64,000 bases of DNA from Paenalcaligenes suwonensis. Lineage in GTDB: Bacteria; Pseudomonadota; Gammaproteobacteria; Burkholderiales; Burkholderiaceae_B. The stretch spans positions 310,001 to 374,000 of the forward strand of contig NZ_JAANPV010000001.1 of the NCBI RefSeq assembly GCF_011290505.1, read 5' to 3'. A program made the translations under genes and the position numbers. This document shows, one piece after another, positions 1 to 64,000 of the stretch (within the stretch, counting starts at the first letter, position 1; each line of letters begins with the position of its first letter). Below the pieces are notes generated by a model that did not search any database, was not told the origin of the DNA, and was given only the letters and a program-made list of their open reading frames with translations.

Positions 1-753
1 GATCTCGCCATCGCCTTGGGAGAAGTGCAAGTCACCCATGGACAGACCAGCGCCTTTTACATATACCGGGAAGTAAATGCGTGAGCCTATAGTCAGGTTT
101 TTGATGTCCAAGTTACCGCCGTGCTCACGTGGAGGCACGGTGCGTGCAGCTTCAGCAGCAATACGGTCAAACTCAGCGCCTTTCAGACCACGCAGTACGG
201 CTGTTTCTGCGTAAGGCATGTTGGCTTGTTTTTTAGCGCCCAAAGGAGCTTCACGACGGTTCCACTCGCGCAGCAGGTCGTGAGATGGCAAGGTACCAAT
301 CAAGCCTGGGTGCATCATGGCACCAATACGCACGCCAGGAATATGACGTGAGGTGGCATGCATACCGTGCAAATTCCAGATAGCTTTGTCGGCGTCAGGG
401 AACGTATCTACCAAGAAACCACCACCGTTTTCTTTGGCAAAAATTCCCGAGAAGCCAACGGGAGTGATGTAACGGATGTCCAGCAGGTCTACTACGAGGA
501 TGTCACCGGGTTCGGCACCTTCTACGTGAATAGGGCCTGTCAGCGGGTGTGCCCGAGTCAGGTCTACATCACGTACATCGTTCACGCTATCGGTATCTTT
601 AATCTGGGCATCTAAGAAGTCCAGACATTCCAAAATCATCTCTTCGCCGGGTTTGACGCTAGTGAGTTCTGGGATGTCAGGGTGCCAGCGGTTATGGCCG
701 ATTTCTGCCTGTTCAGATAATGGAGCACCAGGTTTGATTTTAATGTGCTGCAT
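1..753 (-). CDS. fmdA: Formamidase/acetamidase (FmdA family), 3' end outside window
   Basis: This is a partial gene: 251 codons are visible from the ATG at 753-751 and the reading frame runs off the left edge. The protein begins MQHIKIKPGAPLSEQAEIG and contains HNRWHPDIPE, GDILVVDLLD and FPDADKAIWNLHGMHATSRH, all typical of the FmdA/AmdA amidase family, which hydrolyses formamide or short aliphatic amides to ammonia and the acid in the cytoplasm. The start is supported by a strong ribosome site, AAGGAGACC, 3-11 bases upstream on the minus strand. It is transcribed away from glnK-amtB, which fits a role in nitrogen scavenging, although formamide versus acetamide specificity cannot be told from this part. 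A perfect inverted repeat about 60 bp upstream (809-824) may be its operator. Family assignment is secure; substrate is not. Confidence 0.88.
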   Translation of the reverse strand, partial: MQHIKIKPGAPLSEQAEIGHNRWHPDIPELTSVKPGEEMILECLDFLDAQIKDTDSVNDVRDVDLTRAHPLTGPIHVEGAEPGDILVVDLLDIRYITPVGFSGIFAKENGGGFLVDTFPDADKAIWNLHGMHATSRHIPGVRIGAMMHPGLIGTLPSHDLLREWNRREAPLGAKKQANMPYAETAVLRGLKGAEFDRIAAEAARTVPPREHGGNLDIKNLTIGSRIYFPVYVKGAGLSMGDLHFSQGDGEI

Positions 754-808
754 AAGGTCTCCTTTTTATAGCGAAGGACGCTTGCTTGTGTTTATAAAAA
801 TATATGCC

Positions 809-824
809 GCGTAATGTATTACGC
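809..824. promoter_or_regulatory. Perfect inverted repeat upstream of fmdA, candidate operator
   Basis: GCGTAAT-GT-ATTACGC is a perfect 7-bp dyad with a 2-base centre, located 56-71 bp before the fmdA start codon. A further copy of the CGTAAT half-site occurs at 832-837. The short spacer makes it more like a dimeric repressor or activator site than an RNA hairpin. The binding protein is unknown and no regulator gene lies beside it in this window. Confidence 0.4.
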
Positions 825-1199
825 TAGCTTTCGTAATAACAGCATGGTGTGAGGCGCTTTGTCAAAGAGGGAAATCCGCTGTTGAGTTCACGGATATAAC
901 CCGTCGGTCACATTGTTTCTTAGGCCGGTTTTTGAGGATGGAAAACGTATTACCTCTGATACCGTTGTGTTTCATACGTTTGGGAGCGACGTAGCCGCAG
1001 TTCAGAAGGCCCATTACCCCTCTGAAAATGCATTGTTGGTGATTTTTGTAGTAGCGCCACCACGAGAATCTAAGGGTAAACACGAAGTTCTGGTGCGTTT
1101 TTTTATTTGTGTTTATTTTAGTAAATAGGGCGTTTGGCGAGTCCGAGTATTCCTGGAAACAGGCCTCGTGATCGCAAGGTATTTTTTCTCTGGAGCTCT

Positions 1200-1216
1200 G
1201 GCACGCCTAGCGTGCC
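1200..1216. promoter_or_regulatory. Perfect 7-bp dyad upstream of glnK
   Basis: GGCACGC-CTA-GCGTGCC is a perfect inverted repeat 37-53 bp before the glnK start. Its form (GC-rich arms ending in GCAC/GTGC, 3-base centre) is reminiscent of NtrC sites, but the match to the enterobacterial consensus is only partial. It may alternatively be a transcribed leader hairpin. Confidence 0.35.
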
Positions 1217-1252
1217 TGCACATCTTTTTAAAGAGCAACAGAGGAAATAATC

Positions 1253-1591
1253 ATGAAATTGATTACTGCCATTATTAAGCCCTTCAAGCTGGATGATGTT
1301 CGAGAAGCATTGTCTGAGCTTGGTGTTCAGGGCATGACCATCAGCGAAGCGCGAGGCTTCGGGCGACAAAAAGGCCATACCGAGCAGTATCGCGGTGCCG
1401 ATTATGTTGTCGACTTTATCCCCAAATTACGAATAGAAATTGCTGTCAGCGACCACGACGTTGACCGGGCAATAGATGGCCTATGCGCGGCGGCTTATAC
1501 CGGTGCCATTGGCGATGGCAAGGTGTTTGTTTTGCCATTAGAGCGGGTGATCCGCATTCGTACACAGGAAACAGGGGATGGGGCGATATGA
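1253..1591 (+). CDS. glnK: PII nitrogen regulatory protein (GlnK/GlnB type)
   Basis: This 112-residue protein starts MKLITAIIKPFKLDDVREAL and has the full PII layout. The T-loop carries the uridylylation tyrosine at position 51 (RGADYVVDF), and the B- and C-loop segments TGAIGDGKVFV and IRIRTQETG follow. PII proteins sense 2-oxoglutarate and ATP/ADP, are modified by GlnD, and control ammonium transport and assimilation. The gene lies 43 bp before amtB on the same strand, so by genome context it is the GlnK paralogue that docks on the transporter and blocks the channel when ammonium is plentiful. The ribosome site is AGAGGAAATAATC before ATG. Length matches the family exactly. Only the glnK versus glnB label rests on context. 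Confidence 0.95.
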   Translation: MKLITAIIKPFKLDDVREALSELGVQGMTISEARGFGRQKGHTEQYRGADYVVDFIPKLRIEIAVSDHDVDRAIDGLCAAAYTGAIGDGKVFVLPLERVIRIRTQETGDGAI

Positions 1592-1634
1592 CGCCTGATC
1601 CCTGCTGATGCTATTTATTATTTAAGGAATACAC

Positions 1635-2861
1635 ATGAACTCAACAGATTTTGTTTGGGTCAGCGTCGCGACGTTGCTCGTGCTGATGATGGTCGCGCCC
1701 GGTCTTGCTTTGTTTTACGGTGGATTGGTGCGCGGTAAAAATGTGCTGTCGGTGTCTACCCAAGTGTTGACCACCTTCAGTTTGGCCGTGGTTATATGGT
1801 TTGCTTATGGTTACTCGTTTGCGTTTACCGAAGGCAATGCCGTGATTGGCGGATGGTCCAAACTATTTTTTGCTGGCATGTTGGATCTATCTAGCGACTC
1901 GTTTGAGGTGGCCGGCAGCATTCCTGAAATCAGCTTTGCGGCGTTTCAGGCCACTTTCGCTGGTATTACGTGCGCACTGATTGTGGGTGGTTTTGCCGAT
2001 AGAGTACGCTTTGGTGCGGTGATTCTATTCACAGCCATTTGGATGACATTTTCCTATTTGCCTGTTGCCCACATGGTGTGGTCGCCGGGTGGATGGTTGT
2101 TTGAGCGAGGGGCATTAGACTTTGCTGGTGGTACGGTCGTGCACATCAATGCGGGTATGGCAGCGCTAGTGGCTGCGTGGTATACCGGGCGTCGATTAGA
2201 GTATGGGCGTGAAGCGTTACGGCCTCATAACTTGCCTATGACCATGACTGGCGCAGCATTATTGTGGGTAGGTTGGTTTGGCTTTAATGCGGGTTCGGCC
2301 TTGGGTGCCAACATGCAGGCAGCCTTAGCCTTTTTGAATACGCTTATTGCGGCAGCAGGCGGTATTTTGGCGTGGTTGTTGGTAGAGCGTCTAGTGAAAG
2401 GCAAAGCCTCCTTGCTAGGAGCGGCATCAGGTGCTGTAGCGGGTTTGGTGGGTATTACACCAGCGGCTGGTTTGGTTGGGCCATTTGGGGCATTGGTGAT
2501 TGGTTTACTGACTGCAGCGGCATGCGTGTGGGGAGTAAATGGTTTGCGCCACATGCTGAAAGTGGACGATGCGCTGGATGTGTTCGGGATTCATGGTGTT
2601 GGTGGCATCGTTGGTGCACTTCTAACCGGTATTTTTAATGCCCAATTATTGGGTGGGCCCGGTTTGGCCAGCTTTTCCGAAGTACCTTATCAACTGTGGA
2701 TACAGGCAGAAGGCGTACTGATTACCATGGTATGGTCCGGCGTTGTGGCATTAGGCGCATGCATAGCCGTACATGAAACGATTGGTTGGAGAGTAAGTAA
2801 AGATGAAGAAAGCACAGGTTTGGATATTACCTCGCATGGGGAATCCGCATATTCCCTCTAA
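1635..2861 (+). CDS. amtB: Ammonium transporter AmtB
   Basis: This 408-residue membrane protein of the Amt/MEP/Rh family conducts ammonium into the cytoplasm. Family motifs are visible throughout: ALFYGGLVRGKN near the N-terminus, the twin pore histidines in GGTVVHINAGMAAL and FGIHGVGGIVGALL, and a short cytoplasmic tail after the last helix that would contact PII. About eleven hydrophobic segments are present. It begins directly with the first helix and lacks the long cleavable leader of E. coli AmtB. It follows glnK at 43 bp with ribosome site TTAAGGAATACAC, so the two are probably co-transcribed under nitrogen control. A strong hairpin terminator lies 28 bp after the stop codon. The assignment is firm. 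Confidence 0.96.
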   Translation: MNSTDFVWVSVATLLVLMMVAPGLALFYGGLVRGKNVLSVSTQVLTTFSLAVVIWFAYGYSFAFTEGNAVIGGWSKLFFAGMLDLSSDSFEVAGSIPEISFAAFQATFAGITCALIVGGFADRVRFGAVILFTAIWMTFSYLPVAHMVWSPGGWLFERGALDFAGGTVVHINAGMAALVAAWYTGRRLEYGREALRPHNLPMTMTGAALLWVGWFGFNAGSALGANMQAALAFLNTLIAAAGGILAWLLVERLVKGKASLLGAASGAVAGLVGITPAAGLVGPFGALVIGLLTAAACVWGVNGLRHMLKVDDALDVFGIHGVGGIVGALLTGIFNAQLLGGPGLASFSEVPYQLWIQAEGVLITMVWSGVVALGACIAVHETIGWRVSKDEESTGLDITSHGESAYSL

Positions 2862-2888
2862 ACGTACTACACGTACAGAAAGAGCAAG

Positions 2889-2912
2889 GGCAGGCCATTT
2901 GGCCTGCCTTTC
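2889..2912 (+). terminator. Rho-independent terminator after amtB
   Basis: GGCAGGCCA-TT-TGGCCTGCC forms a perfect 9-bp stem followed by TTTCT, 28 bp after the amtB stop. It ends the glnK-amtB unit. Confidence 0.8.
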
Positions 2913-2986
2913 TACTGTCAGCATAGTTAAGCCTTAACGCTCTGTTTTTAGGGTTTAGCTATGGTGATAAGGTCTAGGTAACGGGC

Positions 2987-3031
2987 GCAAAAAAGGCCTG
3001 AGTTCGGTGTGATACCAGAATCTCAGACCTT
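2987..3031 (-). terminator. Probable terminator after aspA
   Basis: Read on the minus strand, AAGGTCTGAG pairs with CTCAGGCCTT (one G-U pair) across a 19-base loop and is followed directly by a run of T. It lies 75 bp beyond the aspA stop. The long loop lowers confidence. Confidence 0.5.
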
Positions 3032-3105
3032 AGCTGCGTAGTGTCTAACTTAGCAGTAATACCGTGTTAGAGCGCTATGCGGTCTTCTATAGTGCCAGTA
3101 ACGAA

Positions 3106-4521
3106 TTACTTGGCTTTGCGCGGAGCAATCATGTTTTCTGGGCGCATTACGTCAGCCAGAACATCTTCTGCCAGCAACTGTTCTTCTTGAACCAGTTCCA
3201 ACACACCACGGCCAGAATCCAGCGCATGTTTAGCAATGCGTGTGGAGTTTTCGTAGCCGATGTAAGGGTTCAATGCAGTGATCAGACCAATAGACTGTTT
3301 AACCAGTGTTTCGCAACGCTCTTGGTTAGCAGTGATATCGTCAATACACAGTGTGCGCATCATGTCGGCAGCACGTGCCAACATTTCAATAGAACTAAAC
3401 AGCTTGTAGGCAACCAGTGGTTCCATCGCGTTTAACTGCAACTGACCTGCTTCCGCAGCAAATGTCAGGGCTAGGTCATTACCAATCACTTCAAAAGCGA
3501 TTTGGCTTACGGCTTCAGGAATTACAGGGTTTACTTTACCTGGCATGATGGAGCTACCGGGCTGGCGTGCTGGCAAGTTGATTTCGCCAATACCAGTGCG
3601 TGGGCCGCTAGACAACAAACGCAAGTCATTGCTGATTTTGGACAGCTTCACAGCAGTGCGTTTCAGTTCGCCTGACAAGGAAACGAAGTCGCCCATATCA
3701 GAGGTGGCTTCGATCAAGTCTGGAGCGGCTTTAATGTTAAAGCCACTGACATCAGCCAAAGCTTGCACAGCTAGCATTTGGTAGTCAGGGTCAGCATTGA
3801 TACCTGTACCAATCGCTGTACCACCCAAGTTAACCGCTTCTAGCAATTCTGGTGCTTGTTGACGAATGCGACGTGCATCTTCAGCGATGTTGTTCGCGAA
3901 AGCGCGGAACTCTTGACCTACTGTCATAGGCACAGCGTCTTGCATTTGGGTACGGCCCATTTTCAAGATGCCGTCAAAGGCGTCAGCTTTGCTGTTGAAC
4001 GATGCAACCAGTTGGTCCAAGCTTTGAGTCAAACGCTCAACGCTTAGCAACAAGCCTACGCGAATCGCAGTAGGGTAAGCGTCGTTTGTGGACTGAGCCA
4101 TGTTCACATCATTGTTGGGGTGCAGGTGTTTGTACTCCCCTTTTTGATGGCCCATGCTTTCCAGCGCCACGTTTGCAATCACTTCATTGGCATTCATGTT
4201 GGTGGATGTACCAGCACCACCCTGAATCATGTCTACAACGAATTGATCCAGATATTCGCCATTAATAATGCGGTTACACGCATTGGTAATGGCTTGGCAT
4301 TTCTCGTCACTCAGGCAGCCTAATTTGTTATTGGCTGTTGCGGCGGCGTGTTTGACCATTGCCAAGGCGGCGACAAACTTAGGATAGTTTGCCAGAGTAA
4401 TACCGGTCAGATTGAAGTTCTCGGCTGCGCGCAGTGTTTGTACACCGTAGTAGGACTCAGCAGGGATCTCTCGTGTTCCAAGAAGGTCTTTTTCTATACG
4501 TGAGAGTGAAGAAGTGCTCAT
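3106..4521 (-). CDS. aspA: Aspartate ammonia-lyase (aspartase)
   Basis: This 471-residue cytoplasmic enzyme interconverts L-aspartate with fumarate and ammonia. It belongs to the fumarase/aspartase superfamily: the signature GSSIMPGKVNP sits at residues 322-332 and supplies the catalytic serine loop. The upstream blocks GGAGTSTNMNANEV and HPNNDVNMAQSTND are also intact. The N-terminus RIEKDLLGTREIPAES is the aspartase rather than the fumarase C form. The start is the ATG at 4521; the ribosome site before it is weak. The gene stands alone, with 492 bp of non-coding DNA upstream and a likely terminator downstream. Its product feeds amino-acid nitrogen and carbon into central metabolism, in keeping with glnK-amtB and the dadA-like gene on either side. 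Confidence 0.95.
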   Translation of the reverse strand: MSTSSLSRIEKDLLGTREIPAESYYGVQTLRAAENFNLTGITLANYPKFVAALAMVKHAAATANNKLGCLSDEKCQAITNACNRIINGEYLDQFVVDMIQGGAGTSTNMNANEVIANVALESMGHQKGEYKHLHPNNDVNMAQSTNDAYPTAIRVGLLLSVERLTQSLDQLVASFNSKADAFDGILKMGRTQMQDAVPMTVGQEFRAFANNIAEDARRIRQQAPELLEAVNLGGTAIGTGINADPDYQMLAVQALADVSGFNIKAAPDLIEATSDMGDFVSLSGELKRTAVKLSKISNDLRLLSSGPRTGIGEINLPARQPGSSIMPGKVNPVIPEAVSQIAFEVIGNDLALTFAAEAGQLQLNAMEPLVAYKLFSSIEMLARAADMMRTLCIDDITANQERCETLVKQSIGLITALNPYIGYENSTRIAKHALDSGRGVLELVQEEQLLAEDVLADVMRPENMIAPRKAK

Positions 4522-5013
4522 AATTAAATGTTTTTAGACGTAGATGTCCGCGGTGATAAAAAACAAAAAATGAAGTGATCGCCCCTTACCAAAGCCAGTC
4601 GATGATGGGCGATGCTTGTGATGAGCATGCAGGTTTTTACGAGTGATGGAGCCGCATTCACAAAATCCTGTGTAGGGAGTGAGCGTAGGACTTCAATGTT
4701 CGTCATCTATGTTTTTGGCAAGACGCCGCGATGCCCGCGACCCGTACTTTGTAGGGTAGTAACCATGACATGAACCCTACATACTAACAGGCACAGCTGG
4801 GAAGTGACACCGTTCTGTTAATTATAGGGTTCAGATGGAGCAATTGTTTCGGCTGATTTACAAAAAAAACTCCAATCGTTGCGTGAGATTCACTTTTTTG
4901 TAACCTAAAGGATTTTAGGGTGTTCACCGCGTGGACATTGGGCTGCTCGTAGTGGTTGAGGACTACAGGCAGCCTACTAGGAGTGACATGCGTGCTAGAA
5001 ACGCAGTTGGTGG
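4522..5013. other. Intergenic region upstream of aspA
   Basis: No credible gene is seen in this 492-bp gap; the one open frame (4524-4706, minus) has no recognisable features. It should contain the aspA promoter. TGTAGGG occurs at 4671-4677 and 4750-4756 and its reverse complement at 4775-4781, the last two forming an 8-bp inverted repeat (4750-4757 / 4774-4781) that could be an operator or the 3' hairpin of the dadA unit. Confidence 0.4.
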
Positions 5014-6261
5014 TTAGGGGGCGAAAGGAGCTGGGTTTACCGACAACGGGCTGTTGGTCAGCATATCGCTTAGCAACTGGGCTGAACCGGCAGCGAGGGT
5101 GAAACCCAATGCGCCATGGCCAATATTCATCCACACATTTTGCGTGTTAGGGCAGGCACCTATCACGGGTTTCCCTGTCGGTGTAGCGGGACGTAACCCT
5201 GCCCACGGCTGAGCTTCTTGTAGATTCAGTTGCGGGAAAGTACCTTGAATTTGGTTTTTCAAGATGCCAATGCGCGCTGGGTCTACATCGTTAGAGAAGT
5301 TCTTGATATCCACCATGGCCGCAATACGCAGTTGTGTGCCAATAGGGGCATACACAATGCGGCGTGCGTAATCGGTGACGCTGATTTTTGGGAACAGTGC
5401 CGACTGATTTTCCTGATCCAAAGTCAGGCTATAGCCTTTGAGGGGGAAGAGCAGTGGTGAGTAGCCTAAGGGTTTTAGCAAGCTACCGCTTTGTACGCCA
5501 CCAGACACCACAAAGTGGTCAGCTTCTATATCGCCTGCGCTGGTCTGCACGGCATGAACCACCGATCCTGTTTTTTTGAACCCGTGCGCCGTTACACCAT
5601 TTAACAGGGTGAAGGTGCTGCTTTGTTGCAGCTTTTGCAGCATGGATTTCGCTAATACATGGCAGTCGCCAACCTCTTCATCGGCGGTATAGACGGCACC
5701 AATAGCGCGGCCACGCATACCTTCCATAGCAGGTTCAAGCGCGAACAGCTCTTCGGCATCCAACAGCTTTTGCGATGCACCCAGCTTTGCTTGTTTTTCT
5801 ACTTGGCGGCGCGCGCTGTCCCAGCTTTTAGCGTTCTCATGCACAATGAGTTTGCCATTGACTTGGTGATGAAACTCCAGCCCGTCATGTTCCAGCCAAT
5901 GATGAATGTTTTGGCGACTTTGGTAGGACAGTGTCAGCAAAGCCTTAGTTGATGCACTTTGCACCGAGCTGCGGCAAGCCATCAAAAAGTGGGTGAGCCA
6001 GCGCCATTGCGCGAAGCTGAACTGTGGGGTGAATTTCAACGGGGAATCTTTGCGGCCCAGCCATTTGGGCAAGTCAACAAAGACAGAGGGGTCAGCCAGT
6101 GGGGCCACATAGCTGTAACTTAACTGTCCGCCATTGGCGAAACTCGCTTTCAGAGCAACATCGTGTTCAGCTTCAATCAGGGTGACCTGTATGCCCTGTT
6201 TAGTTAGTTGGTAGGCAGCGGCTACGCCAACAATCCCACCGCCAATAATGCAGACATGCAT
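5014..6261 (-). CDS. dadA: D-amino-acid dehydrogenase (DadA-type FAD oxidoreductase)
   Basis: This 415-residue FAD-dependent oxidoreductase of the DAO family oxidatively deaminates D-amino acids, passing electrons to the respiratory chain at the inner face of the membrane. The dinucleotide-binding motif IIGGGIVGVAAAYQL is at residues 5-19 and is followed by an acidic strand end (VTLIEAE). The segment ASFANGGQLSYSYVAPLADPSV is the DadA-specific block, and PWAGLRPATPTGKPVIGACP and GHGALGFTLAAGSAQLL near the C-terminus complete the FAD site. It is slightly shorter than E. coli DadA (432). It lies 91 bp after a LysR gene on the same strand, and a LysR-type dyad at 6345-6363 sits at the right distance upstream to act on its promoter. 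No alanine racemase gene is next to it, so D-alanine is a likely but unproven substrate. Confidence 0.85.
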   Translation of the reverse strand: MHVCIIGGGIVGVAAAYQLTKQGIQVTLIEAEHDVALKASFANGGQLSYSYVAPLADPSVFVDLPKWLGRKDSPLKFTPQFSFAQWRWLTHFLMACRSSVQSASTKALLTLSYQSRQNIHHWLEHDGLEFHHQVNGKLIVHENAKSWDSARRQVEKQAKLGASQKLLDAEELFALEPAMEGMRGRAIGAVYTADEEVGDCHVLAKSMLQKLQQSSTFTLLNGVTAHGFKKTGSVVHAVQTSAGDIEADHFVVSGGVQSGSLLKPLGYSPLLFPLKGYSLTLDQENQSALFPKISVTDYARRIVYAPIGTQLRIAAMVDIKNFSNDVDPARIGILKNQIQGTFPQLNLQEAQPWAGLRPATPTGKPVIGACPNTQNVWMNIGHGALGFTLAAGSAQLLSDMLTNSPLSVNPAPFAP

Positions 6262-6344
6262 GAATATAACCGTAACGTTAAGTGAGTAACGCTTCGATTC
6301 TGACAGTGAAGCACGGACTTTTCCAATAGCGAAGCGGGTGTGGT

Positions 6345-6363
6345 CTATAACATTAGGTTATAG
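6345..6363. promoter_or_regulatory. LysR-type dyad (CTATAAC-N5-GTTATAG) upstream of dadA
   Basis: A perfect 7-bp inverted repeat containing ATAAC-N5-GTTAT, the classical LysR T-N11-A form. It overlaps the stop codon of the LysR gene and is centred 93 bp before the dadA start, so a start site about 30 bp before dadA would place it near -63, the usual LysR recognition position. A lone GTTATAG half-site also occurs at 7330-7336 upstream of the LysR gene itself. Confidence 0.5.
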
Positions 6364-7273
6364 AGTGAGGGGAAAGTAGGTTATCCGTTTTGCTGGGAAA
6401 TACATACTGTTTGCAGGCTTTTTGTAGTCTGTCGATTAAGGTGCGCTGTATGGCAGACAACGGGTCGTTGGCATGGGTCATCAAGGTGATGGGGATTGTG
6501 GTGTGGGGGGTTAATCGACTAATCATCAGCCCTGGTCGCAGCATGGCGTGGGCGGTGATGAGGTCTATAACGGTTTCGCCTAAACCCGCTGCGACTAATG
6601 AACACGCTACATAGTGTGTTTGTACTTGTGCGCAGACTTTGGCTTCTACTTTGTGTTCATCCAGAACGCCTTGTAAGACGCTACCCGATGGGTCTCGGGG
6701 GTCTAGTGCAATGTAGTTCTTATGGTTTAGATCGCTAATGTGCTTTGCGCCTAGTGTGCCTTCAGGCCCTAGGTGCACCAGTTCTATTTGACCGAGGTGG
6801 GTGAGCTGAATGCCCGGCGTTTGTTCGCTAGAAAAAGAAATAATCATATCGAGATCACGCGACAGTAGGGCTTCACGTAATTCGCCACTGTGGTGTGCGC
6901 GTAAATCGAAGGTGATATGTGGCTGTGCTTTTTGGCTTTGACGCATTACCTCGGGTAACAAGCCTAAACCCATGGTGGGGTTGATGCCTATGCGCAAATG
7001 GCCATGTTGGCTATGACGTAAATTAAATGCCAAACGACGTACGTGGGCTAGCTCATGCTGTAAGTGGGCAACGCGTGGTTCCAAGATGCCCGCTTCTCGA
7101 GTGGGTTGCAGGCGGCCTTTGATGCGTTCAAATAACTTAAAGCCCAATTGCTGCTCTGCGCTAGCAAGCAGTTTGCTGGCGGCAGGCTGTGAAATATGCA
7201 GCAGCTTAGCGGCATCCGTTAGCGATCCGGTACGGCAAATCGCATCAAAAATCTCAATATGGCGTAATCGCAT
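6353..7273 (-). CDS. LysR-family transcriptional regulator, probable dadA regulator
   Basis: This 306-residue protein has an N-terminal winged helix-turn-helix (residues 1-60; RHIEIFDAICRTGSLTDAAK, ISQPAASKLLASAEQQLGFKLFER) followed by a periplasmic-binding-like effector domain. That is the standard LysR length and layout. It is encoded immediately upstream of the D-amino-acid dehydrogenase on the same strand, which makes that gene its likely target; the effector is probably an amino acid or its D-form. The GTTATAG motif found as a full dyad at its 3' end and as a half-site before its own start suggests it controls both genes. No closer family name is justified. Confidence 0.85.
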   Translation of the reverse strand: MRLRHIEIFDAICRTGSLTDAAKLLHISQPAASKLLASAEQQLGFKLFERIKGRLQPTREAGILEPRVAHLQHELAHVRRLAFNLRHSQHGHLRIGINPTMGLGLLPEVMRQSQKAQPHITFDLRAHHSGELREALLSRDLDMIISFSSEQTPGIQLTHLGQIELVHLGPEGTLGAKHISDLNHKNYIALDPRDPSGSVLQGVLDEHKVEAKVCAQVQTHYVACSLVAAGLGETVIDLITAHAMLRPGLMISRLTPHTTIPITLMTHANDPLSAIQRTLIDRLQKACKQYVFPSKTDNLLSPHSIT

Positions 7274-7800
7274 GGGCTGAAGAACGCAGTAGAAACAAAG
7301 GTGATGCTGCCATTATTACATGCCTTTAAGTTATAGGGTGGCAGGGTGGTTAAGGCGGTGGGGTCGCTGCGTGGGGGGTATTGGCTAAGCCTAGAGAAAT
7401 AGGGCTGCCTAGCGGATCTTTTTAGGGCATGAAATGAGTAGGATTCATGTGTTTCGCTGATTGGAATTTTATTGATTTAACGCATTTGGTTTCCAAATTT
7501 ATGGCTTATTTTGGGCTTACAGTTATGTGATGAAAGTATTCTGGTGTATAAGTTGGCTGTGCCAGTCTTCTAGGGCTACGGATAAACAAGTATTTGTTAT
7601 CCATTGATTTTCAAGTATGATTCGCCGATACAGATGTTTCGTTAACGTGTTTTCAGGAATCATTTGTTGTTTAAAATGCGCTGCGAATCAGGGATTTCAC
7701 TTGTTTTTTTCAAGCAGGAGATCTGTACCATCTAGTGGTTCATTCTGAGCCAACCCAAGGGGTTGCATCGTCGCAAGACGCGTCAATAGAGGAGTCATAT
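7274..7800. other. Divergent intergenic region, LysR gene / TRAP transporter
   Basis: This 527-bp gap separates oppositely directed genes and should carry both promoters. A GTTATAG half-site is at 7330-7336. The in-frame extension of the downstream gene back to a GTG at 7735 has no ribosome site and is not taken as coding. The 7440-7700 part is AT-rich and looks like a promoter region, but no clear -35/-10 pair could be fixed. Confidence 0.4.
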
Positions 7801-8796
7801 ATGAATAAAAAGCTAAATCTAAAAGTAAAAAGTTCTACATTCGCAGTGGGTGCTGCGTTCTGCTCACTCTTGCTGGCTCCTCTGCCAGCTGCTGCACAAA
7901 CCGAGTTTGTGAGTATTGGTACTGGTGGTGTAACTGGCGTGTACTACGCCGCAGGTGGTGCGATTTGTCGCTTGGTGAATAAAGACAGTAAGGATCACGG
8001 CGTACGTTGCTCGGTAGAGTCCACGGGTGGCTCAGTATTTAACGTGAACACCATTAAAGCGGGCGAATTGGACTTGGGCGTTGTGCAGTCCGACGTGGGC
8101 TATAACGCGTACCACGGTGAAGGCCAGTTTAAAGATGCTGGCGAATACAAAAAATTGCGCTCAGTGTTTTCCATTCACCCTGAGCCCTTTACGGCTGTGG
8201 CCAGTAAAGAAAGTGGCGTGAAAAACTTTGAAGAGCTTAAAGGTAAGCGCTTTAACGTTGGTAACCCCGGTTCCGGGACACGTGCTTCGATGGAGCAGTT
8301 GCTAGAGCGTATGGGCACAACCCCGCAAGAATACTTCTCATTGGCGTCTGAGCTGCGTCCTGATGAGCATGGTCAAGCACTGTGTGACGGCAAAGTAGAT
8401 GGCTTTTTCTACGGTGTAGGTCACCCTTCCGCCAACATTCAAGACCCTACCACCACATGTGGCGCTCAATTGGTGAGCATCACGGGTGAGGCGGTAGATT
8501 CCTTAGTAGAAGAATTCCCTTACTACGCCAAAGTGGTGATCCCTGGCGGTATCTACCAGAACAACCCTAATGATGTGCCTACCTATGGTGTGTTGGCGAC
8601 GTTTGTGACCTCTGAAGACGTGCCTGAGAACCGCGTGTACGAAGTCGTAAAAGCGGTATTTAACAACTTTGAAGATTTCAAACGTTTACACCCAGCGTTT
8701 GCTAACTTGCAGAAAGAAGACATGGTGAAAAATGGCTTGTCCGCACCGTTGCACCCTGGTGCAGAGCGCTTCTTTAAAGAGCAAGGTCTGCTGTAA
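7801..8796 (+). CDS. TAXI-family TRAP transporter solute-binding protein
   Basis: This 331-residue protein starts at the ATG at 7801, with ribosome site GAGGAGTCATAT. A signal peptide covers about residues 1-33 (basic start, hydrophobic core, cleavage after PAAAQ). The mature part opens with [20 protein letters not shown], the hallmark of TAXI-type (TRAP-associated extracytoplasmic immunogenic) binding proteins, and keeps [23 protein letters not shown] in separate blocks. It captures a substrate in the periplasm and hands it to the fused permease encoded 97 bp downstream. TAXI substrates are mostly unknown, with glutamate or other organic acids suggested for a few, so no substrate is assigned. 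An earlier in-frame GTG at 7735 would disrupt the signal peptide and is rejected. Confidence 0.93.
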
Positions 8797-8837
8797 TCCT
8801 TTGTAGTGCGAAGGGGTGTGCGCATGCACCTCTTCAT

Positions 8838-8866
8838 CGTGGGCTGCCCCAAAAGGGTGGCCCACG
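8838..8866 (+). terminator. Intercistronic hairpin between TRAP binding protein and permease
   Basis: CGTGGGCTGCCC-CAAAA-GGGTGGCCCACG forms a 12-bp stem (two G-U pairs) with a 5-base loop and no T run behind it. It lies between the binding-protein and permease genes, where such hairpins usually protect the upstream mRNA or cause partial termination so that more binding protein is made. Confidence 0.55.
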
Positions 8867-8893
8867 TTATCTAGATAATCAGAAGAAGGATGG

Positions 8894-11497
8894 ATGATGA
8901 GTAGTAATTCCAATCAGCAAGCCTTACAGCAGATGGTAGAAGAGGTAGATCGAGGTGGTCGCAATGTTACTGGCGCAGTAGCAATGATCATTTCGGTGGT
9001 GGCGTTATGTTGGGCATTTTTCCAGTTGTGGTATGCCTCACCGTTGCCGTTTACATTTCACATTGGCATTTTTAATGATACTGAGGCGCGTGCATTGCAC
9101 TTGGGCTTCGCCATGTTTCTGGGCTATGTCTCGTATCCTGCTAGCAAAAAATCAAACCGCGATCGTGTTCCCTTACTCGATTGGGTACTAGCGATTATTG
9201 CGGCGTTTTGTGGTGCGTATTTGTTCCTGTTCTACCGAGAACTGTCATTGCGCCCCGGTATTCCTACCACCATGGACGTTGTAGTTGCCAGCATTGGTTT
9301 GGTGTTGCTGTTAGAAGCAACGCGCCGTGCGTTGGGCGCTCCCATGGCAGTGTTAGGTACGTTAGTGATTATTTACGTCTTTCTAGGCCCGCACTTGCCT
9401 GATGTGTTGGCACACCGTGGTGCGTCGCTAGAACGTTTGGTTTCGCACATGTGGCTGACTACCGAAGGGGTGTTCGGTGTGGCGCTGGGTGTGTCGGTAT
9501 CCTATATTTTCATCTTTGTGATGTTGGGCTCATTGCTAGACCGCTGCGGGGCAGGGAACTACATGATGCAGGTTTCCTTCTCGTTGTTGGGGCACTTGCG
9601 TGGTGGTCCAGCGAAGGTGTCAGTAGTGTCATCGGCTGTGAACGGCATGGTGTCAGCCTCGTCTACGGCGAACGTCGTGACTACCGGTATTTTTACTATT
9701 CCGCTGATGAAGCGTGCTGGTTATGGTGGCGTGCGAGCAGGGGCGATTGAAACTGCGGCATCGGCTGACGGGCAAATCATGCCACCGGTCATGGGTGCGG
9801 CGGCATTTTTGATGATTGAGTATGTGGGTATTCCGTACACGGAAATCATCAAGCACGCGCTATTGCCTGCGGTACTGTCCTATGTGTCACTGTTTTACAT
9901 TGTGCACTTAGAAGCACTGCGTTTGGGCTTGCAACCCATGCAGGCGGCCACGCAAGCGCGTACACCTATTCAGCGCATAGGGCGAATGGGGATGGGGATT
10001 TCCGCCACCATTATTGTGGTCGCGTTGATCTATTGGATAGGGGTGGGGACACAGCAGTTATTCCCGCAACAGGCTTTTGGTATTTTAGTGACCTTACTGA
10101 TCGCACTGTATGTGGGGTTGGTGTGGATGGCCTCTAAGCATGATGACTTGCCTGATTTGGTGAAGCAAGATGGCACTATGACGCGGCCTGAGGTGTGGCC
10201 CACGGTGCGTACTGGTCTGTTCTTCCTGATCCCTATTGGTATTTTGGTGTGGTGCTTAACCATTGAGCGTTTCTCGCCAGGTTTATCTGCTTTCTGGGCA
10301 GTCACAACCATGCTGACGTTGATGCTAACGCGCCGCCCTTTGCAAGCCTTTTTCCGCCGTCAGCAGGTAGGCAAGGCGTTAGCAGAAGGTATTAAAGACA
10401 CCCTTGTAGGTTTGCAAGAAGGTGCCCGCAACATGGTGGGTATTGCCTTGGCGTGTGGTACGGCAGGTTTGATCGTGGGTACCATCACCCTAACAGGGCT
10501 AGGTCTGCGCATGACATCTTTCGTGGAACTGGTGTCCATGGGGAACGTGCTGTTGATGTTGGGCTTCACTGCTGTAGTGTGTTTGGTGTTGGGTTTGGGT
10601 ATGCCCACTACCGCCAACTACATTTTGATGGCTACCTTGATGGCGCCTGTAGTGGTTGAATTAGGCGCACAAAGCGGCCTGATCATTCCGCTGATTGCCG
10701 TACACATGTTCGTGTTCTATTACGGGCTAATGGCCGATATTACGCCACCCGTGGGGCTGGCAACCTTTGCGGCGGCGGCGATTGCTGGGGAAGACCCACT
10801 GAAAATTGGTCTGCAAGGCTTTAAATACGCGATGCGTACCGCCGTGCTGCCCTTTATGTTTGTGTTTAACCCGCTGCTGCTGTTGATAGGTATAGAAAGC
10901 TGGTACGAATTTGTGTTTGTGGCGTTCGGTTCTATCATGGGCTCACTGGCTTTTGCGGCAGCAACCATGGGCTGGATGCGTATCAAGTCAAAATGGTGGG
11001 AAATCGTACTGTGCTTGGTGGTGATGTTCATCATGTTCCGCCCAGATTGGTTCATGAACCATATCCAAACGCGTTACTTGGATGCAGAACCAGCACAAAT
11101 CTATGCTGTGGCCGCCGATTTACGCCCAGGCCAACAACTGGTGGTGGAAATTGAAGGGATGACGCTAGAAGGCGATACCATCCGTAAAACGGTAGGTGCT
11201 GAATTGCCGATGCTAGAAGAGGGCTCTACGCTGACGGGTGAAGCAGCCGGTCGTAAGCGTATGGCAGATGCGGGCATTGGGGTGATGGCCTTTGGTGATA
11301 TGGTGCAACTTTCCAATATCGGTTTTGGTAGCCAAGCCAGACGTTCTGGTTGGGAGCAAGGGTGGGATGTGATGGTGGTTAAACAGCCTAACCCTAGTGC
11401 ATTGATGGATTACTACATGTATTTGCCAGCGTTGCTGATACTGGCATTCTTGTGGTGGAATCAAGGTGTACGTATGCGTAAAACCGAAGAGGCATAA
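8894..11497 (+). CDS. TRAP transporter fused permease (DctQ+DctM type, C-terminal DUF3394-like)
   Basis: This 867-residue polytopic protein is the fused 4TM/12TM permease that goes with TAXI binding proteins; it uses an ion gradient to import the bound solute across the inner membrane. DctM-type blocks include GMVSASSTANVVTTGIFTIP and the matching repeat LGLGMPTTANYILMATLMAP, plus ADITPPVGLATFAAAAIAGE. After the last transporter helices, residues about 690-840 form a soluble region (LRPGQQLVVEIEGMTLEGD ... GWDVMVVKQPNPS) flanked by membrane segments, matching the DUF3394 extension seen in some fused permeases. The ribosome site AGAAGAAGG precedes ATGATG at 8894. It ends at a strong terminator and forms a two-gene unit with the binding protein. 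Confidence 0.93.
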   Translation: MMSSNSNQQALQQMVEEVDRGGRNVTGAVAMIISVVALCWAFFQLWYASPLPFTFHIGIFNDTEARALHLGFAMFLGYVSYPASKKSNRDRVPLLDWVLAIIAAFCGAYLFLFYRELSLRPGIPTTMDVVVASIGLVLLLEATRRALGAPMAVLGTLVIIYVFLGPHLPDVLAHRGASLERLVSHMWLTTEGVFGVALGVSVSYIFIFVMLGSLLDRCGAGNYMMQVSFSLLGHLRGGPAKVSVVSSAVNGMVSASSTANVVTTGIFTIPLMKRAGYGGVRAGAIETAASADGQIMPPVMGAAAFLMIEYVGIPYTEIIKHALLPAVLSYVSLFYIVHLEALRLGLQPMQAATQARTPIQRIGRMGMGISATIIVVALIYWIGVGTQQLFPQQAFGILVTLLIALYVGLVWMASKHDDLPDLVKQDGTMTRPEVWPTVRTGLFFLIPIGILVWCLTIERFSPGLSAFWAVTTMLTLMLTRRPLQAFFRRQQVGKALAEGIKDTLVGLQEGARNMVGIALACGTAGLIVGTITLTGLGLRMTSFVELVSMGNVLLMLGFTAVVCLVLGLGMPTTANYILMATLMAPVVVELGAQSGLIIPLIAVHMFVFYYGLMADITPPVGLATFAAAAIAGEDPLKIGLQGFKYAMRTAVLPFMFVFNPLLLLIGIESWYEFVFVAFGSIMGSLAFAAATMGWMRIKSKWWEIVLCLVVMFIMFRPDWFMNHIQTRYLDAEPAQIYAVAADLRPGQQLVVEIEGMTLEGDTIRKTVGAELPMLEEGSTLTGEAAGRKRMADAGIGVMAFGDMVQLSNIGFGSQARRSGWEQGWDVMVVKQPNPSALMDYYMYLPALLILAFLWWNQGVRMRKTEEA

Positions 11498-11513
11498 TGC
11501 CTTATCTACGCAG

Positions 11514-11545
11514 AAAAAAGGCCACCTAATAACGGTGGCCTTTTT
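11514..11545. terminator. Bidirectional terminator between TRAP permease and queF-like gene
   Basis: AAAAAGGCCACC-TAATAAC-GGTGGCCTTTTT is a perfect stem with A and T runs on both sides. It can end the plus-strand TRAP unit and the minus-strand queF-like unit, whose stop codon is at 11547. Confidence 0.85.
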
Positions 11546-11546
11546 G

Positions 11547-11957
11547 TTAGGGTTGCGCCTGAACGCGCGTGGTGACGCGCTGGCCTAAAGCGGGTAGTTC
11601 AAAGCAGCCTTCTACTTCTACGGCTACACCCAACACAGCAACGCAATCTCTCGCGATCACCTGAGTCAGCATTTCCACATCTCGCACGGTTTTGTGGCCT
11701 ATAAAGGCCTGTATATATGCGCTAAGCGAGAACACTTCTAAAAAACGTTGGGGGGCGTGATAGCGAATAGACAGCGTAGAGCCTGTACCGGGGTTGCGAG
11801 AGGCAGGGCACAGTTCGGGTAAGGTCAGTAGGTGTTCCTGCCAGCTTTGATACTGTGGGTGAGGGTTGGCAATGGTTTTCAGTAATGCACCCGTATCCGG
11901 TGAGCGATAGCTGTGTGCATCGGCTGGCACATAAGTGTGGTCAGTAGATGTAGTCAT
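11547..11957 (-). CDS. QueF-like (T-fold) protein lacking part of the active-site motif
   Basis: This 136-residue protein resembles type I QueF, the NADPH-dependent enzyme that reduces the nitrile preQ0 to preQ1 in queuosine synthesis. The block ELCPASRNPG aligns with the QueF segment CPxTGQPD: the nucleophilic cysteine is kept (Cys50), but the catalytic aspartate seven residues on is glycine (Gly57). The QueF signature E-S-K-S-L-K is replaced by EVFSLS (Glu74 on), so the lysines of the NADPH-binding motif are lost. It may therefore act on a 7-deazaguanine without reducing it, or do something else. It lies 20 bp after a VUT/YhhQ-type transporter gene and is presumably co-transcribed with it, which keeps a queuosine-precursor link plausible. 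Family resemblance is by eye and should be tested by profile search. Confidence 0.6.
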   Translation of the reverse strand: MTTSTDHTYVPADAHSYRSPDTGALLKTIANPHPQYQSWQEHLLTLPELCPASRNPGTGSTLSIRYHAPQRFLEVFSLSAYIQAFIGHKTVRDVEMLTQVIARDCVAVLGVAVEVEGCFELPALGQRVTTRVQAQP

Positions 11958-11977
11958 AAGTAGGGCCTACGAGGAAA

Positions 11978-12511
11978 TCAGGGTGATACCGTGCGGCGTT
12001 CACGCACAGAAATAAACGGCAAGTACGCCACTGCCGCAGCAATCAGATACTTACCCAACACGTCAGCATAGATAATTTGCAGCATGTCGTAGCTGCTCAT
12101 CATGCCGGCAAAGGCAAGTAGGGTAAAAGCAAGGCTATCTAGGGGCACACTCACGGCGTGGCTAGCGAGTACACGTTTATGCCAGCGGTAATGACGCAAG
12201 CGCTGAAACATCGCTGTGTCAGCCAGTTCGCTAACCAAAATCGCGATAAACGATGCCAATAAAAATCGGGGGCTGATCTGGGCTACAAACTGGCCGTATA
12301 AGGTGGTGATGAGTACAGCGGAGCCTATGGCCAGATACACCGTAGGTAAACCGTATTGGTGCAGGCGATCACGTAGGGTGAAAACGGCTGCAAAAAAGAT
12401 GGAGCCAATACTAAACAGCCCAAACCAGGGCAGTTCAATAAAGCTGTCCAAGTAGACATTGGCTAACAGAACGGCGCAGGCATACGCCGCTAGCCATGTA
12501 GCGCGCAACAT
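11978..12511 (-). CDS. VUT/YhhQ-type (queuosine precursor transporter family) membrane protein
   Basis: This 177-residue protein has about six hydrophobic segments. The central signatures are FTLRDRLHQYG after the second helix pair and ILVSELADTAMFQRLRH, with a later SVPLDSLAFTLLAF. These match the pattern of the VUT family (E. coli YhhQ), whose characterised members import 7-deazapurine queuosine precursors across the inner membrane. The ribosome site on the minus strand, AGGAGTTTTCT, is 3-12 bases before the ATG at 12511. The QueF-like gene follows at 20 bp, supporting a role in handling preQ0/preQ1-like compounds. The protein is a little shorter than YhhQ (221), and the substrate is inferred only from family and context. 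Confidence 0.72.
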   Translation of the reverse strand: MLRATWLAAYACAVLLANVYLDSFIELPWFGLFSIGSIFFAAVFTLRDRLHQYGLPTVYLAIGSAVLITTLYGQFVAQISPRFLLASFIAILVSELADTAMFQRLRHYRWHKRVLASHAVSVPLDSLAFTLLAFAGMMSSYDMLQIIYADVLGKYLIAAAVAYLPFISVRERRTVSP

Positions 12512-12649
12512 AGAAAACTCCTGCCGCCACCAGAAAAATAGTCCGGCGCAGCGTCATAGCGAAGATCGCGACAGAGGGCAAGAATCCCAAGCCGCAAGTA
12601 ACCGCCAAGTTTAGCGTACTTTATTGAAAAATCACTAAAAAAAGGCGTA

Positions 12650-12658
12650 TGTTATACT
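12650..12658 (+). promoter_or_regulatory. Extended -10 promoter for infA
   Basis: TG-T-TATACT matches an extended -10 element (TGnTATAAT) with one mismatch, about 28 bp before the infA start. A TTGAAA at 12624-12629 is 23 bp away, too far to be a normal -35, which is consistent with extended -10 use. Confidence 0.55.
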
Positions 12659-12686
12659 AGTAGTCTAATTTTTTAGGAGCAAACTA

Positions 12687-12950
12687 TTGGCTAAAGAAGA
12701 AATCCTTGAAATGCGTGGCACAGTGAATGAAGTGCTGCCAGATTCACGCTTCCGTGTGACCTTAGAAAACGGTCATGAATTGATTGCCTACACAGGCGGC
12801 AAAATGCGTAAACACCACATTCGCATTTTGGCTGGTGATGATGTTTCACTAGAACTGTCACCTTATGACCTAAGCAAAGGTCGTATTACCTTCCGTCACC
12901 TCAAAGATCGCGCCCCTCGTCAGCCGCAGAATCGCGCTGCACGTCGTTAA
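12687..12950 (+). CDS. infA: Translation initiation factor IF-1 (long form)
   Basis: This 87-residue protein consists of a single S1/OB fold: [20 protein letters not shown], then [20 protein letters not shown] and [21 protein letters not shown] are near-textbook IF-1. IF-1 binds the ribosomal A site and helps IF-2 and IF-3 select the start codon. It is longer than the usual 72 residues because of a basic tail ([17 protein letters not shown]). Betaproteobacteria often carry a second infA of this length outside the ribosomal protein operon, and this gene, standing alone with its own promoter, looks like that copy. It starts with TTG, preceded by TTTTAGGAGCAAACTA; no ATG is available before the conserved domain. 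Confidence 0.92.
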
Positions 12951-12994
12951 TTTGTACGCTGCAGGCTGTTGCACAGCAGTTTTGTAAACCTTTT

Positions 12995-13534
12995 TTATAG
13001 TCGTTGCATACGTGCTTGTAACGTAGGCAGTGCTAGGTCTTTGGTAGATAAAACAGGCTGCTGAATAGGCCAGGGGATGGCCAGATCGGGGTCATCCCAG
13101 CGTACGCCATCTTCATCGTCCGGGCAGTACACGTCTGTGCACGAATAGTGCACGTCGGTAAGGTCGCCCAATACGCAGAACCCATGCGCATAACCTGGAG
13201 GAATCCAGAGTTGTAGGTGGTTCTCGTCGTTTAACTCTACCCCCACGTACTGTGTATAAGTGGGTGATGCGGGGTTAAGGTCTACGGCTACATCGAAGGC
13301 CGCTCCACGGCTGACTCTAACCAGTTTCCCTTGGGGGCGTGTACGTTGCTGATGTAAACCACGCAACACACCACGCTGGGACCTAGAGTGATTTTCCTGC
13401 ACAAAAGGCTGCGTAATTCCCACTTGCTGATAGCGTTCCAGTTGGAAGGTTTCAGTAAAAAAACCACGCTCATCCTTATAAACCTTGGGTTCTATGATGA
13501 GTACGCCGGGTAGTGCAGTGGTGATGACTTTCAT
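12995..13534 (-). CDS. rmlC: dTDP-4-dehydrorhamnose 3,5-epimerase
   Basis: This 179-residue cupin enzyme converts dTDP-4-keto-6-deoxyglucose to dTDP-4-keto-L-rhamnose, the third step of dTDP-rhamnose synthesis. Motifs include DERGFFTETFQLERY, the active-site block GVLRGLHQQ with the catalytic histidine, WIPPGYAHGFCVL, and DVHYSCTDVY with the catalytic tyrosine. Length is normal for RmlC. It is separated from rmlB and rmlD (17.0-18.9 kb) by a two-component system and lies on the opposite strand, and its composition is like the surrounding chromosome rather than the AT-rich island. rmlA is not in the window. The start at 13534 is the only one that keeps the conserved N-terminus. Confidence 0.93.
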   Translation of the reverse strand: MKVITTALPGVLIIEPKVYKDERGFFTETFQLERYQQVGITQPFVQENHSRSQRGVLRGLHQQRTRPQGKLVRVSRGAAFDVAVDLNPASPTYTQYVGVELNDENHLQLWIPPGYAHGFCVLGDLTDVHYSCTDVYCPDDEDGVRWDDPDLAIPWPIQQPVLSTKDLALPTLQARMQRL

Positions 13535-13618
13535 CGTTATGGTCAGGTGGTGAAAGGGTGATTTTACGGTATGCGTGATAAACGCGGTGCGAGCCCTATG
13601 CCATAATTCGTACTCATC

Positions 13619-15190
13619 ATGCGTTATGGGACGCGTTACGTTATGCGTACAAGCTCGTTTTTTCTTTACCGCTACAGTGTAGCAATACTGATTGGTGTAT
13701 TGCTGGTGCTGCTAACCATTGCAGGGTTGGCGAGTTGGCGTTATCACACCCATGTACAGGTCTTAGAAAAAGAAAGCGTATTGCTGCAGCGGTTGGCATC
13801 GCAACGAGCCGGTCAGCATGATGCGCATTTGACTGCCTTAGCTGCTGTGGTGCAAACCTCGGTAGATCAGAGTGGTCACGAGCTCTTCAAAGATGTAGCG
13901 CACAGTATTCTGAATTTTTATCCCAGCATTGATGCCATTGAGTTGGTGACACAACCCACAGCCGATGAAGCACCTACCGGTGTAGGGGCTGTAGACCCTA
14001 GTATTCAAACGTGGATACAAGAGCAGGCATGGACGGGCAACGAACACATGAAATTGTTGGTGCATCCCACACATGCAGGGCATTACTTGCTGATCAAGCG
14101 TAATCCAGGGTTGGATGCATTGGGGTATGCGCTGTTGTTGGATATAGATGCCGCGAGGTTGCTGGGCAATGGCGAAGCACTGTGGTCGCAGCCAGACGTG
14201 ACGTTACGATTATCGTTGCCTGACGGCACGCCCTTTTTGGGCGAGCCTATAGATACAGCGAATGCCATGCATTTTTCTAAAGCGCTGAGCAGTGCAACAC
14301 AGCCCCTGCTGTTGGAAACCGGGCTGAAACTAAAATGGCGCGATCTACTACCGCTGTGGCCAACTTTAGGCATGGTGTTGCTGGTAAGCCTAGCGTATGC
14401 AGGTATTTATTTGGGCTGGCGTCAACGTAGACGAGTACAAGCTGCGGTAGAACAAGCACGTATTAGTGGCATGGAATCTAGGTTAGCGCATGCCTCAAGG
14501 GTCAATGCCTTGGGTGAAATGGCAAGCGGGCTCACGCATGAGCTGACCCAGCCGTTAACTGCAATCTTGGCGCAAAGTCAGGCCGGTAGACGGTTGCTTA
14601 CCAAGGGTGACACCGAGCGTTTGGCAAAGTCTTTAGATGAAACCGTGATTCAGGCGCAGCGCGCATCGGCTATTTTGGAGCATTTCCGTCATTGGTCACG
14701 CCCACAGCGTTTGCCTACGGTGTCTTTTGATTTGCGTGATGCGTTGCAAAATGTGCTGGCGCTAGTGCGGCAAGAAGCGCAGAACTTGCAGGTACATATC
14801 AGTTTGGATGTGCCGGCAACGCCATTACTGGTAAAAGCCGATCCCATAGAAATGGAGCAGGTGCTGTTTAATTTGTTGCGCAATGCCATGGATGCCTTAA
14901 AAGAGGCCAGTACAGAGCGGCGCATTCATATTACGGCGATGGAACAAGAGGGTTATGTGCAAGTAGATGTGGCCGACAACGGTCCGGGCGTACCCACACA
15001 TTTACACAGCGAACTGTTTACGCCCTTTGTGACAAGCAAAGAAGGGGGCACGGGGCTGGGCTTAGCGTTAAGTCAGCGGTTGGTAGAACGTGCAGGTGGT
15101 GAATTACTGTTACAAGAAAACTCTAACGCGGGGGCCTTGTTCAGAATACGCTTAGTCAGCCACCCCACTGTCATGGAGCCTCGTGAATGA
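13619..15190 (+). CDS. Sensor histidine kinase of a two-component system
   Basis: This 523-residue inner-membrane kinase has a first membrane helix at about residues 17-40, a periplasmic sensor region of about 200 residues, a second helix near 245-268 and a cytoplasmic kinase core. The phosphoacceptor box is NALGEMASGLTHELTQPLTA, followed by an N box (NLLRNAMDAL), G1 box (DNGPGVP) and G2 box (GTGLGLALSQ). The H-box with HELxQPL is that of the FixL/DctB/NtrY-like group. Its stop overlaps the start of the response regulator gene by 4 bp, so the two form a pair. The signal is unknown; no PAS or haem motif is seen. An alternative start is the ATG at 13643, which would begin just before the first helix; neither start has a strong ribosome site. 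Confidence 0.92.
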   Translation: MRYGTRYVMRTSSFFLYRYSVAILIGVLLVLLTIAGLASWRYHTHVQVLEKESVLLQRLASQRAGQHDAHLTALAAVVQTSVDQSGHELFKDVAHSILNFYPSIDAIELVTQPTADEAPTGVGAVDPSIQTWIQEQAWTGNEHMKLLVHPTHAGHYLLIKRNPGLDALGYALLLDIDAARLLGNGEALWSQPDVTLRLSLPDGTPFLGEPIDTANAMHFSKALSSATQPLLLETGLKLKWRDLLPLWPTLGMVLLVSLAYAGIYLGWRQRRRVQAAVEQARISGMESRLAHASRVNALGEMASGLTHELTQPLTAILAQSQAGRRLLTKGDTERLAKSLDETVIQAQRASAILEHFRHWSRPQRLPTVSFDLRDALQNVLALVRQEAQNLQVHISLDVPATPLLVKADPIEMEQVLFNLLRNAMDALKEASTERRIHITAMEQEGYVQVDVADNGPGVPTHLHSELFTPFVTSKEGGTGLGLALSQRLVERAGGELLLQENSNAGALFRIRLVSHPTVMEPRE

Positions 15191-15795
15191 GTCACCCGGT
15201 TTATTTAGTCGATGACGATCAGGCAGTACGCGACGCATTAGAGCTGCTGTTATCTACCGTAGACATCACTGTACAGAGTTTTGCCGATCCACAGCGGTTT
15301 TTGGCAACAGTGAGCCAGTTAGAACCTGGTTGCATCATCATGGATATACGTATGCCATGGGTGTCAGGACTTAAAGTACAAGAAAAACTCCTAGAGCTTG
15401 GGGTGAACTGGCCAACGATAGTCATCTCTGGGCACGGCGATATAGAAGCCTGTAGGCGTGCATTTAGAAATGGCGCTATAGATTTCTTATCTAAACCGGT
15501 AGATGAGCAAGACTTAATTGATGCCATACAAAAAGGCCAAGAAATCGTAGAGAGACGATTGCGTGAGCAGGCAGAAAAAGACGAAACCCTTGCATTGCTG
15601 GCGAGTCTGACACCCAGAGAAAAAGAAGTACTAGGAAGAGTAGCCGCTGGCTTTACCTCTAAAGAAATAGCAGAAGGCTTGGGTTTGTCCCCTCGCACAG
15701 TAGAAAGCCATAGAGCGGCGTTGGGCGCTAAGCTAGGTACTACATCGCAGGCAGAAATGACGCGATTATGGCTAGAAGGGCGGGAGTATCCGTAG
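15187..15795 (+). CDS. Response regulator, FixJ/NarL type (receiver + LuxR HTH)
   Basis: This 202-residue DNA-binding regulator has a receiver domain at residues 1-120 with the acidic pocket DDD at 9-11, phosphoacceptor Asp53 (IIMDIRMP) and the conserved lysine in FLSKPVD. A LuxR/FixJ helix-turn-helix follows (LTPREKEVLGRVAAGFTSKE, LGLSPRTVESHRAALGAKLG). The layout and the order kinase-then-regulator with ATGA overlap are those of FixLJ/TodST/StyR-like systems. Targets are not evident; the nearest downstream gene is a secreted GlcG/HbpS-like protein 92 bp away on the same strand, which could be regulated by it. Confidence 0.93.
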   Translation: MSHPVYLVDDDQAVRDALELLLSTVDITVQSFADPQRFLATVSQLEPGCIIMDIRMPWVSGLKVQEKLLELGVNWPTIVISGHGDIEACRRAFRNGAIDFLSKPVDEQDLIDAIQKGQEIVERRLREQAEKDETLALLASLTPREKEVLGRVAAGFTSKEIAEGLGLSPRTVESHRAALGAKLGTTSQAEMTRLWLEGREYP

Positions 15796-15887
15796 GATTA
15801 CGTAGTTGGTCTGCAAGCACTACGCATGGTGCAAAAAAGGTGAGCTGTTTATTCTGTAGGTATCTTTTAACTTAGTGGAGATTCAGC

Positions 15888-16376
15888 ATGATTCGTACAC
15901 TCGCGTTAACGTCTGCATTACTTGTTCCTTTGGCTGCTGGTGCGCAAACCACCTTGCCCACAGCACCTTACCTACCGCTAGAGCTGGCTACTACAGCCGC
16001 GCAAGCCGCCGTACAAGCGTGTGCGGCCGAAGGCTATGCGGTAAGCGTGGCCGTTGTGGCACGTGATGGTTCCACCAAAGCCTTGTTGAAAGCCGATAAC
16101 TCTGGCCCGCACACCGTAGGCAGTGCCACCGGTAAAGCCTTTACATCAGCTGCTATGGGCCGCGACACGGCAGGCTTAGCTGAGTTCATTGCTTCTAAGC
16201 CTGCCAACAACGGTATGCGCGATATGGATGAGCGCATGGTGATACAAGGCGGCGGTCTGCCTGTTAAGTTTAATAATGCCCTAGTTGCAGGCATTGGCGT
16301 GGGTGGAGCACCTAACGGCGATATTGATGCACAATGTGCTTTAGCAGGGTTAAAAGCCATCGGTGCAGATGTGTAA
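15888..16376 (+). CDS. GlcG/HbpS-family secreted protein
   Basis: This 162-residue protein has a cleavable signal peptide (about residues 1-20, ending AAGAQ) and a single GlcG/HbpS domain. Typical segments are AAVQACAAEGYAVSVAVVARDG, seen here as AEGYAVSVAVVARDGSTKAL, then GSATGKAFTSAAMGRDT and GGGLPVKFNNALVAGIGVGG. Family members bind haem or degrade iron-bearing compounds, or accompany glycolate genes; many are of unknown role. The periplasmic location and its position directly after a two-component system recall HbpS, which modulates a sensor kinase, but that parallel is only suggestive. The ribosome site is TGGAGATTCAGC, and a strong terminator follows. Confidence 0.82.
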   Translation: MIRTLALTSALLVPLAAGAQTTLPTAPYLPLELATTAAQAAVQACAAEGYAVSVAVVARDGSTKALLKADNSGPHTVGSATGKAFTSAAMGRDTAGLAEFIASKPANNGMRDMDERMVIQGGGLPVKFNNALVAGIGVGGAPNGDIDAQCALAGLKAIGADV

Positions 16377-16402
16377 ATAAGCTTGCGATTGTAACGTTTT
16401 GA

Positions 16403-16436
16403 AAAGCCCGCCTGGTTTTCGCTAGGCGGGCTTTCT
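16403..16436 (+). terminator. Rho-independent terminator after glcG-like gene
   Basis: GCCCGCCT-N10-AGGCGGGC forms a perfect 8-bp GC-rich stem followed by TTTCTTG. It marks the left boundary of the AT-rich polysaccharide island. Confidence 0.82.
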
Positions 16437-16532
16437 TGTATTTTGTACCTTAGGATGCAGTATTTGTGCGGATAAGCGGAGCAGCTGGCAGTACAATGTA
16501 GTCATCGTAGAGACTCTATTGGAAGAGAAGCA

Positions 16533-16994
16533 ATGAAAAGAACGGTAATAACATATGGAACATTCGATTTGTTTCATATTGGGCATCTTAACCTTTTGAA
16601 AAAGTTAAAAGGTTTGGGAGATGAGTTGATTGTTGGAGTATCAACAGATGAATTTAATGAAGAGAAAGGAAAAAGTACAATTATAAAGTTTGAAGATAGA
16701 TTAAGTATCGTCGAGTCAATAAAGTGTGTAGATATAGTTATTCCTGAGAACTCCTGGGATCAAAAAGAAAAAGATATACAGAATTACAATGTTTCAATAT
16801 TTGGTATAGGTGATGATTGGCAGGGGAAATTCGATAATTTAAAAACTTTATGCGAAGTTGTATATATTCCTAGAACGACTGGTATATCAACTACAGCAAT
16901 TAAATCAAAGTTCGGGTTTGTTAATAGAAAGGATTTGGAAGATCTAAAAAAATCCATAGATTTTGTTGGATCAATTTTAGATAAATTAAATTAG
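16533..16994 (+). CDS. tagD: Glycerol-3-phosphate cytidylyltransferase (TagD/TarD-like)
   Basis: This 153-residue enzyme makes CDP-glycerol from CTP and glycerol-3-phosphate. The nucleotidyltransferase signature is complete: TYGTFDLFHIGHLNLLKKL (the HxGH motif) at the N-terminus and the second block PRTTGISTTAIKSK (the RTxGISTT motif). TagD is best known from wall teichoic acid synthesis in Gram-positive bacteria; in a Gram-negative polysaccharide locus it supplies glycerol phosphate for a capsule or O-antigen. The CDP-glycerol transferase that would use it is encoded at 20.2 kb in the same operon. The gene is very AT-rich, starts the island, and is 10 bp before rmlB. Length is slightly above the family norm (about 130) because of a C-terminal helix. 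Confidence 0.92.
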   Translation: MKRTVITYGTFDLFHIGHLNLLKKLKGLGDELIVGVSTDEFNEEKGKSTIIKFEDRLSIVESIKCVDIVIPENSWDQKEKDIQNYNVSIFGIGDDWQGKFDNLKTLCEVVYIPRTTGISTTAIKSKFGFVNRKDLEDLKKSIDFVGSILDKLN

Positions 16995-17004
16995 AAATAA
17001 CGAA

Positions 17005-18033
17005 ATGAAAATAATAGTGACGGGTGGAGCTGGTTTTGTGGGGTCAGCATTGGTACGCTATCTCATTAATGAAACGCACCACCAAGTAGTTGTCATTGAT
17101 AAGCTGACTTATGCATCAAACTTAGAATCACTGAGAGACGTTTCCGATAACGAGCGTTTTAGTTTTATACGTTCTGATATATGTAATAGAAGTGCTATGG
17201 AAGATATTTTCGAAAATTATCAGCCAGATAGGGTTATTCACTTAGCAGCAGAATCGCATGTTGATCGTTCTATATCAGGACCAGAAGATTTTATAAAAAA
17301 TAACATAATTGGTACTTATGTATTATTGGAAGTTTCTAATCTTTTTTGGTCATCATTACCTGAGAACAAAAAAAATAATTTTAAACTATTACATGTTTCA
17401 ACAGATGAAGTATACGGTGATCTGGGTGAAAATAGCCAGAACCTAACATCGGAAAACAGCGCTTATGCACCTAGCTCTCCTTATGCTGCAAGCAAAGCTA
17501 GTTCAGATCATTTAGTGTGGGCTTGGTGGCGAACATATGGTTTACCAGTAGTGATAACTCATTGCTCCAATAATTTTGGACCATATCAGTATCCTGAAAA
17601 GTTAATCCCTCTAGTTATTCTAAATGCCATATCAGGAAAAAATATACCAATCTATGGAAATGGAGAGCAAGTAAGAGATTGGTTACATGTGGATGATCAT
17701 ATTCGGGCAATATATAGTATCTTAGAAAAAGGAAAAATAGGAGATAGTTATAATATTAGCTCAAATAATGAAGTGAAAAATATAGACCTGGTAACCACTA
17801 TTTGTTCAATATTAGACGATATTTTTCCTGAATCAAAAAATAAACCACATAATAATCTTATTGAATTTGTAGAGGATAGATTAGGGCATGACTTTCGTTA
17901 TGCGCTTGATACTAAAAAACTAAATAAAGAAATAGGATGGAAGTCAGAAGTTGGTTTTGAGGATCGGCTGAAAGAAACTGTATTGTGGTATGTTAGAAAT
18001 TTTAAATGGCTGGAAACTATTCAAAAATACTAA
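17005..18033 (+). CDS. rmlB: dTDP-glucose 4,6-dehydratase
   Basis: This 342-residue SDR-family enzyme performs the second step of dTDP-rhamnose synthesis. The NAD-binding motif VTGGAGFVGSALVRYL is at residues 4-19, the catalytic block STDEVYGDL and the YxxxK motif in SPYAASKASSDHLVWAW are intact, and NNFGPYQYPEKLIPL and GNGEQVRDWLHVDDH complete the family pattern. It sits between tagD and rmlD at close spacing. Its first 300 bp look less AT-rich than the remainder, possibly reflecting recombination. The partner genes rmlD (next) and rmlC (13 kb, opposite strand) are in the window; rmlA is not. Confidence 0.94.
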   Translation: MKIIVTGGAGFVGSALVRYLINETHHQVVVIDKLTYASNLESLRDVSDNERFSFIRSDICNRSAMEDIFENYQPDRVIHLAAESHVDRSISGPEDFIKNNIIGTYVLLEVSNLFWSSLPENKKNNFKLLHVSTDEVYGDLGENSQNLTSENSAYAPSSPYAASKASSDHLVWAWWRTYGLPVVITHCSNNFGPYQYPEKLIPLVILNAISGKNIPIYGNGEQVRDWLHVDDHIRAIYSILEKGKIGDSYNISSNNEVKNIDLVTTICSILDDIFPESKNKPHNNLIEFVEDRLGHDFRYALDTKKLNKEIGWKSEVGFEDRLKETVLWYVRNFKWLETIQKY

Positions 18034-18045
18034 AATATAAATAGT

Positions 18046-18948
18046 ATGGATATTAATAAAGTATTAAAGGTTTTTATATGCGGTGGTAGCGGAATGCTAG
18101 GACGGGAATTGTTGCGAAAAAAACCTGAAAATATAGAAATATGGGCACCAAGTTCTGCTGATTTTGATGTGAGCGATGAGAATATGGTTTTAATAAATTT
18201 GGGTGTATATAAACCTGACGTTATTATCAATTCCTCTGCTTATACTGAAGTGGAAAAATCTGAGATTAATAAAAAAAAAGCATATAAAGTAAATAAAGAT
18301 GGGCCTAGAAATCTAGGGAAGTATGCACAAAGACGAGGAATTCCCGTTTTTCATATTTCTACAGATTATGTATTTGATGGGGAAAATCCAAATCCATATT
18401 CAGAGGAAGATAAAACTAATCCAGTAAATGTGTATGGAAAAAGCAAGCTGGAAGGTGAAGAAGATTTGTTGAAAATGTGTTCAAAAAGTTTAATCCTAAG
18501 AACTAGTTGGTTATTTAGTAAGTATGGGGATAACTTTTTGAAGAAAATAATAAGAAAAATTATAGAAGAAGAAGAAATAAAAGTAGTAAATGATCAGTAT
18601 GGAAGCCCTACATCAGCAGAATTTCTGGCTGAAGTAATATGGGAAATCTTTACTATCTATCGTAAAGAAAATAAATTGGAATGGGGGATTTATCATTATA
18701 CAAATTATCCCTACTGCTCATGGTATGAGTTTGCTGTAGAAATAAATAAAGAATTGAACATAAAAAAAGAAATTGAAATAATTCCTATCAGCCAAAATGA
18801 ATACAAAAGTGGAACATTAAGGCCAAAATCTACAAAATTATGTATGGATAAGATTTTTTTGATGTATAAAATAAAACCAAAAGGATGGCTGGATGCATTA
18901 AGAGGAAAAGGAATCCAGGATTGGATTCAAAGAGATAAAGAAATATGA
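18046..18948 (+). CDS. rmlD: dTDP-4-dehydrorhamnose reductase
   Basis: This 300-residue SDR-type reductase performs the last step of dTDP-L-rhamnose synthesis. Visible features are the glycine-rich NAD(P) motif ICGGSGMLGRELL near residue 10, VINSSAYTEVEKSE, the HISTDYVFDG block, and the catalytic YxxxK in NPVNVYGKSKLEGEE; LRTSWLFSKYGDNF and RPKSTKLCMDK also fit. The gene is AT-rich, follows rmlB after 12 bp, and overlaps the flippase gene by 4 bp (ATGA). Together with rmlB and rmlC it would give L-rhamnose for the repeat unit. Confidence 0.9.
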   Translation: MDINKVLKVFICGGSGMLGRELLRKKPENIEIWAPSSADFDVSDENMVLINLGVYKPDVIINSSAYTEVEKSEINKKKAYKVNKDGPRNLGKYAQRRGIPVFHISTDYVFDGENPNPYSEEDKTNPVNVYGKSKLEGEEDLLKMCSKSLILRTSWLFSKYGDNFLKKIIRKIIEEEEIKVVNDQYGSPTSAEFLAEVIWEIFTIYRKENKLEWGIYHYTNYPYCSWYEFAVEINKELNIKKEIEIIPISQNEYKSGTLRPKSTKLCMDKIFLMYKIKPKGWLDALRGKGIQDWIQRDKEI

Positions 18949-20171
18949 AAAATAGAGTATTAAGCAATACTATTTCTCTTGCGACTTTGCAGTTGCTAAA
19001 TTATTTGCCACCATTGATATTACTACCATATTTAACACGTATATTAGAAATTAATGAGTTTTCAGCAGTAATGACAGCGATGGCTATGGTGGTTACATCT
19101 AATATCATTACAGATTATGGATTTTCGCTTGCTGCTACATACAGGATATCAAAAAATAGAAATAATATCAGGTATATCAATGGATTAATAGCAGTAATAT
19201 TTACATCAAAAATTTTCCTATGTTTAATAGTAATTTCTATTCTATTTATAGTATCTATTCTGCCGAGTTATTATGATTATAAATATATATTTTGGTCAGG
19301 AATATTGGCCATAATTTTTCAATCATATCAACCCATATGGTTATATCAAGGGTTAGAAAAATTAAAATTTTATTCCTTATATATGGGAGCATCAAAGGTA
19401 TTGCATTTGTTTTTGGCATATCTCTTGGTTAAGAAGGATGATGATGGCTACCTAGTTTTGCTGAGCTGGTCAGTTTCTAATGGAATAGGCCTATTTATAG
19501 CATTGTTTGTAATGAAAAAACTGGGCTTCAAAGTTGGATTTTCTAGTATAGGTAGCGCGTGGAAAGAACTTAAAAAAACATCAGCATTTTTCTGGTCGAG
19601 AATAGCATCTGTTTTGTATACGTCCTCTAGTTCAATTATTGTAGGTGCTTTTTCTTTACAACAAGCTGGATTATATGCAGTAGCAGAGCAGGGATACAAA
19701 GCAGGACAAGCAGTAACCTCATCTGTATCACAATCCATATTCCCATATATGGTTAAAGAAAAAAAATGGGATGTTTTCTTTAAGTACGTAGTTTTTTTCT
19801 CTTTATTATTATTATTAGGTATAGGTTTATTTTGGTTTGTAGGAGAAAATTTAATTATCATTATTTTTGGGATTGAATATAAAGAATCATTTTCAATCCT
19901 TAATATTATGGTATTAACCTTAGTTGCAAACTATTGTTCTGTTATGTTTGGCTATACTGCTTTAGGGTCTATAGGAAAAATAAAATGGGCCAATTATTCA
20001 GTTTTTTCTGGCGGAATATTATTCATAGCATTAGTGGTAATAATGTTTTTATCTGATAATATTACGGGAATAAGTATGGCTATTTCTGTATTTATAACAG
20101 AGATATTTGTATTTGTTTTTAGATTGTTTATTTTTTTAAAATTTTATAAAAATGAAAAAAAGAGAATATAA
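18945..20171 (+). CDS. wzx: Oligosaccharide flippase, Wzx type
   Basis: This 408-residue membrane protein has about 12 hydrophobic segments and belongs to the polysaccharide transporter (MOP/Wzx) family that flips undecaprenyl-linked repeat units to the periplasmic face. The N-terminal LLNYLPPLILLPYLTRILEI is characteristic. A conserved middle region (SSSIIVGAFSLQQAGLYAVAEQ) and the C-terminal helices follow. It overlaps rmlD by 4 bp at its start and the glycerophosphotransferase gene by 20 bp at its end, so all are in one operon. Family is clear; the sugar specificity is not readable. Confidence 0.88.
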   Translation: MKNRVLSNTISLATLQLLNYLPPLILLPYLTRILEINEFSAVMTAMAMVVTSNIITDYGFSLAATYRISKNRNNIRYINGLIAVIFTSKIFLCLIVISILFIVSILPSYYDYKYIFWSGILAIIFQSYQPIWLYQGLEKLKFYSLYMGASKVLHLFLAYLLVKKDDDGYLVLLSWSVSNGIGLFIALFVMKKLGFKVGFSSIGSAWKELKKTSAFFWSRIASVLYTSSSSIIVGAFSLQQAGLYAVAEQGYKAGQAVTSSVSQSIFPYMVKEKKWDVFFKYVVFFSLLLLLGIGLFWFVGENLIIIIFGIEYKESFSILNIMVLTLVANYCSVMFGYTALGSIGKIKWANYSVFSGGILFIALVVIMFLSDNITGISMAISVFITEIFVFVFRLFIFLKFYKNEKKRI

Positions 20172-21213
20172 ATCTTATTATGAAAGAAATACCTTAAAAA
20201 AATTTTTTTATATTATATTTTCACCTATTGCTTATATTTTAGCCTTGATCCCAAAGAGAAAAGATTTGGTCTTGTATGGGTCAATGAATGGTTACTCTAT
20301 AGTAGATAATGCAAAATATGAATATCTAAGTAGCAATGATAAGGAAAAGTACTTTATAACTTTTAATCCTGATGTTGTAAATTCTTATCAAAAAACAAAA
20401 TTTAATGTTGTTTATGGGTGGTCTTTAAAAGGAATTTTCTTACAGATTAGAGCAGAAAAAATATATTTCACACATGGGTTATTTGATTTTTTCTCAATTT
20501 TAGTGATGGGGGCTGAAAAACATAACCTTTGGCATGGCGTTCCGTTGAAAGATATTGGCCCTGTTACAGATTGGTCTTCTGATAACAAGTTTATGCTTAA
20601 AATAAAAATCTTGTTCTACAGGATTTTTGCTCCAGCCTACTACATGACGTGTGATTATGTTTACTGTCCTTTTCCTAGTTTGAAAAAAAACTATAGTAAT
20701 TATTTTTGTGTTTCAAGACCAAAGATAATAATAAGAGAACAGCCTAGAAATTCTTATTTCAACGATGTAGTAATCCAGAAAAAAAGAAAAATACTTTTCG
20801 CTCCAACTCATAGAAGTTTGCAGTTCAAGAATTTTGATTTTGATTTGTATTTTAAAAAAATAAATCTAGTGAAAATTTCAAATTATTTAAAATCAATAAA
20901 TTATGATTTAGTGGTTAGGCCTCATCCTATTGATAAAGAGCTCTTTGTTTCTTTCTGTGATGTAAATAATATAGAAATTGATACTAGCTTAGATTTATAC
21001 GAGAGTTTGAGCTCTTACGAATTTGTTGTAACTGATTATTCTAGTATTTTTTTGGATTGTATGGAAAGGCAGTTATCTTGCTTTTTGGTTGCCCCTGATT
21101 ATAGAGAGTATAAAGACAGAGTTGGTATCAGTAATATTTTAGATTCATATTACTCAAATGATAATTTTTATAAAGATTTAGATTTTATAAAATCAAAATT
21201 AGTAGGGCCATAG
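20152..21213 (+). CDS. CDP-glycerol glycerophosphotransferase (TagB/TagF-like)
   Basis: This 353-residue enzyme transfers glycerol phosphate from CDP-glycerol to a lipid-linked acceptor at the cytoplasmic membrane face. Family motifs are visible in order: NLWHGVPLKDIG, FAPTHR, LVVRPHP and VTDYSSIFLDCM. A short hydrophobic stretch near residues 18-34 may anchor it to the membrane. With tagD in the same operon it completes the CDP-glycerol pathway, predicting glycerol phosphate in the polymer, either as a side substituent or in the backbone. It overlaps wzx by 20 bp and is followed after 3 bp by the polymerase gene. Whether it adds one unit (TagB-like) or many (TagF-like) cannot be told; its short length favours single addition. 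Confidence 0.87.
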   Translation: MKKREYKSYYERNTLKKFFYIIFSPIAYILALIPKRKDLVLYGSMNGYSIVDNAKYEYLSSNDKEKYFITFNPDVVNSYQKTKFNVVYGWSLKGIFLQIRAEKIYFTHGLFDFFSILVMGAEKHNLWHGVPLKDIGPVTDWSSDNKFMLKIKILFYRIFAPAYYMTCDYVYCPFPSLKKNYSNYFCVSRPKIIIREQPRNSYFNDVVIQKKRKILFAPTHRSLQFKNFDFDLYFKKINLVKISNYLKSINYDLVVRPHPIDKELFVSFCDVNNIEIDTSLDLYESLSSYEFVVTDYSSIFLDCMERQLSCFLVAPDYREYKDRVGISNILDSYYSNDNFYKDLDFIKSKLVGP

Positions 21214-21216
21214 GAA

Positions 21217-22497
21217 ATGCGATCTACAGATGCAAGACTAGCAGTGTTTTTTTTACTGCCTATTATTTTTGGGTTTTTTCAGAATTTCTTTTTTCTGCTG
21301 ATTAATTTCTATTTTGACCCAAGTAAGTATTTTTTAGTTTTAAAAGATTTTTATATTATCTTGGTTTGTTTGTTGGGTTCTTTTTATTGCTACTTTTTAA
21401 GAAGAGAGGGTCTTGGTCGGTATTCTATCCTTCTTTTGATTTTTATATTAATTCTTTCTTACTATCTTTTTGTTTCTATTTTTCTTGGGGTATACATTGA
21501 GTCATTTAGACAAATTTTGATTTTACCGTTAGCATTGATATATGGAGAAATTTTTTCGTCATCTTCAAGAAGTGATGGTTTGGTTAAAAAAATAGAAAAT
21601 ATTCTAGTTCCTGTGTTGATTTTTTTGATTATTAGCGGTTATGTAGAGTTATTTTTCTTGCATGATGCTACTGAATCCTTTTGGTCCATGATGAATTTTA
21701 AAGACCTGCTTAGTGTAAAAGGTATGGATAAGTGGGCTTATGGAGTAGGTGGGGTTTTAGGGAATTTTTATAGCTATGACTTGATCTCTTTTTTTGATAG
21801 ATCAGTAAGAAGAATGGTTTCTCTTTTTATTATTGAACCAACTATCTTTGGTCATATTGCTTCATTCTTAATGGTCTATGCATTTGTTAGTAAAAGATTT
21901 TTATTATTTATTTTGTCATCCCTGGCGGTTTTGCTGACCATAAGTAAAGGCGGAGTTTTAGTATTTTTTCTTTCGGTTATAATCTATAATTTTAAAAATA
22001 ATAATTTAACTAAATTAAGAAAAATAATTATTAATACATTTACGATAGCTATTTTTTCTGCCTTGGTGTTTTCTTTGTTGTATCTTGCTTTTTCTGGGAA
22101 AATAAATTCCGTTTATGTCAGGATTGAATCTTATATAAATATTTTTTTATCGTTGATTGAATATCCATTTGGGCAAGGGATTGGATCTTCGGGAAACTAT
22201 GGGAATTTATATGGGACTAATAAATTTAACATTTCTGAAAGCTACTTTGGTGCAATGGTAGGTCAGATTGGGATTTTTGCAATTTTTCTCTATGTTTCAT
22301 TTTTCTATTATTTTATTAAAACAAAAATTAGAAACTTAAATGGATTCTTGATTTCTGTATACTTGGTTTCTTTTTCCACTTTGGTTGTGTCTTTCTTTAC
22401 GGAATCGTCATTAACTTATTCAGGAACATTTTTTCTCTATGCTTTGCTGCCGTTTATTAATAAGAAAAATAGAGAGAGTATCTATATAAATGACTAA
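21217..22497 (+). CDS. wzy: O-antigen/capsule polymerase, Wzy-like
   Basis: This 426-residue protein is almost wholly hydrophobic, with 10-12 predicted membrane segments and one larger periplasmic loop in the second half (about residues 290-345, with YPFGQGIGSSGNYGNLYG). That architecture, together with its place between a flippase and glycosyltransferases, identifies it as the Wzy-type polymerase that joins repeat units in the periplasm. These proteins have little sequence conservation, so the call rests on topology and context. The ribosome site is ATAGGAA. Its 3' end overlaps the next gene by 8 bp. Base composition is extremely AT-rich. Confidence 0.78.
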   Translation: MRSTDARLAVFFLLPIIFGFFQNFFFLLINFYFDPSKYFLVLKDFYIILVCLLGSFYCYFLRREGLGRYSILLLIFILILSYYLFVSIFLGVYIESFRQILILPLALIYGEIFSSSSRSDGLVKKIENILVPVLIFLIISGYVELFFLHDATESFWSMMNFKDLLSVKGMDKWAYGVGGVLGNFYSYDLISFFDRSVRRMVSLFIIEPTIFGHIASFLMVYAFVSKRFLLFILSSLAVLLTISKGGVLVFFLSVIIYNFKNNNLTKLRKIIINTFTIAIFSALVFSLLYLAFSGKINSVYVRIESYINIFLSLIEYPFGQGIGSSGNYGNLYGTNKFNISESYFGAMVGQIGIFAIFLYVSFFYYFIKTKIRNLNGFLISVYLVSFSTLVVSFFTESSLTYSGTFFLYALLPFINKKNRESIYIND

Positions 22498-23635
22498 AAA
22501 TATTTTGTTTATTACAACTGTTTTATTTGATAAACCCTCTACTGGCGGAGAAGTTGCAACTAATTTCTTTACTGAATGGTTAAGCAATAATTTTAAAATT
22601 GATGTTTTAGGATATAGTAGAGATTCTGATGGTGGAGCTGTTAAAGGTTCTGTTGTTGATTCTATATCTATAGAAACTAATTTCAGAAATTTTTTCTTTA
22701 TTAAAAAATTTCTGATGGCTATTTTTTGTAATATGCCATACTCGTCATACAAGTTTTTTTCAAAAAAATATTTGGAATTGATTAAAGAAAAAATAGAAAA
22801 AAATAGTTATGATTATATTGTAGTTGAGCATGCACAGATGGCATGGGTGCTAAAGTATCTGGATCTGGGGAATTGTGTATTTATATCTCATAATGATGAG
22901 TCAAAGTTATATGAAGAGATAGCTGAAAACTCTGGATCTTTTTTTAAAAAGTTAATCTATAAAAGAGAAAGTAGGCTAATAAAGAAGATTGAGAGATTAG
23001 CAATTAACAGATCTTTATGCACAGTGGTTTTAACGGAAAGTGATAGAGATAGTTATGCTATTAATTATGGGAATGAAGGTAAGATAAAACAAGTCAACTT
23101 ACCTATACCTGAATTAGATAGAGATAAGTACAGAGAATGTAATATATTATATGATGTTGTTATGCTGGGGAGTTGGTCTTGGGATGCAAATAGAAGCGGG
23201 TTGCTTTGGTTCTTAGATAAGGTCTATCCTAGATTAGATAAAAATGTAAAGATAGGAATTGCAGGAAGAGGTTTTGAAAAAGACTTTTTTAATCAATATG
23301 AGAATATTGAATATGTAGGGTTTGTTGAATCATCTACTGAGTTTTTGCTATCGGGTAAGTGTATAGCAATTCCTTCTATTGAAGGTAGTGGGATACAAAT
23401 AAAAACCTTAGAGGCTATATCATTAGGTAAACCTGTGGTTTTAACAAATAAGGCAGTCAGAGGAATTGATGAGCTACCATCTAACCTTTTTGTAACTGAT
23501 GATCCTATTGATTTTTCTAATTCTATTAATGAAAATCATCATAAATCATTGACCATTAAGGATTTGAAATGGATTAATGATAGAAATATAAAATTTGATA
23601 AACAAATGGGTGATATTTTTATTTTTGGTGAATAG
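22490..23635 (+). CDS. Glycosyltransferase, GT4-like (group 1)
   Basis: This 381-residue cytoplasmic enzyme has the two-domain GT-B form. The N-terminal half opens with FITTVLFDKPSTGGEVATNF and holds VVEHAQMAWVL and ISHNDESKLYEEIAE. The C-terminal half carries VMLGSWSWDANRSGLLWF and the donor-binding block IEGSGIQIKTLEAISLGKPV with its conserved glutamate (E-x7-E-like). It adds one sugar of the repeat unit onto undecaprenyl-diphosphate-sugar; donor and acceptor are unknown, though dTDP-rhamnose or GDP-mannose are made by neighbouring genes. It overlaps the polymerase gene and lies 6 bp before a WecG-like gene. Confidence 0.83.
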   Translation: MTKNILFITTVLFDKPSTGGEVATNFFTEWLSNNFKIDVLGYSRDSDGGAVKGSVVDSISIETNFRNFFFIKKFLMAIFCNMPYSSYKFFSKKYLELIKEKIEKNSYDYIVVEHAQMAWVLKYLDLGNCVFISHNDESKLYEEIAENSGSFFKKLIYKRESRLIKKIERLAINRSLCTVVLTESDRDSYAINYGNEGKIKQVNLPIPELDRDKYRECNILYDVVMLGSWSWDANRSGLLWFLDKVYPRLDKNVKIGIAGRGFEKDFFNQYENIEYVGFVESSTEFLLSGKCIAIPSIEGSGIQIKTLEAISLGKPVVLTNKAVRGIDELPSNLFVTDDPIDFSNSINENHHKSLTIKDLKWINDRNIKFDKQMGDIFIFGE

Positions 23636-23641
23636 ATATTT

Positions 23642-24418
23642 ATGATCAGTTTTGATAGAATTAGTGTTTTAAATACTTACTTTGATCTACTTTCTGAAGA
23701 TGAGGTTTTGTCGATAATTTCTGGTTTAAATGATTTAAATGAAATGGGTTTTAGGTATATTGTTACTCCTAATGTAGATCATGTAGTGAGAAATTGTAGA
23801 TCTAGTGAGTATCAGAATCTTTATAAGGATTCGTGGCTAAGCCTGTGTGATAGTAGAGTGTTATATAGGTTGTTAACTAAAAAATCATACCCTATTAGAA
23901 GTGTAGTTACAGGTAGTGATTTGACTTTAAAGATTTTTGAAGAAATTATTGATGGTAGTGTAAATACAATATCTATTATAGGAGTAAGCGAAGAGACAGT
24001 AGATAAAGTAAAAGAAAAATTCAAACTACAGTTTGTAAATCACTATAATCCTAAAATGGGATTTATTAATGATGACATTGAGGTTAAGAAATGTTTGGAT
24101 TTTCTGTTAAATAATCCTTCTGATTTTGTTTTTTTTGCAGTTGGTTCCCCTCAGCAAGAAATCTTGGCGAACAAATTTTCAAAGCTGGAAGGATCTAAAG
24201 GGCTAGGGTTTTGCATAGGGGCTTCTCTTCTTTTCTTGTCTGGTGAAGAGAAAAGGGCACCTAAGATAGTTTCTACTATTGGTTTTGAGTGGTTGTTTAG
24301 ATTGTTTCAAAATCCTCGTAGGCTTTGGAAAAGATATTATGATAATCTTAAGATATTTTCTCTGGTTAGAGGTATTGAGTCTTTCTCTGGGGAGAGAGAT
24401 AAAAGATCGATAGATTAA
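23642..24418 (+). CDS. WecG/TagA/CpsF-family glycosyltransferase
   Basis: This 258-residue enzyme belongs to the GT26 family (WecG, TagA, CpsF). The N-terminal block VTPNVDHVVRNCRSSEY, the segment LSLCDSRVLYRLL, VTGSDLTLKIFEEI, VFFAVGSPQQEILANKF, IGASLLFLSGEEKRAP and the C-terminal GFEWLFRLFQNPRRLWKRYY are all characteristic. Known members transfer ManNAc or ManNAc uronate (TagA starts the teichoic acid linkage unit), so its presence beside TagD- and TagB-like proteins strengthens the teichoic-acid-like reading of this locus. It follows the GT4 gene by 6 bp and precedes manC by 20 bp. Confidence 0.88.
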   Translation: MISFDRISVLNTYFDLLSEDEVLSIISGLNDLNEMGFRYIVTPNVDHVVRNCRSSEYQNLYKDSWLSLCDSRVLYRLLTKKSYPIRSVVTGSDLTLKIFEEIIDGSVNTISIIGVSEETVDKVKEKFKLQFVNHYNPKMGFINDDIEVKKCLDFLLNNPSDFVFFAVGSPQQEILANKFSKLEGSKGLGFCIGASLLFLSGEEKRAPKIVSTIGFEWLFRLFQNPRRLWKRYYDNLKIFSLVRGIESFSGERDKRSID

Positions 24419-24438
24419 TGTTTATGTAGGTTCGGACA

Positions 24439-25854
24439 ATGAGAGTTATTCCTGTAATATTAGCCGGTGGTGTTGGTACGAGACTTTGGCCATTATCCAG
24501 AAAAAGCAAGCCTAAGCAGTTTCTAAAGTTGACTAATGATAAATTTTCAATGTTTCAAGAAACAGTCTTAAGGGCACAGGGTCTATCTAATAATTTGCCC
24601 ATAATAGTATGTGCTGATGAGCATAGATTTATTGTGGCAGAGCAATTGCGAGAAGTAGGAATAGATAGTGCTCAGATTATCCTTGAACCTATCGGAAAAA
24701 ATACAGCCCCAGCAATTACTCTAGCCGCATTGGCTGCTACAGACCAATGCAAGAATTCTATACTGATTGTTTTAGCAGCTGATCATTTTGTTTCTGATCA
24801 ACATGCATTTATATCTCAAGTAGCTAAAGGATTAGACCTTGCAGAACAAGGGTATATGGTCACGTTTGGGGTGTTGCCTGATTACGCTGAGGTAGGATAC
24901 GGCTATATCAAAAGTGGGGCACCAATCTCAGGCTCTGCCGGTTTTTTGGTGGATAGTTTTGTAGAAAAACCGACTCTGGCCTTAGCTGAAGAGTATGTGC
25001 TATCTAAAAAATATCTATGGAATAGCGGGATGTTCGCTTTCCAAAGTGATCTTTACCTTCGTGAACTTCAGAAATTTGAGCCTGTTATATTAGCAACTTG
25101 TCAGGATGCATTTAATGCCTCACAAATTGACATGGATTTTATACGGATCCCAGGTGATATTTTCGAACAGTCTCCGTCGCAGTCTATAGATTATGCTGTT
25201 ATGGAGCATACACAGAATGCAGCTGTTGTGCCTCTTTCGGTCGGCTGGAGTGACCTTGGCGCTTGGGAAGCCTTATGGAAAATTGCTGAGCAAGATGAAA
25301 ACAATAATGTTCTGATTGGTGACGTTTGTGTTGAGGATTCACAAGGTGTTTATGTGAAAGCAGACTCACGGCTAGTTGCTGTTGTTGGACTTAGAGATTT
25401 GGTTGTTGTAGAAACAAAAGATGCCGTTCTTATCTCTGAGCGGACGCAATCGCAAAAAGTTAAGACGGTTGTTGAAAGACTAAGAGAGCAGGGTAGGGAC
25501 GAATTTTCTGCACATAAACAAGTCTATCGCCCCTGGGGGACGTATGAGTCTATTGATGAGGGCGAGCGTTACCAAGTCAAGAGAATTACTGTACAGCCCG
25601 GCGGTAAATTGTCAGTCCAAATGCATCATCATCGTGCAGAGCATTGGATTGTTGTCAGTGGTGTGGCGCGAGTTACAAATGGCGATGAAACTTATTTAGT
25701 AACAGAGAATGAATCAACTTATATTCCGATCGGGCAGATTCACGCGCTTGAGAATCCTGGTGTTATTCCTTTAGAGTTGATTGAAGTGCAATCAGGTGCT
25801 TATTTAGGTGAGGATGATATTGTTCGCTTTGAGGATAGGTACGGTAGAATCTAA
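24439..25854 (+). CDS. manC: Mannose-1-phosphate guanylyltransferase / mannose-6-phosphate isomerase
   Basis: This 471-residue bifunctional type II enzyme makes GDP-mannose. The N-terminal pyrophosphorylase carries LAGGVGTRLWPLSRKSKPKQ and VEKPT, and the C-terminal cupin isomerase carries RPWGTYESIDEGERYQVKRI and the metal-binding LSVQMHHHRAEHWIVVSG. It is the last gene of the plus-strand run. Composition becomes less AT-rich along the gene, marking the right edge of the island. No manB, gmd or other mannose-derivative gene lies in the window, so phosphomannomutase must come from elsewhere. The ribosome site is weak; the start is set by the conserved N-terminus MRVIPVILAGG. Confidence 0.94.
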   Translation: MRVIPVILAGGVGTRLWPLSRKSKPKQFLKLTNDKFSMFQETVLRAQGLSNNLPIIVCADEHRFIVAEQLREVGIDSAQIILEPIGKNTAPAITLAALAATDQCKNSILIVLAADHFVSDQHAFISQVAKGLDLAEQGYMVTFGVLPDYAEVGYGYIKSGAPISGSAGFLVDSFVEKPTLALAEEYVLSKKYLWNSGMFAFQSDLYLRELQKFEPVILATCQDAFNASQIDMDFIRIPGDIFEQSPSQSIDYAVMEHTQNAAVVPLSVGWSDLGAWEALWKIAEQDENNNVLIGDVCVEDSQGVYVKADSRLVAVVGLRDLVVVETKDAVLISERTQSQKVKTVVERLREQGRDEFSAHKQVYRPWGTYESIDEGERYQVKRITVQPGGKLSVQMHHHRAEHWIVVSGVARVTNGDETYLVTENESTYIPIGQIHALENPGVIPLELIEVQSGAYLGEDDIVRFEDRYGRI

Positions 25855-25895
25855 GAGTAAACACTTTAAGCATAACGGATAGCGGAGAGATTTGA

Positions 25896-27278
25896 TCAGG
25901 GTTTGTTATTGACAAACCCTTTAAAAACGGTCAAGAAGATAATCTTCAAATCTAACCAGAGCGACCAGTTATTGATATACCACAGGTCGTACTCAACACG
26001 TTTTTGCATCTTCTCAATAGTATCGGTTTCACCCCTATAGCCGTTTACCTGTGCCCAACCAGTAATACCTGGTTTGACTTTGTGGCGCTTCATGTAGGAT
26101 TCAACCAAATCTTTGTAATGTTCATTGTGGGCCAGCGCGTGAGGGCGTGGTCCTACAATGGACATGCGTCCCTGTAGTACGTTGTAAAACTGGGGGAGCT
26201 CATCTAAGCTGGTTTTACGTAGAAAAGCACCTAAGCGAGTCACCCGAGGATCACCAAATTTGGCTTGGGTTATCTGACCAGCCACTTCGGTGTGTACTTC
26301 CATGGAGCGGAATTTATAAACTTTGAATTGTCGGCCATTAATCCCTGTTCGGTATTGCTTGAAAATGATGGGCCCTGTTGAAGTCATCTTGATCGCAATA
26401 GCGATTAGTAGACAGACTGGTAGTATCAGGATAGAGATAAGGCTACCAATAATAAGATCCTCTATTCGTTTAACTAGTCTCGCTGAACCCTCCATGGGGC
26501 TTAAGCTAATATCTAGCGCATAAAGTCCAGCAATCTGACTCACCCGATGATTTAAGAGGGGTAAGTCACCTAAGTCGGGTATGAAACGTACTTCTACAGT
26601 GAGGTGACGTAGGCTATGTAGAATTTTTTTAATAGATTCTCCTTCTTGTAAAGGTAAACACAGCCATACCTCATGTACATTTTGTTCACTTACTGTAGCA
26701 ATGAGCTTGTCGAACCATTGTTGATTGTTTTCTAGTGTGAGACGCTGACGTATTTCATAGCCTACACGTCCTAAATCAGGCAGGCTTTTACTGAGCTCGT
26801 CAGAAGGGATATGTCCTTCTACCACTAATACGTGCTTTTGGTTTCTACCTTGGGTTCGAGCAAAACGTAATAGTAGGTAGGTGCTTAGCCTAAAAAGGGT
26901 AACTGCGACTAAGGCATACAGAGCGGTAGTACTTAGCCAGAGGCGAGAATACTGGCCAGTAACTTTTGTAGCAACAGCAATACCTAACAGTAGAGCAAAA
27001 GCCAGTAACCAGCCTGTATAGACGCGGCCAAGTTGTTTTAGGAAGGGGCGGCCTCGCCATGAGCCATAGGTGTCCATACCCAACTGACAGATAGTGCCCA
27101 TTAAAGCTAAGGCTAATGTGGCAACTTCATAGCGAGAGCTCATGCTCCAGAAGTCAAAGCGCTGATGATAAGCAACGTATGCTGCGCCAATGACTAATGC
27201 AATATCAATAAGCCCGGCCAACAAGGCGAGGGGATAGCGTTCTGCAAGAATTGGAGCTGGAGAGTGTTTCTTGGACAT
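25896..27278 (-). CDS. wcaJ: Undecaprenyl-phosphate sugar-1-phosphate transferase, WcaJ-like
   Basis: This approximately 460-residue polyprenol-phosphate hexose-1-phosphate transferase starts the repeat unit on undecaprenyl phosphate at the inner membrane. It has four N-terminal helices (residues about 15-140), a cytoplasmic region, a further membrane segment (LIIGSLISILILPVCLLIAI) and the catalytic C-terminus with FKQYRTGINGRQFKVYKFRS, LRKTSLDELPQFYNVLQG and VGPRPHALAHNEHY. This is the long WcaJ/WbaP-like form. It faces the manC operon; their 3' ends are 41 bp apart. The start is taken at ATG 27278 (an in-frame GTG lies two codons earlier); neither has a clear ribosome site. It probably serves the polysaccharide made by the adjacent operon. 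Confidence 0.91.
   Translation of the reverse strand: MSKKHSPAPILAERYPLALLAGLIDIALVIGAAYVAYHQRFDFWSMSSRYEVATLALALMGTICQLGMDTYGSWRGRPFLKQLGRVYTGWLLAFALLLGIAVATKVTGQYSRLWLSTTALYALVAVTLFRLSTYLLLRFARTQGRNQKHVLVVEGHIPSDELSKSLPDLGRVGYEIRQRLTLENNQQWFDKLIATVSEQNVHEVWLCLPLQEGESIKKILHSLRHLTVEVRFIPDLGDLPLLNHRVSQIAGLYALDISLSPMEGSARLVKRIEDLIIGSLISILILPVCLLIAIAIKMTSTGPIIFKQYRTGINGRQFKVYKFRSMEVHTEVAGQITQAKFGDPRVTRLGAFLRKTSLDELPQFYNVLQGRMSIVGPRPHALAHNEHYKDLVESYMKRHKVKPGITGWAQVNGYRGETDTIEKMQKRVEYDLWYINNWSLWLDLKIIFLTVFKGFVNNKP
25898..25924. terminator. Possible terminator between manC and wcaJ
   Basis: AGGGTTTGT-TATTG-ACAAACCCT is a perfect 9-bp stem followed by TTT on the plus strand. It overlaps the last codons of wcaJ and lies 44 bp after the manC stop, so it could terminate the polysaccharide operon. 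Confidence 0.5.
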
Positions 27279-27577
27279 GCGCACAAATTTAGTAGGCTAA
27301 AACACATAGCCGAGGTCAGAGGATGACTGATTATAGAAGGGACATCGCGTGGCGGCCACTTAACTCTGCCCATTGATGACGCTTTATGACAATGTAACTA
27401 CTGTAAATGTCTTGTAGGGAGTAATTTTTTAGACTATTACACTGAGTTACAGGATTTCAAAATCAGCAAAAAGACCAAAACCCACGGCTTTTCTGGTGCT
27501 ACGATAAGCGTTTTACTGGGTAGTGCAAGTGTGATGCTGCCAACAAAGCGGCAGTGTGTCGTGATGGAGAGTGCTCT

Positions 27578-27964
27578 ATGTGGAAAGCCATAGCGGCTGT
27601 TGCTGTTGGGGCGGGTTGCGGCGGTGTGATGCGCTGGATGTTAAGTCTGCGCTTGAATGCTGTGTGGCCGAATATGCCGCTGGGTACGTTGGTGTCTAAC
27701 TTGGTTGCCGGTTATATCGTGGGTGTTGCTGTGGCAGTTTTTGCGCAGATGCCTAATTTATCCCCTGAATGGCGTTTAGTCATTATTACGGGATTCTGTG
27801 GTGGGTTATCCACCTTTTCTACATTCTCTATTGAAGTGGTAACTGCTCTGGAACGGGGCGCTTACAGCTGGGCGTTGGGAATGGTCAGCGTGCATGTACT
27901 GGGTTCGCTGTTAATGACTATAGCGGGTTTGGCCACGGTTTGGTGGTTGAAGTCGGTGTGGTAA
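27578..27964 (+). CDS. crcB: Fluoride ion exporter CrcB/Fluc
   Basis: This 128-residue protein has four hydrophobic segments and the Fluc signatures GGVMRWMLSLRLN, PLGTLVSNLVAGYIVG and ITGFCGGLSTFSTFSIEV. Fluc dimers form a channel that removes fluoride from the cytoplasm. The start ATG at 27578 has ribosome site GGAGAG 7 bp upstream; an earlier in-frame GTG at 27554 is disregarded. No fluoride riboswitch could be recognised in the 290 bp before it. It lies only 13 bp before the ketoacyl synthase gene, so it may be the first gene of the lipid cluster transcript, an unusual position. Confidence 0.92.
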   Translation: MWKAIAAVAVGAGCGGVMRWMLSLRLNAVWPNMPLGTLVSNLVAGYIVGVAVAVFAQMPNLSPEWRLVIITGFCGGLSTFSTFSIEVVTALERGAYSWALGMVSVHVLGSLLMTIAGLATVWWLKSVW

Positions 27965-27977
27965 AGGATTACTAAGC

Positions 27978-28964
27978 ATGGGGCTAGTCCCGCTTGAAAT
28001 CAGCGCTATGGGCAAGGCGCTACCTTCTACGCCGGTGTTGTCATCTGAATTGGATGCGCGGTTGGGTAAGGCTGAAGGCTATGTTCAAAAACGTTCGGGG
28101 ATTGTGTCGCGATCCTTGGCCGATAGTCATGTGTCACAAGCAGAATTAGGTGCCGAGGCGCTACATAATGCATTGCGCACTGCAGGGTGGAAAATGGCAG
28201 ATGTGGATCTGCTCATTAGTGCTTCTGCTATTCCTGTGCAGGCGCTGCCCTGCACGGCGACGCATATTTTGCGGGCGGCTCAGGCGCCAGATGGCACGCC
28301 CGGTTTTGATGTGAATGTCAGTTGTGCCAGTTTTGTGGCGGCACTAGAGGTGGCTAGCGGTTTATTGCAAATTGGCCGCTATCAACGCATTGCTATTGTG
28401 AGCGCTGAATTGGCATCGCGCGGTTTGAATTGGGATGATGAAGAGTCTTCCTATTTATTTGGCGATGGCGCGGCGTGTGCGTTGGTGCAAAAAGGCGATG
28501 GGTCTAAGGGGATTCTGGCAACGCGCTTAGAGAACCATGTGCTAGAAGGTGATTTTTGCGAAATCCGTGCTGGTGGTACGCGAGCCAACCCCCGTGCGGG
28601 TATGCAGGAGCACGACTTTTATTTCAAGATGCAGGGGCGTAAGGTGTTTAAGATCGCCTCGCGTTTTATTAATGACTATCAAGACGCGTTATTGGCGCAA
28701 GCCGGTGTGACGCTACGTGATGTGGATTTAGTGGTTCCGCATCAGGCCAGCCATTTAGCCATGCAGCATATACACAAGCAGTTGGATATTCCTACGCATA
28801 AGTTGATGGATATTTATGCGACGCACGGGAATCAGGTGGCAGCTTCTGTGCCGACGGCATTGTACGAAGCACTGCACCAGCAGCGGTGTAAAGCCGGTGA
28901 TGTGGTGATGTTGATTGCCACCGCCGCCAGCGTGTCGTTTGCAGGCATGGTACTGAAACTGTGA
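27978..28964 (+). CDS. 3-oxoacyl-ACP synthase III-like condensing enzyme (FabH/OleA-like)
   Basis: This 328-residue thiolase-fold enzyme condenses acyl thioesters. The catalytic triad of KAS III proteins is present: Cys116 (VNVSCASF), His255 (VVPHQASHL) and Asn285 (THGNQVAAS). FabH has HQAN where this protein has HQAS, and the segment GFDVNVSCASFVAALEVA is closer to the OleA and secondary-metabolite branch than to housekeeping FabH. It opens a six-gene cluster whose following genes encode an NAD-dependent reductase, a metallo-hydrolase, an adenylate-forming ligase, a PAP2 enzyme and a hydroxylase. No acyl carrier protein gene is nearby, so it probably draws on fatty acyl-CoA or acyl-ACP from primary metabolism. 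Exact reaction unknown. Confidence 0.85.
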   Translation: MGLVPLEISAMGKALPSTPVLSSELDARLGKAEGYVQKRSGIVSRSLADSHVSQAELGAEALHNALRTAGWKMADVDLLISASAIPVQALPCTATHILRAAQAPDGTPGFDVNVSCASFVAALEVASGLLQIGRYQRIAIVSAELASRGLNWDDEESSYLFGDGAACALVQKGDGSKGILATRLENHVLEGDFCEIRAGGTRANPRAGMQEHDFYFKMQGRKVFKIASRFINDYQDALLAQAGVTLRDVDLVVPHQASHLAMQHIHKQLDIPTHKLMDIYATHGNQVAASVPTALYEALHQQRCKAGDVVMLIATAASVSFAGMVLKL

Positions 28965-28971
28965 GCAAGCG

Positions 28972-30009
28972 ATGACACAACATAGTGGCGCAGCAGTGCT
29001 TCCTAAGGTGTTGGTCACGGGGGCAACCAGTGGGCTGGGGCGTAATGCCGCATTGTGGTTGCAGCAAGCAGGCTATGCTGTTGTCGGTGTGGGTCGTGAT
29101 AAAGCAGCGGGTGCTGCCCTAGCGCAGCAGGGCATACAGTTTGTGGCCTGCGATTTAGCCACCGCAGCGCCTAGCCAGCTAGATGCTTTGGTGCAATCGG
29201 TAGATTGGGTGTGGCATTGTGCCGCCTTGTCGTCGCCGTGGGGGGCTAGGGCTGATTTTGTAGCCGCTAATGTACTGGCGACCGAAAAACTGGCTCAGGC
29301 GGCGGGGCAGGCACAGGTGCAAAGGTTTGTGCATATTTCTACGCCGTCGCTGTATTTTGATTTTCAGGCTAGACGCAATATCCCAGAGACGTTTATTGCG
29401 GCGCGTTTTGCTAACGCCTATGCGGAAACCAAGTTTATGGCGGAGGGCTGTATTCAACAGGCGCAACAGCGTTATCCGACTACGCGTTTTACGTTATTGC
29501 GTCCACGTGGAATTTTTGGCCCACACGATCGAGTGATTGTGCCGCGTTTGCAAGAGCAGTTAGCGCGTTTTAATGGTGTGCTTAAGTTGCCGCGTGGTGG
29601 ACAAGCCTGCGTGGATTTAACTTTTGTACTGAATGTGGTGCATGCCATGCACTTGGCCAGTACTCAGCCAGCATTGCCTCCGGCCGCGGTGTACAACATT
29701 AGCAATCAAGAGCCTATGATGCTGCGTGAGGTGATTGAGGCGTTATTTGTAAAAGCGTTAGGGCGACATGTACGTATACAAGCGGTGCCGTATCCGCTGC
29801 TCTATACGGTTGCCGCAGGGATGGAAGCCACGGCTAGCCTCACACATAAAGAACCTATGTTGACGCGTTATAGCGTGGGGGCACTGAGTTTTGATATGAC
29901 CTTATGCTCAACCAAGGCGCAGCAAGAACTGGGGTATTACCCGCGCTATAGCATGCAAGAGGCCATCGCCTTAACCGCTGACTGGCTGCGACAGCAGCCA
30001 CAAAGGTAA
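28972..30009 (+). CDS. NAD(P)-dependent epimerase/dehydratase (OleD-like SDR)
   Basis: This 345-residue extended short-chain dehydrogenase has the nucleotide motif VTGATSGLGRNAALWLQQAG at residues about 15-34 and the catalytic YxxxK in NAYAETKFMAEG; TLLRPRGIFGPHD and VYNISNQEPMMLREVIEAL match the 3-beta-hydroxysteroid-dehydrogenase/NSDHL-like branch that includes OleD. OleD reduces the beta-keto acid made by OleA. Being 7 bp after the condensing-enzyme gene, it most likely reduces that enzyme's product. No membrane segment is evident. Substrate is inferred from context only. Confidence 0.82.
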   Translation: MTQHSGAAVLPKVLVTGATSGLGRNAALWLQQAGYAVVGVGRDKAAGAALAQQGIQFVACDLATAAPSQLDALVQSVDWVWHCAALSSPWGARADFVAANVLATEKLAQAAGQAQVQRFVHISTPSLYFDFQARRNIPETFIAARFANAYAETKFMAEGCIQQAQQRYPTTRFTLLRPRGIFGPHDRVIVPRLQEQLARFNGVLKLPRGGQACVDLTFVLNVVHAMHLASTQPALPPAAVYNISNQEPMMLREVIEALFVKALGRHVRIQAVPYPLLYTVAAGMEATASLTHKEPMLTRYSVGALSFDMTLCSTKAQQELGYYPRYSMQEAIALTADWLRQQPQR

Positions 30010-30013
30010 GAAG

Positions 30014-30850
30014 ATGGCTGTTTTACATACGTACGAGGTGGGGTACTGCATGCACCCAGCGTGTGTGGCGCTAAAGGGAGGCGGCTTTAAGTTGTGTCGC
30101 TTTCCGGCGCGTGCTTATGTGATTGAAGTGGGGCGTGATTTATGGGTGTGGGATACCGGTTATGCCAGCCATTTTCACAGTCATACCGCTAGAGGGGTGT
30201 ATCGCTTATACCCCGCAGTGACCCCGGTACATTTTAAAAATGATGAAGCGCTGATTCTACAGTTGGCCGAACACGGCATAGGCCGTGAAGACATACGTGG
30301 CATTGTAGTGTCGCATTTCCACGGTGATCACATTGCAGGGCTGCGAGATTTCCCCGGCGTTGAAGTGTATGCCAGCCAACCGGGCTGGGATTACTACAAG
30401 TTGCTGAAAGGGCTGCGTGCCGTACGTAAAGGCTTTGTACCAGGTTTAATTCCGGAGGACTTCGAGTCGCGCTTAGGCTTTGTAGAAGAGTGGGAGTACG
30501 GTGCGTTACCGGCTGAGCTGGCTCCGTTTGAGGAGGGCTGGGCATTGCCGCACAGTAAAGGTGAAGTCTTTGTGGTGTCGTTGCCAGGACATGCGCGTGG
30601 GCATTTGGGCGTGTTTATACGTACCGCCGCTGGTTGGATATTGTTGGCTGCCGATGCCGCATGGGCTCCTGAAAACTACACAGAATTACGTCAACCTGCT
30701 TGGATATCACGTTTAATCATGGACGATGCCAAGCACATGTTCCAGACCTTACAAAAACTGCACGAGCTGCATAAGCGTGGCAAGGTGAAGATTCAGTTGG
30801 CGCACGAGGGGGGGATTCCTTCTACTTCAGTCACGGAGTCTGCGCTATGA
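30014..30850 (+). CDS. MBL-fold metallo-hydrolase (lactonase-like)
   Basis: This 278-residue protein carries the metal-binding signature VVSHFHGDHIAGL (HxHxDH), a later metal ligand in SLPGHARGHLGVF, and the bridging aspartate in LLAADAAW, which together define the metallo-beta-lactamase fold of the lactonase/glyoxalase II kind. Members cleave esters, thioesters or lactones. In this cluster it occupies the place that OleB, an alpha/beta hydrolase acting on beta-lactones, has in ole operons. It follows the reductase gene by 4 bp and overlaps the ligase gene by 4 bp (ATGA). The reaction is not established. Confidence 0.85.
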   Translation: MAVLHTYEVGYCMHPACVALKGGGFKLCRFPARAYVIEVGRDLWVWDTGYASHFHSHTARGVYRLYPAVTPVHFKNDEALILQLAEHGIGREDIRGIVVSHFHGDHIAGLRDFPGVEVYASQPGWDYYKLLKGLRAVRKGFVPGLIPEDFESRLGFVEEWEYGALPAELAPFEEGWALPHSKGEVFVVSLPGHARGHLGVFIRTAAGWILLAADAAWAPENYTELRQPAWISRLIMDDAKHMFQTLQKLHELHKRGKVKIQLAHEGGIPSTSVTESAL

Positions 30851-32172
30851 CGCAAAGTGTGCAGACGTTATGGCAGTACTACAAAGCAAAACGGTTACAG
30901 AAACGTTTACGGGCGTGGTCGCGTGAACAGTTAGAACAGTATCAACAGCAACAACTACAGCGCTTTATGCAACGCGTGTTGGTGCGTAGCCCGTACTTTA
31001 GTGCGTATGTGGGCCAGCCGTTACCCACATGGCCGTTGATGAATAAAGCGCTCATGATGGCGCAGTTTGATCAGATGAATACGGCAGGCTTGCAGCGTGA
31101 TGTAGTGCTGGAAAATGCGTTGCGTGCAGAGACTAGCCGTGATTTCTCGCAGTTAGTGTCTGAATACAGTGTGGGGTTGTCGTCGGGTACGTCTGGTACA
31201 CGTGGCTTGTTTGTGACCAGTAAAGCTGAGCGTGCCCTCTGGTCCGGCACGATTTTGTCTAAGCTGCTGCCTAAAGGCTTGTTTGCTGGTGAACGGGTGG
31301 CATTGTTCTTGCGTGCTGACAATGCGCTCTATCAGAACGTGAACAGCCGTTTTTTAAGCTTCCGATTTTTTGATTTGTTGGCAAATTTTGATGAGCAGTG
31401 CGAGGCATTGCAACAGTATCAACCTACGATTTTGGTGGCACCGGCCCAAGTGTTGGTAGCGCTGGCAGAAAAAGCGCAGCAAGGTGGCATTACCTTACAG
31501 CCCGCACGGGTGATTTCCGCCGCCGAGGTGTTGAGTCCCCACGACAAACAACGTTTACAACACCAGTTTGGTGATGTGGCCGAGGTGTATCAAGCAACTG
31601 AGGGCTTTTTGGGGGCTACCTGCGAGTTAGGTGCAATGCACTTAAATGAAGAGTCGCTGTACATAGAAACTGAATGGGTAGACCAAACACGTTTTGTTCC
31701 TATCATTACCGATTTCAGGCGTACTACGCAGCCTGTAGTGCGCTATAGGCTAGACGATGTGTTGCACGATGGCGGGTGTGCGTGCCTGTGTGGCAGGCCT
31801 ACGCGTGTGATTACCCACATAGAAGGACGGGCTGACGACCAATTAAGGTTGCCCGGCAGCCAGCAGCCGTGGGTAACGATATTTGCCGATGCATGTAATA
31901 GGGTATTGGCCCACACGTTGCCGTGGGATGCGGATTATGTGCTCGAGCACGTCATGCCAGACGAGGGCGAAAACACCGTGTTACTGCGTTTTTACGCCCC
32001 GCTTACTGCACCGCAATTGCAGCAGGTGCACGATGCACTGTGGTCGTGGCTAGCCACTCAGAACGTGGATGTATCGCTGTTGCGGTGGGAAGGTGTGGCC
32101 CAACCCCCAGAGCGCGATTTTCTGCGGAAAAAACGCCGTATTGTGCGTGTGACAAAGCAGGTGGTAGCGTGA
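30847..32172 (+). CDS. Adenylate-forming ligase, PaaK / F390-synthetase (CoF) related
   Basis: This 441-residue protein is related to phenylacetate-CoA ligase and coenzyme F390 synthetase. The phosphate-binding loop is at residues 112-120 (SSGTSGTRG), the aromatic/acid motif appears as YQATEGFLG, and VVRYRLDDVL is the A7-like block. A cysteine-containing segment (GGCACLCGRPTRVITHIEGR) is typical of this group. The N-terminal 100 residues are rich in Gln and Arg. It would activate a carboxylate with ATP, in the position that OleC (a beta-lactone synthetase) has in ole clusters. It overlaps the hydrolase gene upstream (ATGA) and the PAP2 gene downstream (GTGA), implying translational coupling. 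The acceptor, whether CoA, an amine or an internal hydroxyl, cannot be read. Confidence 0.8.
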   Translation: MTQSVQTLWQYYKAKRLQKRLRAWSREQLEQYQQQQLQRFMQRVLVRSPYFSAYVGQPLPTWPLMNKALMMAQFDQMNTAGLQRDVVLENALRAETSRDFSQLVSEYSVGLSSGTSGTRGLFVTSKAERALWSGTILSKLLPKGLFAGERVALFLRADNALYQNVNSRFLSFRFFDLLANFDEQCEALQQYQPTILVAPAQVLVALAEKAQQGGITLQPARVISAAEVLSPHDKQRLQHQFGDVAEVYQATEGFLGATCELGAMHLNEESLYIETEWVDQTRFVPIITDFRRTTQPVVRYRLDDVLHDGGCACLCGRPTRVITHIEGRADDQLRLPGSQQPWVTIFADACNRVLAHTLPWDADYVLEHVMPDEGENTVLLRFYAPLTAPQLQQVHDALWSWLATQNVDVSLLRWEGVAQPPERDFLRKKRRIVRVTKQVVA

Positions 32173-32804
32173 GTGTGTTACCCACAGAGAAGCAATCGCT
32201 GTTCTACCGCTTGTGGTGGATGGCGTGGGGCTGGGGCACGGTAGGGGTGATTTACTCCCTCACTGACTACTGGCAAGGAGCGGGGAACGTGGTGCATGAA
32301 ACTTGGGTAGATAGGGCGGTGGGGTACGATCAAACGGCTATTTGGGGATATTTGTCTTTTTTCTTGCTTATACCTGCTGCGTACCTATTTTCTGACATCT
32401 CCAGAGTTAAAACGTTGGCGCGACAAATGCAGTGGGGGGCCTTGTTTTGCGGGGTAATCTACCTGCTGTATCCCACAACGATAGTGTATCCACCCGTAGA
32501 AACAGGAACCTGGGCAGGGCAAGTGGTGGCCTGGTTGTTACATCTGGATTCCAGTCAAAACTGTGTGCCTTCGCTGCATATCTTGTTATCGTTATTAGCG
32601 GTATATGCGGTTTCGCACGCTAAGCGTTGGTGGGTACAAGGCTGCTACGTGGGCTGGTTGGTGTGGGTGGGTTATACCGTTTTGCAGTTAAAGCGGCATT
32701 TTTTTATCGATGTGTTGGCCGCCATAGCAATAGCCGTCGTATTGATTGCCTTGAGCCATTATGCTGGTGCAGGGAAAGCAGAGGTGCAGAGTGACGCAGA
32801 TTAA
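32169..32804 (+). CDS. PAP2/AUR1-like membrane phosphatase or phosphotransferase
   Basis: This 211-residue protein has five or six membrane segments and the two catalytic motifs of the PAP2 superfamily in the inositol-phosphotransferase (AUR1/PAP2_3) form: PSLH at residues 134-137 and KRHFFID at 175-181, holding the two histidines and the aspartate. Such enzymes remove or transfer phosphate or phospho-headgroups on lipids at the outer face of the inner membrane. The chosen start is GTG at 32169, which overlaps the ligase stop as GTGA and has AGGTGG upstream; a much longer open frame exists upstream but only reads through the ligase gene in another frame. It probably finishes or remodels the lipid made by the cluster. 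Confidence 0.8.
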   Translation: MSVLPTEKQSLFYRLWWMAWGWGTVGVIYSLTDYWQGAGNVVHETWVDRAVGYDQTAIWGYLSFFLLIPAAYLFSDISRVKTLARQMQWGALFCGVIYLLYPTTIVYPPVETGTWAGQVVAWLLHLDSSQNCVPSLHILLSLLAVYAVSHAKRWWVQGCYVGWLVWVGYTVLQLKRHFFIDVLAAIAIAVVLIALSHYAGAGKAEVQSDAD

Positions 32805-33903
32805 TCTAATGGTTTTTCCTCTCGCGTTTATGCTGTTTTTTATTGTGGCCGAAATGTTTGTGCTGCAATGGCAGGGTAGGGGCTCAGAGTACAGCTGGAA
32901 AGACACCATCTTGAACCTAAATTCTGGGCATGTGGTGCTATGGCTGTTCCGTGGTTTTGAAGTATTTGCCTTTGGCTGGGTAGCCAGCCATTGGAGCCTA
33001 GGCGTTATTTCTAGCTGGCCTACCGTATGGCAGTGGGTGTTTGGCTTTATTGTGTGGGACTTTTGTTTCTACGTACTGCATTACACGCATCACAAAATAG
33101 GGTTGCTGTGGGCCATTCATGAGGTGCATCACGAAGGGCGTTATTTCAACGTGTCGTTGGGGGCGCGTAACTCGTGGTATTCGTCGTTAAGCTCGGTTCC
33201 ATTCTTTATTTGGATGGCATTTTTGGGGCTACCGGTAGAAATATTCCTCGTGGTCTCTACCTTCCATTATGGCGTGCAGTTGTTTAACCATAATGCGGTG
33301 ACACCGCGTACCCCATGGCTGGAAGCATTCATGGTGACGCCTAACCATCACCGCGTGCACCATGGCGATCATCCGGTGTATCACGACACCAATTTTGGTG
33401 GCACGTTTCTCATCTGGGATAAGTTGTTTGGTACCTATAAAACGGCACAGCCTGAATACCCCTTGTGCTATGGCGTAACGGGGCACGATGCCTCTACCAA
33501 CCCTGTACACACCAATCACGACCCACTGCGTCGCTGGTTACGAAAACCGGTGTTACCACGCTCAGCCATGACGGTTGAATGGCCAGCATGGGTGATTGCG
33601 ACAGCCGGGGTGGGGCTGTTTGTCGTGGTGCTGTTGTATGTGGCGGGGGATGGCTACTGGGAGACGTGGCAGCAATACTCGATTTTTGCACTATTGGTAC
33701 TAGGGACTGTCGCCATAGGGGGGCTTTCAGAGGGTAGAAACTGGGCGCGTTGGGGCTGGTTTGCAGTAGTAGCGGGGCTAGCCATTTGGGTCATAGGCGT
33801 ATTGGCGTGGCACCAATGGTATTGGTGGTTATGTTTGGGTGGTTTAGGCCTACATGCCTTGTGGGTGCTGTGGCATAGACCGTCGCCAGTAGCGTCATCA
33901 TGA
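32791..33903 (+). CDS. Fatty acid hydroxylase / sterol desaturase superfamily protein
   Basis: This approximately 370-residue integral membrane di-iron enzyme has the three histidine clusters of the superfamily: HYTHH (residues 97-101), HEVHH (110-114) and HHRVHH (186-191), embedded in hydrophobic segments. After the catalytic domain come four more membrane helices (about residues 270-365), making it longer than the usual 250-300 residues. The family hydroxylates or desaturates lipid chains with oxygen. The preferred start is GTG 32791 with AGAGG six bases before it, overlapping the PAP2 gene by 14 bp; ATG 32761 and 32809 are alternatives. It is the last gene of the lipid cluster, 27 bp before the usher gene. 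Confidence 0.83.
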   Translation: MTQINLMVFPLAFMLFFIVAEMFVLQWQGRGSEYSWKDTILNLNSGHVVLWLFRGFEVFAFGWVASHWSLGVISSWPTVWQWVFGFIVWDFCFYVLHYTHHKIGLLWAIHEVHHEGRYFNVSLGARNSWYSSLSSVPFFIWMAFLGLPVEIFLVVSTFHYGVQLFNHNAVTPRTPWLEAFMVTPNHHRVHHGDHPVYHDTNFGGTFLIWDKLFGTYKTAQPEYPLCYGVTGHDASTNPVHTNHDPLRRWLRKPVLPRSAMTVEWPAWVIATAGVGLFVVVLLYVAGDGYWETWQQYSIFALLVLGTVAIGGLSEGRNWARWGWFAVVAGLAIWVIGVLAWHQWYWWLCLGGLGLHALWVLWHRPSPVASS

Positions 33904-33930
33904 TCCAGTAAAGCGACTCGCACAGAGCAG

Positions 33931-36414
33931 ATGAATAAGCTATTTCGTGTTCTCGTGCTGTGTGGTGTGGTGAGTGCAGGTGGGTTGCTCACGGCAGGTA
34001 GCGCGGTGTCGCAGCCATTGCCTGATTGGGTAGCACAAGAAGTAGAACAACTTAATCAAGCCGACGTGATGGTGCCGGATGGCGGGGTGATTCCCGGTAG
34101 TTATGGCATGCACTTGTACGTGAATAATAAGCTGGTCGATGTGCTGGAGATTCCATTTGCACAAAAGGGCCAGGGCGACCAACGTAAACTGCTGCCGTGT
34201 TTATCTGAAGACACCTTGAGCAATGCCGGGATTTGGTTATTCAAACCCGCTACGTTTCAAAGCGGTGAACGTGCGTGCTTAGACTTAGATAAGCTACGCT
34301 ACATTTCCTACAAAGCCGATTGGGATGATCGTTCGTTGCTGCTAACAGTGCCGCAAACCTACGTAGATAGCCACAAGCTGCGTCAGGTGGAAGAGGGGAT
34401 GTGGGACGATGGAATAGACAATGTCTTCCTGAACTACGCTTACTCGGCTTCACAAAATGCCAATAAACGAGAGCAATATTTGAACGTACGCCCCGGCATT
34501 AATATTGGGGCATGGCGCTACCGGAATTACTCGGTTTGGCATAAAGACGATGTGAAGCAAAGCTGGGAAAACCTAAACAACACCCTGTCACGAAACATAC
34601 GTTCGTGGCACAGCGAGTTAGTGTTGGGCGATGTGTATTCCTCTGCCACAGTGTTTGACTCTATACAGTTTAGGGGCGTGATGCTGCAAAGTAGCGAGCA
34701 GATGCGCCCCGTCTCTGAGCGTAATTATGTGCCGGCAGTAAGCGGGGTTGCCAGCACAGACGCGCGGGTAACCATACGGCAAAACGGCCAAGTGGTGTAC
34801 CAAAGTTCTGTGCCCGCTGGGCACTTTACGATCACTGATTACTCACCGGCGAGTTATGGTGGGAATCTGCACGTTACTGTGCAAGAGTCTGACGGTAGTA
34901 CCAATGAGTTTATTGTGCCTTTTGCCTCCGTACCTATCTTGGAGCGTAAAGGGGGCGTGAAATACAGTGTTTCGGCTGGCCGCTACTTGGAAGATAGTTG
35001 GGATGGTGCGCACCACAATGTGGGGCAGGCCGAGCTAGTGTATGGCCTAAGCGACTACACCACGCTATATGGTGGGGCGCAGGTAACTGGTGATTACCGT
35101 GCTGCATCCATGGGGCTAGGGTTGAACTTAGGGCAGTTTGGCGCATTGTCTAGCGGGGTGAAGTATGCGCGATATGACACCCGTCACGAGGGTACACGTA
35201 GTGGGCGCGCGTTGGTCGTAGACTATGCCAAGGGAGTCACGAGCACGAACACGCGTTTCTCGTTTAGCTTGCAACAGCAACTGGATAAAAATTACCTGAA
35301 CTTTAAAGATGCTATTGCTTTTGATAGACCTGCCGATCAGGAAAAAAACCGTATAGGTGCATCGGTGGTGCAAGGCTTACCCGATAGTTTGGGGGCACTT
35401 AACGCCGACATGGTGTATCAACGATTTAGCAGCGGGCGTGATATTCGTTCGTTAAGTGTGGGCTACACGGGCACCTACAAAGGCATCAATTATGGTTTGT
35501 ATTTCCGGCGCTATCAGGACACTGGCCGCGAGCGCAGTGCCTTGGCATCGGCCGAGCGTGGCCGTAACTCTAGCGAAGTGATGCTGACTCTCAGTATTCC
35601 GCTGTCGCGCAAAGGGGAAAATAGTCTGCGGGCAGGCTATACGGTGAGCCACAACAACGAGGGTGGTGTAGATCAAAGTGTGCGCTTAGATGGTGATGCC
35701 TATGACAAACGACTGGGTTGGGGTGTGCAACAAGGTTTTGGTACGCAGGGTGTGGGTAATTACGGTGGTGTAAACGCGGTTTATAAAGGTGGTTTTGGTG
35801 AGGTCAATGCGGCGTACTCGTATGCACGGCATAATCACAGCACCTTGAGTTACGGGGTAATGGGCGCGGTGACGGCGTCCGAATATGGCGTGGTGTTTTC
35901 CCACCCGTTGTCCGAGGCCAATGTGATGGTTATTGCCCCCGACGCCGAAGGCATTCGGGTGTTAAATGGGGTGAATGTACATACTGATGAAGATGGCTTG
36001 GCTGTAGTGCCCGGCTTGTCGGCCTACCGCAATAACACCATTAGGTTAGATAGCCGTTCATTGCCTCTGAATGTAGACGTGAGCAGGCTCTCGCAGACCG
36101 ATTTGTATCCTACTAAAGGGGCGTTGGTGCTGGCCGAGTTTCAGACTACGCGGGGGTATAAAATCATGCTGCTGCTGGAAAATCAGGAAGTACCTTCGGG
36201 AGCCAGGGCCTATCTAGAAGGGGAGCTAGGTCAGTATTTCACCGTAGGGGCTTTTAACCAGTTATACATGGTGTCGCCATCCCCTGCGGGAAAGCTCGCG
36301 ATCTTTTGGATGGAAGGCGAGACCTGGCAGCAGTGCTTTGTGGATTTTGATGTGTCCAATACCGAAACCCATAATGACATACATCTGGTTAAAGCGAATT
36401 GTCAGCCTGAGTAG
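33931..36414 (+). CDS. Outer-membrane fimbrial usher protein (FimD/PapC type), orphan
   Basis: This 827-residue protein has a signal peptide (about residues 1-28, ending in AVSQP) and the usher architecture: an N-terminal domain (SYGMHLYVNNKLVDV, LLPCLSEDTLSNAGIW), a large beta-barrel with plug (NYVPAVSGVASTDARVTIRQ, SSVPAGHFTITDYSP, DGSTNEFIVPFASVPILER), and C-terminal domains with PTKGALVLAEFQTTRGYKI. Ushers assemble chaperone-delivered pilins at the outer membrane. Two points are odd: no chaperone or pilin gene lies anywhere in the window, and the FN..FL motif that normally starts the mature protein and binds the chaperone is absent, being replaced by a short acidic segment. Its last 26 bp overlap the convergent ABC-F gene. 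It lies 27 bp behind the lipid cluster. Confidence 0.9.
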   Translation: MNKLFRVLVLCGVVSAGGLLTAGSAVSQPLPDWVAQEVEQLNQADVMVPDGGVIPGSYGMHLYVNNKLVDVLEIPFAQKGQGDQRKLLPCLSEDTLSNAGIWLFKPATFQSGERACLDLDKLRYISYKADWDDRSLLLTVPQTYVDSHKLRQVEEGMWDDGIDNVFLNYAYSASQNANKREQYLNVRPGINIGAWRYRNYSVWHKDDVKQSWENLNNTLSRNIRSWHSELVLGDVYSSATVFDSIQFRGVMLQSSEQMRPVSERNYVPAVSGVASTDARVTIRQNGQVVYQSSVPAGHFTITDYSPASYGGNLHVTVQESDGSTNEFIVPFASVPILERKGGVKYSVSAGRYLEDSWDGAHHNVGQAELVYGLSDYTTLYGGAQVTGDYRAASMGLGLNLGQFGALSSGVKYARYDTRHEGTRSGRALVVDYAKGVTSTNTRFSFSLQQQLDKNYLNFKDAIAFDRPADQEKNRIGASVVQGLPDSLGALNADMVYQRFSSGRDIRSLSVGYTGTYKGINYGLYFRRYQDTGRERSALASAERGRNSSEVMLTLSIPLSRKGENSLRAGYTVSHNNEGGVDQSVRLDGDAYDKRLGWGVQQGFGTQGVGNYGGVNAVYKGGFGEVNAAYSYARHNHSTLSYGVMGAVTASEYGVVFSHPLSEANVMVIAPDAEGIRVLNGVNVHTDEDGLAVVPGLSAYRNNTIRLDSRSLPLNVDVSRLSQTDLYPTKGALVLAEFQTTRGYKIMLLLENQEVPSGARAYLEGELGQYFTVGAFNQLYMVSPSPAGKLAIFWMEGETWQQCFVDFDVSNTETHNDIHLVKANCQPE

Positions 36415-38029
36415 GCAACAGTTCTGCGAGTTGCCATCCACTCTCCGTGGCAGTGAGTTGGTGGCTCAGAGCCAACTGTGCCAAGAAATGCTCATCGTGC
36501 GAGACCACCATTACGCCACCATGATAGTGACGTAGCATGTGCTCTAAGGCTTGCAGTGCGGGTAAGTCTAGGTGGTTGCTAGGCTCGTCTAACAACAGTA
36601 GTTGAGGCGGCTCATCGGCATACAACAAGCAGGCTAAGGCGGCCTTAATACGTTCGCCGCCGCTTAATTGTGCGACAGGCAAAGCTATACGTTGGCTATC
36701 TAAACCCAGATGCACTAGTTGCGTGCGTAGTGTGCCTTCGGCTGTTTTGGGAGCGGCGTCGCGTAGCTGCTCTAGTACGTTGCGTTGTGGGTCTAGGGTG
36801 TGCAGTTGTTGATCCAAATAGGCAAAGGGCACGGAGACGTGGCTACTTCCCGAGAGTGGCGTGATTTGCCCAGCAATCACTTTGAGTAGCGTGGATTTTC
36901 CACAGCCGTTTGGGCCTACAACGGCGACGCGTTGGCGTCCGTATAAGGTGAAATCAATAGCGCGCAAGGCCGTGTTCCCGTACGGCAGGGCTACGTCGCT
37001 GAGGGTGACCAGCCGCTGTTGGGAGGCAGTGCTGCTGTGCACAGCGTGTATGGCGGTGATGCTTTCTTGTGTGAGTTGTTGTTGCGCTGCCTGTAAATGT
37101 TGTCCTACTTGTTGCAGTCGTGCGGCTTGTTGTTGGTGTATGCGACCAGCAGAGCTTTCACTGCGTTCTTTTTGCCTATCGAGCAAAATTTTCGCTTGAT
37201 TGGCCTCTTTGCCTTGTTTGTTGCCTTTGGCCTGACGCTTAGCTTGGCGTTCTTGCAGCATGTGCTGCTGTTTGGTTTCTTGCTTGTGGGTATGTTGTAG
37301 GTGCTCTAGCGCTTGTGTGGCGGCAGCGTGGGCGATGGCTTTTTGCTCGCTGTAGAACGCATAGTTACCGCCATATCGGTGTAGGCCAGTGGGGGTAAGT
37401 TCCACAATAAGATCCATCGTGTTCAGTAGCGCTCTATCGTGGCTAATCACAAGCAAGCCATGGGGCCAGTGCTGTAATTGCTGCTGCAGGGCTAGTCGGC
37501 TTTCACGGTCTAAATGGTTGGTGGGCTCATCCAGAATCAGTAGGTCGGCATTACTTAGCATGGCACCTGCTAAAGCAAGGCGCATGCATTCGCCACCACT
37601 AAGGTGTTGTGCCATGCTGTGAGCGTGTAGGTGTGCCAGTTCAGCCTGTTCTAACGCGTTATGCAACTGTTGGCGTATATCCCAGCGATCAGCCAGTGTG
37701 TCGAAGTGGTGGCTGTCGCTGCTACCGGCTTCTATGTGTTCTAACGCGGTGAGCACATGCGCTATCCCCAACAGCGAGGCCACGGTGGTGGTGCTTGAAA
37801 GAGGAATATGCTGGGGTAAGTAGTGTACCGAGCCCATACGCTGACATTGTCCGTGGCTGGTGGATAGTTCGCCTGCCATGATGCGGGCCAATACACTTTT
37901 ACCCACGCCGTTTCTGCCTATGAGGCCGGTGCGTAGTGCGTCTAGGCTGAGGTGTAGATCAGAAAAAAGGGTGCGGCCATCGGGCAAGTTATAGCCCAAG
38001 CCTGTCAGTACTAGATAAGGAGGTGTCAT
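36389..38029 (-). CDS. ABC-F family ATPase
   Basis: This approximately 546-residue soluble protein has two ABC nucleotide-binding domains and no membrane segments. The first has GLIGRNGVGKS, LSGGECMRLALAGAM and LLILDEPTNHLD; the second has AVVGPNGCGKS, LSGGERIKAALACLL and LLLLDEPSNHLD. The linker between them is long, charged and Gln/Lys-rich (residues about 230-330), as in ABC-F proteins, which act on the ribosome as translation factors or in antibiotic protection. It is shorter-armed and more divergent than Uup or EttA, and no specific name is justified. The start is put at ATG 38029 (MTPPYLVLTGLGY), which matches the family N-terminus; an in-frame ATG at 38056 would add nine residues. It overlaps the usher gene end by 26 bp tail to tail. 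Confidence 0.88.
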   Translation of the reverse strand: MTPPYLVLTGLGYNLPDGRTLFSDLHLSLDALRTGLIGRNGVGKSVLARIMAGELSTSHGQCQRMGSVHYLPQHIPLSSTTTVASLLGIAHVLTALEHIEAGSSDSHHFDTLADRWDIRQQLHNALEQAELAHLHAHSMAQHLSGGECMRLALAGAMLSNADLLILDEPTNHLDRESRLALQQQLQHWPHGLLVISHDRALLNTMDLIVELTPTGLHRYGGNYAFYSEQKAIAHAAATQALEHLQHTHKQETKQQHMLQERQAKRQAKGNKQGKEANQAKILLDRQKERSESSAGRIHQQQAARLQQVGQHLQAAQQQLTQESITAIHAVHSSTASQQRLVTLSDVALPYGNTALRAIDFTLYGRQRVAVVGPNGCGKSTLLKVIAGQITPLSGSSHVSVPFAYLDQQLHTLDPQRNVLEQLRDAAPKTAEGTLRTQLVHLGLDSQRIALPVAQLSGGERIKAALACLLYADEPPQLLLLDEPSNHLDLPALQALEHMLRHYHGGVMVVSHDEHFLAQLALSHQLTATESGWQLAELLPTQADNSL

Positions 38030-38273
38030 GCGCGAATCCGTAATAATGCCGTACATTCCCCGCTAAATAGGGGGAGCGAAAACAGGCCGTCAGAAACTGA
38101 ACAGCGGCATTACTGGCGCATGGGCGTAGTACCTCGATGGGGGATAACAAGTTTTAGTATAGGGTGATGAAAGTGTCACTGTCTAGAACTTGTCGTGTAT
38201 GCTTGGCAAAATCCCTAGCTAAGGACAAGGGTACGGTAGAGAACCGCTGAATCCATTCCACTGTGGTGTTTGC

Positions 38274-38993
38274 ATGTCATCGAATAACGATCAGAAAAGA
38301 AATTGGCAAAGTGATGTAGAAAAGGCCTTAAACGTGGTCACTATCATTTTGACCATCGTATTGATTATCTGTATTTCTTTGGAGACCTTCGAGGGTGAGT
38401 TGTCCCAAGGGCGCTCCATTTATCTCACCATACAGTTTTGGATTTGCGGCTATTTCTTACTGGATTTTCTGATTCTATTCTTGTTGGCAAAAAACAGAAG
38501 AAGGTTCTTCTGGCGCTACTTTATAGTGATCTTCCTGTCTATTCCGTACCTGTATATTTTCGAGTATTTCTCTATAGATTTCTCGCACGAAGTGACGTAT
38601 TTACTGCGCTTTGTACCCGTTCTGCGTGGGGGCGCTGCGTTGGTGGTGTTGACGCGTATTGTGGTGCGTAACAGCATTACCAGTTTGTTTATTTCGTATA
38701 TTGTGATTTTCTTCTCGCTGATTTATTCGCAAACTCTGATTTTTTATATTTTTGAAGTGGGCGTGAATAAGCAGGTGAAAGATTATTACGATGTCTTATG
38801 GTGGGCTGCCATGATGGTGACCACCGTAGGTTCAGACATCATTGCGCAAACGCCTATAGGCAAAGTCTCAGCCACGACTTTGGCGGTGATTGGGATGACG
38901 ACTTTCCCCATTTTCACCGTCTATATCACGTCTGTTATTCAGCGGCTGAATCAGGCGGATGAAAAAGTGCCGGTAGCACAGCGCGACAATTAA
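38274..38993 (+). CDS. Voltage-gated-like ion channel (potassium channel fold, unusual filter)
   Basis: This 239-residue inner-membrane protein has six hydrophobic segments. The fourth region (LLRFVPVLRGGAALVVLTRIVVR) bears spaced arginines like a voltage sensor, and a pore loop lies between the last two helices. The pore reads WWAAMMVTTVGSD (residues 176-188), where canonical potassium channels have TVGYGD; here the filter is TVGSD, with Tyr-Gly replaced by a single Ser. The short cytoplasmic tail has no RCK domain. It stands alone with its own terminator. Potassium is the default guess for the ion, but the altered filter makes this uncertain. Confidence 0.8.
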   Translation: MSSNNDQKRNWQSDVEKALNVVTIILTIVLIICISLETFEGELSQGRSIYLTIQFWICGYFLLDFLILFLLAKNRRRFFWRYFIVIFLSIPYLYIFEYFSIDFSHEVTYLLRFVPVLRGGAALVVLTRIVVRNSITSLFISYIVIFFSLIYSQTLIFYIFEVGVNKQVKDYYDVLWWAAMMVTTVGSDIIAQTPIGKVSATTLAVIGMTTFPIFTVYITSVIQRLNQADEKVPVAQRDN

Positions 38994-38995
38994 TA

Positions 38996-39022
38996 AGGGG
39001 GCGCATAAAGCGCCTCTTTTAA
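38996..39022 (+). terminator. Terminator after ion channel gene
   Basis: GGGGCGC-ATAAA-GCGCCTC pairs as a 5-7 bp GC-rich stem and is followed by TTTT, directly after the channel stop codon. Confidence 0.65.
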
Positions 39023-39107
39023 AAGCTTTACTTTCTTTTACCGCATACTCAGAACGTGTCCGTTACACTCGGGTGGTTACATTGTTGCCCGAGGTGGAAA
39101 AACTGTT

Positions 39108-39656
39108 ATGCGCTGGAGACTCAGAGCCTGCGTAACACGTCATACTACGCGTGCCCTATGGCTAGGTTTAGCCGGATGGATGCTGTCCGGTTGCAGCTCC
39201 ATGCTAACCGAAGGAAGTGGTGCTGCTGCCGGTATAGCTGGGGTAGCGATTGCTGACCAAATCACCGATAACGCGGCGGTAGCCACGGGTATAGGTCTAG
39301 GTGTGCAAGCGGCCACACGTGCCGGGGTGCAATACCTGCAACGCACTACTCGCGCTGAAGAGCAAGATGCCATTGCACTGGCCGCCAGCACTTTGCAAGT
39401 AGGTGATGTAGCCGAGTGGCAGGTCAGCCATAACATCCCCATAGAAGAAGATGCTTACGGCCAAGTAACGGTGAGTAGGTTGATGGGCGGTGTAGGGCTG
39501 CAATGCAAAGAAGTGGTGTTTTCCGTAGTGTCGGTAGAGGCGGACGACCCTGAGCGTGCGCAAGCTTTTTATGTCAGTACTATCTGCCAAGATGGTGAGG
39601 TATGGCGTTGGGCGAATGCTGAACCTGCGACATCGCGATGGGGCTCATTGCAATGA
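39108..39656 (+). CDS. Outer-membrane-type lipoprotein of unknown function, paralogue 1
   Basis: This 182-residue protein has a lipoprotein signal with lipobox LSGC (lipidated Cys29) followed by Ser-Ser, which predicts outer-membrane sorting. A glycine/alanine-rich stretch comes next (GAAAGIAGVAIADQ, TGIGLGVQAATRAG), resembling glycine-zipper segments, then a mixed domain with AEWQVSHNIPIEEDAYGQVT, CKEVVFSVVSVE and STICQDGEVWRWANAEPATS RWGSL. The same order of features recurs in the next gene, so the two are tandem paralogues. I do not recognise a named family. The stop overlaps the start of the next gene by 2-4 bp, so they are co-transcribed. Confidence 0.78.
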   Translation: MRWRLRACVTRHTTRALWLGLAGWMLSGCSSMLTEGSGAAAGIAGVAIADQITDNAAVATGIGLGVQAATRAGVQYLQRTTRAEEQDAIALAASTLQVGDVAEWQVSHNIPIEEDAYGQVTVSRLMGGVGLQCKEVVFSVVSVEADDPERAQAFYVSTICQDGEVWRWANAEPATSRWGSLQ

Positions 39657-40150
39657 TGAGATGGCGCGCCTGGGTCTGTGTAGGGGCCGTAGCAACGAGC
39701 TTATTATCCGGCTGCGCATCGTCTAGCATTGGTAGCACCGTAGGTGCGGTAACCGGTGTGGTGGGGAGTGCGATTACTGCCAACCCAGCCATAGGTTTTA
39801 GTATGGGGGTGACTGCGCAAGCCGCGACCGATGCGTTTGTGAAATACGTGCTGCGTGAATGGCAAAACGACCAACAAAACTACATGGCAAATTTGGCGGG
39901 TAGCTTAGCCATAGGCCAGACTGTAGCGTGGGAAGTATCGAATACCATTCCCTACGGCAACGAGAAAGGGACATTAGAAGTGGTGCGCGACATTGATAAT
40001 GCACTCGCACGCTGTAGGGAAGTGGTGTTTACGGTGGATGGCGAGGAAGGCCAAATCCTGCCGTATGTCACCTCCATTTGCCACTACCAAGGGCAGTGGC
40101 ATTGGGCGGTGGCAGAGCCTTCTGTTGAGCGCTGGCAGGGCCTGCACTAG
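39653..40150 (+). CDS. Outer-membrane-type lipoprotein of unknown function, paralogue 2
   Basis: This 165-residue protein begins MMRWRAWVC and has lipobox LLSGC with lipidated Cys21. Its plan mirrors the upstream gene: Ser-rich start, a Gly/Ala/Val zipper-like region (IGSTVGAVTGVVGSAI), then VAWEVSNTIPYGNEKGTLEV, CREVVFTVDGEEGQ, TSICHYQGQWHWAVAEPSVERW. Matching blocks in both are WEVS/WQVS-N-IP, C(K/R)EVVF-V, TSIC/STIC and W-WA-AEP---RW. A disulphide between the two conserved cysteines is possible. The start is placed at ATG 39653, overlapping the previous stop as ATGA. No function is known; the pair may act together in the outer membrane. Confidence 0.78.
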   Translation: MMRWRAWVCVGAVATSLLSGCASSSIGSTVGAVTGVVGSAITANPAIGFSMGVTAQAATDAFVKYVLREWQNDQQNYMANLAGSLAIGQTVAWEVSNTIPYGNEKGTLEVVRDIDNALARCREVVFTVDGEEGQILPYVTSICHYQGQWHWAVAEPSVERWQGLH

Positions 40151-40152
40151 CG

Positions 40153-40611
40153 TTATTTATACGATTCTAAAAACAGTGAGCACAGGGCTTGCATACCTGC
40201 TTCGTCTTTTGCAGTGAAGCGAGCCAGAAGTGGGCTGTCTACATCCCATACTCCTACCAGTTCACCGTGGCGTACCAGCGGTACCACCAGTTCAGAATTA
40301 GAGTCTGCATCACAGGCGATGTGGCCATCAAAGGTGTGTACGTCGTCTACGCGTTGAACGCGGCGAGTGGCCGCAGCGGTGCCACATACACCTTTGTTTA
40401 GCGCTATACGTATACAGGCAGGTTTGCCTTGGAAAGGCCCTAACACCAGTTCTTTGCCATCAAAAAAATAAAAACCTACCCAGTTCAGACCGGGGATGGC
40501 GTTGTAGACCAGTGCAGTGAGATTAGCCGCATTGGCAATTTTGTCGTGCTCGCCTTCGAACAAGCCTTTGGCTTGGGCCAGCAACGAATCGTAATCGGTG
40601 TCAGGCATCAT
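40153..40611 (-). CDS. msrC: Free methionine-(R)-sulfoxide reductase (GAF domain)
   Basis: This 152-residue protein is a single GAF domain of the fRMsr (YebR) kind, which reduces free L-methionine-R-sulfoxide in the cytoplasm. NWVGFYFFDGKELVLGPFQG and PACIRIALNKGVCGTAA are family blocks, and the three cysteines used in catalysis and resolving are present: two in the above and one in GHIACDADSNSELVVP. DVDSPLLARF closes the domain. The start could be either of two adjacent ATGs (40611 or 40608). The gene ends 3 bp from the convergent lipoprotein gene. Confidence 0.92.
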   Translation of the reverse strand: MMPDTDYDSLLAQAKGLFEGEHDKIANAANLTALVYNAIPGLNWVGFYFFDGKELVLGPFQGKPACIRIALNKGVCGTAAATRRVQRVDDVHTFDGHIACDADSNSELVVPLVRHGELVGVWDVDSPLLARFTAKDEAGMQALCSLFLESYK

Positions 40612-40703
40612 GAGGGTTTCCCATGCAGAAGTCAGAAAGCTGTATTGTAACGCGTGAGATTTTGCGTGAGCGTGAGGGTGTGTATCAGTGTTTTAAACAG
40701 GGG

Positions 40704-40738
40704 TAATAAAGACGCCCCTTCTACAACAGAAAGGGCGT
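40704..40738 (-). terminator. Terminator of the amine-oxidase operon
   Basis: On the minus strand ACGCCCTTTCT-GTTGT-AGAAGGGGCGT forms an 11-bp stem (one G-U pair) followed by CTTTATT, 10 bp after the RidA stop. It closes the nine-gene operon that begins at 48967. Confidence 0.75.
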
Positions 40739-40748
40739 AGGGCCTAGC

Positions 40749-41102
40749 TTATACCGCAGCAGAAACGATGATTTCTACCAGCAGTTCTGGTGCAGCCAGT
40801 TTGGCTTCGCAGGTAGCGCGTGTAGGCATGTTGGCTTTGTCGGCCCATTCGCCCCACACCACGTTCATGCCAGCGAAATCGCGATCAATGTCTTTCAACC
40901 AGATTTGTACGTTCAACAAACGGGATTTGTCGGTACCGGCTTGTGCTAGGTAGCCATCGATTTTTTGCAGCACTTCACGTGTTTGTGCACCAATGTCGCC
41001 GCTACGATCAGAAGCAGTCACACCGGCAACGTGTGCTACACCACCGTGAATCACAATACGGCTAAGGCGTTCGTTACTATCAATGCGTTGAATATCGCTC
41101 AT
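40749..41102 (-). CDS. RidA/YjgF-family protein
   Basis: This 117-residue protein is of the RidA superfamily, which hydrolyses reactive enamine/imine intermediates released by amino-acid oxidation. The C-terminal signature RATCEAKLAAPELLVEIIVSA keeps the key arginine and the terminal glutamate, and AGVTASDRSGDIGAQTREVL is typical. It is the last gene of an operon of FAD-linked amine oxidases, 15 bp after one of them, so clearing imines produced by those enzymes is its natural role. The assignment to the superfamily is firm; whether it is RidA proper or one of the Rid1-7 subgroups is open. Confidence 0.92.
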   Translation of the reverse strand: MSDIQRIDSNERLSRIVIHGGVAHVAGVTASDRSGDIGAQTREVLQKIDGYLAQAGTDKSRLLNVQIWLKDIDRDFAGMNVVWGEWADKANMPTRATCEAKLAAPELLVEIIVSAAV

Positions 41103-41117
41103 GAGATTTCCTATAGA

Positions 41118-42266
41118 TTAAGAGGAGTGATCCCCGCTTTCTTGGAAGCGGGTGATGGAAAATGCACGGAGGTCCAGCGAAGCGCGGCCATCACAGACCA
41201 GCTCGGACACTAAGCGTCCAATTGCTGGGCTAAGCTGGAAGCCGTGAGCAGAAAAGCCAAAAGCATGGGTGACACCTTGCACCGTAGAGCTAGGGCTAAT
41301 CACGGGGATGCTGTCAGGCATAAAAGCCTCTACCCCTGCCCAGACACGGTTAATGGCTACATGCGTTAAGTGTGGGAATAAATCAGTGACGGTTTGAGCA
41401 CTTTTATACAGCGCGGCGGCATTGGCATCGGCGCAGCGTGCGACCTCGTCGGCCTCGCACATTAAGCTGCCACCAATCACTACCGTGCCGTTATCAAACT
41501 GCTTAAACGATAAGGGTCGGCCCAACGCACCTAAGGTAGGGCGTACAAAGGGGGCCACACGTTGGGTCACCATTAGCATCAGGCCGTTGGTTTCTGCCGG
41601 TGTTTCTTCGCCTAGTTGGCGAGCAAAACCATTTGCCCAAGCGCCTGCCGTGTTCACAATATGGCCGCAACGGAACTCTTGGGTGGCAGTGTGTACTACC
41701 CAATCGGCCCCATGGGATTCCACCTTTAGGACAGGCGACTGTTCTTGTATGTGCGCACCGAGTTGGCTAGCGCTGTGCTTAAACGCCACCACGGTTTGAA
41801 ATGGCAGGGCATAGCCATCACGTTTGGCCCAAATGCCGCCATGCACGTGAGGGCTAATGCTGGGTACCAGCTTGCGCACATAAGCCGCATCAATCACTTC
41901 TTCGTGGTGAAAACCTAAGCTGTTTAGCAAGGCGACGCGCTCAGCCGCCACCTGCATTTCGGCCTCGTTTTCGGCCAACTGTAGCTGCCCACTGCCCACA
42001 AAACCGCAGTCATGGCCTACTACATCAGGCATACGGTGCCAGTAGTCGTCTAAGGCCATCAGCGAAATGGGGATTTCTGCCACGTGCCTACCTAGGCTGC
42101 GCACACCGCCAGCGTTCACGCCCGAGGCGTGTCTGCCGCAATACTCTGCTTCTAGGAGCGTGACGGATAATCCGCGTTTAGCCAGATGGTAGGCGGAAGA
42201 CAGGCCTTGCAGGCCACCGCCTATCACCACTACATCGCAGCGTGTGGGGTCGCCAGACTTAGTCAT
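41118..42266 (-). CDS. FAD-dependent amine oxidase/dehydrogenase subunit (DAO family), copy 2
   Basis: This 382-residue protein has the FAD motif VVVIGGGLQGLSSAYHLAKR at the N-terminus and the family blocks SGVNAGGVRSLGRHVAEIP and GFSAHGFQLSPAIGRLVSEL. It is of the sarcosine-oxidase-beta/HcnC/opine-oxidase-B kind, catalysing oxidation of a secondary amine. It overlaps the FAD/NAD subunit gene by 8 bp. A second DAO-family gene lies earlier in the operon, with limited resemblance, so the operon encodes either two oxidases sharing electron-transfer subunits or one complex with two different catalytic chains. Substrate is unassigned. Confidence 0.85.
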   Translation of the reverse strand: MTKSGDPTRCDVVVIGGGLQGLSSAYHLAKRGLSVTLLEAEYCGRHASGVNAGGVRSLGRHVAEIPISLMALDDYWHRMPDVVGHDCGFVGSGQLQLAENEAEMQVAAERVALLNSLGFHHEEVIDAAYVRKLVPSISPHVHGGIWAKRDGYALPFQTVVAFKHSASQLGAHIQEQSPVLKVESHGADWVVHTATQEFRCGHIVNTAGAWANGFARQLGEETPAETNGLMLMVTQRVAPFVRPTLGALGRPLSFKQFDNGTVVIGGSLMCEADEVARCADANAAALYKSAQTVTDLFPHLTHVAINRVWAGVEAFMPDSIPVISPSSTVQGVTHAFGFSAHGFQLSPAIGRLVSELVCDGRASLDLRAFSITRFQESGDHSS

Positions 42267-43674
42267 TGCCTGCTAACTCAGCAAGAGTAATAGGTTTGAT
42301 AGGGGGGCGAATACGGTAATAGCCTACGTCACCCGCCGGGCGCTGAAGCTTGTCGGCAATCAACTCGGTGACGGTAGTGCCGCATTGCCTACCTTGGCAG
42401 GGGCCCATACCGCAACGACCAAAGGCTTTGGCTTGGTTGGGGCCTACGCAACCGTGTTCCACATACGAGCTGATGTCGGCAGCCGTGACAGCTTCGCAGC
42501 GGCATACCAGCGTGTCGCCAGTAGGAATACGGTTAGCCTTTTTAGGCTCGTACAGCGCATCAATAAAGGGGCGTATAGCAAGGTTACGGCGCAGATCATT
42601 GCGTAGCGGTGCCGCTAAGGCATCGCGTTTGGCGCTGTCTAGTTTGCCTAACTGCTGACACACTTCTAGTGCGGTCAGCTTACCCTGCAGGGCAGCCACA
42701 ACAGCACCGCCAATACCTGCACCGTCACCCGCGGTGTAAATGCCGGGCACGTCTAAGGCACCCCAATCAGAGGTAACCGGTGTCCAGCACAACTGCTCGC
42801 TATTCCACTCGTGCTCGGCACGCAGCGACCAACTGATTTGGGTGTTAGGAATCACCCCTTGATGCAGCAGCACTACATCGGTTTTAAGGGTGTGGGTGGT
42901 GCCTTGGCTAGTGAAGCGAATGCTGTCTACGGTATCGTCGCCTTGAATGGCGATGTCTGTGCAGCCTTTGTAAACCGGGATATTGGCTTTTTTGATAGCG
43001 TTGATCATGTTCAGCCCTTTGCGCAGGTAGTTAAATGCGCGTAAGGCAGGGAACAAGTGTGGCAAGGCAGCTTTAATGTCAGCGCGACGACTGGTGTCTA
43101 CGATGGCAGTAATAGCGACATTAGCTTGTAGGTATTGGTAGGCCAACAAATACAGCAGTGGACCGCACCCAGCTAGTACAACGGGGCCGTTAGGTACTAC
43201 CCCTGCACTTTTCAGCAAAATTTGCGCACCACCACCGCTGAGCACACCGGGTGTAGTCCAGCCGGAGACGGGGAAGGGGCGCTCCATGGCGCCCGTGGCC
43301 AGAATAATGTGATCGGCTTGTACCGTGACGCTTTTGCCGTCTTTTTTGTAGCTGACTTGGCGGTCGCGGTTTACTTGCCAAACCGTACTGTTGGGCGAGT
43401 AGTCAATTAACGGGTGTTGAGCTGCTTTAGCAATGGCAGCACCGGCCGTATAGTCAGGCCCCAAAATAGCGTGGCGTTGGGCATTGGTTTGCGTGATAGA
43501 ACGGTAAATCTGTCCACCCATACTGTTTTGTTCGTCTAACAACAAGGTGTTAATGCCGTGTTGTGCACACTCGCTAGCCGCAGACAATCCCGCAGGGCCA
43601 GAACCAATAATCACCACCGGCACATGCCGGGATGGCGCTTTAGCGTGTTGTGGGTTGGCGGTCAGTTCAGTCAT
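42259..43674 (-). CDS. FAD/NAD(P)-dependent oxidoreductase with C-terminal BFD-like [2Fe-2S] domain
   Basis: This 471-residue electron-transfer subunit has two dinucleotide-binding regions (VVIIGSGPAGLSAASECAQ; VVLAGCGPLLYLLAYQYLQ), TGAMERPFPVSGW, and GIYTAGDGAGIGGAVVAAL. The C-terminus carries a four-cysteine BFD-like cluster site (CRCEAVT ... CGMGPCQGRQC). This is the layout of HcnB, opine oxidase subunit A (OoxA/NoxA) and the D-hydroxyproline dehydrogenase partner. The start is placed at ATG 43674, with GGAAG 6 bases upstream; an ATG six codons earlier lacks a ribosome site. It overlaps both neighbours by 8 bp, indicating translational coupling in a multisubunit complex. Confidence 0.88.
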   Translation of the reverse strand: MTELTANPQHAKAPSRHVPVVIIGSGPAGLSAASECAQHGINTLLLDEQNSMGGQIYRSITQTNAQRHAILGPDYTAGAAIAKAAQHPLIDYSPNSTVWQVNRDRQVSYKKDGKSVTVQADHIILATGAMERPFPVSGWTTPGVLSGGGAQILLKSAGVVPNGPVVLAGCGPLLYLLAYQYLQANVAITAIVDTSRRADIKAALPHLFPALRAFNYLRKGLNMINAIKKANIPVYKGCTDIAIQGDDTVDSIRFTSQGTTHTLKTDVVLLHQGVIPNTQISWSLRAEHEWNSEQLCWTPVTSDWGALDVPGIYTAGDGAGIGGAVVAALQGKLTALEVCQQLGKLDSAKRDALAAPLRNDLRRNLAIRPFIDALYEPKKANRIPTGDTLVCRCEAVTAADISSYVEHGCVGPNQAKAFGRCGMGPCQGRQCGTTVTELIADKLQRPAGDVGYYRIRPPIKPITLAELAGND

Positions 43675-43987
43675 GGCAGGCTTCCGTCGCATTTACAGTG
43701 GTGATACGCATTCCTTCAGCCACCCGGACCATACAGGACTGCACATTGGGTACATCATCAATCTCAACTAAGCATTCAAAACAGACGCCCATCATGCAGT
43801 AGGGACCGCGTGCGCTGTTATCAGCGGGGTTGCGCCGTATGGCGGCAGGGCCTAGCGTGAGCAAGGCAGCAGCAACGGACAAGTCATTGGCAACGCGATG
43901 CGTGCTGCCATTAACCTCTATGCTGACAAGAGGGGTGTTGTTATCTGTGGCAAGGGGTAGTTTTCTAAATAAGGCTTTAGTGAGCAT
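43667..43987 (-). CDS. Small (2Fe-2S) ferredoxin-like subunit
   Basis: This 106-residue protein begins MLTKALFRKLPLATDN and has the cluster-binding pattern of HcnA-type subunits: GPYCMMGVCFECLVEIDDVP followed by a fourth cysteine in VQSCMV. It passes electrons from the FAD oxidase to the FAD/NAD subunit. The start at ATG 43987 has ribosome site GGGAGAAG seven bases before it; a longer open frame upstream lies within the preceding oxidase gene and is not used. It overlaps the neighbouring genes by 11 and 8 bp. Confidence 0.88.
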   Translation of the reverse strand: MLTKALFRKLPLATDNNTPLVSIEVNGSTHRVANDLSVAAALLTLGPAAIRRNPADNSARGPYCMMGVCFECLVEIDDVPNVQSCMVRVAEGMRITTVNATEACHD

Positions 43988-45113
43988 GTTCTTCTCCCAG
44001 CGGGCTGGTGCGTGCTGCATGAAAACGATTGGCCGTGAAGGCGTGGATGGCTTCAGGTTTTTGACCACCCGCAATCCATGGCGCAATAGTGAGCGCATGG
44101 TTGGCGGCTAGGGTGACGCCGCTGTGGCATGTCACTAAGAAAGCGCCAGGCATGCTGCTGGATTCCTGATAAATAGGGAAACCGTCTGGGCTCATAATGC
44201 GTAAGGCAGCCCACGATCGCACTACGCGAGCATGCGCAAGCATGGGGAAGCACCGCACTGCACGTTGTGCAATGTTTTCCAGCACGGGTGTGGTAGTGGT
44301 GTCGTTGTAGCCCACGTCTTCTAGCGAATCCCCCAGTTGCACAGTGCCTTCGTCTGTTTGACGCACGTAATTGGTGGGGAAATGTAAGAATGCAGGCAAG
44401 CGTTCAGTGATTAGCACTTGGCCACGGTTGGGCTCTACGGGTGCATGAATGTCTACCTGCGGCGCCAGCTTCTTATTGGCTAAACCAGCGGCCAACACAA
44501 CTTTTTTTGCCGCAAATTTACCTGCTGCGGTATGACAAATAAACACGCCATCTTTGCGCTCTATGCGTTCTACGGCGGCATTGCTGTGCAGCGACACGCC
44601 TTGATGATGCATGGCACGGTGTAGTGCCAAGAACAGTTTCAACGGGTTGACGTGTCCGTCCATAGGGGAATAGGTAGCCCCAGGAATGGTTGGCCCGATG
44701 CTGGGTACGAGTTCTTTCAGCGCTTTGTTGTCTAGTACTTCAAAATCATAGGGGCTGCCCACTTCGCCACGTAACCATTCAAGGTTCTTAACTTTGCTCT
44801 GTAGGTCGTCTTCGCTTAGGGCAAGGCTTAGCCCCCCTTTTTGCTGCAAGGCGACATCAACGCCTGTTTGGGCGGCTAAGGCGTTCGCTAATTCAGGCCA
44901 TTGCGTCGCTGAACGTAAGCTCCAGCGTGCGTAGTCCGATAAGCCTGCGCCTTTGCCTTGTACCCATACCAGGCCAAAGTTGCCGCGTGAGGCTCTAAGG
45001 GTTTGATCGCCTTCGTCTAAGATGGTGACTTTTTGGTCCAGCCGGGAAAGTCCCCAGGCCAGGGCGCTACCTACCAGTCCGGCGCCTACAACTACGATAT
45101 CTGATGTGTGCAC
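43977..45113 (-). CDS. FAD-dependent amine oxidase/dehydrogenase subunit (DAO family), copy 1
   Basis: This 378-residue protein has an N-terminal FAD motif (IVVVGAGLVGSALAWGLSRL) and DAO-type blocks RASRGNFGLVWVQGKG, GHVNPLKLFLALHRA and VTCHSGVTLAANHAL. It resembles opine oxidase and D-hydroxyproline dehydrogenase catalytic chains. It follows the permease genes by 6 bp and overlaps the ferredoxin gene by 11 bp, so it is the first enzyme of the operon. Its overall likeness to the second DAO gene (41118-42266) is modest, suggesting different substrates or roles rather than a recent duplication. Confidence 0.86.
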   Translation of the reverse strand: MHTSDIVVVGAGLVGSALAWGLSRLDQKVTILDEGDQTLRASRGNFGLVWVQGKGAGLSDYARWSLRSATQWPELANALAAQTGVDVALQQKGGLSLALSEDDLQSKVKNLEWLRGEVGSPYDFEVLDNKALKELVPSIGPTIPGATYSPMDGHVNPLKLFLALHRAMHHQGVSLHSNAAVERIERKDGVFICHTAAGKFAAKKVVLAAGLANKKLAPQVDIHAPVEPNRGQVLITERLPAFLHFPTNYVRQTDEGTVQLGDSLEDVGYNDTTTTPVLENIAQRAVRCFPMLAHARVVRSWAALRIMSPDGFPIYQESSSMPGAFLVTCHSGVTLAANHALTIAPWIAGGQKPEAIHAFTANRFHAARTSPLGEEHAH

Positions 45114-45119
45114 GTTTAC

Positions 45120-45923
45120 TTACCTGCTAGAGTTTTTACCAATGAGTACTTGGTCCAGACCAACAATCCTATCCAGCAGGACCATTAGAATGAGCGTGCC
45201 TACAATGAGTACGGTGGACACAGAGGTCACCAATGGATCGATGGTGTGAGTAATCTGGTTGTACATGGCCACTGGCAAGGTAGTGGTACCCGGCGTAGCC
45301 ACGAAGATGGTCATCGTCAACTCATCGAAACTTTGTATGAAGGCCAACATCCAGCCGCCCACTACACCCGGCAAAATCAGGGGGATGGTGATGCGTCTAA
45401 AGGTGGTCCAGCGCGATGCACCTAAGGACATGGCAGCGTTTTCGGCGTCATTGCCCATACCAGTGGCAGCAGACAATACCAAGCGCAGGGCGTAAGGCAT
45501 CACCACAATCACGTGAGTAAAGGCCAGCCAGATGAAGGAGCCGCTAATACCTACCACGTTGAAGAAACGTAAGAAGGCCACGCCCAATACCACCTGAGGA
45601 ATCATTAGGGGTGACATAAAGAAGGCCGTTACGGCGCCACGGCCAGTGAAGTTGTAGCGCACCAATGCCAAGGCGGCAGGAATGGCAAGCACAATCGCAA
45701 TGGTGGCAGACACCAAGCCAATGCCCAGCGATAGCCAGAAAGCCGAGACAATTTCGCGGGCTTCAAAAATGGCGTAGAACCAGCGTAGCGACAAACCGTC
45801 GGTGGGCAGGGAAATATAGCCTTTGTCGGTAAAGGACACGGCAATCACAATCAGTAGTGGTGCCAAGATAAACAGCGTGAACAACGCGTGATAGATCAGG
45901 GCGAGCCAAGAATTTTTTCTCAT
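45120..45923 (-). CDS. ABC transporter permease (PotC-like)
   Basis: This 267-residue inner-membrane permease has six hydrophobic segments and the ABC coupling loop AENAAMSLGASRWTTFRRITIPLILPG (EAA motif, read in parts). It belongs to the PotC branch of the spermidine/putrescine and iron-type family. It lies 9 bp after its partner permease gene and 6 bp before the first oxidase gene, so the transported solute is presumably the substrate of the oxidases. It has no unusual features. Confidence 0.9.
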   Translation of the reverse strand: MRKNSWLALIYHALFTLFILAPLLIVIAVSFTDKGYISLPTDGLSLRWFYAIFEAREIVSAFWLSLGIGLVSATIAIVLAIPAALALVRYNFTGRGAVTAFFMSPLMIPQVVLGVAFLRFFNVVGISGSFIWLAFTHVIVVMPYALRLVLSAATGMGNDAENAAMSLGASRWTTFRRITIPLILPGVVGGWMLAFIQSFDELTMTIFVATPGTTTLPVAMYNQITHTIDPLVTSVSTVLIVGTLILMVLLDRIVGLDQVLIGKNSSR

Positions 45924-45932
45924 GATTCTTCC

Positions 45933-46802
45933 TTAGGAGCTGAAGACTTGTTTGAAACGGCGTTCAATCAAGCGGTTGGCGCCCAGAATAATGATGATGT
46001 TGGCAATCAATAGCACGATGGCAATAGTGGCGCCTAAGGGCCAGTTCAGGGTGCTAAGGAACTCATCGTAAGCGGCTGTGGCTACGACTTTCAGACGTCT
46101 ACCACCCAATAGGGCAGGTGTCGCAAAAGCAGATGCAGACATAGCAAAAACGATGATGCTGCCCGATAAGATGCCTGGCAAAATTTGCGGCAGAATCACG
46201 CGGCGTGTCACAGTAGAAGGTGATGCGCCTAAGGATAAGCCTGCGTTTTCTACTTGTGGGTCTAGTTTTTGCAGTGATGCCCAGATGGAAATCACCATAA
46301 ACGGCACCATCACATGGGTCATGGCAATGACCACACCGCTCATGGTAAAGACCAAACGCAGAGGCTCATCCACAATGCCCAGCGCCATTAAAATCTGGTT
46401 AATCAGGCCATTGTTGCCCAGCAAAATGGACCAACCCAAGGTACGTACCACCACAGAAATCAGCAGTGGGGCCAGGATTAACACCAGAAACAGTCCTCGC
46501 CATGGTCTGCGCATGTGAGACAAAATCAGCGTTTCAGGCACCCCAATCAAAATACAGATGAAGGTGACGCCCAAGGACATGAGCCCTGTACGCATGAAAA
46601 TTTCGTGATAGTAGGGGTCGCCAAATACTTCTAGGTAGTTAGCAAGCGTTAGCGTGTCTTGCACCCCAAACATGCCGTCAAAAACCCGGAACGATAAGAC
46701 AGCGGTTAGGCCCAGAGGGACCAGCAACATGGTTAGGAAAACCGCTAGACCCGGAGCAGATAACAGCCAAGGCGTGCTACGAGATTGCGATGCCGTGGTC
46801 AT
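45933..46802 (-). CDS. ABC transporter permease (PotB-like)
   Basis: This 289-residue permease has six membrane segments and the EAA-type loop VENAGLSLGASPSTVTRRVI with LPQILPGILSG. It is the PotB-type partner of the next permease. The start is the ATG at 46802, which overlaps the ATPase stop (ATGA) and has GGAG ten bases before it; a longer open frame starting at 46847 lies inside the ATPase gene and is rejected. It forms the heterodimeric channel of the importer. Confidence 0.9.
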   Translation of the reverse strand: MTTASQSRSTPWLLSAPGLAVFLTMLLVPLGLTAVLSFRVFDGMFGVQDTLTLANYLEVFGDPYYHEIFMRTGLMSLGVTFICILIGVPETLILSHMRRPWRGLFLVLILAPLLISVVVRTLGWSILLGNNGLINQILMALGIVDEPLRLVFTMSGVVIAMTHVMVPFMVISIWASLQKLDPQVENAGLSLGASPSTVTRRVILPQILPGILSGSIIVFAMSASAFATPALLGGRRLKVVATAAYDEFLSTLNWPLGATIAIVLLIANIIIILGANRLIERRFKQVFSS

Positions 46803-47866
46803 GCCTCGTCTCCTGCTTCTACCAGACGCAGGTCGCTTTCTTCCCATAGCACGGACACTTGTGTGCCCTCTTCTGGGGCATAGGCGTTTTTATTAGGCAC
46901 GCTTACGCGCAGAGTGCCCAGCGTGGTTTCCACATCTAACATCCAGTTGGCACCCAAGAATAAGCGCGTGGTAACTGTGCCTTTTAGCCCTTGCGTTACA
47001 TCGCTATCCAGGCGGATTTTCTCTGGACGAATATTGACTTGTACCTTCTTACAGGTGAAGTCATGGTTACGGGCAATGGCTACCGTGTAGTCAGGGTGAA
47101 TTTGTACGTGATGATGGGTGTCGTCTTGTTTCACGATCAGGCCATCAAAGGAATTCGTTTTACCCAAGAAGCCCGATGCAAAGCGCGACACAGGGTGCTC
47201 ATAGGCTTCATAGGGGGTAGCTAACTGTACAATACGGCCACCGTGCATGACCGCAATGCGATCGCTCATGGTCATGGCTTCTACCTGATCGTGAGTGACC
47301 AAGATGGTAGTAATGCCTAAGCGACGTTGAATCATGCGCAGCTCTACGTGCATTTCTTCACGCAGCTTGGCATCCAAGTTGGACATGGGTTCGTCCAACA
47401 ATAGCACTTCAGGTTTGATGGCTAATGCGCGGGCAATGGCCACACGTTGGCGCTGACCACCGGACATTTCAGCGGGGTAACGTTTACCCAGACCATCTAG
47501 TCGCACCAGCGACAGGGTTTCTTCAATACGTGCTTGGCGTTCAGACTTTGCCACGCCACGCATTTCTAAACCAAAGCCCACGTTCTCGGCCACCGTCATG
47601 TGTGGGAAGAGCGCATAGCTTTGAAACACAATCCCCATACCGCGAGCTTCTGGACGCATTCCAGTAATGTCTTTGCCATTGACGCTGACACTGCCTGAGG
47701 TAGGGGAGAGAAAACCAGCGATCATTTGTAGGGTCGTGGTCTTGCCGCAGCCAGAGGGGCCAAGCAAAGAAATGAATTCACCTTTTTCAATGCTCAGGCT
47801 TAAATCTTTTACGGCCTGAAAATCGCCAAAGGTCTTTCTAAGGTTTTGGATGGTGATGAAGCTCAT
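46799..47866 (-). CDS. ABC transporter ATP-binding protein (PotA-like)
   Basis: This 355-residue ATPase energises the importer. Walker A is at residues 36-44 (GPSGCGKTT), the signature is MSGGQRQRVAIARAL and Walker B is VLLLDEPMSNLD; the switch histidine is in LVTHDQVEAM. A C-terminal TOBE-like domain (about residues 270-350, VNIRPEKIRLD, NKNAYAPEEGTQVSVLWEES) is typical of the PotA/MalK branch. A stem-loop lies between it and the binding-protein gene upstream. It overlaps the PotB-like gene by 4 bp. Confidence 0.93.
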   Translation of the reverse strand: MSFITIQNLRKTFGDFQAVKDLSLSIEKGEFISLLGPSGCGKTTTLQMIAGFLSPTSGSVSVNGKDITGMRPEARGMGIVFQSYALFPHMTVAENVGFGLEMRGVAKSERQARIEETLSLVRLDGLGKRYPAEMSGGQRQRVAIARALAIKPEVLLLDEPMSNLDAKLREEMHVELRMIQRRLGITTILVTHDQVEAMTMSDRIAVMHGGRIVQLATPYEAYEHPVSRFASGFLGKTNSFDGLIVKQDDTHHHVQIHPDYTVAIARNHDFTCKKVQVNIRPEKIRLDSDVTQGLKGTVTTRLFLGANWMLDVETTLGTLRVSVPNKNAYAPEEGTQVSVLWEESDLRLVEAGDEA

Positions 47867-47897
47867 GGTGTACCGGAACTGTGCAAAGAAGACAAAA

Positions 47898-47924
47898 GTG
47901 CCGGCGAGGAAATCAAGCCGGCAC
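47898..47924 (-). terminator. Intercistronic attenuator hairpin between binding protein and ATPase genes
   Basis: On the minus strand GTGCCGGC-N11-GCCGGCAC forms a perfect 8-bp GC-rich stem followed by TTTTGTCTT, so it looks like a rho-independent terminator placed inside the operon, 12 bp after the binding-protein stop. It likely gives partial termination, yielding more binding protein than membrane components. Confidence 0.65.
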
Positions 47925-47935
47925 GTAACTCAAAA

Positions 47936-48967
47936 TTAACGCTCTACTGTACGGTTCCAGCGGTTAGTCCACTGGGCGCGTTCTTTGTTGATGATGGTCC
48001 AATCTACGGTTTCCAGAGCAGCGATCTGTTCTTCACCGTAAGGCACTTTAGCGGCCACTTCAGGTGTGAGATCAGTTTTGCTGTTTACAGGGCCCCATGC
48101 TTGGCCGTCAGCCAGCAAAGCTTGGATTTCTGGGCTGACCAAGTATTGGATGAAAGCTTGGGCAACAGGATTGTTTTCGGCACGGCCAGCTACTGGGCAT
48201 ACGCCGGTTAACAGCACCATGGTGCCTTCTTGTGGGTACACAAACTCAACAGGGAAACCGGTTTCTTTCAGCGCTTCTACACGGCCACTACCCCATACAC
48301 CCAGAATGGCATCACCGTTTTGGAACAGCTCAGTCATCTTGCCGGGGGAGGGTTCCCATGCCAGTACGTTAGGGCCAACTTGGTCGATGATGGCTTCAAA
48401 ACCTGGATCGATATTGCTTTCACCACCACCACGCAGCTTGGCGAATTTGATCAGTGTTTGCAGACCATAGCCGTTAGAAATAGGCGGAATGACGACTTTG
48501 TCTTTGAATTCTGCTTTGGTCAGGTCTTCCCATGACGTAGGTGCGGGCAAACCGGCTTTAGCAAACGCGTCGGTGTTGTAGAACAAACCGGTAGCGACTA
48601 CACCAATAGCCATGCTGGTATCAGAGATTTTTGCCAGTGGGTACAGGTCGTCGTAAACCGGGGAGGGAGTAATAGGGGCACAGAGGCCAAACTGGTTAGC
48701 TTGTGCAAGAGGGCCATCATCCAAAAGGGCCACATCAAACTCAGGACGGTTCTTCTGAGCGACCAGCTTAGCCAGAGTGTCGGTGGAGTTACCCGCAACG
48801 TACATGACTTTGACGTTATGCGCTTTTTCAAAGTTAGGGATGATTTTTTCTTTGAATAGCGTTTCTGTGGAGCCACCATAGGCGCCGACGTTAAGAACTT
48901 CTTGAGCAACCAAATTGGTTGAGAAGGCGGTTAATACAGCAGCCAAGAGAACGGAGGTTCTAAGCAT
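47936..48967 (-). CDS. ABC transporter solute-binding protein (PotD/PotF-like)
   Basis: This 343-residue periplasmic protein has a signal peptide of about 21 residues (cleavage after LVA). The mature part begins QEVLNVGAYGGSTETLFKEK and contains AYGGSTE, LDDGPLAQANQFGL, LFYNTDAFAKAGLPAPTSWED and ILGVWGSGRVEAL, typical of the PotD/AfuA-like cluster D binding proteins. These bind polyamines, opines, iron or short amino-acid derivatives. It is the promoter-proximal gene of the nine-gene operon and is read divergently from a LysR gene whose relatives control opine uptake. The ligand is therefore guessed to be an opine-like or hydroxyproline-like amine. Confidence 0.9.
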   Translation of the reverse strand: MLRTSVLLAAVLTAFSTNLVAQEVLNVGAYGGSTETLFKEKIIPNFEKAHNVKVMYVAGNSTDTLAKLVAQKNRPEFDVALLDDGPLAQANQFGLCAPITPSPVYDDLYPLAKISDTSMAIGVVATGLFYNTDAFAKAGLPAPTSWEDLTKAEFKDKVVIPPISNGYGLQTLIKFAKLRGGGESNIDPGFEAIIDQVGPNVLAWEPSPGKMTELFQNGDAILGVWGSGRVEALKETGFPVEFVYPQEGTMVLLTGVCPVAGRAENNPVAQAFIQYLVSPEIQALLADGQAWGPVNSKTDLTPEVAAKVPYGEEQIAALETVDWTIINKERAQWTNRWNRTVER

Positions 48968-49030
48968 GGTATCTCCTATAGAATAATGTCATAAGTCAGA
49001 AAACGGGCTGATGGTGATCTAGAGCTATAT

Positions 49031-49064
49031 ATTTCATTGTTTTAATTTATAGTATTAATGAAAT
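49031..49064. promoter_or_regulatory. AT-rich dyad between LysR gene and operon
   Basis: ATTTCATT (49031-49038) and AATGAAAT (49057-49064) form a perfect 8-bp inverted repeat across 18 bases, in the 144-bp divergent intergenic region. It lies 48 bp before the LysR gene and 64 bp before the binding-protein gene, a fitting place for the LysR regulator to control both. Confidence 0.4.
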
Positions 49065-49111
49065 TTTAGTGTGACCAATGCTTATTTAGAGACCTAGTAT
49101 GTCTTTATGCT

Positions 49112-50038
49112 ATGACCGGAAAAATAACCTTACGATTACTTGAGGGTTTTAGGGCTGTAATGCAGGCTAAAACCGTGACTGCTGCGGCTTTGGTGCTAAA
49201 TGTCTCACAACCGGTAGTAACGCGGTTGATTAGGGATTTAGAAGAAAATATAGGGTTTTCACTGTTTGTTAGGGAACAAGGAAGACTCAAGCCAACCGCC
49301 GAAGCGCTGATTTTGTATGAGGAAGTACAACGGTCTTTGATTAGTGTGGACCGTATTTTGCAAAGTGTGGAGATGTTGCGCGACGGCCACCAAGGCTATT
49401 TGCAGATCGCGGCTGCTCCTGCTTTGGCATTGTCTTTTTTGCCAAAAATGATGGCAGGCTTTAGTGCTCAGTACCCCGGTGCGCGGTTAACCCTGCACAT
49501 GCACGGCTCAGAAACATCATTGAATATGGTGTTGAGTGGTATGTGTGATATTGCCGTGGTGATGCTGTCTATGCGGCAATCAGGTACCTACGGCGAGCGC
49601 ATTTTGTCGGGACGTATGGTGTGCGTGCTGCCAGTTGGACATAGGCTGACGCAGCAGGCAACCGTGGGGCCATGGGATTTGCGTGGGGAAACTTTCCTGT
49701 CGCACCCGCACGTGTTAGACACGCGTTTGCAAATTGATGCGCTGTTTGCCGCGCACGGTATTCAACGTGAAATGCGGTTGGAGTCACAAATCTCGTACTC
49801 ACTGATAGAGCTGGTTGCCGCTGGGGCTGGGGTGGCATTGGTAGACCCATTAACCGCAACGCTCTATAGGGGCGACGGCGTGGTGTTCGTACCCTTTGAC
49901 CCCATAGTGGTGAATCATTATTCGGTGGTGACCAGTTCAGAGCGCCCGCCTTCTGTGCTGCAAGAGCGTTTTATAGAACAGCTCAAAAAGTCGCTGTATG
50001 ACACCTTGGCACCTGAGTACAGGGTGGTGGGAGGCTAA
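49112..50038 (+). CDS. LysR-family regulator, OccR/NocR-like
   Basis: This 308-residue regulator has an N-terminal winged helix-turn-helix (LRLLEGFRAVMQAKTVTAAA, LNVSQPVVTRLIRDLEENIG) and an effector domain starting GYLQIAAAPALALSFLPKMM. The phrase EGFRAVM...TAAA...SQP..TRLI.DLE and the block LRIAA.PALA are those of OccR and NocR, activators of octopine and nopaline catabolism. It is divergent from the ABC-transporter/oxidase operon, so it very likely senses the transported compound and controls that operon. Close name not assigned because the likeness is by eye. Confidence 0.88.
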   Translation: MTGKITLRLLEGFRAVMQAKTVTAAALVLNVSQPVVTRLIRDLEENIGFSLFVREQGRLKPTAEALILYEEVQRSLISVDRILQSVEMLRDGHQGYLQIAAAPALALSFLPKMMAGFSAQYPGARLTLHMHGSETSLNMVLSGMCDIAVVMLSMRQSGTYGERILSGRMVCVLPVGHRLTQQATVGPWDLRGETFLSHPHVLDTRLQIDALFAAHGIQREMRLESQISYSLIELVAAGAGVALVDPLTATLYRGDGVVFVPFDPIVVNHYSVVTSSERPPSVLQERFIEQLKKSLYDTLAPEYRVVGG

Positions 50039-50040
50039 GT

Positions 50041-50070
50041 TACGGCGTAGGCAGTACGCGCTACGCCGTA
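50041..50070. terminator. Hairpin between convergent LysR and TonB-receptor genes
   Basis: TACGGCGTAG-N10-CTACGCCGTA is a perfect 10-bp dyad in the 45-bp space between two convergent genes. It has no T run on either side, so it is at best a weak or rho-assisted bidirectional terminator. Confidence 0.45.
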
Positions 50071-50083
50071 GAAACGATAAGAC

Positions 50084-52216
50084 TTAGAAGTTCATCGTGG
50101 CCGATAACAAGACGGTACGCGGTGAACCTTGGCCTTGGCTAAGTGGGGCTACCCAGTAGGCTTTGTTGGTCAGGTTTTCTATGCTGAGGCGTAAGGTCAG
50201 TGGATTACCCGCTAGCGAGGTGCGATAGCGTGCACCCACATCGTAGGTGGTCACGCCAGGCACGTAATAGCTATTGGCTTTATCCAGATATTGTTTGGAT
50301 TGCGAAGATAAGTGTGCACTAAGGGTTAGGTCATCAAAGAAAGAAGGCTCCCACTCAGCACCTAGCTTTACCGCCCAACGCGACAGGTTAGTGACGTAAT
50401 TGTTGCGTGACGCGTTATCGCTAGTCTTGTGATAGCGGGGGTCTAAGTAGGCTACACCGCCCGTCAAACGCCATTCAGGTGTTACTTGCCCTACTACCTG
50501 AATTTCTGCACCACGGTTACGCTGTTCGCCACCGTAGCTGAGTGATGGCTTTTCGCCAGCGCGCCCAGGCACTTCATAGGTATTAGGTTGGGTGATCTGG
50601 AACAATGCCGCTGTAATAGCGTAGTCGCCAGAGTCGTATTTCAAACCAATTTCATGTTGTTTGGTACGTTGCGGTGGGAAGATTTCACCATCGTTAGCGT
50701 AGTCGTCGCCTACTTGTGTACCTTTGGTTAAGCCTTCAATGTAGTTGGCATAAACCATCCAATCCTCATTCAAGCGCCATACCCCTGCAATGGCGGGAGT
50801 GAGCGCACTTTTGTCGTAGCGCACGCCAGATGAACGGTTATGGGTTTTGACGGTTTGATGGCGCAAGCCCAAGATCAGGCGAAATCTGTCGTCGTCAAAA
50901 GATAGGGTATCAGCCAAACCAAAGCTGTATAGCTCGGTAATGGTGGCCGGCCCTAAAGGGGCTTGGGCAAAGTTAGGGCGTTCAGGGTAAACGGGATTGT
51001 AGATGTTGATGTCCGCTGTCCAGCCTTTAAGTGCTGTGTTCGACATACGGCTGTTTTGCCTATACCAATCTACGCCCATACTGAGGTTGTGTTTGATCCC
51101 AGCGGTATCAAATTCGTAGAACAAGCCAGTGTTCGCGGCGACGTTGCGGCTTTGGTTATGACGGCGAGTGACTTTCAGGCGTAAGTCGCCTTTGTCGTTC
51201 AGCAGCACACTGCCTTTGGTGTTGTAGTTGTGCATGCTGGATTCGCTATACCCTACCGAGGCATAGGCACTGACTTGGTCGTTAATGTCGTATTCAGCGC
51301 GCGCCATGGCCGTATTTTCGCGTATTTGTGCAGATGCCCATGGCGCACTCAGCAACACATCCCCTTTGGGAGCCGAAGGCAGTGGGTTCTTTTGCAGGTC
51401 TTTCGCCAAGCTAATGCCGCGGTTTACACCACTGATGTACTCATCTAAGTGGTAGAAATCGGTTTTTAAACGGAAAGCACCGCCGTTGTAGTCTGCACCC
51501 AAAGACACGAATTTATCGCGGTTTTTGCGATGGTCTACCATGCCTTCCCCGTCTTTAAATACGGTGTTTAAGCGTAGGCCAAATTCGTTGTTCTCGCCAA
51601 AACGTCTACCTAAATCTAGGTGCCCACCAAATTGCGAAGGGGCCATATAGGTGGCGGTGAAGTTGGTAATGGGGTCTACGGTGGCGCGTTTGGTCACCAT
51701 GTTGATAGAACCGCCCACGTCACCGCTGGCATTCATGCCGTAAAGCAGGGCAGAAGGCCCTTTCAATACTTCTAAGCGTTCGGCCATGGCCATCACGCGT
51801 CTGCCACTGGTTAGCCCCTGCATGCCGTTTAAGTACACATCACCCGCTGAAAACCCCCGTATATAGATGGTGTCTTTACCTGCTGTACCACCCGAACCGG
51901 GTGTTTGCACGGACGGGTCGTTCTTGCTGATCAGAATGCGCAGTTCTTGGCCTTGTTGGTCTTCTATGTAGGAGCTGGTGTAGTTCACCGTGCTAAACGG
52001 TGTTTCCATGTTGTCCAAGTTACCTAGCAAACCAGTAGAGCCACCCGTAGCGAGATGGTTGCCCCCGTAGGCGGGTGCTAGCTCTAAGAAGTGGTTTGCT
52101 TTGACTTCGATGGCCTCTAGGCTGCGAACTGTTTTATCCTCTTCAGCGTGTAGCAGTGGTGCGCAGCCTAAGCCCGCTATACCTAGCCAGATGGCGTAGC
52201 ATTGACGTGATGCCAC
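50084..52216 (-). CDS. TonB-dependent siderophore receptor
   Basis: This approximately 710-residue outer-membrane receptor imports a ferric siderophore. It has a signal peptide (hydrophobic core LGIAGLGCAPLLHA), an N-terminal plug domain (STVNYTSSYIEDQQGQELR region, DTIYIRGFSAGDVYLNGMQG, RLEVLKGPSALLYGMNASG, GGSINMVTKRA) and a C-terminal 22-strand barrel ending in an aromatic residue (LLSATMNF). The plug text is that of the FhuE/FpvA-like hydroxamate class, but the ligand cannot be read. No TonB-box signalling extension is seen. The start is put at GTG 52216, preceded by AAGGGGAAGAAA; the upstream in-frame ATG at 52258 lies inside the Fur box and is unlikely. It stands as a single gene. Confidence 0.92.
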   Translation of the reverse strand: MASRQCYAIWLGIAGLGCAPLLHAEEDKTVRSLEAIEVKANHFLELAPAYGGNHLATGGSTGLLGNLDNMETPFSTVNYTSSYIEDQQGQELRILISKNDPSVQTPGSGGTAGKDTIYIRGFSAGDVYLNGMQGLTSGRRVMAMAERLEVLKGPSALLYGMNASGDVGGSINMVTKRATVDPITNFTATYMAPSQFGGHLDLGRRFGENNEFGLRLNTVFKDGEGMVDHRKNRDKFVSLGADYNGGAFRLKTDFYHLDEYISGVNRGISLAKDLQKNPLPSAPKGDVLLSAPWASAQIRENTAMARAEYDINDQVSAYASVGYSESSMHNYNTKGSVLLNDKGDLRLKVTRRHNQSRNVAANTGLFYEFDTAGIKHNLSMGVDWYRQNSRMSNTALKGWTADINIYNPVYPERPNFAQAPLGPATITELYSFGLADTLSFDDDRFRLILGLRHQTVKTHNRSSGVRYDKSALTPAIAGVWRLNEDWMVYANYIEGLTKGTQVGDDYANDGEIFPPQRTKQHEIGLKYDSGDYAITAALFQITQPNTYEVPGRAGEKPSLSYGGEQRNRGAEIQVVGQVTPEWRLTGGVAYLDPRYHKTSDNASRNNYVTNLSRWAVKLGAEWEPSFFDDLTLSAHLSSQSKQYLDKANSYYVPGVTTYDVGARYRTSLAGNPLTLRLSIENLTNKAYWVAPLSQGQGSPRTVLLSATMNF

Positions 52217-52240
52217 TTTCTTCCCCTTTCTCTGAATTGA

Positions 52241-52259
52241 AATGATAATGATTTTCATT
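52241..52259 (-). promoter_or_regulatory. Fur box upstream of TonB receptor
   Basis: AATGATAATGATTTTCATT matches the Fur consensus GATAATGATAATCATTATC at most positions (three GATAAT-like hexamers). It lies 25-43 bp before the chosen receptor start. Iron-replete Fur would repress the receptor. Confidence 0.75.
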
Positions 52260-52471
52260 AATTATATTAAATTATGACAATCAATAACCTTGCGTTATTT
52301 AGGGCTATATATAGGGAGTGAGGAAAAGCGCAGGCAAATCTGAATGAATGTGAATAGTGCGCAGCGTGCGCATGTGCAGTGCTGTATAGCGGTATAGTGT
52401 GGTTTGTGCACCAGCCTGAATCAGCACCTCCTGCTTTTATCTTAAAAAACTAAGGCCTACACATACTGCAT

Positions 52472-53797
52472 ATGGCGACGCAATCTACAGCACCCTCTAC
52501 TCAAAAAGAAACCTTGGCGTACTACTTTGTTGCGGCAATGATTGGTGTCTTAACCGGCTTGTTGGGGTCGGCTTTTCATTTGTTGGTAGGGCATTCACAA
52601 CAACGAGTGCACTTATTGCCAGAATGGTTAGGGCTAGAAGGACTATGGCAGTACGTAGGTATGGCCATATTCTGTGCTGTGATGTTTTGTGCGGCGGTGG
52701 CGTTGGTACGTAAGTTTGCGCCAGAGGCCAGCGGCTCAGGTGTGCAAGAAGTAGAAGGCGCAATGGCTGGGCTACGTACCGTGCGCTGGCAGCGTGTGTT
52801 GCCGGTAAAGTTTGTGGGTGGTTTGATGGCGTTGGGTGCAGGCCTAGTAGGTGGTAGGGAAGGGCCTACTATCCATATGGGTGCATCCATTGCGCAATTG
52901 CTAGGGCAGCGCTTTAAAGAGGCACGCGCCTTGTTAGGAGCGGGGGCGGCGGCTGGGTTAACTGCAGCCTTTAATGCGCCATTGGCCTCGGCCTTATTTG
53001 TAATTGAGGAAGCACGCAATGTGTTTCCTTATAGTGTGCGTGCCTATTGCGCGGTACTGATTGCCTGTGGTTCTAGCGCGGTGATGACCATGTTGGTCTC
53101 GGGCTCCACGCCCTTTATGCAAATGGCTAGCATTGATATGCCCATGACTATGCTGCCAGTCTTTGTGGTGTTGGGCATGATTTTGGGTGCTGCGGGGGTG
53201 CTATTTAACCGCACTATCTTGGTGGGCTTAGACCTATCACGCCGCCTGAGTTTATCGGTGTCGCCGTACTTGTTGCCTGCTCTGATGGGGTTACTGATTG
53301 GGCCATTGCTGTTAAGTTTTCCACAGGCTACAGGCGGCGGTGAAACCTTGGCGGTCTTTGTGGCTAATCACGCGATGAGTATTGGGTTACTCGGTTTATT
53401 AGTGTTGGTACGGTTTGTGATGACCACCGCTAGTTATTCTATCGGAGCACCAGCCGGTATCTTTGCGCCTATTTTGGCGCTATCGGCGACACTGAGCGTA
53501 TTTCTAGGGCAGCTATTGGGCCAAGTCATGACCTTGCCGCCTGATGCCTCAATCGCGTTTGCGGTGGCAGGGATGGCGGGCATGTTTGCAAGTACTATTC
53601 GTGCGCCGTTAGTGGGTGTGGTGTTGGTGATAGAACTAACAGGTACCTATAGCCTAGCTTTGCCTAGCTTATTGGCGGCATTAAGTGCATCGGTAGTGGC
53701 AGCCAGCATAGGTGGTAGACCCATTTACGAGCAGTTGTTAGAGCGTACTCTGACCTTAGCCGGACAACCCTTACCTAAACGTAAAGAAGATTTGTAA
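52472..53797 (+). CDS. clcA: ClC-family chloride/proton exchanger
   Basis: This 441-residue membrane protein has the ClC signatures in order: GSGVQEVEG (with the chloride-binding serine), GGREGPTIHMGA (with the gating glutamate), and GAPAGIFAPILALSA. The inner proton glutamate is also present, in FVIEEARNVFPYS, so it is predicted to be a 2 Cl-/1 H+ exchanger rather than a channel, as in E. coli ClcA, which aids acid resistance. No CBS domains follow the membrane part. It is a single gene ending at a strong terminator, convergent with a small gene of unknown function. Confidence 0.92.
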   Translation: MATQSTAPSTQKETLAYYFVAAMIGVLTGLLGSAFHLLVGHSQQRVHLLPEWLGLEGLWQYVGMAIFCAVMFCAAVALVRKFAPEASGSGVQEVEGAMAGLRTVRWQRVLPVKFVGGLMALGAGLVGGREGPTIHMGASIAQLLGQRFKEARALLGAGAAAGLTAAFNAPLASALFVIEEARNVFPYSVRAYCAVLIACGSSAVMTMLVSGSTPFMQMASIDMPMTMLPVFVVLGMILGAAGVLFNRTILVGLDLSRRLSLSVSPYLLPALMGLLIGPLLLSFPQATGGGETLAVFVANHAMSIGLLGLLVLVRFVMTTASYSIGAPAGIFAPILALSATLSVFLGQLLGQVMTLPPDASIAFAVAGMAGMFASTIRAPLVGVVLVIELTGTYSLALPSLLAALSASVVAASIGGRPIYEQLLERTLTLAGQPLPKRKEDL

Positions 53798-53843
53798 GCT
53801 GTGGGGCGTGTATAGGGTAAGAGCTTCACACCGCGTCATAATG

Positions 53844-53884
53844 AAAACAGCCCAAAGGCCATGTAGCTTTTGGGCTGTTTTTTA
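53844..53884. terminator. Bidirectional terminator after clcA
   Basis: AAACAGCCCAAA-N12-TTTGGGCTGTTT is a perfect 12-bp stem with A and T runs, so it works for clcA on the plus strand and the small gene on the minus strand. Confidence 0.85.
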
Positions 53885-53900
53885 TGCGTGCTTGTTGCTA

Positions 53901-54149
53901 TTAGTCACCTTGCTTGCGCATGGTTTTTTCTACGGTATCAATAATCTCACTGAGTACGTGCAGGTTGTGGCCATGGCTTTTGCCTTGTTCTTCGCTAGGT
54001 ACTTTACGTAGCTCAACCAGCTTGCGTTTCAGTACCTCAACAGTGTGCCCGCCGTTGCGTGCAATGCCTTCATCAGAAGACAGCTCCGCGATCACGGAAG
54101 TTAAGCCCAGTTCTGTTAGTGTGTTTGTCCAATCTGCGTGGAAATTCAT
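53901..54149 (-). CDS. Small conserved-looking hypothetical protein
   Basis: This 82-residue soluble protein (MNFHADWTNTLTELGLTSVI...) is mostly charged and helical, with no signal peptide, membrane segment or cysteine. It looks genuine because it has a strong ribosome site on the minus strand (AAGGAGAGCACTTC before ATG) and ends at a bidirectional terminator. I do not recognise the family. It may be a small cytoplasmic regulatory or stress protein; the sequence itself gives no clear function. Confidence 0.65.
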   Translation of the reverse strand: MNFHADWTNTLTELGLTSVIAELSSDEGIARNGGHTVEVLKRKLVELRKVPSEEQGKSHGHNLHVLSEIIDTVEKTMRKQGD

Positions 54150-54713
54150 GAAGTGCTCTCCTTGACGACATAAAGTGACTTGATTTGTTACATGGTAGCT
54201 GAAACCATCGTAAGAGAAAGCAAGTAAGCGTAAAGATGCTGTGAGGAGGCTAAGAAGAAAAGAGGGGGGCGTATCATCACCCTTAGGTAAGGGCTTACTG
54301 CAGGGATTTTGGTGCTTGATAACTAACAGATGACTATTTTATCTATTTAGTAAATCCCTGATTTCAGTTAGTAGATGAGGTTTTGTCATGGTTTTGGTAT
54401 TTGTGTAATGGTTTTTGTAAATATATAAAAACTGTTTTTTATTGATTTTGCAACGTTATTGTTTTTCTTTTGTTTTTGGTAAGCTGTTGTAAATATAGAG
54501 TTATTTTATTTATTTTTATTATATTAATGGGTAATTATAAAAGTATTTTTTGATAATTTTTTAAAAATAAATGAATGGTATTTATAAAATAAATTATAAA
54601 ATCAATGTAGTTTTAAACCAAATTAAAACTCATAAAAAGTAAATTCATTGACGCTGTGTAGCGTTAGATTTTATGGTTTCCTTGTCTATAGAATTCAACA
54701 GGAAGTCATAATA
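54150..54713. other. AT-rich intergenic region upstream of GDSL autotransporter
   Basis: This 564-bp divergent gap has no convincing gene. From about 54,340 to 54,660 it is extremely AT-rich, with many A and T tracts, unlike the coding DNA on either side. It probably holds the promoter of the autotransporter, with possible UP-element or nucleoid-protein binding. An in-frame extension of the autotransporter gene to 54648 lacks a ribosome site. Confidence 0.45.
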
Positions 54714-56507
54714 ATGAATAAAAAAATCTTGGCCATGCTCTTGGCAACGGTGAGCAGCAGCGTGGCGGCGCAAAGCGTAAATTCCATTTATTTTATTGGG
54801 GATAGCTTGACTGACTCAGGTCAGTTCGGTTCGCGCTTTACGACGAATCCAGGCCAAGTATGGTCGCAGTATTTGGCCCAGCAACTCGGTGTAGAGGCGT
54901 TACCCAGCAGTCAAGGTGGCACAAACTTTGCCGTGGGTGGGGCGCGTGTCGCGGTAGGTTCGCAACTTGATCCCTTGCAGCCGCCTGGGCCTATGAATCC
55001 TCCCGTGCCAGCCATGACAGATCAACTGACTCAGATTTTGGCGGTGTCGGGTGGGCGTTTGGATCAGGATGCGTTGTATGCCGTGTGGGGTGGTGCTAAT
55101 GACTTGTTTGCTGTCACGCAAGATATCAACGCAGGCCCTGCCATTATTCAACAGTCCATTATGGGGCAGGCCGGTATTATCCAGAGCTTACATGAGCAAG
55201 GGGCTCAGTACATCATGCTGGCGGATATTCCTGACTTGGGTCAGACGCCGGAGTTTGCTGGGTCGCCGATGACCTCAGCCATTGCCTCTGATCTGACGAA
55301 GACGTACAACCAAGGGCTAGCAGCGGCGCTGGAAAATAGCCCAGCAAATATTATCCCGCTAAATATATCGGGTTTGCTCAACGAGGTCATGCAGGATCCT
55401 CAGGCCTATGGTTTTACGAATGTCACAGACATGGCGTGTACGGTAGCGTCATTGCTGTGTGGGCCTGATCAGTTAGTTTCACCTGATGCAGCGCAGACGT
55501 ACTTGTATGCGGATGGTGTACACCCTACATCTGGAGCGCATGCAGCGATTGCTGATTATGCGATGTCAGTGGTGTCGGCGGGTACAGTGATGGGGCAGTT
55601 GGGGCCCATCGCGAGTCAGGCTGGCTTGAGCCAGATGCAGCGTATTGATCGCCGCTTAGGCGTGGCGGCTGCTACGCCAGAGCAAGGCTTGCAAGTGTGG
55701 GCAGAGGGGGCCGCGGTTTTTGCGAATGGTAGTAACGGTAATAGCAAACTGGACGGCACCAATGGTGCGGGTAGTCTTGGTATTAGTCAGCAGTTAGGTC
55801 AATGGACGCTGGGTGCTTACGTGCAGTATGACAAGCAAAACTCTAGTATGCGTTCTAGCCATGATGTGAAGCAAAAGCGTATGGCGGGTGGTCTGTATGG
55901 TCGTTGGGCGCAGGATAATCTCTGGGTCAATGCGCAGGTGTATTACGCTGATCTAGATAGTAAGGTCACGCGCTATGTGACACTGGGTGCGGGGCAACGT
56001 GAGCATTACTCCAAAGCCAGTGGTGATCAGTTTGGTGGTCGAGTGAGTGCGGGTTATGTGTGGCAGCAGGGCGCATTTACTCATGGGCCTCTGATGGGCT
56101 TGTCTGTGCAAAGAACCAAGGTTAAAGCGTTGAATGAGAACGCTGTTAACTCGTCGGCTATGCATTTTGATGCACAAACACATAATTCAGTGCAAAGTAG
56201 TCTAGGCTATCAGGTATCCGTAGCGGTGAGTCCAGCTTGGTCTGTGTATGCCTCAGGTCAGTGGCTACATGAATTTAAAAAGGCCAAGGAGCAGTTAGGT
56301 GCTAGTTTGCAAACGGGTAATTATGCAGGCCGCCAATTTAATCTAGCCACACAAGCAAACAACGTTAGAAATACGGGGTTGTTTGAGTTAGGGGCTTCTG
56401 GCCAACTGAGCAAGCATTGGCAGTTGAGTGCAGGGGTAACCGTAGAGACGGCTAACACTATCAATGCACAAAATACAGTGTATGTAGGTACGGCGTATCG
56501 TTTTTAA
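54714..56507 (+). CDS. Autotransporter GDSL esterase/lipase (EstA-like)
   Basis: This 597-residue secreted enzyme has a signal peptide (residues 1-19), a GDSL hydrolase passenger (about 20-310) and a C-terminal beta-barrel translocator (about 340-597) ending in the outer-membrane signature YRF. The nucleophile is Ser31 in FIGDSLTDSG, block II/III residues are in GGTNFAVGGARV and VWGGANDLF, and the Asp-His pair is D267/H270 in ADGVHPT. It resembles Pseudomonas EstA and related surface esterases that hydrolyse lipid esters. The start ATG 54714 has AGGAAG upstream. The gene stands alone behind an AT-rich promoter region and is followed by a palindrome. Confidence 0.93.
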   Translation: MNKKILAMLLATVSSSVAAQSVNSIYFIGDSLTDSGQFGSRFTTNPGQVWSQYLAQQLGVEALPSSQGGTNFAVGGARVAVGSQLDPLQPPGPMNPPVPAMTDQLTQILAVSGGRLDQDALYAVWGGANDLFAVTQDINAGPAIIQQSIMGQAGIIQSLHEQGAQYIMLADIPDLGQTPEFAGSPMTSAIASDLTKTYNQGLAAALENSPANIIPLNISGLLNEVMQDPQAYGFTNVTDMACTVASLLCGPDQLVSPDAAQTYLYADGVHPTSGAHAAIADYAMSVVSAGTVMGQLGPIASQAGLSQMQRIDRRLGVAAATPEQGLQVWAEGAAVFANGSNGNSKLDGTNGAGSLGISQQLGQWTLGAYVQYDKQNSSMRSSHDVKQKRMAGGLYGRWAQDNLWVNAQVYYADLDSKVTRYVTLGAGQREHYSKASGDQFGGRVSAGYVWQQGAFTHGPLMGLSVQRTKVKALNENAVNSSAMHFDAQTHNSVQSSLGYQVSVAVSPAWSVYASGQWLHEFKKAKEQLGASLQTGNYAGRQFNLATQANNVRNTGLFELGASGQLSKHWQLSAGVTVETANTINAQNTVYVGTAYRF

Positions 56508-56533
56508 GCGCTTTGCCATACTACGCTATGAAG

Positions 56534-56559
56534 GCAGTGCTATAGATCTATAGCACTGC
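56534..56559. repeat. Perfect 26-bp palindrome after autotransporter gene
   Basis: GCAGTGCTATAGA followed at once by TCTATAGCACTGC is a perfect palindrome without a spacer, 27 bp after the autotransporter stop. It has no T run and the RNA hairpin would have a strained tip, so it may be a protein-binding site or a cruciform-prone site as well as a stop signal. Confidence 0.6.
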
Positions 56560-56607
56560 AAGCAAACTGCTGATGTAGGTGAATGTTTGAACCTGAAGCA
56601 GAAATGC

Positions 56608-56637
56608 AAAAAGCCCAATCCGAAGATTGGGCTTTTT
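56608..56637 (-). terminator. Terminator downstream of tRNA-Phe
   Basis: On the minus strand AAAAAGCCCAATC-TTCG-GATTGGGCTTTTT is a perfect 13-bp stem with a UUCG tetraloop and T run, 9 bp after the tRNA 3' end. It may also stop transcription from the autotransporter side. Confidence 0.88.
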
Positions 56638-56645
56638 CTTATTCG

Positions 56646-56721
<76 letters not shown>

Positions 56722-56891
56722 ACGAAGAAAATAATTATAGCACGTAAGTTTGGTTTGTAAACCCCCTGCGACAAAAATTTTAATTGGCGCATGATTTGCC
56801 TCAGGGAAGCGGTATTTACAAAGCCCTAGTTTGGGTTCTAGGCTGCGGGCGCTTATAATATGCTCCATACCTAAATTATCCTTATTGGCTC

Positions 56892-58166
56892 ATGTCAGTG
56901 GACGTTCTTACTTTCGGTCTGAATTACGTCTCCGCACCTGTTGCTGTGCGTGAGCGAGTGACGTTTCCTATGGACGTGCTTCGGCCCGCCCTGGAAGGCC
57001 TGCGCTCGGCCTTTGGAAAGAGCGTTAGCGAAGCAGCTATCCTATCTACCTGTAATAGAACAGAAATCTACTGTGCGGCAGAGCCGCATGTGGCCGAACG
57101 TTTGCCAGAGTGGATGGCGGATTTCAACCGTTTGAAATCCAGCGAGTTGGTTCCCCATCTTTATCGTTACCAGCAAAATGGCGCTGTACGTCACGCGTTT
57201 CGTGTGGCGAGCGGCTTAGACTCCATGGTGTTGGGCGAGCCTCAAATTTTGGGGCAAATGAAAGATGCGGTGAAAGCGGCTGAAGAAGCTGGCGCGCTGG
57301 GCACGTTGTTGCATCAGTTGTTTCAACGCACTTTTTCAGTTGCTAAAGAAGTACGTTCGCAAACGGCTATTGGTGCACAATCCGTATCAATGGCGGCCGC
57401 GGCAGTACGTTTGGCTGAGCGCGTATTTGGTAACTTAGGCGACAGCAAAGTGTTGTTTATCGGTGCTGGCGAAATGATTGAGCTTTGTGCCACTCACTTT
57501 GCTGCAGCTAGCCCCAAATCCATGTGTGTGGCTAACCGTAGTTTGGACCGAGCTGAAACCTTAGCGAATCGCTTTTCAGCCCAAACCATGAAGCTGTCCG
57601 ATTTGCCCGACCACATTGATCAATACGACGTCATCGTATCCTGTACGGCAAGCTCCCTGCCCATCCTAGGTTTAGGGATGGTAGAGCGGGCTATTCGTAC
57701 TCGTAAGCACCGTCCTATGGTGATGGTGGATTTAGCTGTACCTCGCGATATAGAACCCGAAGTGTCACGTTTGTCTGATGTGTACTTGTACTCAGTAGAC
57801 GATTTGGGCCGCGTTGTGCAGCAAGGTACTGATGCCCGTAAAGCGGCTGTAGTTCAAGCCGAAGCGATTATTGATACCCAAGTGCAGAACTTCATGCATT
57901 GGTTGTATAACCGCGAAATCGTGCCAACGCTGGTAGATGTACAGCGTAATGCGGATCAGCTACGCCAGTTAGAACTGGATAGAGCGCGTCGCATGTTGGC
58001 TCGCGGAGACTCACCTGAAGAGGTGATGGAGTGGTTAGCACATAGCCTAACCCAGAAGTACCTGCACGGCCCCATGGCCGAATTGAACCGCAGTGAAGGT
58101 CCACAACGAGAACAGTTGCTGGATATGCTGCCGCGTTTACTGCCAGACTCGCATCGTCGCCGGTAG
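56892..58166 (+). CDS. hemA: Glutamyl-tRNA reductase
   Basis: This 424-residue enzyme reduces glutamyl-tRNA to glutamate-1-semialdehyde, the first committed step of tetrapyrrole synthesis. The catalytic cysteine is Cys54 in [10 protein letters not shown], followed by [17 protein letters not shown], the NADPH-binding [17 protein letters not shown] and [14 protein letters not shown]; a C-terminal dimerisation helix region completes it. Length is normal. It heads a run of five close genes (hemA, prfA, prmC, grxD, ubiX) that is conserved in related bacteria. The N-terminus [20 protein letters not shown] fixes the start; the ribosome site is weak. Confidence 0.97.
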
Positions 58167-58259
58167 CGACGCTCTGTTGCGTTTAGTTAAGGGCTGTGAG
58201 CAGTAACTTGCACGGGCCCGCACTCTGGTCTCTACCGTTTTCTCTCTATTTCCCTGCTT

Positions 58260-59339
58260 ATGAAAGATTCTATGCGTACCCGGTTGGAGCAATTGGCTCA
58301 CCGGTTGATTGAATTGGATGCTCTGTTAGCTGAGCCTGATACCGCATCAAATATGGACAGCTTCCGTAAATTGTCGCGCGAGCGTTCCGAACTGGACCCT
58401 GTGGTTGAAGCCTTTAATCGTTATGTAGCGACCGAAGGTGATTTGGAAACTGCACAGGAAATGATGCGCGACCCAGAAATGCGTGAAATGGGCGAAGAGG
58501 AATACCGTATTGCTCGCGACAGCATTGCCCTGCTCGAAGACGAACTGCAAATTTTGTTGCTGCCTAAAGATCCAGACGATGGTCGCGGCATTTACCTAGA
58601 GATTCGTGCGGGTGCCGGTGGTGATGAGAGCGCGATTTTTGCAGGTGATTTACTGCGTATGTATAGCCGCTTTGCTGAGCAAAAAGGTTGGCGCGTAGAG
58701 ATGATCTCTGGTCACGACGCCGAAATGGGTGGCTATAAAGAGGTGATCGCCCGTATTGAAGGTGATGGCGTCTATGGCCAGTTGAAGTTTGAGTCCGGTG
58801 CTCACCGTGTACAGCGCGTCCCCGAAACTGAAGCTCAAGGTCGCGTGCATACGTCTACAGCAACGGTTGCCATCATGCCTGAGGCCGATGAAGCATCCGA
58901 TATCGTGATCAACAGTAGCGATCTGCGTATTGATACCTTCCGCGCCAGCGGTGCGGGTGGTCAGCACGTGAACAAAACGGACTCTGCGGTGCGTATTACG
59001 CACTTACCCACAGGGGTGGTGGTGGAGTGTCAGGATGACCGTTCTCAGCACCGTAACCGCGATAAAGCCATGCAAGTTTTGGCGGCACGATTGAAAGATC
59101 AGCAGTTGCGCGAACAACAACAAAAAGAATCTGATCAGCGTCGTTCCTTGGTGGGGACTGGTGATAGGTCTGAGCGTATTCGTACCTATAACTATCCACA
59201 GGGGCGTGTGACCGATCACCGTATTAACCTGACGCTCTACAAATTGGGCTACATCATGGAAGGTGATATGGAAGAGTTAATCAATGCCTTGTTGGCCGAG
59301 CATCAAGCCGAACAGTTGGCGGCATTGGCGCACGCATAA
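58260..59339 (+). CDS. prfA: Peptide chain release factor 1
   Basis: This 359-residue factor recognises UAA and UAG. The anticodon-like tripeptide PxT appears as PET (residues 188-190, in [14 protein letters not shown]) and the catalytic GGQ is in [16 protein letters not shown] near residue 230. Length matches RF1 exactly. It is preceded by hemA (93 bp) and its stop overlaps the ATG of prmC (TAATG), whose product methylates the GGQ glutamine. PET in place of PAT/PVT is also known in other proteobacteria. Confidence 0.97.
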
Positions 59340-60160
59340 TGAATACGCTACGTGCTTGGCAGCGTGCTTCTACATTGCCACGCCTTGAACAGCAAATGCT
59401 GTGGGAGCACATTTTGGGTGTGAGTCGTGCGTGGTTGATTGCGCACGATACCGATGTGCTGTCAGACGATGCTATACAGCAGTACGCTGCTTTAGAAAAA
59501 GAAAGGCATAGTGGTACGCCTATGGCGTACTTAGTAGGGTGGCGCGAGTTTATGGGGCATCGTTTTGGCGTCTCGCCCCATGTGTTAATCCCTAGACCAG
59601 ATACGGAAACCTTAGTTGAGCAAGCCTTAGCTAGCCTAGAAGGGCGTAGCCAGCCACGTGTGTTAGATTTAGGAACGGGCAGTGGTGCAGTGGCGATTTC
59701 CATTGCGCTCGCGCGCCCCGATGCGCAGGTGATTGCAACGGATTTCAGTGCTGATGCGTTGCAGGTGGCTACGCAAAACTCCCACGACTTGTGTGCAAAA
59801 GTCGAATTTTTTGCAGGGAGTTGGTACGATGCACTGCAAGGCGTTGAAGGTTTTGATTTAATTGTCTCCAACCCCCCTTACATTGCAGCAAATGATCCCC
59901 ATCTATCAGAGGGTGATGTGCGCTTTGAGCCAGATATGGCGCTCAGTGATGGGGCAGATGGTTTGACTGATTTGCAGACTATTATCAACGGTGCTTCGCA
60001 GTTTTTGTTGCCTTCAGGGCAGCTTTGGCTGGAACATGGTTGGGATCAAGCTGTACAGGTACGTCACATGTTGCAGCAGGCCGGTTTCACGGCGGTGCAC
60101 AGCAAACAGGATCTAGCCGGAATTGAACGTATATCCGGCGGGTGCATTAACGATTTATAA
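59339..60160 (+). CDS. prmC: Release factor glutamine methyltransferase
   Basis: This 273-residue S-adenosylmethionine-dependent enzyme methylates the glutamine of the GGQ motif in release factors. The N-terminal helical part binds the factor; the catalytic domain carries LIPRPDTETLVE, VLDLGTGSGAVAISIAL and the NPPY motif at residues 178-181 (IVSNPPYIA). The start overlaps the prfA stop, a classic functional pairing. Length is typical of the family. Confidence 0.96.
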   Translation: MNTLRAWQRASTLPRLEQQMLWEHILGVSRAWLIAHDTDVLSDDAIQQYAALEKERHSGTPMAYLVGWREFMGHRFGVSPHVLIPRPDTETLVEQALASLEGRSQPRVLDLGTGSGAVAISIALARPDAQVIATDFSADALQVATQNSHDLCAKVEFFAGSWYDALQGVEGFDLIVSNPPYIAANDPHLSEGDVRFEPDMALSDGADGLTDLQTIINGASQFLLPSGQLWLEHGWDQAVQVRHMLQQAGFTAVHSKQDLAGIERISGGCINDL

Positions 60161-60173
60161 GGTGGTATAGACC

Positions 60174-60500
60174 ATGAGCGATGTTCAAGATTTTATCCGT
60201 GAAACCGTGACCGAGAACCCAGTGGTGCTGTTCATGAAAGGCACAGCGCAAATGCCACAATGCGGTTTTTCTGCACGTACTGTGCAAATTCTGCGTGCCG
60301 TAGGTTTGAACCAAGTAGTGACTGTAAACGTGCTGGACGACGAAGAAGTGCGTCAAGGCATTAAAGATTTCTCTAGCTGGCCTACTATTCCTCAGCTGTA
60401 CATTGGCGGCGAGTTCGTTGGTGGTTCAGACATCGTTTCCGAAATGTTCGAAAACGGTGAACTGGAAACTATGTTGCGTGAGGCTGGGGCTCTGGAATGA
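60174..60500 (+). CDS. grxD: Monothiol glutaredoxin (Grx4 type)
   Basis: This 108-residue protein has the monothiol CGFS active site at residues 30-33 ([14 protein letters not shown]) and the family segments [29 protein letters not shown] and MLREAGALE. Such proteins bind a [2Fe-2S] cluster with glutathione and BolA and take part in iron-sulphur trafficking. It lies 13 bp after prmC and overlaps ubiX by 4 bp. Confidence 0.96.
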
Positions 60501-61084
60501 GTTCAAGCATAAGGCAACGCATTATTGTTGCCATGACAGGTGCAACAGGCGCGTTATACACCGTGCGCTTGTTGCAAATGTTGCAGCGCTGCGAGGGGGT
60601 GGAAAGCCATTTGGTGGTCTCCCCCGCCGCTGTGCTGAACTTGGATCACGAGTTGGGCATGACGCGTCAGCAGTTGTACGACTTAGCCGACGTGGTGCAC
60701 AACCATAAAGAAGTGGGCGCGAGCATCGCCAGCGGTAGTTTTAGAACGGCAGGCATGGTGATAGTGCCGTGTTCTATGCGTACCTTAGGTTCGGTGGCGC
60801 ACGGTTTGGCTGATAACTTAATTACACGTGCTGCCGATGTGGTGCTTAAAGAGCGCCGACGTTTGGTGCTAATGGTTAGGGAAACGCCTTTTAACCTGGC
60901 ACATTTGCGTAATATGACGGCCGTGACGGAAATGGGGGGCATTATCTTTCCACCATTACCAGCGTTTTATTTCAAACCACAGAATATAGAAGAATTGGTA
61001 GATCACTCGTTGCAGCGAGTGCTAGCCATGTTAGATATTGATGCCCCCATGCTTGAATGGCAGGGGTTAGGCGATAAGCGGTAA
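60497..61084 (+). CDS. ubiX: Flavin prenyltransferase UbiX
   Basis: This 195-residue enzyme attaches a prenyl group to FMN, making the cofactor that the UbiD decarboxylase needs in ubiquinone synthesis. Characteristic text: [59 protein letters not shown] and [12 protein letters not shown]. Its ATG overlaps the grxD stop (ATGA). It ends the hemA run, with a terminator stem overlapping its stop codon. No ubiD gene is present in the window. Confidence 0.95.
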
Positions 61085-61110
61085 GCGCTAGGCTTACCGT
61101 ATATTTTTCA
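61079..61110 (+). terminator. Terminator of the hemA-ubiX operon
   Basis: CGGTAAGC-GCTAG-GCTTACCG forms a perfect 8-bp stem followed by TATATTTTTC. It overlaps the ubiX stop codon and the end of the convergent TetR gene. Confidence 0.75.
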
Positions 61111-61696
61111 GACCTTCCAGAATTAAGGTCGTAGCAAGGTCGGCGTATTCTTCGCGACTAATAGGGCCATCGGGCCTAAACCACATATATACCCAGTTCA
61201 ACATACCAAACAGTGACATGGTCACGGGTTTGAGCAATGGGCGTTCCGCATTGATATCGGGGTTGATTTCGAGAATGGTATTCGCAATCTGCACCACGAT
61301 TTTGCGTTCCAGCATATGGATCTCTTGGGCTTCATCTTCGGGAAGCGAGCGCTGGCAATTCAGCTGTACCAAGTGTTTGTCATCGGCGTCACGATAACAT
61401 TCTAGAATTTGGCGCACCAATTTACGCAGCCGTACTTCAGGAGCATCGTTCTTGCTTTCTTCGGCAACAATTTCTAGCGCGTCATCCAGTTCTTCTAAGT
61501 GACTACGGATAATGTCGAAAATTAAGGCACTTTTGCTGGGATAGTAGTGGTACAGCAAAGCCTTGGAAACTTGGCTGCGAGCAGCAACTTGTGACATGGA
61601 GGCTTTTTCCATGCCCAGCTCTGCAAAAACGGCAGCAGCATTGGTTAAGATGTGCAACTGCTTTTCTTCAAAGTCAGCTGCGCGTGAGCGAGCCAT
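61094..61696 (-). CDS. TetR-family regulator, probable paa repressor
   Basis: This 200-residue protein has an N-terminal TetR helix-turn-helix (ILTNAAAVFAELGMEKASMS, VAARSQVSKALLYHYYPSKS) and an all-helical ligand domain. TetR proteins next to paa genes in betaproteobacteria (PaaR type) repress phenylacetate degradation until phenylacetyl-CoA binds. It lies 80 bp after paaK on the same strand, and a 15-bp perfect inverted repeat lies between them. The ribosome site AGGAAAAAT precedes the ATG. The role is inferred from position. Confidence 0.88.
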   Translation of the reverse strand: MARSRAADFEEKQLHILTNAAAVFAELGMEKASMSQVAARSQVSKALLYHYYPSKSALIFDIIRSHLEELDDALEIVAEESKNDAPEVRLRKLVRQILECYRDADDKHLVQLNCQRSLPEDEAQEIHMLERKIVVQIANTILEINPDINAERPLLKPVTMSLFGMLNWVYMWFRPDGPISREEYADLATTLILEGLKNIR

Positions 61697-61735
61697 ATTT
61701 TTCCTGTAAAAGTAAAACTATCAGTGTAGCGTATT

Positions 61736-61770
61736 CTTGTACATCAGCCTCTAACAGGCTGATGTACAAG
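61736..61770. promoter_or_regulatory. 15-bp perfect inverted repeat between paaK and TetR gene
   Basis: CTTGTACATCAGCCT-CTAAC-AGGCTGATGTACAAG has perfect 15-bp arms. It begins 6 bp after the paaK stop and ends 40 bp before the TetR start. It lacks a T run, so it may be the TetR autoregulatory operator, a U-less terminator for paaK, or both. Confidence 0.6.
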
Positions 61771-61775
61771 GGGTA

Positions 61776-63083
61776 TTATTGCTTGGGTCGGTTGTCCACA
61801 ATACGTTGTGCTTTACCCTCGGAACGCAAGGTTCCGGGCTGGGCAACGTTGATGTGTGTACTAATACCGATGATGCTCTTGATGTGGTGAGCCAGTTCTT
61901 TGGCTGCACGTTGTCGTGATGCGTCGTCGGTAGACTGTGGCTGGCATTCAACGTGCACAGTCATGTTGTCCATACGGCCCGATTTGTTCAGTTCAATCTT
62001 GAAGTGGGCAGCTAAGCCATCACACTTCAAGATTTGCTCTTCAATTTGTGTGGGGAACACGTTCACACCACGCAAAATGATCATGTCGTCACTGCGGCCT
62101 GTTACTTTAGCCATACGGCGCATGCTGCGAGCTGTGCCGGGCAGCAAGCGGGTCAAGTCGCGGGTACGGTAACGAATAATAGGCAAACCTTCTTTGGTTA
62201 GGGTGGTGAACACCAACTCGCCTTCTTCACCGTCGGGCAGTACTTCGCCCGTTTCAGGGTTAATGATCTCTGGGTAGAAGTGATCTTCCCAAATGTGCAG
62301 ACCGTCTTTGGTTTCTACGCATTCGTTAGCCACACCTGGGCCCATTACTTCAGACAAACCATAGATATCCACAGCGTGCATATCGAAAGCTTGTTCAATT
62401 TCCAAGCGCATGGCGTTGGTCCAAGGTTCAGCACCGAAAATACCCACTTCCAGTGAGCATTCGCGTGGGTCCAAACCTTGGCGGTGGAACTCATCCAAAA
62501 TAGATAGCATGTAGGATGGGGTCACCATGATGATGCGCGGTTTGAAGTCGTTAATCAGGGATACCTGACGCTCGGTCATACCACCAGAAATAGGTACTAC
62601 CGTACACCCCAATTTTTCTGCGCCGTAGTGCGCACCCAAACCACCGGTAAATAAGCCGTAACCGTAGGCGTTGTGCATGATATCGCCGGGTCTACCACCA
62701 GCAGCTTGGATACAGCGAGCAACCAATGTGGCCCAGGTATCGATGTCATTGCGGGTGTAGCCTACAACGGTAGGTTTACCAGTAGTGCCAGACGAGGCGT
62801 GAATACGAGCCAGTTTTTCACGTGGTACCGCAAACATCCCAAAGGGGTACGATTTGCGCAGATCGTCTTTGCAGGTAAAGGGGAATTTGGCCAAGTCAGC
62901 CAAGGTTTTCAGATCAGACGGGTGTACACCGGCCTCATCGAAACGCGCTTTGTAAAAAGGCGAGTTTTCGTAGGCGTGTGTCAGCGACCATTTCATACGT
63001 TCCAATTGCAGCGCGGAAATTTCGTCGCGCGATGCCAGTACTATGGGGTCCAGATCAGCTTTGTTAGGAATAATAGGTTCCAT
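61776..63083 (-). CDS. paaK: Phenylacetate-CoA ligase
   Basis: This 435-residue AMP-forming ligase activates phenylacetate to phenylacetyl-CoA, the entry step of the aerobic paa pathway. The nucleotide loop HASSGTTGKPTVVGYT is at residues 95-110, followed by ISGGMTERQ, YGLSEVMGPGVANECVETKD, IRYRTRDLTRLLPG and GRSDDMIILRGVNVFPTQIEE. Length is standard (about 435-440). It lies 47 bp after paaI in a paaG-paaI-paaK order on the minus strand. Confidence 0.96.
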   Translation of the reverse strand: MEPIIPNKADLDPIVLASRDEISALQLERMKWSLTHAYENSPFYKARFDEAGVHPSDLKTLADLAKFPFTCKDDLRKSYPFGMFAVPREKLARIHASSGTTGKPTVVGYTRNDIDTWATLVARCIQAAGGRPGDIMHNAYGYGLFTGGLGAHYGAEKLGCTVVPISGGMTERQVSLINDFKPRIIMVTPSYMLSILDEFHRQGLDPRECSLEVGIFGAEPWTNAMRLEIEQAFDMHAVDIYGLSEVMGPGVANECVETKDGLHIWEDHFYPEIINPETGEVLPDGEEGELVFTTLTKEGLPIIRYRTRDLTRLLPGTARSMRRMAKVTGRSDDMIILRGVNVFPTQIEEQILKCDGLAAHFKIELNKSGRMDNMTVHVECQPQSTDDASRQRAAKELAHHIKSIIGISTHINVAQPGTLRSEGKAQRIVDNRPKQ

Positions 63084-63130
63084 GATTTTGTGTCCTCTAC
63101 TTCTCTATTTTCTTTGATTAGCCTAGCCTC

Positions 63131-63580
63131 TTAGGGCTGGCTGTCAGGCAATAATGAACCTTTGATGGTGCGCGAAAGGCCGCGGAATTCAGCAATATGT
63201 TCGCCACGTTGGTTGTGGAGACTAATATCGTAAATACCACTGCGGCCAGCTCGGCTGACTTCACGTGCCGTAGCCGTGAGTTCATCGTCTTCGAATGCAG
63301 GGGTCAAATAGCTGATAGAGCATTGCTGGGCCACTGTTCGCTGGTTATAGGTGTTGCACGCAAAAGCAAAGCAAGAATCTGCCAAGGTAAACATGTAGCC
63401 ACCGTGACAGGTGCCATGACCGTTCAACATGTGTTTGGCAATGCGCATACGAATAGAGGCTTTTCCTGCATCTACACTTAGCAATTCCATGTTCAGGTGT
63501 TTGGTAGCGTGATCGTCTGCCCACATGGCGTCTGCGCAAGCTTGTGCTAAAGCCTGAGGGGATAGCGTGGTTGTGCTCAT
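63131..63580 (-). CDS. paaI: Hydroxyphenylacetyl-CoA thioesterase PaaI
   Basis: This 149-residue hotdog-fold thioesterase clears dead-end hydroxyphenylacetyl-CoA thioesters in the phenylacetate pathway. The active-site block LNGHGTCHGGYMFTLADSCF and the later RTVAQQCSISYLTPAFEDDE and EVSRAGRSGIYDI match PaaI. It is encoded 1 bp after paaG and before paaK, as in other paa clusters. Confidence 0.94.
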   Translation of the reverse strand: MSTTTLSPQALAQACADAMWADDHATKHLNMELLSVDAGKASIRMRIAKHMLNGHGTCHGGYMFTLADSCFAFACNTYNQRTVAQQCSISYLTPAFEDDELTATAREVSRAGRSGIYDISLHNQRGEHIAEFRGLSRTIKGSLLPDSQP

Positions 63581-63581
63581 C

Positions 63582-64000
63582 TTATTTCCCCTTGAATTCG
63601 GGTGCGCGCTTTTCCAAGAAAGCGGTTACGCCTTCTGCGTAGTCGTGACTGCGGCCTGCGCGGCGCTGTAGGTCACGCTCCAGATCCAACTGTTGATCTA
63701 GGCTGTTTTCAGAGGCGGCTTGGATGGCTTGTTTGATCAAGCCCAAACCAAAGGTGGGGCCTTGAGCCAACTGGCGTGCCAGTTTAGTAGCGGTGTCTTG
63801 CAGCTCAACATCTTCTACGGCTTGCCAAATCATGCCCCATTCAGCGGCAGTGGTGGCATCCACAGGAGCGGCGGTCAGTGCCAAAGCCTTGGCGCGTGCT
63901 TCACCAATCAGGTTAGGTAAGCTCCATGTGCCGCCTGAGTCTGGTACCAAACCAATTTTAGAAAAGGCTTGGATGAACTTTGCAGAACGAGCTGCCAAAA
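63582..64000 (-). CDS. paaG: 2-(1,2-epoxy-1,2-dihydrophenyl)acetyl-CoA isomerase, 5' end outside window
   Basis: This is the C-terminal part of a crotonase-fold enzyme; about 139 codons are visible and the frame continues past the right edge. The segment FSKIGLVPDSGGTWSLPNLIG is the crotonase oxyanion/active-site loop in its PaaG form, and AEWGMIWQAVEDVELQDTATKLA follows. PaaG isomerises the ring epoxide to the oxepin in phenylacetate degradation. The assignment is supported by paaI and paaK directly downstream. Confidence 0.88.
   Translation of the reverse strand, partial: LAARSAKFIQAFSKIGLVPDSGGTWSLPNLIGEARAKALALTAAPVDATTAAEWGMIWQAVEDVELQDTATKLARQLAQGPTFGLGLIKQAIQAASENSLDQQLDLERDLQRRAGRSHDYAEGVTAFLEKRAPEFKGK

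What the first reader, a model, noticed from the sequence alone, without database searches (positions are those of the whole stretch)
27978..33903. Six-gene Ole-like lipid cluster with unfamiliar ligase and hydrolase
Six tightly packed, overlapping genes encode a KAS III-like condensing enzyme (Cys116/His255/Asn285), an SDR reductase of the OleD kind, an MBL hydrolase, a PaaK/F390-synthetase-like ligase, a PAP2/AUR1-like enzyme and a fatty acid hydroxylase. Known: OleA-D condense, reduce, lactonise and cleave fatty acyl chains to long olefins. Inferred: here the OleC step is taken by a different ligase family and the OleB step by a metallo-hydrolase, and two further membrane enzymes modify the product, which may be a hydroxylated or phospho-linked non-canonical lipid. 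The product and function appear undescribed as far as I can tell.
Basis: partly seen in the sequence, partly recalled or inferred. Interest (0 to 1): 0.78.

Follow-up and report, generated by a model that had tools for sequence, protein, structure and literature searches.

The report
Widespread uncharacterised lipid gene cluster
Six adjacent genes probably build and decorate an unknown membrane lipid; four of them keep together, nearly always in the same order, in quite different bacteria including some E. coli, so a whole lipid pathway may still be waiting to be described.

The parts
27978..28964 (+). KAS: ketoacyl synthase III-fold condensing enzyme, MxnB/CorB-like (nearest curated model PRK07204); Cys116/His255/Asn285; motif Q88-A-L90-P
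28972..30009 (+). SDR: extended NAD(P)-dependent reductase, OleD/3-beta-HSD-like; Ser123, Tyr150, Lys154
30014..30850 (+). MBL: metallo-beta-lactamase-fold hydrolase, AHL-lactonase-like; His101/His103/Asp105/His106, His193, Asp214, His264
30847..32172 (+). LIG: TIGR02304 adenylate-forming (F390-synthetase/PaaK-like) ligase with SSGTSG loop and C-terminal Lys428
32169..32804 (+). PAP2: PAP2_3/AUR1-like membrane protein, probably a phospho-head-group transferase; PSLH and RHxxxD motifs; GTG start overlapping the ligase stop
32791..33903 (+). FAH: fatty acid hydroxylase / sterol desaturase family membrane di-iron enzyme; start uncertain (ORF opens at ATG 32761, likely GTG 32791)

Best explanation
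A dedicated lipid pathway with a conserved core and exchangeable finishing modules. KAS loads one acyl chain on Cys116 and condenses it with a second acyl thioester, giving a two-chain, alpha-branched beta-ketoacyl thioester. MBL hydrolyses that thioester, SDR reduces the ketone to a hydroxyl, and LIG activates the free carboxylate as an acyl-adenylate for transfer. In this genome the membrane protein PAP2 (AUR1-like) then puts a phospho head group on the lipid, or less likely removes a phosphate, and FAH hydroxylates a chain. Elsewhere desaturases, glycosyltransferases (GT21, GT1) or ATP-grasp, GNAT and Rieske enzymes are added or take that place. Shown here: the gene families, the conserved catalytic residues, the conserved order, the module swaps and the predicted fold of PAP2. 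Inferred: every reaction, the substrates and the product.
Confidence: 0.45

Rival explanations
1. One-chain FabH-like pathway: KAS elongates an acyl-CoA with malonyl-ACP, SDR reduces the 3-keto group, MBL releases a free 3-hydroxy acid, and LIG reactivates it for attachment to a lipid or surface sugar.
For: KAS keeps the FabH triad and has a hydrophobic residue where FabH has Phe and OleA has Glu; it matches FabH models at 212-229 bits, under their cut-offs; a clade of the cluster KAS with FabH is not rejected.
Against: The cell already has FabH, and normal fatty acid synthesis already makes 3-hydroxyacyl-ACP (recalled), so a second set would gain little. MxnB and CorB score higher than any FabH in the PDB and share the Q-A-[VL]-P stretch.
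Confidence: 0.25
2. One reading: KAS = OleA, SDR = OleD, LIG makes a beta-lactone in place of OleC, MBL opens or decarboxylates it in place of OleB.
For: SDR is nearest OleD; LIG is adenylate-forming; MBL resembles lactonases.
Against: No OleA Glu in 92 of 92 ungapped rows; LIG shows no similarity to a control OleC; MBL occurs without the ligase in G213. MBL enzymes are hydrolases, and none is known to me to decarboxylate a beta-lactone (recalled).
Confidence: 0.12
3. The core makes a small diffusible signal or antibiotic, such as an alpha-pyrone or butenolide, and not a membrane lipid.
For: The relatives MxnB and CorB make alpha-pyrones; PpyS, another two-chain ketosynthase, makes the photopyrone signals (PMC4578411, first of three parts read); MBL resembles enzymes that degrade lactone signals.
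Against: The partners are membrane lipid-modifying families (PAP2, FA hydroxylase, FA desaturase, GT21), with PAP2 and FAH together in 57 of 80 loci. I saw no regulator family recurring beside the core, but most recurring neighbours were not identified.
Confidence: 0.09

Closest known systems
MxnB / CorB ketosynthases (myxopyronin, corallopyronin)
   Same: Best solved-structure matches of the KAS (202 and 175 bits); same Q-A-[VL]-P stretch and CHN triad; they join two acyl chains (PMC5724707, passages and one section read).
   Different: Those act with modular polyketide synthases and close a pyrone ring; here there is no PKS, and a reductase, a hydrolase and a ligase follow. Grouping in the tree is weak.
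OleABCD olefin / beta-lactone pathway
   Same: KAS III fold, an OleD-like reductase and an adenylate-forming enzyme in one operon.
   Different: No OleA Glu; LIG unlike OleC; no alpha/beta-hydrolase OleB among the six.
TIGR02304 'F390 synthetase-related protein'
   Same: LIG is a member, 467 bits over a cut-off of 251.9.
   Different: The family name rests on resemblance to coenzyme F390 synthetase; I found no tested function in the ten papers that hold the term 'F390 synthetase' (passages of four read, six seen in the listing only).
Ceramide head-group transferases (AUR1 / inositol phosphorylceramide synthase, sphingomyelin synthase-related protein) and other PAP2 enzymes

Membership tests
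OleA (Ole pathway) | Catalytic glutamate followed by proline (E117 in X. campestris OleA; all but two of the OleA proteins aligned in PMC7064751, passages read) | tested here: not met
   Position 90 is Leu 86, Ile 6, Glu 0 in 94 rows, 2 gapped; both control OleA have Glu
OleA (Ole pathway) | Passes the curated model that the control OleA passes (PRK09258) | tested here: not met
   Window KAS 86.9 bits, cut-off 285; control OleA of L141 463 bits
OleA (Ole pathway) | Groups with OleA in a tree | tested here: not met
   OleA split from all the rest at 100/100; OleA and FabH sit on long branches there
OleC (Ole pathway) | Homology of the ligase to OleC | tested here: not met
   LIG against the OleC of control locus L141 (1008 bits over 900): best E 6.5; PF00501 only 22.7 bits, cut-off 29.9
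OleB (Ole pathway) | Alpha/beta-hydrolase beta-lactone decarboxylase | tested here: not met
   None of the six matches an alpha/beta-hydrolase family at E<=0.01; MBL is PF00753
OleD (Ole pathway) | Passes the curated OleD model cut-off | tested here: not met
   153 bits, cut-off 580, though its best curated match; in a tree the cluster SDRs lie on the other side of a weak branch (79/90) from OleD and six other OleD-like proteins
MxnB/CorB two-chain ketosynthases | Non-acidic residue at the OleA Glu position, Q-A-x-P stretch, CHN triad | tested here: met
   Window KAS: Q88-A89-L90-P91 and triad; Q and P in 92 of 92 ungapped rows; the Ala is Ala in 77 of 80 ungapped rows and Pro in some distant ones
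MxnB/CorB two-chain ketosynthases | Condenses two long acyl thioesters | not testable with these tools
   Needs purified enzyme
MxnB/CorB two-chain ketosynthases | One clade with MxnB/CorB apart from FabH | tested here: inconclusive
   53/86 support with one orphan KAS inside; other groupings borderline
TIGR02304 | Score over the curated cut-off | tested here: met
   467 against 251.9 bits
PAP2 superfamily (PAP2_3) | Pfam gathering score and catalytic motifs | tested here: inconclusive
   Window 26.5 against 27 bits, 45 of 45 members of A4 match at E<=0.001; PSLH, H177 and D181 invariant in 45 rows; model closest to PAP2 enzymes
AUR1 / sphingomyelin-synthase type head-group transferase | Fold closest to these transferases | tested here: inconclusive
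AUR1 / sphingomyelin-synthase type head-group transferase | Transfers a phospho head group to a lipid hydroxyl | not testable with these tools
   Needs an enzyme assay or lipid analysis
Fatty acid hydroxylase (PF04116) | Gathering score and histidine boxes | tested here: met
   87.3 against 31 bits; H91, H94, H95, H104, H107, H108, H181, H184, H185 invariant in 38 rows

The most novel reading that the evidence does not exclude
A previously undescribed class of two-chain lipids, functionally like ceramides or short mycolates but built by a KAS III head-to-head condensation instead of serine palmitoyltransferase or Pks13. Its head group would be chosen by an exchangeable module (AUR1-like phospho-transfer, GT21/GT1 sugar, or ATP-grasp/GNAT amide), and it would be made by enterobacteria including about an eighth of complete E. 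coli genomes, pseudomonads, Burkholderiales, Bacillota and fusobacteria.
Probability: 0.34. Interest if true: 0.87.

Novelty: new variant of a known kind. Interest (0 to 1): 0.66.

Why it matters
A four-enzyme core found in three phyla without a known product marks a missing lipid pathway. At least 80% of its seven-gene version is in 671 of 5426 complete E. coli genomes, seen between narI and tRNA-Tyr in one strain and between narI and purU in another, in a species whose lipids are thought to be well known; and a carrier is at hand as a soil pseudomonad (L046). A direct test is possible: delete one gene, compare lipids. If the product is a two-chain lipid with exchangeable head groups, it would be a bacterial counterpart to sphingolipids and mycolates with a different founding reaction.

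Tried and rejected
Rejected: OleA membership (Glu absent). Rejected: MBL as OleB substitute (present without this ligase in G213). Rejected: KAS as the housekeeping FabH (separate gene). Rejected: crcB, 13 bases upstream, as part of the system; among the loci searched it is near the cluster only in the window's own and in the same-genus locus L127. Considered and not used: a Tn5 hit in a 'coenzyme F390 synthetase' of Pseudomonas syringae pv. actinidiae with reduced virulence score (PMC9823363, passages); its locus tag lies near that of an anthranilate synthase gene, so I cannot say that it belongs to this cluster. Led nowhere: sequence searches of the PDB for FAH (no hit at E<=1); ten paper searches, of which only 8, 28, 42 and 56 listed any paper, and no listed title or passage that I read describes the cluster. 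Eleven weaker KAS hits (E 2.7e-49 to 9.4e-46) were not inspected; I take them for FabH. L160, fetched, was not examined. Rows dropped: the KAS trees used 30 cluster sequences and 24 plus G213 (six rows of the first tree left out, two of them for long branches); the SDR tree used 17 cluster sequences plus G213; A4 and A5 hold 45 and 37 rows of the 66 and 59 in hand.

I raised the best explanation from 0.42 to 0.45, the novel case from 0.30 to 0.34 and interest from 0.64 to 0.66, and lowered the signal-molecule rival from 0.10 to 0.09.

Full report
WHAT IS THERE. Six + strand ORFs fill 27978-33903 without internal stops. Spacing is 7 bases between KAS and SDR, 4 between SDR and MBL, a 4-base overlap of MBL and LIG, a 4-base overlap of LIG and PAP2 (GTG start at 32169), and PAP2 and FAH overlap or nearly touch depending on the FAH start. 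Upstream is crcB, and beyond it polysaccharide genes; downstream is a fimbrial usher. The genome has its own FabH elsewhere.

FAMILIES. KAS: PF08541/PF08545, best NCBIfam PRK07204 at 349 bits, under its cut-off of 402. SDR: best NCBIfam OleD, 153 bits against a cut-off of 580. MBL: PF00753, best curated matches AHL lactonases, far under their cut-offs. LIG: TIGR02304, 467 bits against 251.9. PAP2: just under Pfam's cut-offs on its own, but 45 of 45 members of the alignment match PAP2_3. FAH: PF04116, 87 bits, and the ornithine-lipid hydroxylase OlsE model at 66 bits, cut-off 475.

KAS, SDR, MBL and LIG stand in this order on one strand in 76 of 80. Of the four exceptions, L048, L053 and L064 lack a KAS match, and L087 is a contig of 5799 bases whose ligase match starts at base 173. 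An independent sample of 398 Pseudomonadota genomes, the window's own included, gave 10 with the ligase at E<=1e-30, 7 of them over the cut-off; all 10 have the core in order, the three under the cut-off too. From the other side, KAS found 22 of 398 genomes at E<=1e-45: the 11 strongest are these 10 plus G213; the other 11 were not inspected. In a class sample of 274, three genomes had a KAS hit at E<=1e-50: the window's own, G621 with the full core, and G506 with an orphan KAS and no other cluster gene within the 18 kb read. Results against strict linkage are therefore G213 (no ligase), G506 (orphan), three loci without KAS, a split cluster on a Pseudomonas plasmid (L005) and a lone ligase on another (L007). 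Beyond Pseudomonadota the core is on Paenibacillus and Pontibacillus plasmids and in a Fusobacterium record with KAS moved to the end. In the window's genus 2 of 11 genomes, some of them incomplete, carry the ligase over its cut-off, and 2 of 61 relatives in all. In E. coli 671 of 5426 complete genomes hold at least 80% of a 7.3-kb query with the seven-gene version, which lies between narI and tRNA-Tyr in UPEC 26-1. This is patchy, as for a horizontally moved or often lost trait.

MODULES. Among the 80 loci, PAP2 and FAH are both present in 57, with a PF00487 desaturase in 53 of these; GT21 in 10, with GT1 in 9; PAP2+FAH+desaturase and GT21+GT1 together in 3; none of these modules in 9; the other 7 have PAP2 alone (5), with a desaturase (1) or with ATP-grasp (1). 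More distant loci carry ATP-grasp with Rieske (L124, L125, L126), GNAT with Rieske (L122, L123; by eye an ATP-grasp ORF follows on the other strand), ATP-grasp with GNAT (L004, L008), ATP-grasp alone (L006), or GT21 (L117, G213). L121 and L146 show none of the modules searched for. The window has PAP2 and FAH but no desaturase. The swapping of finishing enzymes around a fixed core suggests that the core makes a common lipid scaffold that different bacteria decorate differently (inference).

CATALYTIC RESIDUES. Over 94-100 rows: KAS C116 92 of 92 ungapped, H255 and N285 94 of 94; SDR Y150 and K154 98 of 98, S123 97 of 97; MBL H101, H103, D105, H106 97 of 97, H193, D214, H264 98 of 98; LIG S112, G114, E252, D304, R328, K428 100 of 100. 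These enzymes look active.

WHAT THE KAS IS. Position 90, which aligns with the OleA glutamate and with the Val of MxnB/CorB (PMC4578411, first of three parts read, names PpyS Glu105, OleA Glu117 and MxnB/CorB Val94), is Leu in 86, Ile in 6, gapped in 2 and never Glu. The KAS of two loci whose OleD passes its curated cut-off has Glu there; in one of them OleA, OleC and OleD were confirmed with curated models and the OleB-position ORF looks like a haloalkane dehalogenase, under the cut-off. The paper suggests that MxnB and CorB can do without the glutamate because the alpha-carbon lies between two carbonyls. If the same holds here, the second substrate is a beta-ketoacyl or malonyl thioester. 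The shared Q-A-[VL]-P stretch and the best PDB scores favour MxnB/CorB over FabH, but the tree does not settle it.

HOW IT MAY WORK. KAS joins two chains; MBL frees the acid; SDR reduces the ketone; LIG activates the acid; PAP2 and FAH finish the lipid. G213, with KAS-MBL-SDR-GT21-f20-GT1 and no TIGR02304 ligase in the genome at E<=0.001, suggests that three enzymes already give an alcohol that can be glycosylated, and that MBL does not need the ligase's product. Another ligase family in G213 is not excluded, and its SDR is only 29% identical. All reactions are inferred.

LITERATURE. Ten searches of an open-access library listed no paper that by title or by the passages read describes the cluster. 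'F390 synthetase' occurs in 10 papers; I read passages of four, none on this cluster, and saw the other six only in the listing. Preprints are not held and subscription journals mostly not, so prior description cannot be excluded.

VERDICT. A real and widespread gene system, misread only in part. A new variant of the two-chain condensation kind on present evidence, possibly a new lipid class.

Noticed in passing
   Followed up: partly
L071 16131-16742; L117 4079-4726 (Fusobacterium vincentii record): The ~200-aa protein f20 beside GT21 in enterobacteria and G213 matches no Pfam or NCBIfam family at the limits used. A ~215-aa ORF at the same place in Fusobacterium looks alike by eye, but tblastn at 1e-6 did not link the two.
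   Followed up: partly
L164 2683-9564 (E. coli UPEC 26-1): Seven-gene version with an extra acyl-CoA desaturase between narI and tRNA-Tyr; at least 80% of the query in 671 of 5426 complete E. coli genomes.
   Followed up: partly
   Followed up: no
L125 10250-11263: Rieske protein beside the core with a weak match to the sterol 4-methyl oxygenase SdmA model (75 bits, cut-off 600); the SDR also weakly matches SdmB.
   Followed up: no
window 16001-27284: Low-GC stretch (28-40% from 16001 to 26000) reaching into polysaccharide genes: WecG/TagA-type glycosyltransferase, GMP/PMI enzyme and, at 25896-27284 (-), a WcaJ-type transferase.
   Followed up: no
window 33931-36414: Outer membrane usher gene of a chaperone-usher fimbria directly after the cluster; by eye also beside it in the same-genus locus L127.
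   Followed up: no
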